From: Melioribacter sp.
GTDB taxonomy: Bacteria; Bacteroidota; Ignavibacteria; Ignavibacteriales; Melioribacteraceae
Assembly: GCA_003155655.1 (NCBI GenBank)
Contig: PMDS01000087.1
Coordinates: 13,866-55,104 of the forward strand
Reading direction: 5' to 3'
Length of the DNA stretch: 41,239 bases
The position numbers were made by a program, and so were the translations under genes. The notes beneath the pieces are model-generated. The model was not told where the DNA came from. It ran no database searches and worked only from the letters and a program-made list of their open reading frames with translations. This document shows, in pieces, positions 1 to 41,239 of the stretch; within the stretch, counting starts at the first letter, position 1; each line of letters starts with the position of its first letter.

Positions 1-121
1 TTAAGATGTTTCAATTTTTGCTGAAAGGTTTTAATTTAATATCGGAATACTTCTTAACTTTGTCGGAATTAATAAATTCAATAGTTCAGAAAAGGATAAA
101 ATAAAAAAAATAGAGAGCATT

Positions 122-877
122 GTGATAAGCAAGATTTTAGTTATTCCATCGATTGATATTCAGGATGGAAAAACAGTTCGTGTTGTTAGAGGAATTCCGG
201 AACTTGGAAGCGCAGAATATGGAAGTGATCCCGTTGAGATGGCTATGATTTGGAGGGCTGAAAACGCAAAGACAATTCACGTTGTTGACTTCAATTTTTC
301 GCATGAGCATAAACATACAAACAGTGAATTAATTAAAAGGATGTGTGAAGCCGTAGTGATTCCCGTTATATTAGGAGGAGGCATACGCAACCTTGATGAT
401 GCTAAATTTGCTTTCGATCTTGGTGTTGCAAGAGTAGTAATTGGCACAACAGCTTTCGAGATGCCAAGAGAGTTCATAAAAATTCTTGATGAATTTTCTC
501 CAAATAAAGTTGTGGCTGCAATTGATGTTATTGATGATGAAGTAGTAACAAGAGGAAGGCAGACACGTACTCATTTGCAAGCAACATCTTACGCAAAATT
601 TCTAAAATCATGTGGTGCTACTAGAATTGTTGTTACCGACGTTACTACAAACGGTATGTTGTCGGGACCGAATATAGATCTTTCAAGACGAGTGGCAGAA
701 GCGGCAGAAACAAAAGTTACCCACTCGGGCGGAATCGGCGGAGTTGATGATCTTATGAAATTACAGCTTGAAGCGCATGAATTTGTTGATTCAGTTATTG
801 TTGGTCGCGCTCTTTATGAAAATAAATTTTCATGTCAGAAAATCTGGCGTGTTGCTGAAGCGGGAATTTTTAACTGA
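122..877 (+). CDS. hisA: HisA-type phosphoribosyl isomerase
   Basis: A 251-residue (beta/alpha)8-barrel protein of the HisA/HisF family. HisA opens the aminoaldose of ProFAR to the ketose PRFAR in histidine biosynthesis in the cytoplasm. The N-terminal strand PSIDIQDGK carries the expected catalytic Asp. A second Asp lies in AAIDVIDDEV near residue 138. Phosphate-binding glycines are seen in ILGGGIRNLDDA and HSGGIGGVDD, and the C-terminal VIVGRALYE is typical of HisA. Length is normal for the family. The start is GTG at 122, preceded by a GAGAG ribosome site. No other his gene is adjacent; the next gene follows after 9 bases and encodes a cNMP-binding protein. HisA is favoured over HisF because of the PSID start and the VGRALYE end, but a paralogue with another sugar substrate cannot be excluded. 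Confidence 0.85.
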   Translation: MISKILVIPSIDIQDGKTVRVVRGIPELGSAEYGSDPVEMAMIWRAENAKTIHVVDFNFSHEHKHTNSELIKRMCEAVVIPVILGGGIRNLDDAKFAFDLGVARVVIGTTAFEMPREFIKILDEFSPNKVVAAIDVIDDEVVTRGRQTRTHLQATSYAKFLKSCGATRIVVTDVTTNGMLSGPNIDLSRRVAEAAETKVTHSGGIGGVDDLMKLQLEAHEFVDSVIVGRALYENKFSCQKIWRVAEAGIFN

Positions 878-886
878 GAGGTTTAA

Positions 887-1420
887 ATGTATAATAATCC
901 AAACATTACTTTTCGAAGCAGTTTTTGGGCTAACATGTTCAAAACTCCGGCTGAAAAAAGTGAATTTGAAGAAGTGCTCCTTTCTATGCCCCCTTTTCAA
1001 AAACTTAATACTAAACACCTCAAACTGTTAATGAAAGTAATTCATAATAGATTATATGCTGCCAATGAATATGTTTTTTACCAAAATGACCCTGGCATTG
1101 GATTGTATGTTATAATTAAAGGTGAAGTTCTTATAACACAGGATGAAGAAGGGGAGCGCTTTGATCTGGCATTATTAGGTAGAGGTGATTTTTTTGGCGA
1201 GATTGCCCTGCTTGATGAAGAAAGAAGATCTGCTTCTGCAATTGCTTTAAAGGAATCTCAAATTGCTGTAATATTCAAACCGGATTTGGATGAATTTACA
1301 GAAATGCATCCGCATGAAGGTATTCATATTGTAAAAGGAATTTCACAAATCGTAGCAACTCGCTTAAGAAATTTAAATCAAGACTATTTTGCACTTTATA
1401 ATAGAACGAGAACAAGGTAA
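887..1420 (+). CDS. cyclic nucleotide-binding domain protein, no effector domain
   Basis: A 177-residue cytoplasmic protein made almost entirely of one cNMP-binding (CAP_ED) beta-roll, about residues 38-150. The phosphate-binding cassette reads FFGEIALLDEERRSASA, with the Gly-Glu and Arg that usually hold the cyclic phosphate. No helix-turn-helix, kinase or channel segment follows; the tail is one helix rich in Arg and Asn. A GAGAGG ribosome site precedes the ATG. It lies 9 bases after the hisA-like gene and 11 bases before a UspA gene, so the three are probably one transcript. The partner or output is not visible. It could be a stand-alone cNMP sensor acting through protein contacts. Confidence 0.85.
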   Translation: MYNNPNITFRSSFWANMFKTPAEKSEFEEVLLSMPPFQKLNTKHLKLLMKVIHNRLYAANEYVFYQNDPGIGLYVIIKGEVLITQDEEGERFDLALLGRGDFFGEIALLDEERRSASAIALKESQIAVIFKPDLDEFTEMHPHEGIHIVKGISQIVATRLRNLNQDYFALYNRTRTR

Positions 1421-1431
1421 GGAGTAATAAA

Positions 1432-1896
1432 ATGGAAATGATTAAAAATATCCTGGTTCCTATCGATTTCTCCGATTATTCAAAAAACGCGTTACGGTAC
1501 GCAGTCCAATTTGCAAAAAAGTTCAGCGCTAAACTTTTTCTTGTCTATGTTGTTGAACCAATGATTTACCCTGCTGATTTCAGTATGGGACAGGTTGCTA
1601 TCCCTTCCACTGATATTGATCTGCATGCACGTGCAAAAGAAGAATTAAATAATCTTGCCAAAACAATTGATTCTTCACTTCAGGTGGAAACATTAATAAA
1701 AACCGGAAAGCCCTTTTTTGAAATCAACGATACTGCTGCTGAAAAAGATGCCGACCTTATAATTATTGCTACACATGGACACACAGGTGTAGAACATTTA
1801 TTATTTGGCAGTACTGCAGAAAAAGTTGTTCGCAAAGCTCCCTGCCCGGTTCTTACATTGCGGGAGCCTATCAAGGGATTCCAGTTCAACAAATAA
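1432..1896 (+). CDS. universal stress protein UspA family
   Basis: A 154-residue single-domain Usp protein. The N-terminal strand KNILVPIDFSDYS and the C-terminal ATHGHTGVEHLLFGST plus APCPVLTLR are the standard nucleotide-binding parts, so an ATP-binding type is likely. Such proteins act in the cytoplasm under starvation and other stress, often as dimers. The gene starts at ATG 1432 (MEMIKN) behind AAGGAG. A second ATG two codons on is also possible. It follows the cNMP-binding gene closely. Its stop codon overlaps the ATG of a tiny reading frame downstream. Confidence 0.9.
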   Translation: MEMIKNILVPIDFSDYSKNALRYAVQFAKKFSAKLFLVYVVEPMIYPADFSMGQVAIPSTDIDLHARAKEELNNLAKTIDSSLQVETLIKTGKPFFEINDTAAEKDADLIIIATHGHTGVEHLLFGSTAEKVVRKAPCPVLTLREPIKGFQFNK

Positions 1897-1997
1897 TGAA
1901 CCAATTAAATGAGCCTGAAATTAAAAGAATTCTTTCCGATAAAATTTCCGGAAGCGCAGACTTACTATTTAAATTAAATCATTTTCTTTATAAATAA
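1896..1997 (+). pseudogene. 33-codon ORF coupled to the UspA stop, probable gene remnant
   Basis: The ATG overlaps the uspA TAA (TAATG) and the frame runs 33 codons to TAA. The peptide begins MNQLNEPEIKRIL and contains DKISGSADLL. The E-I-x-x-I...D-x-x-SGS pattern recalls the N-terminus of eIF2B-like / ribose-1,5-bisphosphate isomerase-type proteins, so this may be the 5' stump of a lost gene. It could instead be a real short peptide or chance. The tight start-stop overlap is the main support. Confidence 0.3.
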
Positions 1998-2011
1998 ATT
2001 AGGTACATAAG

Positions 2012-2569
2012 TTGCGAATTCTACTTTTATGTTTATACTTTTTCTCTATTAATTGTCTTTTTGCTCAGGATAATCAAACATTAAAAAATATGTTTGATGA
2101 AGATCAAGGTACTAGATTGAATGACAAAATCGATTGGAAAATATTACTTAAACAAGATTCAGTGCGCCGATCTGAAGTTCAGGTTATGATAAATCAGAAT
2201 AAATTGTTAACTACAAATGATTATTATCGTGCAGCTATGATCTTTCAGCATGGTACTGATTCAGTCTCATATAAAATGGCAATGAATCTATCAAAAAAAG
2301 CTTATGTTGTGGATACTTCCAATCATTTTGCACTTTTGTTAACAGTTACTAGCTTGGATAGGTACTTATTAAGCATTGGGAAACCACAAATTTACGGTAC
2401 ACAATTTATGATAAGAGAAAATAAATGGTACTTGCGTGATTTTGATACAACAATTGTAACTGATAATGAAAGAAAGCGTTATGGAGCAAAAACATTAAAT
2501 GAAATAAAGGAATATCTTAAAAAGAAAAATGGAGAAGATAAAGGATTATTATTTTATCCGAAAAAATAA
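2012..2569 (+). CDS. secreted hypothetical protein, DUF6624-like
   Basis: A 185-residue protein with an N-terminal signal peptide (MRILLLCLYFFSINCLFAQ, cleavage after FAQ), so probably periplasmic. It starts at TTG 2012. The mature part contains MFDEDQGTR, then D-x-x-R-R, DYYRAAMIFQHG and LSIGKPQIYGTQF. This D-Q-x-x-R ... Y-x-x-A-x-I-x-Q-H-G ... G-x-P-Q-x-Y-G-T-Q order resembles the DUF6624 family of Bacteroidota and relatives, whose function is unknown. No catalytic signature was recognised. It is followed by a repeat-filled spacer and faces the convergent TPR gene. Confidence 0.75.
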   Translation: MRILLLCLYFFSINCLFAQDNQTLKNMFDEDQGTRLNDKIDWKILLKQDSVRRSEVQVMINQNKLLTTNDYYRAAMIFQHGTDSVSYKMAMNLSKKAYVVDTSNHFALLLTVTSLDRYLLSIGKPQIYGTQFMIRENKWYLRDFDTTIVTDNERKRYGAKTLNEIKEYLKKKNGEDKGLLFYPKK

Positions 2570-2576
2570 TTTCTAG

Positions 2577-2720
2577 CTCGCCACAGCCTGTCCCGAGGTC
2601 TTATGTCGGGAGACGTTCTTTGCGGGGCTTGTCCCGCTCTCCGTTGGCTAACGGATTGCAGTGCCTGTCGCAACGCCTTATGACGGGAGACGTTTTTTAT
2701 CGAGGGCTAACGGATCGAAG
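2577..2720. repeat. dispersed GC-rich palindromic repeat R, copy 1
   Basis: The spacer between two convergent genes begins CTCGCCACAGCCTGTCCCG and continues with GTCGGGAGACGTTTTT and GGGCTAACGGAT blocks. The same blocks recur near 5405, 6538, 18135, 20886, 22749 and 27313. They are far richer in GC than the surroundings and contain several short palindromes. A 65-codon reading frame over it is only a translation of the repeat. Confidence 0.7.
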
Positions 2721-2841
2721 AAGCGCAGAATTACCATATCTACCATTTGGTGGAAGCCCATACTCCCTGCTTCTAGCCTCTAGTTTCTCACTTTACGTCT
2801 TGCGGCTCATAGCTTAAAGCTTGAAGCTATCATCTTCGCGT

Positions 2842-3477
2842 CTAGCGTTTCCCGTCCCCCATTTTAGATTGCATCTGATCCAATTGTTTTACCAATTCAC
2901 CAGCCATATGCCCTACATCAGTATTAGGATATTTCTTTGCAAGATTATCCCACACAGCCCTTGCTTTTTTTGAATCGCCTTTAGCCTGTGCCAGACCGGC
3001 TACGTTATAATTTGCTATCAAATTGTCTTTATCGAAACTCAAGAGCTTATTGTTATATTCTTCGGCTTTATTAATGTCGCCTTTATTGTAATAAGCAGAA
3101 GTAAGCTGATACAGCATATCTTTTCTCTTCGGACCCTTCGTCAATATCTTTTCATAAATCTGTATTGCCTCATCGGGCTTATGAGGTAAAAGCATATCAG
3201 CATATTCACGTGCTTTCAAAGTATCGTTCGGATTTTTATCCACCTCTGCTTTAAGGTCATTCATCTTTTTGATAGCTTCCTGCATCACATTAGCTCTTGA
3301 CGGCGCCTCTTCTTTTGATGAACCCATGCCTTTATGAACATCATCATTTGGCATTTGCCCATTAGCAGTTAATTCACTTTGTTTATTTGTCTTGCTGGCA
3401 GAATTCGAAAAAAATATCACTGCGGCAACAAAAACTGCAAAAACTGTAAGATATATATATATTGGTTTAACTTTCAT
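2842..3477 (-). CDS. membrane-anchored TPR protein
   Basis: A 211-residue protein with one N-terminal membrane segment (residues 5-24, a signal anchor) and a Ser/Gly/Lys-rich linker. About three tetratricopeptide repeats lie between residues 75 and 190 (for example DEAIQIYEKIL, YNKGDINKAEEYNNKLL, AKGDSKKARAVWDNLA). TPR proteins of this layout are periplasmic scaffolds, for instance in cytochrome c maturation or envelope assembly; the partner is not visible here. The start ATG is at 3475-3477 with AGGAAC upstream on the minus strand. Its upstream region carries the D repeat that recurs at 27987-28078. Confidence 0.8.
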   Translation of the reverse strand: MKVKPIYIYLTVFAVFVAAVIFFSNSASKTNKQSELTANGQMPNDDVHKGMGSSKEEAPSRANVMQEAIKKMNDLKAEVDKNPNDTLKAREYADMLLPHKPDEAIQIYEKILTKGPKRKDMLYQLTSAYYNKGDINKAEEYNNKLLSFDKDNLIANYNVAGLAQAKGDSKKARAVWDNLAKKYPNTDVGHMAGELVKQLDQMQSKMGDGKR

Positions 3478-3489
3478 AAGTTCCTCATC

Positions 3490-3575
3490 ATTTGAAACAA
3501 AAAATGCCTTTAATTATACTTAATTAAGTGACTCAAAAATAGCCTTTTTTATTGTCCGAAAAAATTCTATTTATA
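3490..3575 (+). repeat. direct repeat D, left copy
   Basis: About 85 bases starting CATTTGAAACAAAAA and running through TTAATTAAGTGACTCAAAAA and CGAAAAAATTCTATTT. They match 27987-28078 in the same orientation at roughly 80 percent by eye. This copy lies directly upstream of the minus-strand TPR gene, so it may be its promoter region. The other copy is upstream of the Cys-rich gene before cusA. The pair brackets the accessory block. Confidence 0.6.
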
Positions 3576-3655
3576 ATTCAAAAGTTTAAAATGTATCTAA
3601 AACAGAAATACAAAATAACGTTTACCGTCAGAAATTAAACGGCTTATTTTTAAAA

Positions 3656-3910
3656 CTGTCAGATTGATAATCTATCAGTTGAAAAATGAATAGAAAAATT
3701 ATTGACTACTTCCTATGTAAAAACTAAATTGGAAACGGAGTTGAAATATTTTCGTAAATCCTCTTTTACGGCGGGAATAAATAAAATAATATAGATTTCC
3801 TTTCCCATTCCGGTATGAAACAGTTAGACTTTCACCTTTATTAAAATATATAAGAAAAGCACAATAGTATTTTTGTTACTCAATATAATTGAGTACAGTA
3901 TAGGCAATAA
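3656..3910 (+). repeat. repeat P, copy 1 (promoter-bearing 255-bp repeat)
   Basis: First of three copies (others 13616-13870 and 22853-23110). The left end is CTGTCAGATTGA followed by a small hairpin. The middle contains GGGAATAAATAAAATAAT and GATTTCCTTTCCC, and the right end has an ACTCAA...TTGAGT hairpin. All copies point the same way and lie upstream of accessory genes. The family is not one I recognise. In this copy the right end abuts the 3' part of an attC-like site that leads into the serine hydrolase gene. The rest of the 3478-4118 spacer shows nothing more than the D repeat. Confidence 0.75.
3702..3730 (+). promoter_or_regulatory. promoter-like TTGACT-N17-TAAATT in repeat P copy 1
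   Basis: TTGACT at 3702-3707 and TAAATT at 3725-3730 with exactly 17 bases between. Both hexamers and the spacing are kept in the other two P copies although the spacer bases vary. This is a sigma-70-type reading; use in this organism is inferred. Confidence 0.4.
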
Positions 3911-4058
3911 TTTGCAAATAAATGTTGCTCTTTAAAGTAGGTTGTTCTAAAAAATATTTTTATCCCGCAAAAGAACTGCGGAACAGGTAAATAAAAAGTA
4001 GTTGCTACTATTCTGTATCCTTGTTCTGGGGCGCCGCTTCTTGGCAACGCCGTTGAAC
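3911..4058 (+). other. attC-like site 1, 3' part only
   Basis: The central block TTGCTCTTTAAAGTAGG is shared with the other sites. The right arm GGGCGCCGCTTCTTGGCAACGCC ends in GTTGAAC (4052-4058), an exact GTTRRRY core. The left core is missing and is replaced by repeat P. Confidence 0.45.
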
Positions 4059-4118
4059 ATATAAATTACTTATATTTGAATAAACACTCTCATTACATTA
4101 TTTATGGAGACAACATTA

Positions 4119-5315
4119 ATGAAGATCACGAAATGGGTAATTATATTTTTGGTGTTCGGAGTATTCATCATAGGGTGTGCAAGCTCAGAACCTACACAAA
4201 TAATTGCAAATGTTGGTGAGTTAGAAACTTATTTAAACAGTAGAGTTGCCTCTGGAAATCCTGAGGGAATGTCTCTCGTAGTTGTCAAAGATGGGAAGAT
4301 AATTTACAAAAAAGGTTTCGGCTGGGCTGATCGTCCGCATGAAATCGAAGCCACATCGGAAAGCGTCTATCATTGGTGGTCTATTACTAAAATCGTTACA
4401 GCAATTGCAATTCTTCAACTTCAGGAACAAGGGAAATTGAGGTTAGATGATTCTGTGAAAAAATTTCTTCCTTACTTCAATGTTCAATACCCGTCTGCAA
4501 AAAGTAAAACGATAACAATTCGTCAGCTCATGAATCACAGTTCAGGATTACATAATCCGAGCTTCCGTATTATGAGTTGGATACATCATGAAGGAGAGCC
4601 ATCTGTGAATCAAACGTATTTGGTAAAAAAATTACTTCCGGATTTTTCTAAGCTTGAATTTGAACCTGATGATCATTCCGAGTACTCAAACTTTGGATAT
4701 ATGGTGTTGGGAGCGGTTATTGAAAAGGTGACAGATCAGACATATGAAGCCTATATTAAGAACCATATATTGGATCCTCTCGGGATGAAACATACTGATT
4801 TTAAATATAATGAAGATATGGAACCAAACATAGCGGCCGGTTCTCATCCAACTTTTACTTGGGTTTCACCTTTAATTCCATTTATCGTAGGATCTTTTAT
4901 CAGTGAAATTTCATTAGATCACATCTGGCTTGATCGTTTCTGTACTGATCCAACTGCATCATCAGGTTTAATTGGTTCTGCTACCGATATTGCACGCCTG
5001 GTTGCAGCGTATTTAAATGGAGGTGAACTTGAAGGTCAACGGATTCTTTCACAGGAGTCAGTAGATACAATGACTAATGCCGGATATATGAAAGAAAAGG
5101 AAGAAGATCCAACGAACTACGTCAGGCAAGGAATAGGTTGGAAAATATATAAAAATAGGGGGCAACTCGTGATTACGCATGAAGGCGGCGGTCTGGGTTT
5201 TTTAACGAAAATACAATTGATCCCAAATGAAAAACTCGGATTAATTCTCTTCACAAATGACGTTACATGTGAAGCATGGAAAATATTAAATATAGCTAAC
5301 ACGTTAAATTGGTAA
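4119..5315 (+). CDS. lipoprotein serine hydrolase, beta-lactamase class C / DD-peptidase fold
   Basis: A 398-residue S12-family protein. The signal peptide ends in the lipobox IIGC (Cys20), so it should be membrane-anchored and act in the envelope. The family motifs are all present: S-I-T-K (Ser88, Lys91), Y-S-N (Tyr189) and H-E-G-G near residue 352. Family members are beta-lactamases, D-amino-acid peptidases or esterases; the substrate cannot be read from sequence. A longer frame starts at ATG 4104, but GGAGA (4106-4110) sits 8 bases before ATG 4119, and that start also gives the better signal peptide. It is flanked on both sides by attC-like sequence, as expected for a cassette gene. Confidence 0.85.
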   Translation: MKITKWVIIFLVFGVFIIGCASSEPTQIIANVGELETYLNSRVASGNPEGMSLVVVKDGKIIYKKGFGWADRPHEIEATSESVYHWWSITKIVTAIAILQLQEQGKLRLDDSVKKFLPYFNVQYPSAKSKTITIRQLMNHSSGLHNPSFRIMSWIHHEGEPSVNQTYLVKKLLPDFSKLEFEPDDHSEYSNFGYMVLGAVIEKVTDQTYEAYIKNHILDPLGMKHTDFKYNEDMEPNIAAGSHPTFTWVSPLIPFIVGSFISEISLDHIWLDRFCTDPTASSGLIGSATDIARLVAAYLNGGELEGQRILSQESVDTMTNAGYMKEKEEDPTNYVRQGIGWKIYKNRGQLVITHEGGGLGFLTKIQLIPNEKLGLILFTNDVTCEAWKILNIANTLNW

Positions 5316-5374
5316 ACATTCAATAATTGTTTTGATCTTTTATTGTCTGTTAATCCGATATTTGTTGCGTTGTG

Positions 5375-5517
5375 TTCTAACCGGCTTTTCCACCCGACCG
5401 TTCCGTTAGTTTACCTGCCTCCGGGCATAGCCTGCCCCGACGTCCGTTTACTAACGGATTTGTCGGGGGCTAACAGATGACGGATGGGCGGACGGGAGAA
5501 ATGCAACGATGTTAAGT
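5375..5517 (+). other. attC-like site 2, with a repeat R body
   Basis: The left core TTCTAAC is followed by CGGCTTTTCCACCCGACCG. The right arm GACGGGAGAAATGCAACGAT leads into GTTAAGT (5511-5517), an exact GTTRRRY. The two arms pair imperfectly (CCCGACCG with CGGACGGG). The middle, about 5405-5490, is a copy of repeat R. Confidence 0.5.
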
Positions 5518-5539
5518 GTTTACTAAAAATGAGGTGAAT

Positions 5540-6103
5540 ATGTTAAGTGACAAAGACATCAAAAAAGAAATTGATAAGAATATTTTAGTTCGACTTTATT
5601 TATTATTTATTCCTATTGCTTATTTCTCTTATCTTTTTCATGAATTTGGACATTGGATTGTAGGAGAGATTCTAGGTAATGATATGGTGTATAGTCTAAA
5701 CTATGTTTGGCCTAGAGATGGACATTATTTAAATGAAAGCCATAATTTGTATGTAAGTATTGGTGGTCCTGCGTTTACGATATTATTAGCTATGGCATCA
5801 CTGTTAATCTTATTGAAGTACTCAACAGTTTATGCCTATCCAGTTTTATTCTTTCAATTTGTATCTCGTTTTTTTTCTCTTGTCTTTGGGGGATTTAGTA
5901 AACAAGATGAAGCTAGAATATCTCCAATACTGGGGCTTGGTACATATACAGTAGGAATAATTATTCTTATAATATTACTTCTAATTGTTATAAGGGCAAA
6001 TTATAAACTCAACATAGATTTAAAACATAATGGTTATTTTTTTGCAGTAAGTATTCTGAGTCAACTTTTGGTAATTGCAACTTATAAAATTACTGGTCTC
6101 TAG
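5540..6103 (+). CDS. membrane protein with HExxH, M50-like
   Basis: A 187-residue polytopic protein. About five membrane segments can be drawn (residues near 20-40, 75-95, 100-120, 135-155 and 170-185). HEFGHWIVGE in or beside the first segment is an HExxH zinc-protease signature as in site-2-type M50 proteins. A conserved Asn-Pro-Asp-type second motif was not seen, although SKQDEARISP lies where one might be expected, so activity is uncertain. A GTG start at 5516 would lengthen it by 8 residues, but GAGGTGA before ATG 5540 supports the shorter form. It is a lone gene between two attC-like sites. Confidence 0.6.
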   Translation: MLSDKDIKKEIDKNILVRLYLLFIPIAYFSYLFHEFGHWIVGEILGNDMVYSLNYVWPRDGHYLNESHNLYVSIGGPAFTILLAMASLLILLKYSTVYAYPVLFFQFVSRFFSLVFGGFSKQDEARISPILGLGTYTVGIIILIILLLIVIRANYKLNIDLKHNGYFFAVSILSQLLVIATYKITGL

Positions 6104-6111
6104 GAAATACG

Positions 6112-6658
6112 GTATAACTTACAACTCAAACCGGCTGCTTTAAATATGCGGTATTTAATAATTTATATGGTTGCTTTACAAATGTAAATTGCTTTTTGAA
6201 TTTAGTAACCAGAATAAATTAATAACTCATGTTACGCAAAAACTGTATTTACACCAATTGATTTTAAAACTTCAGAGCAAAGCATGCTTTCATATTTTCG
6301 AGTTCATTATGAAGATGTAAGCTAATAACGAAATTATCTGTCCATTGAACAAAGAGTTGGGCTAAAGACCTCACCCCTGCCCCTCTCCTTAAAAAAAGGA
6401 GAGGGGAAACTTTGACTCAATGTTGTCATGTTAGCTGCTTTGACTCCACGTCCTGAAGGACATGGTTATAAATTAAATTATGCGTAACGTGAGTTAATAA
6501 ATAATTATTGGCGTTCGTTTTATAAAGTTGCACTGCTGTCTGTCTCCGTTAGTTTACCTGCCTCTGGCATAGCCTGCCACGACGTCCGTTTACTAACGGA
6601 TTTGTCGGGAGCTAATGGATGACGGATGGGCACCGCTTATCGGCAGCGTCGTTTGGGC
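6112..6658 (+). other. attC-like site 3, interrupted by a MITE and a repeat R
   Basis: The left end GTATAACTTACAACTCAAACC and the CTGCTTTAAA hairpin resemble the other sites. The right arm GGGCACCGCTTATCGGCAGC ends at CGTTTGGGC. The body holds MITE copy 1 (6226-6493) and a repeat R copy (about 6538-6632). Removing the MITE and one 7-bp duplication rejoins AAATTAATAAATAATTATTGGCG, which matches the continuous body of site 8. Confidence 0.5.
6226..6493. mobile_element. MITE copy 1 (268 bp), inside an attC-like site
   Basis: The inverted ends are CTCATGTTACGCA and TGCGTAACGTGAG. Perfect 7-bp direct repeats TTAATAA flank it (6219-6225 and 6494-6500). It has no coding capacity. The inside shares AACTTCA...GCAAAGCATGCTTTCATA and CACGTCCTGAAGGAC with copies 2 and 3. 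This copy is about 52 bp longer because a second palindrome (CCCCTCTCCTT/AAGGAGAGGGG, 6380-6406) has inserted after GGGCTAAAG. Confidence 0.85.
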
Positions 6659-6712
6659 AAATGAAAGAAAATTACAAAGATCATTCTCAATTTGACAAAA
6701 TGGAGAAGCTAT

Positions 6713-7375
6713 ATGACAAAATCAATTAGTATTTTGTTATGGTTAGCAATTGCCGGAACTTTGTTTATTCAATCTTGCAATTCACCTACTTCTGTTCAAA
6801 CCTATAACTATGATATGTTTCCTCTTAGGAACGGACTTCACTATAAGTATTTATATAAACGTACTGCTATATCTCAAGACAATCAATGGATAGACTCAGG
6901 TAGCGTTGAATATTTAATTAAATATTCAATAGATGTTTCACCTACTCTCAGACTATGGATTATAAGTGAGGATGTTAATTTGCTGCATCAGTATTATTTT
7001 CCAACTGATCAATTTGGAGGAATGAGATTAGACAGTTCTTATTTGATTAACCGCAAGATTATTGATACGCTTCAAGAAACTCTCCTTGACTCACATATAC
7101 TTAGTTGTAAGTCATATATCTGGCAATTTCCATTAGGTATTAGTTCAACACCACAAGAAATTTTTGCCCGGTATTCTTCATCATCTGATACTGATTTGTT
7201 ATATAATTATGAAAATCGGTATGGTCCGGGATTCACAGCTGAGCATTATACTATTTCTACTAAACAACAATATTTATTTGAAAAAGATATCGGACTGAAA
7301 AGTATATCCTATGATTATTACTTATGGTCAAATGTAGGAGATTTATCTATAATCATTAGAGTTACTCTAATTTAG
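6713..7375 (+). CDS. hypothetical lipoprotein
   Basis: A 220-residue protein with a signal peptide and lipobox (IQSC, Cys24), so envelope-anchored. The mature part opens YDMFPLRNGLHYKYLYK, which recalls small Bacteroidota/Ignavibacteria lipoproteins that begin with 'P-L-x-x-G-x-x-W/Y-x-Y'. No catalytic motif was found. A TTG start at 6692 is possible, but GGAGA at 6702-6706 lies 6 bases before ATG 6713, which also begins the signal peptide cleanly. It sits between attC-like sites. Confidence 0.7.
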   Translation: MTKSISILLWLAIAGTLFIQSCNSPTSVQTYNYDMFPLRNGLHYKYLYKRTAISQDNQWIDSGSVEYLIKYSIDVSPTLRLWIISEDVNLLHQYYFPTDQFGGMRLDSSYLINRKIIDTLQETLLDSHILSCKSYIWQFPLGISSTPQEIFARYSSSSDTDLLYNYENRYGPGFTAEHYTISTKQQYLFEKDIGLKSISYDYYLWSNVGDLSIIIRVTLI

Positions 7376-7489
7376 TTTTTCAAATAAATTGATAGGATAA
7401 AGAAATAAAAAAAAGTATATCGGAGGAGAAACAACAATTAATTATAAAAATTAGGAAAAACAGCATCGATGTCCGTCATCCGTCCTCTG

Positions 7490-7532
7490 AAGGAGACGTA
7501 TGGGCGGCGCTTTAATTGCAACGAAGTTATGT
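7490..7532 (+). other. attC-like site 4, 3' part
   Basis: The right arm GGGCGGCGCTTTAATTGCAA ends at GTTATGT (7526-7532). It is nearly the same as the right arm of site 7 (GGCGCTTTAGTTACCACGCT then GTTATGG). No left core could be found after the preceding stop codon at 7375. A GGAGGAG at 7423-7429 has no start codon behind it. Confidence 0.35.
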
Positions 7533-7567
7533 TGCTTAATATTTTCTATCAATTTAGGGAGGTATGT

Positions 7568-7795
7568 ATGATGTATTTTATTCAAGATCTGCTGGAATTA
7601 GTAACTTTTGTTACCAGTATCTATTTAATTATTTCCGGTTATTCTGATAATGAAAAATACACTTCAATTGAATATGTTCGGAAAAGGAACTTGATATTTG
7701 GAATTATATTATTAATTCTTGTTTTAATAGTAGGATTACCTGCAATGTATCATGGTGCAATTCAAGGCTGGGAAGCTGGTTCTAAGGTTAAATAA
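7568..7795 (+). CDS. small two-helix membrane protein
   Basis: A 75-residue protein with two membrane segments (about residues 8-24 and 44-63) and a short charged loop. The frame extends upstream to 7469, but that part overlies the attC-like arm. GGAGGT at 7558-7563 supports ATG 7568 or 7571. Function unknown. The next gene starts only 33 bases later, so the two may form one cassette. Confidence 0.6.
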   Translation: MMYFIQDLLELVTFVTSIYLIISGYSDNEKYTSIEYVRKRNLIFGIILLILVLIVGLPAMYHGAIQGWEAGSKVK

Positions 7796-7828
7796 ATGCG
7801 TTGTTAAAAATATTGTGGGTAATAAGGA

Positions 7829-8074
7829 ATGAACAAAGGTTTTGTTTGTAGAATTATTGGCGTATTCCTGATAATAATATCAATACTAATGTTACTTCTC
7901 ATTTCAAATATTTCTAAACTTGAAACGGTTACTTCCGGTTTCTTTTTAGGATTAGGAATTGGTTTGCTTGCATCCGGAGAAAATGTTCTTTCGTACTGGA
8001 AATCTATTTTTAAAAATAATAGCGCAATATTACCAGCAAATCAAAACGACTGCAGTAAATATTATAGCGTTTGA
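7829..8074 (+). CDS. small two-helix membrane protein
   Basis: An 81-residue protein with two membrane segments (about 7-26 and 37-53, GFFLGLGIGLLASG) and a polar tail. TAAGGA precedes the ATG. It follows the 75-residue membrane gene closely. No family was recognised. Pairs of tiny hydrophobic genes are frequent in cassette arrays. Confidence 0.6.
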   Translation: MNKGFVCRIIGVFLIIISILMLLLISNISKLETVTSGFFLGLGIGLLASGENVLSYWKSIFKNNSAILPANQNDCSKYYSV

Positions 8075-8084
8075 TAGATTATTG

Positions 8085-8216
8085 GTATTTATTATAAAAG
8101 CAAATTGCTCTTTGAATGTTGTTAAATAAACAAAGTAATTAATAAATTATTGGTGTTGACTTTTTAATGTTGAATTGTAATTCTGGGTCTGCTTATCGGC
8201 AGTGCAGATAGGGCGC
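8085..8216 (+). other. attC-like site 5, body and degraded right arm
   Basis: The body block AAATTGCTCTTTGAATGT, then TTAATAAATTATTGGTGTTG, matches sites 7 and 8. The right arm CTGGGTCTGCTTATCGGCAG is similar to site 3. No clear core bases are seen at either end. Confidence 0.35.
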
Positions 8217-8238
8217 AAGATTCAATGTTGGAGGAATT

Positions 8239-8652
8239 ATGAAATACGTATTTATTAGTATAACAATATTGTCTCTGATTGTTGGATGTAAGAATGACGA
8301 ACCTATTTTAAATGAAAGCAATAAAAATCAGACACAATACAGAATTACACAAGGTGCGTGTGGTAGTGTAATTTATCAAGAAAAAATTGGGACAAATTTT
8401 GAGAGCGCTTACAATGAATTGGAAAAACGAGAAACAGAATATTTCTCGAAATATTGTCCCGATGAGCCTTGCTATGATGTAGAACTAGATTATTATCAAA
8501 TTAAGGTTGTAGATGAGAATAATATTATACCAAGAGAACAGTTTTTTGCTATTCGTGTTCTTAATAAACATACAAATATGTTGTTGCATTCGGTTAGTGA
8601 GGTTATAACTAACAACGGGAATCTATATAAAATTTCATGGTGTCTTGATTAA
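8239..8652 (+). CDS. small hypothetical lipoprotein
   Basis: A 137-residue protein with a lipobox (LIVGC, Cys17) and four more cysteines in the mature part (ACGSV, KYCPDEPCYD, SWCLD), so disulfides are likely. GGAGGAATT precedes the ATG. The sequence is mixed alpha/beta with no known motif. It is flanked by attC-like sequence on both sides. Confidence 0.7.
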   Translation: MKYVFISITILSLIVGCKNDEPILNESNKNQTQYRITQGACGSVIYQEKIGTNFESAYNELEKRETEYFSKYCPDEPCYDVELDYYQIKVVDENNIIPREQFFAIRVLNKHTNMLLHSVSEVITNNGNLYKISWCLD

Positions 8653-8662
8653 AAGTTTTAGC

Positions 8663-8692
8663 GCCCTAACCCGTGCCTCAACAACGGACGCT
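8663..8692 (+). other. attC-like site 6, 5' part
   Basis: GCCCTAAC (8663-8670) followed by CCGTGCCTCAACAACGGACG is the most classical-looking left end in the window. No matching right end occurs before the next gene, so the site appears truncated where the two-component genes begin. Confidence 0.4.
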
Positions 8693-8799
8693 TCTTAGAT
8701 ACGGTCATACTGTCCAAAAGACTCCTAAGGAGAGTCGAATTAGGTTTTACTATTCGAAATTAGTTTGTTGTGTAAAGTTGATTTGTAAAATAAAACTGA

Positions 8800-8828
8800 C
8801 CCGCCATTAAGATTGGCGGGCAGGTTTT
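8800..8828. terminator. hairpin, possible terminator
   Basis: CCCGCCA (8800-8806) pairs with TGGCGGG (8814-8820) and is followed by CAGGTTTT. The T run is short. It may equally be one of the CCTGCC-type palindromic repeats of this genome. Confidence 0.35.
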
Positions 8829-8944
8829 AAAAATAAAGTCGCGTTGAATATTTATTCCGAATATGGTTAGTAAAATAAATGCTAAAAAAAGAAATAGCTT
8901 TTTTTAATAATTATCACTAAAATATTTTCATTATTATTTTTAAC

Positions 8945-10066
8945 ATGTCATTTAGATGGATAATTAATAGAATGACTGAAAAAAGTAGCTCTCGCGTTCA
9001 GATATCCGGTGAATACTCCAAGCCACAAATTACAAAACAAGGTGTCACTATTGTAATTAGTGCCTGGCTCATCTATACCCTTCTTGAAGTTCTTCCACAT
9101 GCTCTAAAACCTCACCATATTCCTTTCTTTTCCATATTGTTTTGGGAAACATGTCATAGTGCAGTGAAGTTTATTACAAGCGTGCCTATCTGGTTCATCG
9201 TGATTCGTTGGATGTACAAGAAACGATGGTATTGGAAGGTTCTTGCGCATATTGTCTTTTTTCCCGCGTATGGAATTTTGAACAGCGCCTATCAGTATTA
9301 TATTGAAGTGTGGTTTAAAAGCGGATTGTACGGTATACCAATACAAAATGTTATTAGTTGGATTTTGTACTTCAATTTACTCTCTTATATCATACAATTT
9401 GCAATCTACCATGGTTATGAAAATCTCAAGGAACTGCGCATTAAAGAAAGGATCGCAATGCAATTGTCAGCACTTCAGAAAGAACAAGAGCTTGCAACAT
9501 TGAAATCGCAAATTAATCCCCATTTTCTTTTTAATACTCTCAATAGCATTAGTGCAATGGCATCGACAGATGCTGAAGGAACGCGTACAATGATTGCACA
9601 ACTTGCCGATTTGCTTAGACACGTGATAGAAGGTTCTAAGGATGACCGCATACCTTTAAAAGAGGAACTACAATTTGTTAAAGATTATATTGATTTGGAA
9701 TCGATAAGAATGGGAGAGCGACTGACAACCGAGTTTCAGGTTGACCAATCACTAGCTAAATTTCCAATACCCCCGATGATCATCCAACCACTTGTTGAGA
9801 ATGCAATTAAGCATGGAATTTCACCGCTCAGAGAAGGGGGGAAAGTAACCGTTCAAATTAATAAGAACAAAAATACAGTTGTATTTCGAGTAACCGATAC
9901 GGGTGTTGGTTTAAACTCTACCGACCCCTTATCGAAAGCGAGCGGCATCGGTTTGAAAAACATAGATTCCCGCTTGCATATAATTTACGGTGAATCAGCA
10001 AGGCTTAAAATAAGTTCAAGCAAGAATTCAGGATGTGAAATTACTTTTTCACTACCTTTAAAATGA
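8945..10066 (+). CDS. LytS/YehU-type membrane histidine kinase
   Basis: A 373-residue sensor kinase. About four membrane helices lie in residues 33-155, with almost no periplasmic domain. A coiled linker (162-187) follows. The His_kinase domain has QINPHFLFN with the phospho-acceptor His193. A HATPase_c domain has LVENAIKHG (N box) and DTGVGL, GIGLKN (G boxes). It autophosphorylates and passes phosphate to the LytTR regulator encoded by the next gene, which overlaps by 4 bases (ATGA). The signal is unknown. The start at 8945 lacks a clear ribosome site; ATG 8972 is an alternative. Confidence 0.9.
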   Translation: MSFRWIINRMTEKSSSRVQISGEYSKPQITKQGVTIVISAWLIYTLLEVLPHALKPHHIPFFSILFWETCHSAVKFITSVPIWFIVIRWMYKKRWYWKVLAHIVFFPAYGILNSAYQYYIEVWFKSGLYGIPIQNVISWILYFNLLSYIIQFAIYHGYENLKELRIKERIAMQLSALQKEQELATLKSQINPHFLFNTLNSISAMASTDAEGTRTMIAQLADLLRHVIEGSKDDRIPLKEELQFVKDYIDLESIRMGERLTTEFQVDQSLAKFPIPPMIIQPLVENAIKHGISPLREGGKVTVQINKNKNTVVFRVTDTGVGLNSTDPLSKASGIGLKNIDSRLHIIYGESARLKISSSKNSGCEITFSLPLK

Positions 10067-10815
10067 AAACTAATATTACTACAATAATAGCTGATGACGA
10101 GCATTTAGCGCGGCAGATGATCAAAGAATATCTCCAGGATTTTCCCGAGATAAAAATAGTTGGAGAGTGCAAAAACGGTGAACAAGCAGTAAAAGCAATC
10201 AATGAAAATAAACCTGATGTGGTTTTTCTGGATATCCACATGCCAAGTATGAACGGATTTGAAGTTCTAGAGCACATAGATATAATGCCTCATATCATTT
10301 TCACAACAGCATATAGCGATTATGCAATTAAAGCATTCGAGGTAAATGCAGTTGATTATCTACTCAAGCCATACGATAAGAAAAGATTTTCTAAAGCTAT
10401 TCAAAAAATAATTTCCCGGAGTGCAGAATCCAATAACGAGATAGAAAAAATTTTGCGTGTATTGCAACAATCAAAGCAGCCGGAAGATTATCCAAAACGT
10501 ATTTTTGTACATATTGGAAAGAAGATTATTTCGGTTTTGGTGGAGGATATTTTATGGATTGAAGCGCAAGGAGACTATACCCAACTTCACACCAATAGAG
10601 GTATTTATCTCTGTAATTTGAGCATGAATGCACTCGAACAAAGAATAGATTCCAATAGGTTTATACGTGTACATCGCTCATACATAATTGCAATTGATTC
10701 AATCGAGCAGCTTATTAGAGATGGTGATGGAGGATTAATAGCTTTATTAAAGGATAAATCAAAGATAAAAGTTAGCCGGTCTTATGCAGCGAAGTTAAGA
10801 AAGGATATCTGGTAA
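10063..10815 (+). CDS. LytTR-family response regulator
   Basis: A 250-residue regulator. The receiver domain (about 5-120) has acidic pair Asp11/Asp12, phospho-acceptor Asp57 in FLDIHMPSMNG, Thr81 and Lys102 in LLKPYD. The LytTR DNA-binding domain (about 147-250) has DILWIEAQGDYTQLHT and NRFIRVHRSYI. The start overlaps the kinase stop, so the two are translated together. Its likely targets include nearby genes such as the secreted protein at 11489, but no clear paired LytTR site was identified. Confidence 0.93.
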   Translation: MKTNITTIIADDEHLARQMIKEYLQDFPEIKIVGECKNGEQAVKAINENKPDVVFLDIHMPSMNGFEVLEHIDIMPHIIFTTAYSDYAIKAFEVNAVDYLLKPYDKKRFSKAIQKIISRSAESNNEIEKILRVLQQSKQPEDYPKRIFVHIGKKIISVLVEDILWIEAQGDYTQLHTNRGIYLCNLSMNALEQRIDSNRFIRVHRSYIIAIDSIEQLIRDGDGGLIALLKDKSKIKVSRSYAAKLRKDIW

Positions 10816-11177
10816 TTCTTTATTTGAAAAATATTCCTTGCGTATTATCATTCCTATTTCTCCTCATTAGTTATCTTATCATTACTCTTTCTTTATTTGT
10901 TAATGTTTAATATTTAAGCAGGATCCGGAAAATCGATATGTGGTATTTTATAGTTTCAAGGGCAATAAAATATTATTCTCCGCATTTGGGCGATTTATTC
11001 TGCAATTCAACGGAAATCAATTAACATTTTAGAAAATATGTCGTATACTTTGCATAGATAATGTTAAAGGTAAGGATATACTATGTTGAACTGTATAGAT
11101 TAATCCAGGATGTTTAATCTTTTTGAAATGCTTTATAGTAAGAATTTCTTTGACCGGCGGGTAATTTGATTTAATAA
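10816..11177. other. AT-rich spacer, nothing recognised
   Basis: About 360 bases between the regulator gene and MITE copy 2. No reading frame of useful length, no strong hairpin and no shared repeat was seen. It could hold the promoter of the type IX-secreted gene. Confidence 0.5.
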
Positions 11178-11393
11178 CTCACGTTACGCAAAAACGGTAT
11201 TTACATCAATTGATTTTAAAACTTCATAGCAAAGCATGCTTTCATATTTTCGAGTTCATTATGAAGATGTAAGTAAATAACGAAATTATGTTTTCATTGA
11301 ACAAAGGGTTGGGCTAAAGCCCGGATTTTTTTACTTGGTTAAACTCCACGTCCTGAAGGACATGGTTATAAATTAAATTATGCGTAACGTGAG
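11178..11393. mobile_element. MITE copy 2 (216 bp)
   Basis: The ends CTCACGTTACGCA and TGCGTAACGTGAG are exact 13-bp inverted repeats. Target duplications are TTAATAA at 11171-11177 and 11394-11400. Internal hairpins are GGGCTAAAGCCC and CACGTCCTGAAGGAC. This is the simplest copy and best reference for the family. It lies about 90 bp upstream of the 605-residue secreted protein gene. Confidence 0.85.
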
Positions 11394-11488
11394 TTAATAA
11401 GTTCTGTTTGAAGGGCTAAATGTTAATTGATTTAATATAGACAAGCATTTTTAAAATATCACTAACATGATATCAATAGGAGGTTATT

Positions 11489-13306
11489 ATGAAGAAATTA
11501 TTTTTATTTTTTACCTTTATAATTATTCTAATACCACTGCACAAAGCTCTTTCCCAAACTCTCAATAATTATATCTCGTCGGTAAAAGGAGATACTCTTG
11601 TTATTAAAGATTATTATGACATTAATCATCATGCAAACTCTTTATACGAGGCTATGCGCCTGGATACCGTCAATGTTCCGGCAAGCCGTGTTTATGAACT
11701 AAAGGCAAATGGGTATTATCCGCTCGAAAAAAACCCCACTACTCTTAGAAATACCGTTATTGCCGGTGAAGACAATTCAATTTTAGTAAAAAATGGAAAT
11801 GTAAATTCACGTCCTCCGCTTATCTGTGGAACTGATTCAACGAATGGAATTCCTTTCCCCAATGCTGCCGCAATAAATGTGACTCACGATCTTACAGTAA
11901 AAAATTGCAATATAATTGCGCTGTCACCGAAGGGATTTGTGAGTTATAGCATTATAAATCCAATAAGCGCAAATTTAAAAATAACTTTTGATAATTGTTT
12001 GGTTGAACACTTATCGAAAGATTTCCTTTTAATCAATCAGGCAAATTATAATGTGACTTTAAGAAACTGTTATTTTGTAAATATGAACGGATGGGCTTGC
12101 AGACGTAGCGGCGGTGTATTTGATTGTTTAAGCGAATTGGACACCTTGCTTGTTGAAAACTGTACACACATTATGGCTCAAGGAAGTGTTTATAGATTGA
12201 GAGACTATTTAGTTTCAAATCATTCTTTTCATATCAAGAAAGTAATTTTCAATCATAATACTTTTGTAAACTGTGCCGGTTATACATTTATGAATCCTGG
12301 TTACCAAAGCAACGTAAGTCTCACTAATAACATGTTTATAAATTGCAATATCCAGCCATATTCTAATTTCATTTTTACACATGATTTAGGTGAAGTTGAT
12401 CCGGCTAACCTTCCTATGGGTCTTGTTAATGTCTACCCTGATAGCGCCGATGTCGCTAACAATACGCCGAGAAAATTCTTATGCCAAAATAATCTTGTCT
12501 ACTGGGATCCTTCGCTTGCAAATATTGCATCGACATTGAATGCTAATGCGATTGATGGTCTAACTAATTGGCGCTCACAAATGATTATTATGAATACTAG
12601 AACCGATAGTATGTTCAAACATTTGGGACATTATAATACAACGCCTTATTCATATTTAGTTACGGATACCTGGAAAAACCAGCTACCAACATTTATCAAT
12701 TCAAAAGATCTGCTTACAACCCAGCTGGCAAATCTAAAAGCTTTTGCTATTGACATAATGGATTCAACTAAATTTACTACAGTATTGCCAACCTGGCGTT
12801 TGATCAACACAGGTTCGGACGGGTATTTTAAATCCGACTGGCCAATACCTGTAGACCTTTCTTATAGTGATGCCAATCTATTAACTGGCGGCATGGGTGG
12901 TTTCCCCATTGGTGATTTGAATTGGTTTCCTGATAAGAAAACTCAGTGGTTAGTACAAAAAACAGCTGAGTATAGTAATTTAAATATTGCATTAAATTCC
13001 GGTAGACTCGTTACTGCCGTTCAATATCAAAGTAGTCTTCCTGCCGAATTCAAACTGATGCAAAACTATCCGAATCCATTTAACCCAACAACGAGAATAA
13101 ATTATCAACTTCCACTCATTAGTAAAGTATCAATAAAAGTATTTGATATTCTTGGAAGAGAAATTGCAACTCTTGTTAATGAAGAACAACCGGCTGGAAA
13201 TCATGAAATAATATTCGATGGTAATAAACTTACAAGTGGAATATATTTTTATAGAATGCAGTCCGGAGATTTTGTCCAAACAAAAAAATTAATATTATTG
13301 AAATAA
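11489..13306 (+). CDS. type IX-secreted right-handed beta-helix protein
   Basis: A 605-residue protein. The signal peptide ends near residue 22 (ALSQ). The middle (about 75-300) has many short strands with regularly placed Asn and Cys (LTVKNCNIIA, VTLRNCYFVN, LLVENCTHIM, VSLTNNMFIN), typical of parallel beta-helix (pectate-lyase-like) folds. The end, from about residue 525, is a Por-secretion/type A sorting domain: NYPNPFNPTTRINY, VFDILGREI, then FYRMQSGDF and KKLILLK. It should cross the outer membrane by type IX secretion and be surface-bound or released. Enzyme activity is not shown; a polysaccharide-binding or adhesive role is possible. A strong AGGAGG precedes the ATG, and a terminator follows. 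Confidence 0.88.
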   Translation: MKKLFLFFTFIIILIPLHKALSQTLNNYISSVKGDTLVIKDYYDINHHANSLYEAMRLDTVNVPASRVYELKANGYYPLEKNPTTLRNTVIAGEDNSILVKNGNVNSRPPLICGTDSTNGIPFPNAAAINVTHDLTVKNCNIIALSPKGFVSYSIINPISANLKITFDNCLVEHLSKDFLLINQANYNVTLRNCYFVNMNGWACRRSGGVFDCLSELDTLLVENCTHIMAQGSVYRLRDYLVSNHSFHIKKVIFNHNTFVNCAGYTFMNPGYQSNVSLTNNMFINCNIQPYSNFIFTHDLGEVDPANLPMGLVNVYPDSADVANNTPRKFLCQNNLVYWDPSLANIASTLNANAIDGLTNWRSQMIIMNTRTDSMFKHLGHYNTTPYSYLVTDTWKNQLPTFINSKDLLTTQLANLKAFAIDIMDSTKFTTVLPTWRLINTGSDGYFKSDWPIPVDLSYSDANLLTGGMGGFPIGDLNWFPDKKTQWLVQKTAEYSNLNIALNSGRLVTAVQYQSSLPAEFKLMQNYPNPFNPTTRINYQLPLISKVSIKVFDILGREIATLVNEEQPAGNHEIIFDGNKLTSGIYFYRMQSGDFVQTKKLILLK

Positions 13307-13362
13307 ATATTTAAAAGCTGCCGCATTCTTTTTTAAGCTTGCCACGGTGTACCGTAGCAACT

Positions 13363-13400
13363 AAACCTCCGAGGTCTCTCACTACTTCGGAGGTTTTCTT
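13363..13400 (+). terminator. rho-independent terminator
   Basis: AAACCTCCGAGGT (13363-13375) pairs with ACTTCGGAGGTTT (13384-13396) with one mismatch and is followed by TCTTT. It closes the type IX-secreted protein gene. Confidence 0.8.
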
Positions 13401-13441
13401 TAAAATTCATATATCACTTTCCTGGGCAGTCACAGCTTGCT

Positions 13442-13560
13442 AATGCTGTCAGGTTAACAAAAATAACTCATCCCCTTAGTCCCCTTCTCTTGATAAGAGA
13501 AGGGGAAACAGGGGTTGAGTTCATATGAATAATATACAGTGTAACTAACCTGACAGCATT
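13442..13560. mobile_element. 119-bp element with 15-bp inverted ends
   Basis: AATGCTGTCAGGTTA (13442-13456) is the exact reverse complement of TAACCTGACAGCATT (13546-13560). Inside is a second palindrome, CCCCTTCTCTT/AAGAGAAGGGG within ACTCATCCCC...GGGGTTGAGT. No target duplication was found. The end motif GCTGTCAG(G/A)TT also begins repeat P copy 2 at 13614, only 54 bases away. The remainder of the 13307-13884 spacer is the terminator and repeat P. Confidence 0.6.
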
Positions 13561-13615
13561 GGGGACAGTGGTGAGATCTTTGCCACTGTGGGTCCTTGCA
13601 ATTCACGTCTCAACG

Positions 13616-13870
13616 CTGTCAGATTGAATATCAATCGGTTGAAAAATCAATAAAAAATTATTGACTCCTTCCAATGTAAAAATTAAATTGAAAACGAATT
13701 TGAAATATTTTCGTGAATCCTCTTTTGCAGCGGGAATAAATAAAATAATATAGATTTCCTTTCCCTTTCCGGTATGAAACAGTTAGACAATCATCCTTAT
13801 TAAAATAGATAAGAAAAGCGCAATTGTATTTTTGTTACTCAAAAAAATCGAGTTCGGTTTAAGTAATAGT
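13616..13870 (+). repeat. repeat P, copy 2
   Basis: Second copy of the 255-bp repeat. TTGACT is at 13661-13666 and TAAATT at 13684-13689 (17-base spacing). The left hairpin GATTGA-ATA-TCAATC is perfect here. The right end runs to within about 15 bases of the AbiGi-like gene start, so any transcript from it would read straight into that gene. Confidence 0.75.
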
Positions 13871-13884
13871 TATATGCTAAAAAT

Positions 13885-14610
13885 ATGAATCCGAAAAAAA
13901 GAGAAGATTTCTCAAAATTTATTGTGCACTTAACCAGAGAATATGATAATGTCTCTGCAGAAGATAATCTTATAAATATTATCGATACTAAAAAAATAGA
14001 AGCAAGAAATTATCATTGTTTATTTGCACCACTTATTAAAAAATCCTCTTTTTCACTACCATTACAAAATAAATTTAAGACGGTATGTTTTACAGAAATC
14101 TCCTTAAATCAGATAAATAAAATAGTTGGGATAATCCCAAGAAGGAAAATTCAGCTTCAGCCTTACGGTTTAGTGTTTTGGCGTCATCATCTTCTAGAAA
14201 AAGGAGCTAATCCTGCTTTATACATAAACGGTAGTGGCGATTTAAAAAAATATCTATTAAGTAAATTTAATGAGCAGTTTAAAAGTATTAATACATTTAA
14301 GAGATTATCGGAAAATGATTGTTACTCTAATGAGATTACAAACTATTACTCATTGATTAATATTATTCAAAATAATCACGACTTTTCTTGGGAAAGAGAA
14401 TGGCGTTTCAATGGTAATTATAATTTTCTATATAAAGAATTAGTTGCCATCATAGTAAAGAATCCCGATTCATTTATTGATAACTGTAGTAATCATTTGT
14501 CGGTAAAGAAAATCGAATATATAAAAAGGATTCCAATAATAAATCCAAATTGGAATTACGAGGAAATAGTAGAATCATTTGCTTTATCTATCTGGCAATG
14601 TCGCATATAA
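13885..14610 (+). CDS. AbiGi / DUF2971-like protein
   Basis: A 241-residue soluble protein. It begins with KFIVHLTREYDN, then shows L-x-x-I-I-x-x-x-x-I-x-A, VCFTEISL, PYGLVFWRHHLLEKGANPALYI and WEREWRFNG. This order (FVHLTR, CFTE, YGLxF, P-x-x-Y, EREWR) resembles AbiGi and DUF2971-type proteins associated with phage resistance or toxin systems. The molecular activity of that group is not settled, and the assignment here is by eye. It starts at ATG 13885 without a strong ribosome site, just behind repeat P copy 2, and an attC-like site begins at its stop codon. No partner toxin or antitoxin is adjacent. Confidence 0.55.
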   Translation: MNPKKREDFSKFIVHLTREYDNVSAEDNLINIIDTKKIEARNYHCLFAPLIKKSSFSLPLQNKFKTVCFTEISLNQINKIVGIIPRRKIQLQPYGLVFWRHHLLEKGANPALYINGSGDLKKYLLSKFNEQFKSINTFKRLSENDCYSNEITNYYSLINIIQNNHDFSWEREWRFNGNYNFLYKELVAIIVKNPDSFIDNCSNHLSVKKIEYIKRIPIINPNWNYEEIVESFALSIWQCRI

Positions 14611-14792
14611 CCCATAACTCAAAGCGACTTCTTTAAACGTAGCGACATTTTACAAGTTTTAGAGTTACCTTGTAAAAGTAAATTGCTCTTTAAATGTAGT
14701 TAAGTAAACGAAGTATTTAATAAATATTGGCGTTGACTTTTCAGTGTTGTATTGTTGTTCTGGGTGGCGCTTTAGTTACCACGCTGTTATGG
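14605..14792 (+). other. attC-like site 7, complete
   Basis: The left end CATATAACCCATAACTCAAAGCG overlaps the stop codon of the upstream gene. The right arm GGCGCTTTAGTTACCACGCT ends in GTTATGG (14786-14792). The reverse complement of the right arm (CATAAC...GTAACTAAAGCGCC) aligns with the left (ATAACCCATAACTCAAAGCG), with an insertion as in attC bulges. The body carries TTGCTCTTTAAATGTAG and TAATAAATATTGGCGTTG. Confidence 0.6.
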
Positions 14793-14817
14793 CGAAAGAA
14801 AGCAAGGAATAGGTTAA

Positions 14818-15300
14818 ATGACTTATATTAAATTTTTATCCTCTTTGAGCAAGTATTTAGGTTATATGATTCTTAGTACATCTGGAATTGTTTATGTCCA
14901 ACGAATACTATTCGAACCCATAGAAAAAGTTGCAACATTAGCATTTACTGCAATTGCAACAATTGGAGCTCTTTCAGCATTATGCTTTTCTTATGTATCC
15001 TGCATTTTTAATGAAAATGATAAAAATTCTGGTATATATTCTGGCGAAAAATTTCTTCATTCTACTTTATTAATTATCCAGACACTATTTATTAAATATG
15101 TTGCAGATCAAGTTTTATTTCTCGAAATGGTAAAAACTGTTCCTTGGTTTAAAACAACTATCTCAATTATAACCGGTTCAATTATACTTTGGATTGGAAC
15201 TAGCGCTGTAACTTTAGCTGCACTAGGTTTTGACACTCTTAATAAAACACTTTGGTCACATTATGTTAAAAATGCAAGTAAGAATTTAAATAAAGAGTAA
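14818..15300 (+). CDS. hypothetical four-helix membrane protein
   Basis: A 160-residue protein with about four membrane segments (near 12-30, 38-58, 82-102 and 112-137), which is not a recognised family. It begins MTYIKFLSSLSKY and has a charged C-terminal tail (KNASKNLNKE). AAGGAAT precedes the ATG. It is alone between two attC-like sites, which fits a cassette gene. No motif suggests a function. Confidence 0.65.
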   Translation: MTYIKFLSSLSKYLGYMILSTSGIVYVQRILFEPIEKVATLAFTAIATIGALSALCFSYVSCIFNENDKNSGIYSGEKFLHSTLLIIQTLFIKYVADQVLFLEMVKTVPWFKTTISIITGSIILWIGTSAVTLAALGFDTLNKTLWSHYVKNASKNLNKE

Positions 15301-15306
15301 TTTACA

Positions 15307-15513
15307 CCCTAACAAGCAATTCAAAGCGACTGCTTTAAAAGTTGTAGCATTTGTGTAACAGTAAGGTTGCGGAGAAGAAATAAATTGCTTTTTAAGTATA
15401 GTGAACAAAATAAATTTATAAATAATTATTGGCGTTGGTTTTCTTCCGAAGGAATCTCTTCGGGAAAAGTTGCATTGCTGTTCTGGACTGCCAGTTAACG
15501 GCATCGTCCTTAG
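15307..15513 (+). other. attC-like site 8, near complete
   Basis: The left core CCCTAAC is followed by AAGCAATTCAAAGCGACTGC. The right arm is CTGGACTGCCAGTTAACGGC and the end is CGTCCTTAGG. The reverse complement of the right end (CCTAAGGACG) aligns with the left CCTAACAAGC. A hairpin CTTCCGAAGG...CTTCGGGAAAAG lies in the body. Right-end core bases deviate from GTTRRRY. Confidence 0.5.
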
Positions 15514-15538
15514 GTGTTTGATAAAACAGAGAATATCA

Positions 15539-16762
15539 ATGAAAATTAAATCATTTTATGAGCAAGATTTTTCAGACTTTACTTTTAGATTTTCAGATCA
15601 AATAAAAAGTGAGATTGAACAAAAAGGTAAAGAATACGTTCTTAATGTTAGTGAGGAAGAGTTTAAGAATTATCTAGTTAGTCAATTCGAACTTGTTCCC
15701 TTGGAAATAATAAAGGATACAGAAGAAATAAATAAGCCAAAAGTCCAATTAGAAGATTATGAAGATGGATTTGGGAGAAGGATGCAAAAAAGAGAAGTAT
15801 ATGTATTTACAGTATCATATTCATTTACTGGAACTTCTTTTTTGTTTCGATTAAAACCAAGCACATGGACAGTAACTACCAATGAAATAGAAGTTGATGA
15901 AACAAATAATATTGTCTCATTTAGTTTCAAGTTGTATGAAAAGGACCCACATAAATTTGAACAGACTAAAAATCATGAATATCATGATGCCTTTGTGAAT
16001 ATTACTAATCTTAATAAAGAAGTTGAAAATTGGAATCGACAAATCAAGGGTATGGTTGAGAATCAATTTAATTCCTTAAAAGAAAAGTATATAAAAGAAG
16101 ATGTATTTTTCCAAGCTATAAAAGTTAAAGTCAATACTGCAACAAAAACAATTTTTGATGCACCATCTGTTAAAAGAAAGATTATTCCACAATTACCTAA
16201 AGTAACAGATAAAATGTTTGTCTTTGAACCAAGTTTGAATGTTGGCATTTATGAAGATATTTTAAAAATACTTTATGAAACTGGCAAGAATCTTGAGAAG
16301 AAACCTTCACTGTATATTGGGAAAGGTGAGGAAGCTTTAAGAGACTTCTTCTTGGTATTCCTTGAAACGAGATATGATGGTGTTACTGCAACTGGTGAAA
16401 CATTTAATAGAGGTGGCAGAACTGATATTTTATTAAAAGATTCTAAAGACAGTTCTAACATCTTTGTTGCAGAATGCAAAATATGGCACGGTATTTCGGA
16501 ATATCAAAAAGCTATTGATCAATTGTTTGAAAATTATCTTACTTGGCGAGATTCTAAAGTTGCAATTATGATATTTGTTAAAAATAAAGAGTTTTCAAAA
16601 ATTCTCTCTGAAATAAAAGAAGATACACCTAAACATAAGTTGTATTCAAAAACAATTGGTAAGCGCGGCGAATCTTCATTTTCATATTTGTTTCATTTGC
16701 CACAAGACAATGATAAAAAGGTATTTCTTGAAATTATTCTTTTCCATTTTGATAAAGAATAA
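15539..16762 (+). CDS. PD-(D/E)xK nuclease-domain protein, possible stand-alone defence gene
   Basis: A 407-residue soluble protein. The N-terminal 240 residues are mixed alpha/beta and not recognised. The C-terminal part (about 255-400) reads as a restriction-endonuclease-like fold: helix EEALRDFFLVFLE (Glu265), GRTDILL (Asp296), then AECKIW (Glu312, Lys314), the D...ExK set needed for metal-dependent DNA cleavage. No methylase or specificity subunit is nearby, so it is not an ordinary restriction-modification gene. The frame extends upstream to 15470, but that part overlies attC-like site 8; ATG 15539 is chosen. It could act alone against invading DNA or be a repair nuclease. Confidence 0.7.
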   Translation: MKIKSFYEQDFSDFTFRFSDQIKSEIEQKGKEYVLNVSEEEFKNYLVSQFELVPLEIIKDTEEINKPKVQLEDYEDGFGRRMQKREVYVFTVSYSFTGTSFLFRLKPSTWTVTTNEIEVDETNNIVSFSFKLYEKDPHKFEQTKNHEYHDAFVNITNLNKEVENWNRQIKGMVENQFNSLKEKYIKEDVFFQAIKVKVNTATKTIFDAPSVKRKIIPQLPKVTDKMFVFEPSLNVGIYEDILKILYETGKNLEKKPSLYIGKGEEALRDFFLVFLETRYDGVTATGETFNRGGRTDILLKDSKDSSNIFVAECKIWHGISEYQKAIDQLFENYLTWRDSKVAIMIFVKNKEFSKILSEIKEDTPKHKLYSKTIGKRGESSFSYLFHLPQDNDKKVFLEIILFHFDKE

Positions 16763-16764
16763 AT

Positions 16765-16950
16765 GCCTAACCTGTTTTCCAAGCCGACCGCTTTAAACGT
16801 AGCGGCATTTGTAGGGTATAAATATGTGTTGCAAAAGTAAGTTGCTCTTTAAGGTAGGTTATTCTAAGAAATATTTTTGTAAATAAAAAATTGTTGCAGC
16901 TAATTGGCATTGTTATTCAGGGCTGCCGGTTAGTGGCAAAGTCGTTATGA
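16765..16950 (+). other. attC-like site 9, complete
   Basis: GCCTAAC (16765-16771) is an exact RYYYAAC core. The right end is GTTATGA (16944-16950). The left arm CTGTTTTCCAAGCCGACCGC aligns with the reverse complement of the right arm (GACTTTGCCACTAACCGGC) with small bulges. Body block TTGCTCTTTAAGGTAGGTTATTC matches site 1 closely. Confidence 0.65.
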
Positions 16951-16995
16951 TTATCATATTGTATTTATTATAAATATAATGAGATATATTTAAAA

Positions 16996-18057
16996 ATGTT
17001 AAAATTGTTTCCATACATTTATGGACCTGAGAAAAGTATTGATGTTTTGAAACAGACAGATCAATATTTAAATACTAATTCTGAAATTAAAAATAAAATT
17101 GAGAAACTAGGGTGGATCTATCAAAGTATAGGCAAATCAATTCCTCAAACTACTGAGAATTTTTGGTCTGGTCATTATTTCCCTTATGTTGAATCTTGGA
17201 ATGAATTGCAAATATCGTTTAATCTTGCGGTTTTTGGTTTATATAAGCAAGCTTTTACATCTTTAAGAAGTTCGCTTGAAGTAGGAATGCTCTCAGTTTA
17301 TTACAATATAAACGATGATGGGCATAAAGTTGTGAAAAGTTGGTTGAGATCAAAAGATTCTTGGGATGCAAATACACCTAAAACAGAAAAAATTTGGAAA
17401 ATTCTTAAGTCCAATGAAAATATTGTAAGATACAATGATTTATTTAAACTTGAAGACGAATTTAATTCCTTGAGCTTTTTACATAATTATGTTCATACAA
17501 AAGGATATAAATTTTCAAATGAATTAGGAATTCCGAAATCAAATTGCCAAACTTTTGAAGAGGATATTTTTATAAAATGGTTAGATACTTACCAAAAGGT
17601 AATTTCTCTTGTTGTAACATTACACATTTTAAAATATCCTATTTCTATTATCGAATATGATTGGAATAGAAAGATAGGAATAGACAATCCGTTCCCAGTT
17701 CTAGAAGTATTTGAGATCGAAATAATAAAAGAGCTACTACCAGAAGAATGTTTAACCGAATTAACGAGAATTGCTGAGAATGACGAGAAGACTCAAAAGT
17801 TATATAACTATATCCGCGCCTTACCAGATATGACCGAGGCAGAGGAAGGACTTCAAATTATTCATTTAGATAAAATGTTTATTGAACACGGAGAAGGTTT
17901 CATCGAATGGGAGAAGAAGGAAAGAAATATTATGGAAAAATGTAGCGATGAAGCAAAAGCCAAAATATCAAACCGAATTGAAAAAATTAGGAAATGGGCT
18001 ATTGAGAATAATATGATGAAGCCGCTGCAAGAAAGATTAAAAGAGAAGGGTTTATAG
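16996..18057 (+). CDS. hypothetical all-helical protein
   Basis: A 353-residue soluble, mostly helical protein not assigned to a family. Notable stretches are SLRSSLEVGMLSVYY, SFLHNYVHTKG and a highly charged C-terminal coiled region (about 290-350, Glu/Lys-rich). The R-S-x-x-E ... H-x-Y-V-H arrangement is seen in some HEPN-like or abortive-infection-associated proteins, but a clear R-x(4-6)-H HEPN motif is absent. It is alone between attC-like sites 9 and 10, next to the nuclease cassette. No ribosome site is evident before ATG 16996. Confidence 0.55.
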   Translation: MLKLFPYIYGPEKSIDVLKQTDQYLNTNSEIKNKIEKLGWIYQSIGKSIPQTTENFWSGHYFPYVESWNELQISFNLAVFGLYKQAFTSLRSSLEVGMLSVYYNINDDGHKVVKSWLRSKDSWDANTPKTEKIWKILKSNENIVRYNDLFKLEDEFNSLSFLHNYVHTKGYKFSNELGIPKSNCQTFEEDIFIKWLDTYQKVISLVVTLHILKYPISIIEYDWNRKIGIDNPFPVLEVFEIEIIKELLPEECLTELTRIAENDEKTQKLYNYIRALPDMTEAEEGLQIIHLDKMFIEHGEGFIEWEKKERNIMEKCSDEAKAKISNRIEKIRKWAIENNMMKPLQERLKEKGL

Positions 18058-18074
18058 ATAACTGATAGAGATAC

Positions 18075-18272
18075 ACATAACCCGCAACTCAAAGCGAATG
18101 CTTTAAACGGTGCAGCATTTGACAGATTTTTTAAGCTCACCACAGCCTGTCCCGCGCTTTTTGCGGGGACGTCTTCTGTTGGGGGACGTTTTTTGCCGGG
18201 GGTTAACGGATGACGGATGGGCTGCCTCCGCAAAAAAACTGTCGGGGGAACTAATATCGGCAAACGTTAAGC
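18075..18272 (+). other. attC-like site 10, with a repeat R body; right edge of the array
   Basis: The left end ACATAACCCGCAACTCAAAGCG is almost identical to site 7. The right end GTTAAGC (18266-18272) is an exact GTTRRRY. A copy of repeat R (about 18135-18250, CCACAGCCTGTCCCGC and GACGTTTTTTGCCGGGGG) fills the middle. This is the last such site before the ABC genes. The remaining spacer to 18423 is AT-rich with no recognised feature. Confidence 0.55.
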
Positions 18273-18423
18273 TTAATAAATAAATGTCTGGGAATTAAAA
18301 TAATTTTAGCATTCATTTTTCTTTTTTTTGTAAATTATATATGCAAAGGGAAATTCTATAATCATTCCATTGTTAAATTTCATAAATATATTTATTTATT
18401 TTAAAAGATAGGCGGCATCAGTT

Positions 18424-19908
18424 ATGTTTTACTGGTTCATTATACAAAATATTAAATCGATAAAGAGGTCGCCTGATTTCAGCAGGAAATTAATCGTTAA
18501 TATTATTTTCAGTGTCTTAATGCTTCTGCTGGCGCTGGATATTATAATTCTTGGTATTTTCCTCTTTAAAATAATTAAAGAACATTATCCGGATATTGAT
18601 CCGGTAGTTGTTTTTAATGGAGGAATAATTTTCTATCTATTATCTGAGACTATATTCCGTTTAGTGTTTCAAAAAATCAGGTCGTTGGATGGAAAACCAT
18701 ATCTTCTTTTAAATGTAAAAAGAAAAGAAATAGCGCATTTTATTCTATTAAAAGTTCCTGCAACAATTATCAACATTTTCCCTTTATTTATTTTAATCCC
18801 TTTTTTCATTAACGGTGTACTGCCCAATCACACTGCTGCCGGGTCTTTCGCATGGCTTATTTCAATATTGATGCTGGTTTTATTTAATAATTACCTCATT
18901 AATTTTATAAAAATGAAATTTGCTAAAAATCCTGCATTTGCAACAATATCTGCGCTTGTTTTTATTTGTTGTTTTCTTGTTCAATATTTTAATTTTTTTT
19001 CTTTTACTTCTTTAAGCAAATTAATATTCGGATTGGTATTTACTTATCATGCTCTTAGTGCAATTCCTCTGTTAATGTTCCTATCTGTATATTTTTTAAA
19101 TTATAAATTTCTAATAAGTGGTTTCTATATTGACCAAATTAAAATGGAAGGGAAAAATAAAAATTATTTTGGTGATCTTTCATTCCTTAAAAATTTTGGT
19201 GAAACCGGGGACTTAATTGCTTTAAGCATTAAACTAATGCTTAGAAATAAGAGGACAAAAACAAATCTCTTGATGCCCATCATAGCTCTTTTTTATGGTA
19301 TTTTAATTTATTCAAATGGTACTTTTAAAGGTGGTAATATCCCCGGGCAGTTTTGGATGATGTTTGCAGGGACATTTATAACCGGGCTTTTTGTTATGAT
19401 GTATGGAGTAAATTCTTTTAGTTATGAAAGCAACTATTTCAGCTTTCTGCTTACCAATAAAATTGATTTGTTTATATTATTGAAATCTAAATACTATCTC
19501 ATGCTTCTAATATCTATTCCTATTTATATACTTTCTTTGTTTTATGTTCTGTATGGAGTTAGAATCGTTTTTATTAATACTGTTATGTTTCTGTTTACTA
19601 TAGGAATAACCCCCTTTTTACTTCTTTACATGTCTTTATTCAACAAGTCAAAATTTGACCTCAGCTTATCTCCATATAGCAATCAAGGGAAAGGAACAAA
19701 TCAATTTATTTCAGTATTTACAATACTATTAATTCAACTTATAATTTTTTATCCACTCAGAATATTTTTGGGCTGGGACAATTGCCTGGTAATATTCGGG
19801 CTACTGGGAATTCTCGGGATTATTTTTAATAATCAAATTTTGAAGATCATTTTAAAACAATTCTACAATAAGAAATATCTTATGTCTGAAGGTTTCAGAC
19901 AAACTTAA
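18424..19908 (+). CDS. ABC transporter permease, DUF5687-like
   Basis: A 494-residue inner-membrane protein with roughly 10-12 membrane segments spread over its length. It begins FYWFIIQNIKSIKRSP, and has LRNKRTKTNLLMP at about 275, a conserved type of cytoplasmic segment. This matches Bacteroidota exporters of the DUF5687 type, which pair with one ATPase. The next gene, 25 bases on, is that ATPase. The cargo is unknown. The start ATG 18424 is in good context for a membrane start (MFYWF). Confidence 0.75.
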   Translation: MFYWFIIQNIKSIKRSPDFSRKLIVNIIFSVLMLLLALDIIILGIFLFKIIKEHYPDIDPVVVFNGGIIFYLLSETIFRLVFQKIRSLDGKPYLLLNVKRKEIAHFILLKVPATIINIFPLFILIPFFINGVLPNHTAAGSFAWLISILMLVLFNNYLINFIKMKFAKNPAFATISALVFICCFLVQYFNFFSFTSLSKLIFGLVFTYHALSAIPLLMFLSVYFLNYKFLISGFYIDQIKMEGKNKNYFGDLSFLKNFGETGDLIALSIKLMLRNKRTKTNLLMPIIALFYGILIYSNGTFKGGNIPGQFWMMFAGTFITGLFVMMYGVNSFSYESNYFSFLLTNKIDLFILLKSKYYLMLLISIPIYILSLFYVLYGVRIVFINTVMFLFTIGITPFLLLYMSLFNKSKFDLSLSPYSNQGKGTNQFISVFTILLIQLIIFYPLRIFLGWDNCLVIFGLLGILGIIFNNQILKIILKQFYNKKYLMSEGFRQT

Positions 19909-19933
19909 TTTAATAATTTTCTATAGGTTAAAC

Positions 19934-20635
19934 ATGGTTGAAGTTTCTAATCTTACTAAGAAATATAATAATGTAACTGTGCTTGATGTGCCGAATTTGA
20001 AGATAGAAAAAGGTGAAAGTTTTGGATTGGTGGGAAATAATGGCGCAGGTAAAACTACATTATTTTGCCTTATGCTGGATATCATTAAAGCAAATAATGG
20101 AGCAGTATTGTCAAAAGGACGTGATGTTAAAATTGATGAGAAATGGAAAAGCTATACCGGATCTTATCTTGATGAAAGTTTTTTAATTGATTATTTAACC
20201 CCTGAAGAATACTTTGAGTTTATCGGCGGACTTCATAATTTAAATAAAGAGGAAGTTGAAGAGAGACTAAAGCAGTTTCACGATTTTTTTAACGGAGAAA
20301 TACTCGGTACAAAAAAATTCATTAGGAATCTTTCTAAGGGCAATCAGAAAAAAGTCGGTATAATTGGTGCATTGCTTCCGCAACCAGAAATATTAATTTT
20401 GGATGAACCTTTCCCCCATCTTGATCCATCTTCGGTAATTAAACTGAAGAAAATATTGAAGACTTTAAGCGCGAATAAAGTTACAATCATCATTTCAAGC
20501 CATGACCTGAATCATGTTACAGAAATATGCAAAAGGATTGTTCTTCTTGAAAAAGGAAAAATAATTAATGATATTCAATCAGACAAAAATGTTTTGACAG
20601 AGCTTGAAAAGTATTTTTCAATGTCTGTTGAATAA
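19934..20635 (+). CDS. ABC transporter ATP-binding protein
   Basis: A 233-residue ATPase. Walker A is GNNGAGKTT (about 37-45), signature LSKGNQKKVG, Walker B ILILDEPFPHLDP, and the switch His is in ISSHD. It powers the permease encoded upstream; an export or envelope role is likely from the DUF5687-type partner. TAGGTTAAAC precedes the ATG. No substrate-binding or periplasmic partner gene follows, so it is a simple two-gene exporter. Confidence 0.93.
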   Translation: MVEVSNLTKKYNNVTVLDVPNLKIEKGESFGLVGNNGAGKTTLFCLMLDIIKANNGAVLSKGRDVKIDEKWKSYTGSYLDESFLIDYLTPEEYFEFIGGLHNLNKEEVEERLKQFHDFFNGEILGTKKFIRNLSKGNQKKVGIIGALLPQPEILILDEPFPHLDPSSVIKLKKILKTLSANKVTIIISSHDLNHVTEICKRIVLLEKGKIINDIQSDKNVLTELEKYFSMSVE

Positions 20636-20651
20636 TAAAAAGGATTATTAA

Positions 20652-20868
20652 CTCACGTTACGCAAAAACGGTAATTACAACAATTGATTTTAAAATTTCA
20701 TTGCAAAGCAAGTTTTCATATGTTCGAGTTAATTATGAAGATGTAAGCTGATAACGAAATTACCTGCCCATTGAACAAAGAGTTGGGCTAAAGCCCATAT
20801 ACTTTTTACGTAGTTACACTCCACGTCCTGAAGGACGTGGTTATAAATTAAATTACGCGTAATGTAAG
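20652..20868. mobile_element. MITE copy 3 (217 bp)
   Basis: The left end is CTCACGTTACGCA. The right end GCGTAATGTAAG has two changes. Target duplications are TTATTAA at 20645-20651 and 20869-20875. Because the flanks are direct repeats of a different 7-mer from copies 1 and 2, they are true duplications and not part of the inverted ends. Internal hairpins GGGCTAAAGCCC and CACGTCCTGAAGGACGTGG are intact. Confidence 0.85.
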
Positions 20869-20885
20869 TTATTAATTATTTTTAA

Positions 20886-20960
20886 GTTCCCCACAGCTTG
20901 TCCAGTTCTCCGATCGCTAATGGATAAGGGATCGAAGAAGCGTAGAATAGCCCTGTCTAC
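20886..20960. repeat. repeat R, partial copy
   Basis: TTCCCCACAGCTTGTCC, then CGATCGCTAATGGATAAGGG and GAAGAAGCGTAGAAT, similar to copy 1 (2577-2770). It lies between MITE copy 3 and the 3' end of the fic gene. The rest to 21065 shows nothing recognisable. Confidence 0.5.
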
Positions 20961-21065
20961 CATTTGGGGAAATACCCAAAGACTTTAGCATAATGTTCGC
21001 TATGTAATATCGCTGTCACATTTATTTTGATGAACGGAGACCTCACAAAAGGTTGCTTAAGTATT

Positions 21066-22520
21066 TCAATCTATGATTAAGCGTTTTCCATCATCAGGTT
21101 CGTAAAAAGCATTATGTGATTCCAAATGATTATAGAGATCATCATAATTATCATAATGGAGAGACTCACTAAATGTGTGTGCTCTGCTCAACATATTGAC
21201 GTATGGAATTGGGTCTTTTTGATTTGTTAATCTTTTTAATGTGAGCAAATAGTCAACATGATATACGGTTGGAATAATAATTTTGCATTGGTTTCGATTT
21301 ACCAATTCTGCATTCATCATTACTCTTGCAATTCTTCCGTTTCCATCTTCAAACGGATGTATCTCACTGACTAAAAACATCATATAAGTGGCTCTGGCAA
21401 AAGGATTTGTTAATGCTTTGCAATATTCAAATCCACGAACTAAGGTTCCTCGAACAAGTTTATAATCGACAAAAAATGTATTACCGGCTCTATTATTTCT
21501 TTCTTTGAATTGACCAGGGTTTTTATCAATGCGGGATGAAAGTAAAACCTTATGACGGGATTGAAGTATATCCAGAAATTCATTTTCATTTGAAGGAATG
21601 ATTTTAATCTCGTTTCTGTTAGAAACTATTTGATATGTGCCCAGAACATCGTGAGAATCATCACTACGTGCAGGCAAAGGAATTCCGGTATCAATTATTC
21701 TTTTAGCTTCGGACACTTCAAAGACAGTTCCTTCAATATAGTTGGAAAAATAAGCTTCAAAGAAAGCGTAGTTTCTAAATGAATTTGGAGTAGAATTATT
21801 TTCTGGCCGATCCTTAAATTCATTGTTGTGGAGGTAGGTAAATAAAATCTCAAATAGTTCTATTCTGTTTCTATCATAAGGGAGACCGGCTGCTCGAGAA
21901 AGAGCTAAATCGGATTTCAAAATTTTAGAAGGTTTTGTTGTAAATAATGCACCGATTATTTTATTAAGAAATTCAAATCCTTTTTGCATTTCTAAAATTT
22001 GTGACAATACTCTTGCTCTATCGCGAATGCGATTCAATCCGTCTTCACCATTAATTCTTAGAATGTCATCCAATTTTTCTTCGATCTGGGGAATGCTTAA
22101 AGATTTAGAATCGGGACCAGCTTTTTTTGTTATTTGAAGATTTTCAAGAAACGCTCTTTCTTTGGAAGAGGCGTAAAGCGCTCCAAATAATTTGTTATCT
22201 CCTTCGACGGGACCTTTTCCTTCTAGAAAATTGATTGTTACACCGGGCAAATTTATTTTTTTTGTATAGGAGTAAGTAACAAATATTTGATTTGTACTTG
22301 TGGGTTTGAATTCAAAAGCTGAGCGATGGCTTAAAACAGAACCGGGATACAAACTTCCCAGGATTTCCAGTATATTTCTTCTAACAATTTCAGAAGGTTC
22401 TTCTTCTAAATTTGTAGTATAAATCCTCGGAGCTATCTTTATAATTTTCTTCTCTTGAATCATTTTAGAGATTTTGTAATTCTCTTGCCGGTTGGCAGAA
22501 GCAAATATTAGTTCACTCAT
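21066..22520 (-). CDS. Fic-domain protein with AbiEi-like N-terminus
   Basis: A 484-residue protein. Residues about 10-190 look like an AbiEi-type antitoxin/regulator: a winged-helix start (YKISKMIQEKKIIKIAPRIY), VLSHRSAFE and a following fold as in type IV antitoxins. The Fic domain (about 210-440) has the core HPFEDGNGRIAR (His388, Asn394, Arg396), which transfers AMP or another nucleotide part to proteins. SNYIEG (Ser259-Gly264) before it is the (S/T)xxxE(G/N) inhibitory helix, so it is self-inhibited (class II layout). It is transcribed leftward. Five TTCTGGAAAAT-type repeats upstream suggest self-regulation by the N-terminal domain. No separate antitoxin gene is adjacent. Confidence 0.88.
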   Translation of the reverse strand: MSELIFASANRQENYKISKMIQEKKIIKIAPRIYTTNLEEEPSEIVRRNILEILGSLYPGSVLSHRSAFEFKPTSTNQIFVTYSYTKKINLPGVTINFLEGKGPVEGDNKLFGALYASSKERAFLENLQITKKAGPDSKSLSIPQIEEKLDDILRINGEDGLNRIRDRARVLSQILEMQKGFEFLNKIIGALFTTKPSKILKSDLALSRAAGLPYDRNRIELFEILFTYLHNNEFKDRPENNSTPNSFRNYAFFEAYFSNYIEGTVFEVSEAKRIIDTGIPLPARSDDSHDVLGTYQIVSNRNEIKIIPSNENEFLDILQSRHKVLLSSRIDKNPGQFKERNNRAGNTFFVDYKLVRGTLVRGFEYCKALTNPFARATYMMFLVSEIHPFEDGNGRIARVMMNAELVNRNQCKIIIPTVYHVDYLLTLKRLTNQKDPIPYVNMLSRAHTFSESLHYDNYDDLYNHLESHNAFYEPDDGKRLIID

Positions 22521-22527
22521 TGTAAAA

Positions 22528-22682
22528 ATTTTCCAGAATAATTATTTATTGGTATATAAATTGTAATAATTTTCCAGAATAAGCAAGTTTACTCGTAATA
22601 TTTTCCAGAAAAAATATATTTGAAGAAATTTTCCAGAATAAGCGGACTACAGAGTGGAATTTAGGAATATTTTCCAGAATAA
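22528..22682 (-). promoter_or_regulatory. five iterated operator-like repeats upstream of fic
   Basis: ATTTTCCAGAATAA occurs at 22528, 22569, 22600 (ends AAAA), 22628 and 22669, all in the same orientation, spaced 41, 31, 28 and 41 bases. On the fic strand the unit reads TTATTCTGGAAAAT. The nearest copy ends 8 bases before the fic ATG and would cover its ribosome site. The obvious candidate binder is the AbiEi-like domain of the Fic protein. They are too short and regular to be a CRISPR. Confidence 0.7.
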
Positions 22683-22748
22683 ACATAGAATAATGCACAA
22701 AATTGTTTTGTTTTTGTGCATTGGATTCAATCAATGCACAAATATCTA

Positions 22749-22815
22749 AGCTCGCCACAGCTTGTCCCGCTTGTCCCGACGTCTTCTGTCGGAAGACGTT
22801 TTTTGTCGGGGATGT
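22749..22815. repeat. repeat R, copy
   Basis: AGCTCGCCACAGCTTGTCCCG then GACGTCTTCTGTCGGAAGACGTTTTTTGTCGGGG. The GACGTCTTC/GAAGACGTTTTTT part forms a terminator-like hairpin. It lies between the fic operators and repeat P copy 3. The rest of the 22521-23147 spacer is accounted for by operators and repeats. Confidence 0.6.
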
Positions 22816-22852
22816 ACTAGAAGATGTTTTGATTTCAATTCATCTTCAAAGT

Positions 22853-23110
22853 TGCCAGATTGACTATCAACCAGTTGAAAAATCACTAGAAAAATTATTG
22901 ACTACTTCCAATGTAAAAACTAAATTGAAAACGGAGTTGAAATATTTTCGTGAATCCTCTTTTGCGACGGGAATAAATAAAATAATATAGATTTCCTTTC
23001 CCTTTTCGGTTTGAAACAGTTAGACTATCATCGTTATTAAAATAGATAAGAAAAGCACAATCGTATTTTTGTTACTCAAAAAAATCGAGTGCAGTGTAAG
23101 GAATAGTATG
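22853..23110 (+). repeat. repeat P, copy 3, upstream of the helicase module
   Basis: Third copy. TTGACT is at 22898-22903 and TAAATT at 22921-22926. The left end reads TGCCAGATTGACTATCAACC. The right end ACTCAAAAAAATCGAGTGCAG is almost the same as in copy 2. It ends about 37 bases before the GTG of the nuclease-helicase gene. Confidence 0.75.
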
Positions 23111-23147
23111 CTTACTAATCAGTTCCATTAAATACTAAAATATTAAA

Positions 23148-26100
23148 GTGAAAAAATATTCTGCTAATTATTCTTTTAGTAATCACAATTTTGTGATCCA
23201 GAATTTAAATGGAGAAAGAATCACTAATGAATATCTTGCTGGAATTTGTATTTTAAAAAACATACTACAGAGAGGGAAACCAACACTTTTATCAAAATAT
23301 TTACAATCAAAAATAGGGACTATTCATAAATATAATGAATTTAAGCGACCACATGCTTTAATTGATAATGAATTGCCCAAATGGGAAAGAATTATCAGAG
23401 GTGATGATAAAGGTAATTACTTCCCAGCCAAAAAGTTTTATGAGGAATTGATTCCCAAATATTTTCCAAATCATAAATTTATTCAACAATTAATTATACC
23501 AGAAATTCCAATAAATGAAATAACTCAAATCTCCGTTAATGAATTTGAAAATCAACAAGTCGACTTTTATTTGCCACCAGCCTTTTTAGTTATCGAGATT
23601 GATGGTGGGCAACATCGATATAACGCAAACGATAAAAGACGTGACCAACATTTAGAAAAATATGGAATATCGACAGTGAGAATTTCAACTGATGACCTAG
23701 AGATCGAAAACGATGCTTTTCAAAATAAGATTGATTCCATTAAAAAAAGAATTGATAAAATAATCATTAGAGAAAGTCAACCAAGAAAAAAAGATGCGAT
23801 TTTTATTTCTCTTGAAAACTATAAAGAGGTTTACGAAAAAGGAATTAATCCAACTAGCCCTTATTATATTGCGACTGCAATAATGCGATTTCAAATACTC
23901 ATTTTAGACCTTTTAGAAAATGGTAAATTAGATTTCTGCAATGAATGGGAAATTGAATTATTGGAAAGAGACATTAGTAATTTTGCATACGAGTCTATTG
24001 AAGATTTGTTTTTATGGTTTGGACATATTTTTAAGTTGCAAAAAATATCTTTCACAAAACCAAAATATTCACTGAGAAGTGTAAAAACAAAAGTTGAATT
24101 TTCTAAAGAATCTAAAGTTATCAAGATTGATTTCAGTCTACTAAAAAGATATACTGATGAATTTCAAACTGAACCCGATATAATATTTGTAAGAACTGAT
24201 TATCTTGATAGACATTTATATTTCAAGAAGGGAAATGGTAATAATTTAGTATTTCATTCCTTTTTAGACTATGATTATTTCCGTATATCGACAACAACGC
24301 CCCTTGTGTATAATCTGCGATTCGGAGATGATAACTCAGATTCTCAATCCTTACTATTTTTATTGGATAATATATTTCTACAAGAAACTCAAAACTTGAC
24401 TTTCAATGAAGGTCAACTATCGATTATCGCAAATGCACTTTCAAGAAAAGATACAATAGGTCTTCTACCAACTGGTAGTGGAAAATCTGTTTGTTATCAA
24501 TTAGCTGCAATTTTACAGCCAGCAATAAGTTTTGTAGTCTGCCCTATTAAATCTTTAATGTACGATCAAAAAGCTGAATTAGATATTGTCTATTTTTCAA
24601 GAGTCAACAACATTACCAGCGATGATGACGGGGAAGACAAAGAAAGGATTCAAAATGAATTTGCTTATGGAAAATACTTATTCATTTTTATTTCACCGGA
24701 ACGATTTCAAGTAAAACCATTTCGTAAGTATTTTATTAAAGTAGCAGAATCTTTTAATATAGCTTATGCAGTTATTGACGAAGTCCATTGTCTTTCAGAA
24801 TGGGGGCACGATTTTCGGACTGCATATTTAAACCTATCAAATACAATTCAGAAATTATGCTCAAATTCTAATTTTATAGGATTAACTGCAACCGCATCAA
24901 TAAATGTAATCAAGGATATTCAAATAGAGTTCGGAATAGAGCAAGAAAATATTAAGACTTTAGTAGATTATACTAGAAAAGAATTGGATTTTGAAGTTAT
25001 TGACGATGGTAACAATAAAGAAGAAGTATTATTACAACAGCTTACTTTATTGGATGAAAGAATTTCTCTATTTAACCAAAATAATACAGAATCCAAATGT
25101 GGTATAATTTTCACACCCACTGTAAATGGCAAACAAGGCTGTTACCCATTATCCTTGAGATTAAAAAATTACTTCGAAAAAGATGTTAGATACTTTTCCG
25201 GAACTACACCAAAAATTAATAACAACCCAATAATGACAGAAGAAGAATATGATGAACAAAAGAAGTGTACTCAAGATGATTTCAAAAAGGATAGGTTTCA
25301 TTTATTAACGGCAACGAAAGCATTTGGAATGGGGATTAACAAGGGGAATATTTACTTTACATTTCATTATGGAATTCCAACCTCAATGGAAGCCTTGTAT
25401 CAAGAAGCTGGGAGAGCTGGTAGGGATAAGTATAAGTTTAGTAGTGAAAAAGCTAAATGCTATGTTTTATTGACAAAAACGACTAATAATGATATGCTAA
25501 ATGAAGTATGGCAGAGGGAAACACCCTTCTCAAGATTCTTGGACACCGTTTGTGATACAACTGGCAATATTGCTATGCAAAAAATATTATCTGCAAATGA
25601 AAAACGGAGTTACCTTAATCGGGGTTATCAAATAAGCTATGGCTTGATCAGAAATATTAATGGTGATATTAACACACAATTATTTCTTTTTGCAAGCAGT
25701 CTTTCTATAATAAAAGAAGAATTTCAGTTAATTAAAAATCTCCATTTAATGTATTCCATCCCTTACAAAATGAATGTAACAATTAATGGAGCAACTCTTA
25801 ATACTAAAAAGGCATTTCTTGAAAAGGCAATTTATCGGTTAAGCCAACTTGGAATAATATCTGATTGGACAATCGAAAATTTCTTTGGAAGTGGAATATT
25901 TATAGTTGACTACACTAACTATTCAGATGAATCGATTAAACAATCATTATTAAAGACAATTACTAGGTATGATGCTGAATTTTCATATTCCGCCATCGAG
26001 ACCGAAGAAAAATATTCTAATTATAAAAAAATATTTAATGCTCCTGAAGGATATTCAGAAATAGACAAATATATTTTAATACTTCTTCAATGGTCTTATG

Positions 26101-26750
26101 ATAATTTTGCATACAACCGCCGGCAATCCCTTAAGAACATTTACGAAAACTCTTGTGCTTTAGCAGATGGTATAATTAGTAAAGAAGAATTCAAGATAAG
26201 ATTAGAAAACTATTTTAAATTCACTCAGTCCAGTTTTATTCTTCAACACATTGCAGATAATTCCAGTGAGTTTGAGCATTGGTTTGAAGTCTTCTATCAA
26301 ATTGAAAATAATAAAAGCACAAATAAATTTATTACTCAGAGACAACAAGAAAGTTTAAGAGATAATCTTAGCCGCTTTCTAGAAAGTTATATGTATAATA
26401 CCGGATTGGATTTAATAAGTGGTCTTTTAAGATTATTGCTTGATGATTACGAAAACGTCGACGGCAAAAATCGTTTTGAAAGTTCATTAGAACTAATAAA
26501 AAAATTCAGACAAGAGGAGATAGAATTTATTACTTCAAATGTTCTAATTATTGGTAAGAATCTTAACAAGAAAAATAAAAACTTACTAGCAATGTCATTA
26601 TATAAGTATTTCCCTTCATCGAAAATGCTTTATAAAATTTATAAGGAAATCGAAGATTATTATTCTTTGAAAGTCATTCTTGAAATCACAAATGAAAAAT
26701 TAGAAACAATAAATAAAAGGATTTCTAATGGATTTAGAAAAGCTGGATAA
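23148..26750 (+). CDS. nuclease-RecQ-type helicase fusion, candidate defence protein
   Basis: A 1200-residue protein. Residues about 105-205 are a DUF559/Vsr-like nuclease: QVDFYLP (Asp139), VIEIDGGQH (Glu150, Asp152), then RRDQHLEKYGI. Residues about 415-780 form a superfamily 2 RecQ-type helicase: Walker A LPTGSGKS (441-447), VVCPIKSL, DEVHCLSEWGHDFR, GLTATAS, ATKAFGMGINK and QEAGRAGRD. The last 420 residues are helical and unassigned; no RQC zinc cysteines or HRDC domain are evident. Housekeeping RecQ is about 600 residues and lacks the nuclease, so a phage- or plasmid-defence role is inferred. It starts at GTG 23148 behind repeat P copy 3 with a weak ribosome site. Its end overlaps the next gene by 23 bases. 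Confidence 0.85.
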   Translation: MKKYSANYSFSNHNFVIQNLNGERITNEYLAGICILKNILQRGKPTLLSKYLQSKIGTIHKYNEFKRPHALIDNELPKWERIIRGDDKGNYFPAKKFYEELIPKYFPNHKFIQQLIIPEIPINEITQISVNEFENQQVDFYLPPAFLVIEIDGGQHRYNANDKRRDQHLEKYGISTVRISTDDLEIENDAFQNKIDSIKKRIDKIIIRESQPRKKDAIFISLENYKEVYEKGINPTSPYYIATAIMRFQILILDLLENGKLDFCNEWEIELLERDISNFAYESIEDLFLWFGHIFKLQKISFTKPKYSLRSVKTKVEFSKESKVIKIDFSLLKRYTDEFQTEPDIIFVRTDYLDRHLYFKKGNGNNLVFHSFLDYDYFRISTTTPLVYNLRFGDDNSDSQSLLFLLDNIFLQETQNLTFNEGQLSIIANALSRKDTIGLLPTGSGKSVCYQLAAILQPAISFVVCPIKSLMYDQKAELDIVYFSRVNNITSDDDGEDKERIQNEFAYGKYLFIFISPERFQVKPFRKYFIKVAESFNIAYAVIDEVHCLSEWGHDFRTAYLNLSNTIQKLCSNSNFIGLTATASINVIKDIQIEFGIEQENIKTLVDYTRKELDFEVIDDGNNKEEVLLQQLTLLDERISLFNQNNTESKCGIIFTPTVNGKQGCYPLSLRLKNYFEKDVRYFSGTTPKINNNPIMTEEEYDEQKKCTQDDFKKDRFHLLTATKAFGMGINKGNIYFTFHYGIPTSMEALYQEAGRAGRDKYKFSSEKAKCYVLLTKTTNNDMLNEVWQRETPFSRFLDTVCDTTGNIAMQKILSANEKRSYLNRGYQISYGLIRNINGDINTQLFLFASSLSIIKEEFQLIKNLHLMYSIPYKMNVTINGATLNTKKAFLEKAIYRLSQLGIISDWTIENFFGSGIFIVDYTNYSDESIKQSLLKTITRYDAEFSYSAIETEEKYSNYKKIFNAPEGYSEIDKYILILLQWSYDNFAYNRRQSLKNIYENSCALADGIISKEEFKIRLENYFKFTQSSFILQHIADNSSEFEHWFEVFYQIENNKSTNKFITQRQQESLRDNLSRFLESYMYNTGLDLISGLLRLLLDDYENVDGKNRFESSLELIKKFRQEEIEFITSNVLIIGKNLNKKNKNLLAMSLYKYFPSSKMLYKIYKEIEDYYSLKVILEITNEKLETINKRISNGFRKAG

Positions 26751-27255
26751 TGCAATAAATGAATTGCATAATCAATCGAGTAATCTAGTTGAATTTAATA
26801 AGGTGTATTCTGAAATAGGTAAATTAAAAAAGGATATTTCAGACAATCTAATTTCATTGGAGCATAATAATTCTAACTTATCAAGTATTATCCAAGAAAT
26901 AAAAAAGCATCTTGATGAATCTTTTAAGCAGCTCGAAAAACTTGAATCTGTTTTGAATACTAGGATAAAAGAGATTTATGAGGATAATAAAAAATTTCAG
27001 AAAGAATTGGACAGTTCAATATTTTCTCGTTTAGAAAAACACAAATCTGATATTCAGCTTGAAATAAGAGATGAAGGGAAACAAATTCAAAGAGTTTTTG
27101 AATCTACACTTACTTCTAGTTTCAATTCAATGACTTCAAAGATCGACAAGAGATTTCAAGAACAAAAGAAACTATATAAGAAACAGAATGTTTTGATTCT
27201 ATTACTGATACTTTTATCTATCGTATCAATAGGGATACACTATTTTATTAAATAA
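26728..27255 (+). CDS. coiled-coil protein with C-terminal membrane anchor, helicase partner
   Basis: A 175-residue protein. Residues about 1-150 are almost continuous heptad-rich coiled coil (Leu/Ile with Lys/Glu). Residues about 154-172 (VLILLLILLSIVSIGIHYF) form one membrane helix, leaving only IK outside. It is thus a tail-anchored cytoplasmic coiled coil with no enzymatic domain. The ATG lies inside the helicase gene (AAAGGATTTCTAATG), so the two are translationally coupled and very likely work together, for example by tethering or sensing at the membrane. No family was recognised. An attC-like site follows. Confidence 0.75.
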   Translation: MDLEKLDNAINELHNQSSNLVEFNKVYSEIGKLKKDISDNLISLEHNNSNLSSIIQEIKKHLDESFKQLEKLESVLNTRIKEIYEDNKKFQKELDSSIFSRLEKHKSDIQLEIRDEGKQIQRVFESTLTSSFNSMTSKIDKRFQEQKKLYKKQNVLILLLILLSIVSIGIHYFIK

Positions 27256-27278
27256 ATATTCGCATATGATAAAGGTAA

Positions 27279-27420
27279 GCATAACTAATACCCCAAGCCG
27301 AAAGCGTTTTTAAGCCCGCCACAGCCTGTCCCGCTTGTCTGCCTCCGTTAGCTAACAGATTGTTGGGCACCTAAAAAGAATTGCGTTTACCCGGCAATGT
27401 CTTTATGACGGGTTAAAAAT
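27279..27420 (+). other. attC-like site 11, degraded, with repeat R body
   Basis: GCATAACTAATACCCCAAGCCG then AAAGCGTTTTTAAG resembles the left ends of sites 9 and 10. A repeat R copy (27313-27370) follows. The right side CCCGGCAATGTCTTTATGACG resembles the site 9 right arm. If real, the helicase module was also a cassette. Confidence 0.35.
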
Positions 27421-27986
27421 CTGAACGTGCCTGCCGAAGTGTAATTCTTCAGTATTTAGGTAACACAGGAGTTATATTTTATTAATACACTGGTGTACAA
27501 AAAAAGTTGTGTAACCCTTCGGCTACGCTCAGGACAAGTTTTTTGAACAGTTCAAAATTATTTTTTAAAGATGTTTTGAATATTCGCGAAGGACCTCACC
27601 GCGACCCTCTCCCCCGCAAAAAGCACGGGACAAGCTTAAAAAAAGGAGAGGGAGAAAACGGGAAAATGTCTCGTCCTGAAAAAAGTTCTTTGACATACTG
27701 ACTATTCCATTGATGCCTAATGGTGAAAAAATGGGACAAAAATTGGATAAAAACAGGGTGAAAATGGGGTGGAAATTGGGATAAAAAATGGATGAGAATT
27801 GGTGAGAATTGTTGGAAAGTTTAGGACCAGTATTAAAAGGAGAATTGATATTTTTTGCAAAAAAGGTTCTGAAAAAAATCATAAGAATGACAAAAAATCC
27901 TGAAGTTTACGAGACTCAGAACCGTTACCGAATTACTGAAGTAGTACACAGAAGCTGGTAAGCTTGTCCATTAGGAAATAATTCCC
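27421..27986. other. non-coding spacer rich in repeats
   Basis: Contains CCCTTCGGCTACGCTCAGG (about 27517), a palindromic block CCTCACCGCGACCCTCTCCC ... GGAGAGGG (27590-27652) of the same kind as 6370-6406 and 13469-13520, and a purine-rich stretch (27725-27800) of loose ATTGGGATAAAAA-like units. Reading frames here on either strand are repeat translations. No gene was recognised. Confidence 0.6.
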
Positions 27987-28078
27987 ACCACATTTGAAAC
28001 AAAAGTGCCATTTTTATTGTTTAATTAAGTGATTCAAAAATTACTTTTTTTATTGTTCGAAAAAATTCTATTTTATAC
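27987..28078 (+). repeat. direct repeat D, right copy
   Basis: CACATTTGAAACAAAAG to CGAAAAAATTCTATTTTATAC matches 3490-3575. It lies directly upstream of the Cys-rich gene at the head of the metal-efflux operon. TTGTTC then TATACA at 15-base spacing could serve as a promoter reading right. Confidence 0.6.
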
Positions 28079-28098
28079 AAGAAAATTGAAAAGAAATA

Positions 28099-28512
28099 TT
28101 GATAATAAGTAAAATACATAAATTAAAAGTCGTAACTCTTTTACTGCTTTCGTTACACTTAACAGCATTTAATATTGTGCTGCTGTGCAATCCTGCAAAA
28201 TGCTGCCATACCTTTAAGCAAAGATCGGTTAAACATTGCTGCTGCAAAGATGAAAATGACGGCAGTTGTAATACTGAATTGAATACCAAAAATATTTTGA
28301 AATTTTCAAGCTGCAATTGTGTTCACCAGACTTCCGATGATAACTCATTTACTTTTTACAAGAGTTATGAAATTCATAAATACGAAATGATGAGCCTGGT
28401 CAACCTGCAAATTACTCAGCCGGTTGAAAAAATTAAAGTTGAGTTATCTGAAAACGAATTCAGAATAAATAGTCCCCCTATATATCTTTCTTTTTCATCT
28501 CTTCTAATTTGA
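28099..28512 (+). CDS. Cys-rich exported protein of the efflux operon, HYC_CC_PP-like
   Basis: A 137-residue protein starting at TTG 28099. It has a signal peptide/anchor (about 8-30) and a Cys/His-rich centre (CCHTF, KHCCCKDE, SCN, SCNCVHQ), suitable for binding copper or similar metals. The C-terminus INSPPIYLSFSSLL has a Pro pair. Small proteins with this Cys-pair and Pro-pair layout lie next to cusA in Bacteroidota (HYC_CC_PP family), which supports the call. Their role is unproven. The ribosome site is weak. cusA follows 123 bases later. Confidence 0.6.
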   Translation: MIISKIHKLKVVTLLLLSLHLTAFNIVLLCNPAKCCHTFKQRSVKHCCCKDENDGSCNTELNTKNILKFSSCNCVHQTSDDNSFTFYKSYEIHKYEMMSLVNLQITQPVEKIKVELSENEFRINSPPIYLSFSSLLI

Positions 28513-28635
28513 TCTTACTTCCCTTTTTCAAGTAAGGATTGGAATTAATCCAGTCGTCGAAAATCTCTATCTATTAAGAATGCTTGTGGATTCAATTTCA
28601 AAGTAGAGAATTTAAAATCAAAAAAAGAGAAGTAT

Positions 28636-31600
28636 ATGATAGAAAAAATTATTGACTGGTCTGCAAACAACAGGTTCATTGTCATTTTACTTTATCTGTT
28701 AGTTATCGGATTCGGTATTTACAGTGTTGTTAATCTGCCTGTTGATGCTATTCCTGATCTTTCGGAAAACCAGGTGATCATTTATACAGAATGGATGGGC
28801 CGTTCTCCCCAGATAATTGAAAACCAGGTTACTTATCCAATCGTTTCCGGATTACAGGGTTTGCCGCATGTAAAGGCTGTACGTGCCACTTCAATGTTTG
28901 GTATGTCCTTCGTATTCGTTGTCTTTGAAGATGGCGTTGATACCTACTTTGCCCGCACACGCGTACTTGAAAGGATGAATACTATCCAGGCTCAACTGCC
29001 TTCCGGTGTAGTGCCTTCACTTGGTCCGGATGGATCCGGCGTTGGACATGTTTATTGGTATACTGTTGAAGGCAAGGGATACGATCTGGGCGCTCTTCGC
29101 GCAGTCCAGGATTGGTATATCCGCTACAAATTATCTTCAGTAGACGGCGTTGCGGAAGTAGCAAGCATTGGAGGGTTTGTAAAACAATACCAGGTTGATG
29201 TTAACCCAACTGATCTCCGTGCATACAACCTAACCGTATCCGACGTTGTTAATGCCGTTCAAAGAAGCAACAATGAAGTCGGCGGAAAAATCCTAGAAGT
29301 AAGCGATGCAGAATATTTCGTGCGCGGTCAGGGCTACATTCAATCGAAAGAAGATATTGAAAACACTGTCATTAAAACCGCATCGAATGGAATCCCGGTA
29401 CTTATTAAAAATATTGCTTCTGTTTCATTAGGCGGTGATATAAGAAGAGGTGCGCTTGATAAAAATGGTGAAGGACAAACTGTCGGTGGTATTATCGTTA
29501 TGCGCACAGGCGAGAATGCGCAAAATGTTATTGATAAAGTAAAAGAAAAAATTAAAGAAATCTCACCTGGTCTCCCTCCCGGTGTTGAAATTGTAACTTC
29601 TTATGATAGAAGCACATTGATTAAAGAAGCAGTTGGAACATTGGAGAGAGCTTTGATAGAAGCGTCAATTACCGTTTCAATTATGGTTATGATTTTCCTG
29701 CTTCATTTTAGAAGCATCGTACGAATTCTTATCGAACTTCCTATTTCAATTCTGATCGCGTTTATTTTAATGTATCTCTTTGGAATCTCGTCAAATATTA
29801 TGTCTCTTGGAGGAATTATACTTGCAGTTGGAGTAATAGTAGACTCCTCCATTGTGCTCGTAGAAAATGCATACCGCAATTTGGCAAAAGCGTTGGAAGA
29901 GAAAAAACACCTGACTCCGGATGAATACAAAAAGATTTCGATTGATTCAGCAAAACAGGTTGGCAGGGCAATTTTCTTTTCTGAGTTGATAATTCTCACT
30001 TCCTTCCTTCCTGTGTTTTTACTTACGGGTCAGGAAGGCAAAATGTTTCACCCGCTTGCATACACAAAATCATTTGCTATGATCGGTTCCGCAATTGTAG
30101 TTATCTCTCTCATTCCTGTTCTGATGACTATGTTGATGCGCGGTAAATTCAAACCGGAAGACAAAAATCCAACCACTCGGTTTTTCATTAATCTTTATGC
30201 CCCGGTAATTCATTGGGTGCTCAAACATAGAAAAATTACAATCGCAATTAATGTTATTGCTCTATTAATAACTATTTCTATGATTCTTAATACTGGCAGT
30301 GAATTTATGCCTCCGCTTGATGAAGGTTCTATCCTTTATATGCCGGTTACTATGCCGGGTGCATCTATTACGGAAGTGAACAGAATTTTACAGGAGCAGG
30401 ATAAAATAATTAAGTCGGTTCCCGAAGTTCATCATGTACTTGGAAAGACGGGACGCGCTGAAACTGCAACTGACAATGCTCCATTGAGTATGATTGAAAC
30501 TATTATCTTGCTTAAACCAAAGAATGAGTGGCGGCACGGTATTACCAAGCAGGATATTGTTGCTGAGCTTGATTCAAAATTACAAATTCCAGGTGTGCGT
30601 AACGGCTGGACCCAGCCTATCATCAATAGAATCAATATGCTGTCTACAGGTGTCAGAACCGATATTGGATTTAAAATCTTCGGACCAAATCTCGATACAC
30701 TTGAAACATATGCCATTAAAGCTGAAAATTTATTAAAGAAAGTTAACGGCGCTGCCGATGTTGTTGCTGAACGCGTACAGAATGGTTACTATCTCGATAT
30801 TAATATTAAACGGGCATCGGCTGCCCGGTATGGTGTTAATATCCGCGATCTTCAAGATATAATTGAAACCGCTATCGGTGGACAAAATCTTGGAATTGTA
30901 ATTGACGGACGAATGCGCTTTCCGATAAGAATGCGTTATCAAAAAGATTACCGCGATAATGTTGAAGAGCTGAAAAGTTTAATTGTTCCCGTTGCGTTAT
31001 CGGCACCTATGGCTGTTCAATCTTCATCTAATTCAATGGGCAGCGGTAAAAATAATTCCGGCGGAATGTCCCCTTCTATGGGTGGTTCAAACCTGCCTAC
31101 CGGACAGGCAGGCGTTATTACACAAGCATCAAATACTCAAAATGATTTTTCGCTTACAAGCACAAATCAAAACGCTATAACTTATTTGCCTCTTGCTGAA
31201 TTAGCTGATATAAATTTAGTAACAGGTCCTCCTATGATCAGTAGTGAAAACGGAATGCTTCGCTCAATAGTATTTATGAATACGCGCGGACGCGATATGG
31301 GCAGCGTAATGGTAGATGCTAAAAAAATTGTCGAAAATGGACTGAAACTTCCTTCCGGCTACTCTTATACCTGGAGCGGACAGTATGAAAGTAAAGTCCG
31401 GGCACAGCAGACTATTGAAATAATTATGCCGGTTGTTTTCCTAGTGATCTTTTTCCTTCTATTCTTTACTCTTAAAGATTACGTGGAAGCCGGTGTTGTT
31501 ATGCTTTCAGTTCCATTTGCTCTCATCGGCGGCGAATATATGATTTACATTCTCGGTTATAATTTTTCAGTTGCTGTCTGGGTGGGTTTCATCGCTTTAT

Positions 31601-31998
31601 ACGGAATTGCAACTGAAACCGGAGTTATAATGGTTATCTACCTGCACGAAGCGCTTGATAAAAGATTACATGCACATGAGAAAGGCTTACGCGGACCAAT
31701 TACCAATCAGGATATTTACGAGGCAACGGTCGAAGGTTCAGTTTTAAGACTTAGACCTAAACTGATGACAGTATTTACTGCTATGGTTGGATTAATTCCT
31801 ATTATGTGGTCAAACGGCACAGGCGCCGATGTAATGAAACCATTAACAGCGCCTATGATTGGCGGCTTGCTTACGTCTGCCATTCACGTGCTTGTAGTTA
31901 CTCCAATTTTATTTGCTATTATGAAGGAACACGCACTAAAAAAAGGAAAACTTGAAATGTCTAAAATGGCTGGATGGATGAGGGAGGGAGAAAAATAA
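28636..31998 (+). CDS. cusA: CusA/CzcA heavy-metal RND efflux pump
   Basis: A 1120-residue inner-membrane pump. The start MIEKIIDWSANNRFIV, the VDAIPDLSENQVIIYTEW segment and IIENQVTYPI are typical of the HME-RND branch. The TM4 motif GVIVDSSIVLVENA carries the proton-relay Asp, and ATETGVIM is in the second half. It uses the proton gradient to move Cu(I)/Ag(I) or divalent metal ions out through the adaptor and outer-membrane protein encoded next. E. coli CusA is 1047 residues; here about 55 extra residues (near 790-848), rich in Ser, Gly, Asn and Met, interrupt the second porter domain just before the conserved PLAELADI. Part of that insertion is a palindromic repeat. AGAGAAG precedes ATG 28636. 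Confidence 0.95.
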   Translation: MIEKIIDWSANNRFIVILLYLLVIGFGIYSVVNLPVDAIPDLSENQVIIYTEWMGRSPQIIENQVTYPIVSGLQGLPHVKAVRATSMFGMSFVFVVFEDGVDTYFARTRVLERMNTIQAQLPSGVVPSLGPDGSGVGHVYWYTVEGKGYDLGALRAVQDWYIRYKLSSVDGVAEVASIGGFVKQYQVDVNPTDLRAYNLTVSDVVNAVQRSNNEVGGKILEVSDAEYFVRGQGYIQSKEDIENTVIKTASNGIPVLIKNIASVSLGGDIRRGALDKNGEGQTVGGIIVMRTGENAQNVIDKVKEKIKEISPGLPPGVEIVTSYDRSTLIKEAVGTLERALIEASITVSIMVMIFLLHFRSIVRILIELPISILIAFILMYLFGISSNIMSLGGIILAVGVIVDSSIVLVENAYRNLAKALEEKKHLTPDEYKKISIDSAKQVGRAIFFSELIILTSFLPVFLLTGQEGKMFHPLAYTKSFAMIGSAIVVISLIPVLMTMLMRGKFKPEDKNPTTRFFINLYAPVIHWVLKHRKITIAINVIALLITISMILNTGSEFMPPLDEGSILYMPVTMPGASITEVNRILQEQDKIIKSVPEVHHVLGKTGRAETATDNAPLSMIETIILLKPKNEWRHGITKQDIVAELDSKLQIPGVRNGWTQPIINRINMLSTGVRTDIGFKIFGPNLDTLETYAIKAENLLKKVNGAADVVAERVQNGYYLDINIKRASAARYGVNIRDLQDIIETAIGGQNLGIVIDGRMRFPIRMRYQKDYRDNVEELKSLIVPVALSAPMAVQSSSNSMGSGKNNSGGMSPSMGGSNLPTGQAGVITQASNTQNDFSLTSTNQNAITYLPLAELADINLVTGPPMISSENGMLRSIVFMNTRGRDMGSVMVDAKKIVENGLKLPSGYSYTWSGQYESKVRAQQTIEIIMPVVFLVIFFLLFFTLKDYVEAGVVMLSVPFALIGGEYMIYILGYNFSVAVWVGFIALYGIATETGVIMVIYLHEALDKRLHAHEKGLRGPITNQDIYEATVEGSVLRLRPKLMTVFTAMVGLIPIMWSNGTGADVMKPLTAPMIGGLLTSAIHVLVVTPILFAIMKEHALKKGKLEMSKMAGWMREGEK
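31092..31112. repeat. palindromic repeat in frame inside cusA
   Basis: Arms CCTGCCT (31092-31098) and AGGCAGG (31106-31112) surround ACCGGAC, encoding LPTGQAG inside the pump's extra loop. CCTGCC-type palindromes otherwise occur between genes here. Confidence 0.7.
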
Positions 31999-33386
31999 TG
32001 GAGAATGGAGAATTGAGAATGGTGAATGGTGAATGGAGAACTTGCCCACCGTGGCGGGTGAAGAATTATCAGAAGAATACTATGTGCGCCTCTGTGCTCT
32101 CTGTGTTCTCCATGTTAATCTTTTTATTAACACTTAACACAAGCATAAATGCCCAGTCTGTTGATTCTTTGGTTGCCGAAGCTATTAGAAATAATCCGCA
32201 GTTAAAATCATTGCAGTACAAAATAACCGCTTCTGAAAAGAGAACCGAATCTGTTAATACACTTCCCGCACCAAATTTTTCTGTTGAGTTTTCGCAAATA
32301 CCCACTAACTCGGCAGATATTTTTAATCAATCGAACTCGAACAACTTTGCGCTGTCACAGATGTTCCCTCTTGGCGGAAAGTTAAATGCAATGGCAGAAG
32401 TGGAGAGGAAGAATACTCTCGTAGAAGGCAACAACTTTGAGATATATTTAATCAATCTTACCGCGGCTGTAAAAATGTCTTACTATACACTCTGGCTGAT
32501 AGACAGAAAGATCGAAGTTCAGAAGAAAAGTATTTCTCTTATAAACGAAGTAATCAAATCAACTGAATCGTTATACTACACAAACAAGATCAATCAAGCG
32601 GATGTTCTAACTCTCCAGGGTGAAATTGCCACAAACGAAACACAGCTATTAATTTTGGAGAAACAGAAAGAAGCTGAGATTTACAAACTCAATAAACTTC
32701 TGGGACGTGACCTTGATTCGAAAGATGTTTATGCTATTACTGATTTTTCAGCAGATTCTCTCTCTTCTTCTCAGTCAAAATTGGAAGAACTGCTCGGTAA
32801 TTTCAATCCGGCTCTTAAAAAAATGGGTAGTATGATTGAAATGAATAAAGCTATGATTGACGCTAATAACCGCGAGCTTATTCCGGATTTGATGGTTCAA
32901 GGTATGTTTATGAGAATGCCACAGGGAATGATATTAACATCTAAAAGTGATCTTTCAATGCTAGATCCGAAAGTTGAGACAATGTATTCACTGATGTTCT
33001 CTATTAATCTTCCGTTTGCGCCCTGGTCAATTAATAAATACAAGGCGAAAGAACAGGAATTATTTGCTGGAATCAGCAGTATTGAATATGAAAAGAATGA
33101 TATGCAGCGCGAGATGAATTCTCAATTGAAAGCCGCGCTTGTTAAATACAACACCGCTGCTGATTTAACAAAACTTTACAGCGAAAAAGTTATTCCGCTT
33201 TACAGTAAAGCCGCTGAATCGCAGGTATCGGCATATCAGAATAACAGGACTGGTGTTACAACAGTAATTGATTCTTTCCGCATGTTGTTAATGCAGCAGA
33301 TGAATTATTATATGTCAAAAGCTGATATCCGGATGTCACTCGCGGAAATTGAATTGATGGTAGGCACAACCCTCAAAAAGTTATAG
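31998..33386 (+). CDS. cusC: TolC/CusC-like outer-membrane efflux protein
   Basis: A 462-residue protein of the outer-membrane efflux family: two repeats of long helices with strand segments, for example AEAIRNNPQLKSLQYKI, FALSQMFPLGGKL and YYTLWLIDRKIEVQ, then NLPFAPWSINKYKAKEQE in the second half. It forms the exit duct for CusA/CusB. ATG 31998 overlaps the cusA stop (TAATG) with GGAGGGAG just upstream, so coupling is likely. The first 28 residues, however, are low-complexity repeat DNA (GGAGAATGG-like units, then CCACCGTGGCGGG). A clean signal peptide (CASVLSVFSMLIFLL...INAQ) starts at ATG 32082, which may be the effective start. Confidence 0.88.
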   Translation: MENGELRMVNGEWRTCPPWRVKNYQKNTMCASVLSVFSMLIFLLTLNTSINAQSVDSLVAEAIRNNPQLKSLQYKITASEKRTESVNTLPAPNFSVEFSQIPTNSADIFNQSNSNNFALSQMFPLGGKLNAMAEVERKNTLVEGNNFEIYLINLTAAVKMSYYTLWLIDRKIEVQKKSISLINEVIKSTESLYYTNKINQADVLTLQGEIATNETQLLILEKQKEAEIYKLNKLLGRDLDSKDVYAITDFSADSLSSSQSKLEELLGNFNPALKKMGSMIEMNKAMIDANNRELIPDLMVQGMFMRMPQGMILTSKSDLSMLDPKVETMYSLMFSINLPFAPWSINKYKAKEQELFAGISSIEYEKNDMQREMNSQLKAALVKYNTAADLTKLYSEKVIPLYSKAAESQVSAYQNNRTGVTTVIDSFRMLLMQQMNYYMSKADIRMSLAEIELMVGTTLKKL

Positions 33387-33430
33387 GTGATATTATGAAA
33401 AATTTAATTAGTATTAATAGAGGAACAAAA

Positions 33431-34705
33431 ATGAAAATAGTAAGTCTTCTTTTCATCCCAATGATTGTAGTTGCCCTGGCTATCTCAGGATGTTCCAAAA
33501 CTGATGAAAGCAGCAAACAAGGAAACACTGTAGTCAAAGAAAAAGACTATTGGACTTGTTCAATGCATCCGCAAGTCCACAAGGATGGACCAGGTGTTTG
33601 CCCGATTTGTGGAATGGATCTAATAAAAAAAGTTGCTGATGAAAAAGAAGAACCTGCAAGCGGTAAAGATATGACTGATATGATTACACTTAGCGGCAAA
33701 AAACAAATTCTCGCTAATGTATCAACAATAGTTGTTATGAAAGAAAATCTTCAAGATCAGGTTACAGCTTACAGTTATATGGATTTTGTTGAGAACAACC
33801 GTAAGACAATCTCCGCAAAGTTCAACGGCAGAATTGAAAAATTGTTTGTTGATAAAACCGGGGACTATATAAAAAAAGGTCAGCCGTTATTTGAAATTTA
33901 TAGTCCTGATTTAGTGCAAGCACAAAATGAATATTTAATCGCGTTAAATAATTCATCCAACTCCCCTTCCCTGCTGAATGCATCAAAAAAGAAATTGGAA
34001 ATCTTTGGATTGACTTCAGAACAAATCCAATCTCTTGAAAAGACACGGGAAATAAATCTAACATTAACATACTTTTCCCAGGTAAGCGGAACTGTAATAG
34101 AAAAGAGAGTACAGGAAGGCGTTTATGTTAATGAAGGCATGGCAATTTATGATGTTGCTGAACTTTCAACTCTATGGAACATTGCCGAAGTATATGAAAA
34201 TAATTTGTCCGGTATAAAAGTAGGTAGCCCTGTTAAACTTCATCTGCGGGCTTACCCCGGTGAAGAGTTCAACGGCAGGGTAACTTTTATTTATCCTGTG
34301 ATTAATTCCCAAACACGGACTGTAAAAATTAGAAGCGAATTCTCAAGTTACGGTGGTAAGCTTAAACCGCAGATGTATGGTGAAACAGTTTTCAGTAATT
34401 CCGGTGGACAGGGCTTACTAGTTCCCTCTGATGCTGTGATTATTGCCGGCAAAAGAGCTGTTGTATGGACTAAAACGGGCGATGGTATGTTTGAAGCCCG
34501 GAGCGTGCAGATTGGAAATCGTTTTGGCGATAAATATCAAATTTTATCAGGTATTAAAGAAGGAGATGTAATAGCAGCAACCGGCGGATTCTTAATTGAT
34601 TCAGAAAGCCAGCTTAAAACAGGAATGTCAGCAAATCCTCAAAATGAAAGTTCAATACCTGCAAAGAAATCTTCTTCCGGCGGAATGGAAGGTATGAAAA
34701 TGTAA
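33431..34705 (+). CDS. cusB: CusB-type periplasmic adaptor lipoprotein with metal-binding domain
   Basis: A 424-residue membrane-fusion protein. Lipobox AISGC (Cys21). Residues 39-67 are a heavy-metal-binding domain (YWTCSMHPQVHKDGPGVCPICGMDL, here split for length: YWTCSMHPQV then GVCPICGMDL). Then come barrel-sandwich halves (FNGRIEKLFVDKTGDYIKKGQP and SGTVIEKRVQEGVYVNEG), the beta-barrel (LWNIAEVYENNLSGIKVG) and a membrane-proximal part (IGNRFGDKYQILSGIKEGD). The end is Ser/Gly/Met-rich (GGMEGMKM). It bridges CusA and the outer-membrane duct and probably hands over the metal. An in-frame ATG at 33395 would add 12 residues, but AGGA before 33431 and the lipobox favour the later start. Confidence 0.92.
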   Translation: MKIVSLLFIPMIVVALAISGCSKTDESSKQGNTVVKEKDYWTCSMHPQVHKDGPGVCPICGMDLIKKVADEKEEPASGKDMTDMITLSGKKQILANVSTIVVMKENLQDQVTAYSYMDFVENNRKTISAKFNGRIEKLFVDKTGDYIKKGQPLFEIYSPDLVQAQNEYLIALNNSSNSPSLLNASKKKLEIFGLTSEQIQSLEKTREINLTLTYFSQVSGTVIEKRVQEGVYVNEGMAIYDVAELSTLWNIAEVYENNLSGIKVGSPVKLHLRAYPGEEFNGRVTFIYPVINSQTRTVKIRSEFSSYGGKLKPQMYGETVFSNSGGQGLLVPSDAVIIAGKRAVVWTKTGDGMFEARSVQIGNRFGDKYQILSGIKEGDVIAATGGFLIDSESQLKTGMSANPQNESSIPAKKSSSGGMEGMKM

Positions 34706-34756
34706 CATAATCTTATAATGTATAATTCTTAACAAATATATAGAAGGAGCAATAAA

Positions 34757-35083
34757 ATGAAATCGCTTAAAATTCTTTTAATCATGTGCACATTAACTGC
34801 AATGTCTAATATTGTAATCTATGCGCAAACCCACATACATGAACATACTAAAATGGAAATGAAAAAAGATACTGCAAAAGCAGACGATATTGTTCGTAAA
34901 GACATAATTGATCTGAAAGCAATTGATAAAAACAAAGACGGCAAGGTGTTCCAGGATCAGATGGACTGGAATGTAATTTCTGATAAACCGGGTAGATGCC
35001 CTCTTTGCGGAATGGAACTGAAAGAAGTTACTCTTAAAGTGGCTGGAACAACTCTTAAGAAGCATGGTTTTAAGGTTAAATAA
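34757..35083 (+). CDS. periplasmic metal-binding protein, HMBD plus EF-hand-like loop
   Basis: A 108-residue exported protein (signal peptide to about IYAQ). The mature start is His/Met-rich (THIHEHTKMEMKK). DKNKDGKVFQDQ resembles an EF-hand loop, and PGRCPLCGMELKEV is the CxxCGM core of the heavy-metal-binding domain also found in the CusB protein. Probably a small periplasmic copper/silver chaperone for the pump. GAAGGAGC precedes the ATG. It follows cusB after 51 bases in the same operon. Confidence 0.8.
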   Translation: MKSLKILLIMCTLTAMSNIVIYAQTHIHEHTKMEMKKDTAKADDIVRKDIIDLKAIDKNKDGKVFQDQMDWNVISDKPGRCPLCGMELKEVTLKVAGTTLKKHGFKVK

Positions 35084-35171
35084 AGATGCATTCTTGTTGT
35101 TTGCTTATAAAATTTATTCCATAATTTTGCATACACTATTATTAAATTTGCTTTTGAAAAAGAATGAAGCT

Positions 35172-35247
35172 CCCCGCCGCAAGCAGCGGGGTATCTAGGT
35201 GATATATTCCCTTTGCAAAAAGTTGTAACCCACGACGCAAGCGTCGG
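35172..35247. repeat. two short GC-rich hairpins
   Basis: CCCCGC (35172-35177) pairs with GCGGGG (35186-35191). CGACGC (35233-35238) pairs with GCGTCG (35241-35246). Both look like scattered intergenic palindromes rather than terminators, since no T run follows. Confidence 0.5.
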
Positions 35248-35298
35248 GGAATTAGAGATTAAAAAAGATTTTATAAATCACTATAAAATGGAGTTAAT

Positions 35299-35664
35299 AT
35301 GTTGAAGCAAAAAAGTGTAATGAAAATGTTGTTCCTTTTATTAATCACATTTTCGGTTTCAGTTTTTGCGCAAGATAAGTCCTCTTGCTGTTCCGATAGT
35401 GGGAAAACAAAAATGAAAACGGCTTGCGATTCTAAAATGACTGATAAAAAAGAAACTTCAAAAGATCAAGCTGTTGCTAAAGCATGGAACAAAGTTTGTC
35501 CTGTAATGGGTGAAGAAGTAGATGCCGATGCCCCAACAACAGTATACAAAGATAAAGTAATTGGCTTCTGCTGTGCCGGGTGTGAGAAAAAATTCGCGAA
35601 AGATCCTGAAAAATATATGAAAAACTTAAGTGAAGACGGCACAAAACTTTTATCAAGCAAATAA
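35299..35664 (+). CDS. exported YHS-domain protein
   Basis: A 121-residue protein with a signal peptide (to VFAQ), a Cys/Lys-rich linker (SSCCSDSG, KTACDSKM) and a YHS domain (about 66-110): KVCPVMGEEV and GFCCAGCEKKFAKDPEKYMKNL. YHS domains bind metals, and this type occurs with copper/silver efflux genes. It is the last gene of the metal block, with GGAG before ATG 35299 and a terminator behind. Confidence 0.85.
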   Translation: MLKQKSVMKMLFLLLITFSVSVFAQDKSSCCSDSGKTKMKTACDSKMTDKKETSKDQAVAKAWNKVCPVMGEEVDADAPTTVYKDKVIGFCCAGCEKKFAKDPEKYMKNLSEDGTKLLSSK

Positions 35665-35681
35665 ATTTTAGAAATTCTTTT

Positions 35682-35729
35682 GAGACGCATCGCATGCTTT
35701 TCCAGACATGACGGGGCGTCTCTTTTTTT
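35682..35729 (+). terminator. rho-independent terminator
   Basis: GAGACGC (35682-35688) pairs with GCGTCTC (35716-35722), followed by TTTTTTT. It ends the metal-efflux block. Confidence 0.75.
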
Positions 35730-35831
35730 GTAAAAACGTAGTATACTTTCCGGTGTAGGTCGTGAACAGTATTAACAGTCTCAGCATAGATCCTTTTTAA
35801 TCCTCTCTTATAACCTTTATTACAATTCCGT

Positions 35832-35860
35832 GAACTTTCTTCATTTCAAAATCGTTCTAA
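35832..35860 (+). promoter_or_regulatory. possible ECF-type promoter of the sigma gene
   Basis: GAACTT (35832-35837) and CGTTCTAA (35853-35860), 15 bases apart, resemble sigma-E-class elements and would allow self-activation of the ECF sigma gene 30 bases on. Inference only. Confidence 0.3.
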
Positions 35861-35889
35861 ATCATATAAGATAGAAAGGGTTTTGAACT

Positions 35890-36564
35890 ATGAAGAAAAT
35901 AATTGCTGAAGAAAATCCTCAGTTGGAGATAAAGTATAAGGATTTTGAAAATGAGATTGTTCCTCATATGAATGCATTAAAAAGTTTTGCACTTAAAATG
36001 ACAAATGACCTGGATGAATCTGAAGATCTAGTTCAGGATACCCTGTTAAAAGCATTCAGATTTTTTGATAAATTTGAGAAAGGTACAAATGCAAAAGCAT
36101 GGCTTTTCCAAATAATGAAGAACTCTTTCATTAATAACTATAGAAAACATGCATCTGAGCCCGAAAAAGTAGATTATGAGGATGTGCAAAATTTTTATGA
36201 AAATATAAAAGCAGACCAGGTTAAATCGTCACATTTTCAGGGTGATGCATTTAGCGATGTGCTTGATGACGAATTGGCAAAAGCTCTATCAGTTTTACCG
36301 GATGATTTTAGAACTATTGTGTTTTTAAGCGATATTGAAGGATATACTTATGAGGAAATTGCAGATTTTCTTGATTGCCCTATTGGTACCGTAAGGTCAC
36401 GCCTTCATAGAGCCCGTAAAATGCTTTATGCTATTTTATATCAATATGCTGAAAAAAGAGGTTATGTTAAGACTTTAGGTAAGAAAAAAATTACTAATAA
36501 ATTCAAATTAGAAAGACAAAAGAATCCAAGTAATATTAATCTTTTTCAATTTCATGAAAACTAG
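35890..36564 (+). CDS. ECF-family RNA polymerase sigma factor
   Basis: A 224-residue sigma factor. Region 2 (about 28-95) has DESEDLVQDTLLKAFRFFDKF and NAKAWLFQIMKNSFINNYRK. Region 4 (about 130-185) has LPDDFRTIVFLSDIEGYTYEEIADFLDCPIGTVRSRLHRARK, a complete helix-turn-helix (YEEIADFL, GTVRSRLHRA). It has a basic C-terminal tail of about 35 residues. No anti-sigma gene follows, so control may be transcriptional or the partner is elsewhere. AGAAAGG lies upstream of ATG 35890. Confidence 0.93.
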   Translation: MKKIIAEENPQLEIKYKDFENEIVPHMNALKSFALKMTNDLDESEDLVQDTLLKAFRFFDKFEKGTNAKAWLFQIMKNSFINNYRKHASEPEKVDYEDVQNFYENIKADQVKSSHFQGDAFSDVLDDELAKALSVLPDDFRTIVFLSDIEGYTYEEIADFLDCPIGTVRSRLHRARKMLYAILYQYAEKRGYVKTLGKKKITNKFKLERQKNPSNINLFQFHEN

Positions 36565-36884
36565 ACAATTTAATCTTGTGCGCTAAGTTACAGAAAATAG
36601 CGGGCTTAGCGAATATTTTTGTAGACAATTGCATAAAATTTTATTATTTTCGCATCGTGATTTTATATATACAAACCCAGCAAAAGCTGTTGATACATTC
36701 ATGTACTCTCTTTTGGGCCTCCTTTATTTCACAATATTAAGTAAGGAGAGATAAAGAATAGAGAAAGTTGTTTTTGTTCTCTAAAGGAACTTTATTTCAT
36801 TAAAAAGTGTAATAAACTAAGAATCTTAATTAAGAGTACAATGTAGATTTAATTAGTTATTAATAATTAAGGAGAGATTTAGAA
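36565..36884 (+). promoter_or_regulatory. leader region of the primary sigma gene, with a hairpin
   Basis: A 320-base AT-rich spacer. CGCTAAG (36581-36587) pairs with CTTAGCG (36605-36611), followed by AATATTTTT, a possible terminator for the ECF sigma gene. The remaining bases probably hold the rpoD promoter and untranslated leader; no reading frame was recognised. AAGGAGAG at 36870 region is the rpoD ribosome site. Confidence 0.45.
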
Positions 36885-37745
36885 TTGAAGATTACTAAGC
36901 AATTCACAAACCGCGAGAGTAAATCTTTAGACCAGTACCTTCAAGAAATTGGAAAAGTTGATCTCTTAACTCCTAACGAGGAAATTGAACTCGCTATTAG
37001 AATTAAAAAAGGAGATCAATTTGCATTAGAAAAACTTACTAAAGCAAATTTAAGATTTGTTGTAAGCGTTGCTAAACAATATCAAAACCAGGGACTTCCT
37101 TTGGGAGATTTGATTAATGAAGGGAATCTTGGTCTTATAAAAGCAGGTAGAAGATTCGACGAAACCAGGGGATTCAAATTTATTTCTTATGCAGTTTGGT
37201 GGATTCGTCAGTCTATTATGCAGGCAATTGCAGAACAATCTAGAATGGTTCGTCTTCCTTTGAATAGGGTTGGTGCCTTAAATAAAATGGGTAAGGCTTT
37301 AAGCCAGCTTGAACAGGAATATGAAAGAAGACCAAGTCCTGAAGAAATTGCAGAACAGCTTGATATGGACGTTTCTGATGTAACCTACGCAATGCAGATT
37401 GCCGGAAGACACGTCTCTATGGATGCTCCTTTTGCTCATAGTGAAGATAATAACAACAGTCTTCTTGATGTTATGCCTAATGAAGACCAGCCTTCACCTG
37501 ATAACACTTTGATGAAAGAATCTTTAAAAGCGGAAATTGAAAGATCGCTTTCTACATTGACTGAAAGAGAAGCTGAGGTAATTAGGTTATATTTTGGCTT
37601 AGGCAAGGAACACTCTCTTACTCTTGAAGAAATAGGCGAAAAATTAAATCTTACACGCGAGCGCGTAAGACAGATAAAAGAAAAAGCTTTGATAAGACTG
37701 CGTCATTCAACACGCAGTAAAAACCTTAAAGCCTATCTTGGCTGA
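36885..37745 (+). CDS. rpoD: primary sigma factor RpoD/SigA
   Basis: A 286-residue sigma-70. Region 1.2 is [20 protein letters not shown]. Region 2 has [30 protein letters not shown] and [17 protein letters not shown], identical in key parts to primary sigmas. Region 3 is [13 protein letters not shown], and region 4 has [30 protein letters not shown]. Region 1.1 is absent, as in Bacteroidota/Chlorobi primary sigmas. It starts at TTG 36885 behind AAGGAGAG. A terminator follows the stop closely. It is the main housekeeping sigma of the cell. Confidence 0.96.
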
Positions 37746-37763
37746 TAATTTTATTAAAAATTT

Positions 37764-37790
37764 AGCCCCGTTCAACGGGGCTTTTTTATT
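37764..37790 (+). terminator. rho-independent terminator of rpoD
   Basis: AGCCCCGTT (37764-37772) pairs perfectly with AACGGGGCT (37774-37782), then TTTTTATTTT. Confidence 0.9.
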
Positions 37791-37844
37791 TTAAACTGAC
37801 TATTTTTCTTAAGTGATTAAATGAAATAACTTTATGGAGAAAGG

Positions 37845-39260
37845 ATGAAAAATATTAAGATAGTTTTATTTTTCTTGTTTGCATTAAGTATAACAGCCTA
37901 TTGTCAAAAATCATTTTTGGGAAATTGGGACGGCAAAATTAAAATGCTGACAATGGATTTGAAAATTCATCTTAATATTATTAACAATGACAAAAATTTA
38001 GAAGGACATTTTAGCATCCCCTCTCAGGATCTAAAAGATTACATTCTTCCCAACTTTTCTATAATTAAAAATAAAATACACTTTGAATTACTAAGCCAAT
38101 CCGGTATAGCTAAGTTCGATGGTAATTTAATGGCTGATTCAATAAAGGGAACTGTTGTTCAGGCTGGTATAAAAGGAATATTCTTCCTTGGAAGAAGCAA
38201 GGAACACAAGAATATACAGTCAACTTCTCCTCTGCCAAATGAACCGCTCCCATACAATGAAGATGAAATTGCATTTAAGAGCGGACAGATATTATTATCT
38301 GGTACTTTAACAATTCCTAAAGAAGAAAATAAATATCCCGCTGTTATTTTGCTGACAGGCAATGGACCTCAGAGCCGTGATGAAGATGTTTCCGGGTTTA
38401 AAATATTTCAGAAGATTGCAGATTATCTTACCCGTCATGGTATTGCTGTTTTGCGTTATGATGACCGCGGGGTTGGAGGATCAACTGGGAACACAATGCG
38501 TTCCACAACTGAAGATTTTGCAAATGATGCTCTTGCGGCAATTGAGTTTTTGAAAAAACAAAAAAATATTGATCGCACGAAGATTGGTCTGCTTGGGCAT
38601 AGTGAAGGCGCTATGATAGCATCAATTGCAGCTTCAAATTCCAGGGAAGTTGCATTCATTGTTTCAATGTCCGGTCCAGGTGTCCCTGGTGCTGATGTTT
38701 TAATAGAACAGCAGAAATTAATATTAAAAACTGGCAACGTTCCAAATAACTTAATCGAGCAAAATTTAGACCTTCAGAGAAAAATAAATAACGCTTTGGT
38801 AACGGATAAAGACTTGAACAATATCCGTGGTGATATAGAAGCTTTCGCTGAAAAAGATTATGCATCGTTAAGCGCTAATGTGAGAAAATCTATAAAGGAT
38901 AAAAAAGCATACATTAATTCAACTGTGCAGTCGCAAATAATGATCTTTAATAATCCATGGTTCCATTTTTATGCTAAATATGATCCGGCAGAAGGATGGA
39001 AAAAAGTAAATGTGCCTGTCCTTCTTTTATATGGTGAACTTGATCTGCAGGTACCTACCAATCAAAACAAACCGAAAGTAGAAGAAGCGCTCGCAGTAAG
39101 CGGTAATAAAAACTTCAAGACTGTTGTGTTTCCAAAAGCAAATCATCTTTACCAGTTAGCAACAGCCGGTAGTCCGGGAGAATATTCAGAGCTGAAAAAA
39201 GAATTTGTGCCAGGATTTTTAGATACAATTTCTACCTGGATTTTGAATTTAATAAAATAA
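37845..39260 (+). CDS. secreted alpha/beta hydrolase
   Basis: A 471-residue exported enzyme. The signal peptide ends at AYCQ. Residues 20-120 are a beta-rich domain (FLGNWDGKIKM...) seen before such hydrolases. The hydrolase domain (about 140-470) has GNGPQSRDED (oxyanion region), YDDRGVGGS, nucleophile elbow GLLGHSEGA (Ser about 252), Asp in YGELDLQVP and His in ANHLYQ, so the triad is complete. Substrate is likely an ester or peptide in the periplasm; it cannot be named from sequence. GGAGAAAGG precedes the ATG, and the gene stands alone after the rpoD terminator. Confidence 0.9.
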   Translation: MKNIKIVLFFLFALSITAYCQKSFLGNWDGKIKMLTMDLKIHLNIINNDKNLEGHFSIPSQDLKDYILPNFSIIKNKIHFELLSQSGIAKFDGNLMADSIKGTVVQAGIKGIFFLGRSKEHKNIQSTSPLPNEPLPYNEDEIAFKSGQILLSGTLTIPKEENKYPAVILLTGNGPQSRDEDVSGFKIFQKIADYLTRHGIAVLRYDDRGVGGSTGNTMRSTTEDFANDALAAIEFLKKQKNIDRTKIGLLGHSEGAMIASIAASNSREVAFIVSMSGPGVPGADVLIEQQKLILKTGNVPNNLIEQNLDLQRKINNALVTDKDLNNIRGDIEAFAEKDYASLSANVRKSIKDKKAYINSTVQSQIMIFNNPWFHFYAKYDPAEGWKKVNVPVLLLYGELDLQVPTNQNKPKVEEALAVSGNKNFKTVVFPKANHLYQLATAGSPGEYSELKKEFVPGFLDTISTWILNLIK

Positions 39261-39277
39261 CGGAACCATAGGTTTAA

Positions 39278-39388
39278 CAAACCAACTTGCTTAAAAATCT
39301 TGATCAAGACGTTGATGAATTTGAATTTCTTTATAATAATAGACATATTCACAATATTGAAAGATTTTCCTATACGTTAAGTTGTTGA
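39278..39388 (+). pseudogene. possible transposase C-terminal remnant
   Basis: An open stretch between in-frame stops reads ...LLKNLDQDVDEFEFLYNNR and ends FSYTLSC. The D-E-F-E-F-x-Y-N-N-R core resembles the C-terminus of ISXO2/IS1595-like transposases. No start codon context, no inverted ends and no other part of a transposase are present. Confidence 0.25.
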
Positions 39389-39418
39389 GATAGTAGATTA
39401 TTTATAAATCGCAAATAA

Positions 39419-40315
39419 ATGTTAAATGAGATACAAAAATATACCAGTTACAATACTCCCCCAACAAAACCTAATGATAACAGGAATCGCTATTTTAAAA
39501 AACCGTTTCTTGGGATTCTGTTAGCAGTAATTTTTTTAGGGCTCGGTATATTTGTAGCGAATGGTCTTTTTGAAAAACAAATTGCTGTTATTATTACTTT
39601 TCTTATCGTTTCCGTTTTAATAATTCTTCATTTCAACAAATATAGAATGCAACTCAATAATTACCAATATTGGATTGGCATAACTATAAGCATTATTTTT
39701 TTTGCAATCATATCTTTTCAACTTTTTTTCAAATCATCAACTGTTTCGCCTAATAATCCTAGAACAATTCCTTTATCAAAAGATACCTTAATCACAATTT
39801 TAAATGATTCACTACAAAGGATTAAGTCTTTAAATTTACCTGTAAAATCAAATACTATAAAAAAACTTGAAATGGTTAATAAAGATTTTAAATCAATATA
39901 TAAGCCTATTCTTTCCATAAGTGAATTTGTAATGGATACATTACTTCCTAATAAGCACGTCTCACTTCATTGTACATTAGAAAATAATGGTAATGCTTTA
40001 GCTAAAAATATATCATATTATACTTCAGTGAATCTTCATTCCAAACCATATTATGATGGATTATTTCCTCCAGGTAAAATTATAAAGTCTCCACCATTAG
40101 CTCCATCAAAAAAAATTTATCTTTCATGGGTAGATACTAAATTACTTTCTCAAGAGTGGTATGATAGAATACAATCCAAAAAATATTATTTATATTTCTA
40201 TGGCAATGTTTATTATTTTAATGAGTTTGGAATAAAAGATTCAACCGCTTTTTGTGTTTTTTTTGATTTTAATGAGAATTATAAATTTTACTATAATAAT
40301 TCTCATAATTACTAA
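39419..40315 (+). CDS. hypothetical membrane protein
   Basis: A 298-residue protein with three membrane segments in the first 105 residues (about 27-47, 53-68 and 80-101). A 190-residue domain outside or at the membrane follows, which begins after SSTVSPNN. The latter contains a stretch like a beta-sandwich (VSLHCTLENNGNALAKNISYY, split VSLHCTLENNGN), typical of CARDB/DUF-type adhesion-like domains in which 'NxGNAxA' recurs. No catalytic motif was seen. It lies alone between the hydrolase and the aminotransferase genes. The start ATG 39419 has no strong ribosome site. Confidence 0.65.
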   Translation: MLNEIQKYTSYNTPPTKPNDNRNRYFKKPFLGILLAVIFLGLGIFVANGLFEKQIAVIITFLIVSVLIILHFNKYRMQLNNYQYWIGITISIIFFAIISFQLFFKSSTVSPNNPRTIPLSKDTLITILNDSLQRIKSLNLPVKSNTIKKLEMVNKDFKSIYKPILSISEFVMDTLLPNKHVSLHCTLENNGNALAKNISYYTSVNLHSKPYYDGLFPPGKIIKSPPLAPSKKIYLSWVDTKLLSQEWYDRIQSKKYYLYFYGNVYYFNEFGIKDSTAFCVFFDFNENYKFYYNNSHNY

Positions 40316-40487
40316 TATGAAAAATCTAATCCTTCTTAAACCAAAACCATTTATAAAAAGTTTTTACTTGTTTAAGCATCTTTTTTATAAATTTGAAATT
40401 ATTTCATTCTATTTATAATAAAATATTATCTTCCCTCCTTAAATTGACTCTCAAAAACATTATATTTCTCAAAAAGAAAAACTAATT

Positions 40488-41239
40488 ATGTCGCTTGATA
40501 AATATTTTAAAAAGTTCAGAAATAATATAATTGGTATAAACCAGGAATTTGACTCTCCGTTTGGCAGAAAAAAAATTATTTATGCCGATTGGATAGCAAG
40601 CGGACGGCTTTATAAACCTATTGAAAATATTTTAGAAGAAAAATTTTATCCGTTTGTTGGCAATACTCATTCCGAAGCTTCAGTCACAGGCACATTAATG
40701 ACAGAGGCTTATCTTGAAGCAAAACACATAATAAAAAAACATGTAAATGCCGGGCATGATGATGTAATTATGTTTGCCGGTTATGGAATGACATCTTCCA
40801 TTAATAAATTCCAGAGAATCCTGGGTTTGCGAGTCTGCGAGCAGCTTCAAAAATATACCAGCATTCCCAAAGAAGAGAAACCGGTTGTTTTTTTAACACA
40901 CATGGAACACCATTCAAACCAAACTTCCTGGTTGGAAACAATTTGTGATGTTGTAATTATTGAGCCGGATAATCTTGGATTAATAAATCTCGATCATTTG
41001 GAAAAACTATTAAAACTTTACAGTCATAGACAATTTAAAATCGGGTCGTTCACTGCTGCATCCAATGTTACGGGAATTCACTCTCCTTATCATACAATGG
41101 CAAAGATGATGCATGAGCATGATGGATATTGCTTTGTGGATTTTGCCGCATCTGCACCCTATGTTAAAATTGATATGCATCCCGCAGATCCAATGGAAAA
41201 AATTGATGCTATATTTTTTTCACCCCATAAATTTCTTGG
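40488..41239 (+). CDS. class V aminotransferase, 5' part (runs off the window)
   Basis: At least 250 residues of a PLP-dependent class V enzyme (SufS/cysteine desulfurase/kynureninase-type fold). Seen are IYADWIASGRLYKPI, FVGNTHSEASVTG, MFAGYGMTSSINKF (cofactor-phosphate contact), THMEHHSNQTSWLE, ASNVTGI, FVDFAASAPY (Asp that holds the pyridine N) and FFSPHKFL, which carries the PLP lysine at the very edge. AAAGAAAAAC precedes the ATG. The gene is cut by the window end, not by mutation. Unlike typical SufS it begins YADWIASG, a variant seen in aminotransferase-V proteins of unknown substrate. Confidence 0.88.
   Translation, partial: MSLDKYFKKFRNNIIGINQEFDSPFGRKKIIYADWIASGRLYKPIENILEEKFYPFVGNTHSEASVTGTLMTEAYLEAKHIIKKHVNAGHDDVIMFAGYGMTSSINKFQRILGLRVCEQLQKYTSIPKEEKPVVFLTHMEHHSNQTSWLETICDVVIIEPDNLGLINLDHLEKLLKLYSHRQFKIGSFTAASNVTGIHSPYHTMAKMMHEHDGYCFVDFAASAPYVKIDMHPADPMEKIDAIFFSPHKFL

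Follow-up and report, generated by a model that had tools for sequence, protein, structure and literature searches.

A RecQ-type helicase-nuclease and its tail-anchored coiled-coil partner form a candidate two-gene defence module in Melioribacter and distant bacteria

Several described defence systems resemble, in part, the two-gene locus considered here. Zorya comprises a ZorAB membrane complex with a long tail together with the helicase-nuclease ZorD, and Hhe is a single protein in which a helicase is combined with a Vsr-like nuclease. To our knowledge, the Hhe helicase belongs to a type other than the RecQ family and is accompanied by no membrane partner, and ShosTA contains neither a helicase nor a coiled-coil partner. 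PsyrTA and RqlHI combine a RecQ-PRTase protein with a DprA-like partner, and ShosTA a PRTase toxin with a DprA antitoxin. According to published accounts, RqlH requires its PRTase domain for toxicity, which RqlI restrains (PMC4670107), DprA homologues serve as antitoxins in shosTA, syrTA, and rqlHI (PMC9122126), and the Hachiman helicase senses genome integrity and is coupled to a nuclease (PMC12278908).

The pair analysed here lies in a 41,239-nt stretch of a Melioribacter sp. genome, referred to below as the window (Table 1). It shares with PsyrTA and RqlHI a RecQ-type helicase joined to an effector domain and followed by a small partner gene, but the partner is of a different kind: the PADLOC PsyrT model matches only aa 411-796 of the large protein, no PRTase domain was found in that protein by Pfam at E <= 0.5, and the window holds no DprA gene, the sole DprA match of the genome being on contig C18 and the window on C110. 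The toxin and antitoxin of ShosTA are, by the same Pfam and DprA searches, absent from the window operon. As in Hachiman, a sensor helicase would be coupled to a nuclease, although the HamA nuclease there is a separate gene; the PADLOC lists for the two proteins at E <= 0.1 (20 and 15 families) contain no HamA or HamB model. Zorya likewise pairs a membrane-anchored coiled structure with a helicase-nuclease; in contrast, no MotA/MotB-like motor was found in the present pair, and partners match only the coiled-coil parts of ZorA models, weakly (<=17.3 bits for the window partner, with ZorB and ZorD models absent from the list). The likeness to Hhe consists in a helicase and a Vsr/DUF559-type nuclease sharing one chain.

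The defence catalogue PADLOC does contain a model for the large protein: PDLC02868, labelled 'DpdF', matches aa 418-1168 (388.5 bits) as well as the nuclease-helicase-tail portion of an E. coli relative, and represents the same helicase family, nuclease and tail included. Its label, however, refers to Dpd systems, and PADLOC offers no model for the partner beyond weak coiled-coil matches. The sequence-only reading had been unable to name a system with this exact pair. That statement holds for the two-gene unit, for which no name or description was found in the literature searched (a scope that left out most subscription journals and bioRxiv), but the family does touch named systems, given the 'DpdF' match and the ShosA-like and ShosT-like parts of its E. 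coli relatives.

Table 1. Features of the locus (window coordinates; aa numbering is that of the respective protein)
Feature	Coordinates	Strand	Basis
Nuclease-RecQ helicase-tail protein, 1200 aa, GTG start	23148..26750	+	ORF, Pfam, NCBIfam, homologues
N-terminal segment, aa 1-90, with RGxPT-type family motif at aa 42-46	23148..23417	+	Pattern
DUF559/Vsr-like nuclease region, aa 117-210 (D139, E150, D152, Q155, H156)	23496..23777	+	Pfam, invariant residues, strands/helices in model
Connecting region, aa 211-400	23778..24347	+	No Pfam match; aa 221-350 modelled, block pLDDT 80-91
RecQ-type SF2 helicase core, aa 418-775 (K446, DEVH 544-547, QEAGRAGR 752-759)	24399..25472	+	Pfam, NCBIfam, conserved residues, Foldseek and VIA-align
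Probable winged helix, aa 854-925	25707..25922	+	VIA-align Z 7.1, rmsd 2.2, 62 aligned; weak, common fold
Mostly helical C-terminal tail, aa 926-1200	25923..26747	+	Structure model; 0 Foldseek matches at E <= 0.001
Coiled-coil partner, 175 aa, with C-terminal tail anchor, ATG start	26728..27255	+	ORF, TM prediction, heptads, partners in relatives
Overlap of the two genes, 23 nt	26728..26750	+	ORFs; overlap or near-abutment in relatives
Transmembrane helix of partner, aa 155-171	27190..27240	+	Hydropathy
Approximate extent of species-specific insertion holding the pair (~25 kb)	3573..28604	.	Flank comparison, same-genus regions

The domains assigned to the large protein from its letters alone, a DUF559/Vsr-like nuclease with residues D139, E150, and D152 followed by a RecQ-type helicase, were recovered by profile searches. 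DUF559 (PF04480) was matched at aa 137-195 with 28.3 bits (cut-off 20.6) and coincides with the D...ExDGxxH residues of this nuclease type; DEAD and Helicase_C were matched at aa 421-590 (69.3 bits) and aa 646-760 (40.0 bits), and the RecQ family model TIGR00614 scored 221.0 bits against a cut-off of 219.8. All five nuclease residues, together with K446, D544, and E545, are invariant in an alignment of 11 sequences. RecQ structures rank at the top for the helicase core in both Foldseek and VIA-align, the first RecA-like domain being poorly predicted in the full-length model. Close relatives open with the same peptide, supporting the GTG start, and the RGxPT-type motif of the N-terminal segment occurs in 33 of 37 family members by pattern search.

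As first noted, some 420 residues behind the helicase (about aa 775-1200) remain without a Pfam family over its cut-off, and sequence searches of the tail and the N-terminal part against solved structures gave nothing convincing. For the model of the tail (mean pLDDT 80.1), Foldseek gave nothing at E <= 0.001, and the VIA-align list is dominated by common winged helices, with Z up to 7.1; the helical arm is therefore not called a new fold. A check for an RQC-type winged helix returned only the weak winged-helix-like match listed in Table 1. The zinc-binding cysteines that may follow motif VI (C-x8-30-CxxCxxC) were found in none of the 37 family members versus 15 of the 30 ordinary RecQ loci that have motif VI, so that half of the ordinary loci lack the pattern as well. 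As to the possibility that the tail belongs to a housekeeping repair helicase, its profile is absent from 31/31 ordinary RecQ loci, the two matching loci among the 33 being family members themselves. A housekeeping RecQ identity was rejected on this basis and because the genome has another RecQ-like match, on contig C48.

The second gene also bears out its initial description as an overlapping coiled coil with a C-terminal membrane helix. Its product has a single hydrophobic helix, preceded by strong heptad periodicity (power 23.0 versus a shuffle mean of 6.2; 0/1000 shuffles as high), and the gene overlap makes translational coupling likely. Only two columns are invariant in an alignment of 11 partner sequences; since the sequence is so poorly conserved between clades, position and architecture are the grounds for homology of the partners throughout the family. 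Weak matches to LeoBC, ZorA, Mitofilin, and others (PADLOC, Pfam, NCBIfam) were attributed to coiled-coil composition, and a search of plasmids with the partner alone gave no match.

The co-occurrence survey, in which the family was defined by a profile of the helicase tail (37 helicases), showed a coiled-coil-like protein as the next downstream gene in all 34 loci where that gene is fully readable; L038, L089, and L100, whose helicases are cut by contig ends, were left out of this count, and L040, with a split helicase gene, was kept. A C-terminal membrane anchor is present in 30 of the 34 complete partners. The exceptions are L086, L094, L074, and L095, in the last of which the helicase gene is broken and the anchorless partner stands behind its second piece; with these four partners lacking a detectable anchor, tethering via a C-terminal helix is not universal. 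Under a common criterion (<300 aa, one helix, C-terminal, within 60 nt), 28/36 family pairs qualified versus 1/61 other gene pairs, and heptad periodicity is found in all 36 partners or partner starts (<=1/200 shuffles as high), the L100 partner being cut by its contig end. Not all loci are independent (L104 and L105 are 93% identical, L076 and L099 63%), and enterobacterial copies were counted once, as L031. Helicase and coiled-coil protein are thus a real two-gene unit.

Ahead of the helicase, relatives differ: the front part may be a nuclease, a HAD-phosphoribosyltransferase with a nuclease, a protein kinase without a nuclease motif, or a methyltransferase-like domain. A recognisable nuclease motif is absent in 6/37 members, and nucleases are not the sole effector type of the family. 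The HAD-phosphoribosyltransferase plus nuclease front occurs in E. coli and Klebsiella relatives, whose loci also include a ShosA-like DprA gene. PADLOC assigns 227 bits to this upstream DprA gene in L031, an E. coli relative, and 29.6 bits to a ShosT-like part fused to the helicase, a likeness to ShosTA that the window pair does not share.

The distribution of the family is patchy. Within the phylum, the tail was found in 23/395 genomes and 16/170 genera, and the locus is present in 7/5,426 complete E. coli genomes, at least two of the seven copies being interrupted by insertion sequences. Members also occur on plasmids, including enterobacterial ones, and L034 lies near plasmid-type genes as judged by eye. 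Eleven loci were found on viral contigs; by the tail profile, four of them (L073-L076) carry the tail and the others do not. Occurrence on viral contigs beside capsid-like or terminase-like genes was again judged by eye. Matches in 24 phage records never covered 80% of the query. In Melioribacter, the pair sits in a species-specific insertion that is missing from five same-genus genomes, its flanks lying 0.7-3.5 kb apart in 5/7 same-genus regions. No transposon-like boundary was found when the flanking repeats were examined, and the MITEs reported nearby could not be established, although copies of one 29-nt word stand at 20883, 22747, and 27311.

The immediate surroundings had been described as defence-island-like. 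The Fic gene is confirmed (PF02661, 44.9 bits), and the AbiGi-like neighbour does give a match, but at 20.2 bits, just under the 22.4 cut-off; besides these two, the window neighbourhood shows no clear named defence system. A PADLOC MzaA match at 36885-37742 proved to be a sigma-70 factor, and an MZA link in the window was rejected. Elsewhere, the E. coli ET846 locus has both MZA and type I restriction genes beside it, type I restriction also accompanies the family on plasmids, and 10 proteins chosen by eye included AbiEi/AbiEii, MTase_II, BrxB (BREX), and RT proteins, with 4/10 giving no match. At E <= 1e-15, 151 PADLOC families were matched among 131 family neighbours versus 19 among 127 control proteins, figures that count models rather than distinct defence genes and are inflated by redundancy (many RT models for two genes). 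The neighbours represent 26 family loci, with viral contigs and very short ones excluded, and remain after removal of four of 135 listed proteins (two DprA genes, one broken-helicase piece, and an antisense ORF opposite the L088 partner); the controls were drawn from 20 regions chosen arbitrarily in 11 of the family genomes.

The pair recurs in distantly related bacteria as well as on plasmids and viral contigs, and anti-virus genes lie next to it in several cases; it is therefore probably an unnamed defence system. The preferred reading, held with reasonable though far from full confidence, is an accessory module against invading DNA, built from a RecQ-like motor and sensor, a DUF559 nuclease, and a membrane coiled-coil tether. 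The large protein would act as a DNA motor (3'-5' by homology) that doubles as sensor, loading on abnormal DNA (ends, gaps, forks) produced by a phage or plasmid; the tail, with its probable winged helix and helical arm, may bind DNA and/or the partner, and the nuclease would cut the DNA handled by the helicase. The partner, made in step with the helicase via the overlapping genes, would lie in the cytoplasm as a coiled coil, with its C-terminal helix anchored in the inner membrane, holding the enzyme near the site where foreign DNA enters and/or keeping it inactive until triggered. Co-occurrence, the patchy island and plasmid distribution, and some defence neighbours support the candidate system with a tethering partner proposed by the sequence-only reading; from these we infer the defence role, with sensing, cutting, and tethering, and its wording that the enzyme attacks foreign DNA and the coiled coil senses at the membrane keeps that conditional standing. 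Relatives would retain motor, tail, and partner and swap or add the effector in front. More tentatively, at a little short of even confidence, the family may represent a wide defence superfamily that has no name yet. Its members would share a RecQ-type sensor-motor, which a tail-anchored coiled coil ties to the inner membrane, and would differ in the exchangeable effector in front: a nuclease; a nuclease with a HAD-PRTase controlled by DprA, as a ShosTA-like unit incorporated in the helicase; a protein kinase replacing the nuclease; or a methyltransferase-like domain.

Among other explanations, the large protein could be a guarded toxin as in PsyrTA, RqlHI, or ShosTA, genotoxic alone and restrained by its partner (or DprA) until phage infection upsets the balance. 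The ShosA-like and ShosT-like parts of the E. coli relatives point this way, as do the restraint of RqlH by RqlI (PMC4670107) and the antitoxin role of DprA homologues (PMC9122126); since the window lacks a DprA gene and the helicase protein gave no PRTase match, it is considered unlikely. It is nonetheless compatible with the preferred reading, because a restrained effector is also a defence design. A very improbable reading makes the membrane protein the effector, through a pore or depolarisation, and the helicase a sensor only. The single hydrophobic helix of most partners and the variable helicase front agree with it, but a single bare anchor that ends the chain after a coiled coil suits a tether better, four partners have no anchor, and the nuclease residues are strictly kept in the aligned sequences.

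An auxiliary role in the DNA repair or recombination of mobile elements, rather than in defence, would fit the RecQ-type core and the occurrence on plasmids, on viral contigs, and near plasmid-type genes. It is judged quite improbable: the full-length query matched only helicase cores in 11/11 same-genus relatives (best E 7e-30), restriction, MZA, AbiE, or BREX genes flank several loci, and repair offers no easy explanation for the swap of nuclease for protein kinase. That the protein is the DpdF component of a Dpd 7-deazaguanine DNA-modification restriction system, as the PDLC02868 label implies, is scarcely credible and was rejected. The NCBIfam DpdF equivalog (NF041063) reaches 136.7 bits against a cut-off of 550, no gene with the TGT-like domain of DpdA is on the contig of the pair, the genome's two TGT-domain genes being on C33 and C125, and several other PADLOC 'DpdF' models match the RecQ core only.

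If the preferred reading is correct, a system whose helicase is catalogued under 'DpdF', with no model for its partner, goes unreported, and what is overlooked extends to the sampled genomes of the phylum that carry the tail and to enterobacterial plasmids. As E. coli holds the locus naturally, the proposal is directly testable there. The family would exemplify RecQ-type sensing anchored to the membrane and would connect, in evolutionary terms, ShosTA-like DprA toxins with helicase-nuclease immunity.

The two open reading frames of the pair, which overlap by 23 nt, were recovered as the sequence-only reading had placed them, and its observation of the pair was confirmed. From its N terminus onward, the 1200-aa protein comprises a segment bearing an RGxPT-type motif, a DUF559 nuclease (Pfam, 28.3 bits versus a cutoff of 20.6), a linking region, then a RecQ-type helicase (TIGR00614, 221.0 bits versus 219.8), and a C-terminal tail, previously described as unassigned, in which no Pfam family scored above its cutoff. 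Residues D139, E150, D152, Q155, H156, K446, and DE544-545 were invariant in an alignment of 11 sequences. AlphaFold2 models, built with nine sequences, were moderate for the full-length protein (mean pLDDT 72.9, with a poor first RecA-like domain) and better for the tail alone (mean pLDDT 80.1). The helicase part matched RecQ structures (6crm by Foldseek, 3e-11; 7aud by VIA-align, Z 15.6, rmsd 3.8, 310 aligned), and residues 854-925 of the tail matched as a probable winged helix (VIA-align, Z 7.1, rmsd 2.2, 62 aligned), while a structure search with the tail model returned no confident match for its helical arm.

Close relatives were found in Algoriphagus, Plebeiobacterium, Cyclobacterium, Brumimicrobium, and three metagenome-assembled genomes (48-65% identity over the best segments; full length or almost), and relatives with 42% identity on plasmids of E. 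coli, Klebsiella, and Raoultella (8 records with at least 80% covered). A tail profile (aa 775-1168) links all of these to a more divergent set, 1100-1740 aa long, together forming the tail family. The tail is missing from 31 of 31 ordinary RecQ loci, once two of the 33 loci fetched as such are set aside, which do have the tail and come from genomes already in the family (G211 and G426). It occurs in 23 of 395 sampled genomes of the phylum (16 of 170 genera), with G183 and G165 counting weakly or in a short frame; the family is accessory, not housekeeping. The RecQ-type zinc site was present in 0 of 37 family members versus 15 of 30 ordinary RecQ loci. In E. coli, the helicase gene is interrupted by insertion sequences at two loci (table), a pattern that would fit an accessory gene with a cost to its host.

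In the window's partner, the coiled coil and C-terminal membrane helix claimed earlier were both borne out: heptad periodicity was equally strong in 0 of 1000 shuffles, and a single hydrophobic helix lies four residues before the end. Because a lysine-rich stretch precedes this helix, the coiled coil is suggested to lie on the cytoplasmic side. The pairing recurs in other genomes: among 37 family helicases examined, three (L038, L089, and L100) are cut off by contig ends, and at 34 of 34 uncut loci the gene immediately following in the same orientation codes for a strongly heptad-periodic protein of 114-501 aa, its start lying between 98 nt upstream and 44 nt downstream of where the helicase gene (or the last piece of it) stops. 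The start of a partner-like protein is visible in two of the cut loci (L038 and L100), and no more than 1 of 200 shuffles reached the heptad signal of any of the 36 partners or partner starts; 42 of 215 similar-size genes of these loci, partners included, reached 0 of 60. A strict definition (<300 aa, one helix, C-terminal, within 60 nt) fits 28 of 36 family pairs versus 1 of 61 other gene pairs from the same loci; some of these loci are not independent, given the 93% identity between L104 and L105. A single membrane helix closes 30 of 34 complete partners; the exceptions are L086, L094, L095, and viral contig L074, the first three sharing, by eye, a basic, aromatic-containing C-terminal end (RPR..WxGxFG-like) that might be another way of membrane binding. 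Partners of distant clades have low sequence identity, so what is conserved in the partner is its architecture and position. The lone background case is itself curious: on a Rhodothermus plasmid (L085), a second pair lies near the RecQ pair and faces it, combining a 1031-aa protein (sub-threshold AAA/UvrD-like matches, 'ARGRPN' motif) with an overlapping tail-anchored coiled coil of 184 aa; the two may form a sister system built on a different helicase.

The region ahead of the helicase differs between family members. A pattern search found the nuclease motif in 30 of 37 members, including L075 with an altered last residue, and the motif was recognized by eye in L076. The enterobacterial proteins and, from alignment only, L038 carry an extra front part before the nuclease in one chain, which in the former includes HAD (Pfam, 67.4 bits) and a PRTase-like part (PADLOC ShosT, 29.6 bits; PRPP-loop-like motif by eye). 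Enterobacterial loci also have an overlapping upstream DprA gene (Pfam, 181.3 bits; PADLOC ShosA, 227.2 bits); the L038 contig holds just the end of an upstream gene. A protein kinase stands in front in L100 (176.5 bits) and L095 (111.9 bits), where the pattern search found no nuclease motif; methyltransferase-like fronts in L103, L106, and L075 all score below cutoffs, and that of L107 is perhaps exonuclease-like (13.1 bits versus 24). A constant motor, tail, and partner with an exchangeable front would resemble known defense systems with swapped effectors.

The window pair lies inside a species-specific stretch of ~25 kb, the flanks of which are 0.7-3.5 kb apart in five of the seven regions retrieved from among 11 same-genus relatives; in the other two, the left flank was absent or the region ended. 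At this site, L140 has an insert of ~3.5 kb. The stretch also carries a beta-lactamase-fold protein, a LytTR two-component pair, a Por-secreted protein, and an ABC/DUF5687 exporter. Five ATTTTCCAGAAWAA repeats directly upstream of the Fic gene start (22520) look like a putative operator array for this gene (at least five copies in 0 of 100 shuffles), which the Fic protein could bind.

Features of the window and of compared loci
Feature	Sequence	Position	Strand	Remark
Species-specific stretch	window	3573-28604
AbiGi antitoxin-like protein	window	13885-14610	+	Pfam 20.2 bits, just under cutoff 22.4
Fic protein	window	21066-22520	-	weak AbiEi-like N-terminal match, PADLOC 15.6 bits
ATTTTCCAGAAWAA, five copies	window	22528-22682		TTCNNGAA core
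29-nt word, TAAGCYCGCCACAGCYTGTCCCGCTTGTC-like	window	20883, 22747, 27311		two copies flank gene pair
Nuclease-helicase-tail gene	window	23148-26750
Coiled-coil partner gene	window	26728-27255
Sigma-70 factor	window	36885-37742		strong PADLOC MzaA match misleading
Second pair, 1031-aa protein	L085	1501-4596
Second pair, coiled coil	L085	4562-5116
Helicase gene interrupted by IS1	L032	11095-11792
Helicase gene interrupted by IS5	L072	13818-14798

Elsewhere, the E. coli ET846 locus has a type I restriction system on one side, MZA on the other, and an integrase close by, and plasmid copies adjoin type I restriction genes, except in pXJW9B263-1. Other defense-type neighbors are AbiEi/AbiEii (L034), a type II methyltransferase (L086), BrxB (L106), a defense-type RT (L076), and a PDC-S02/restriction-like protein (L096); four further neighbors selected as suspects (one each in L102 and L105, and two in L093) had no match. 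At E <= 1e-15, 151 PADLOC families were matched by 131 neighbor proteins versus 19 by 127 controls, which indicates direction and not size because PADLOC models are redundant and the listing covers the first 25 of the 151 families. The PADLOC model PDLC02868 ('DpdF') spans the nuclease, helicase, and tail of the family; therefore, the helicase is already in that library, under a label unfit for this genome.

The earlier interpretation is supported in part and broadened: a defense role for the pair is likely, while the membrane-tether and nuclease mechanism, in the form stated, is favored with less certainty. In that mechanism, the motor would load onto abnormal DNA and then translocate, the front nuclease would cut the DNA on which the motor sits, and the coiled coil would restrain the enzyme or hold it at the membrane. 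The pair may alternatively be a membrane effector, again involving the mostly anchored partner, or may assist mobile elements in repair; four family members lie on viral contigs (L073-L076), with capsid-like, integrase-like, and terminase-like neighbors as read by eye. A guarded toxin is a further alternative. In RqlHI and PsyrTA, a RecQ helicase is coupled to a DprA-like partner, and RqlH has a PRTase domain on which its toxicity, restrained by RqlI, depends (PMC4670107); DprA homologs serve as the antitoxins of shosTA, syrTA, and rqlHI, and DprA plus PRTase confers protection from T7 and lambda (PMC9122126), the helicase-PRTase-DprA association having been noticed earlier (PMC5512222).

Returning to nuclease-based defense, the Hachiman helicase is a genome-integrity sensor serving a nuclease (PMC12278908), and a further helicase system made of two genes is DruE-DruH (PMC13316683). 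In the passages considered on RqlHI/PsyrTA, shosTA, Hachiman, and DruE-DruH, no mention of this family's partner was found. What is distinctive of this family, compared with known helicase-nuclease immunity, is the conserved, mostly tail-anchored partner combined with effector exchange.
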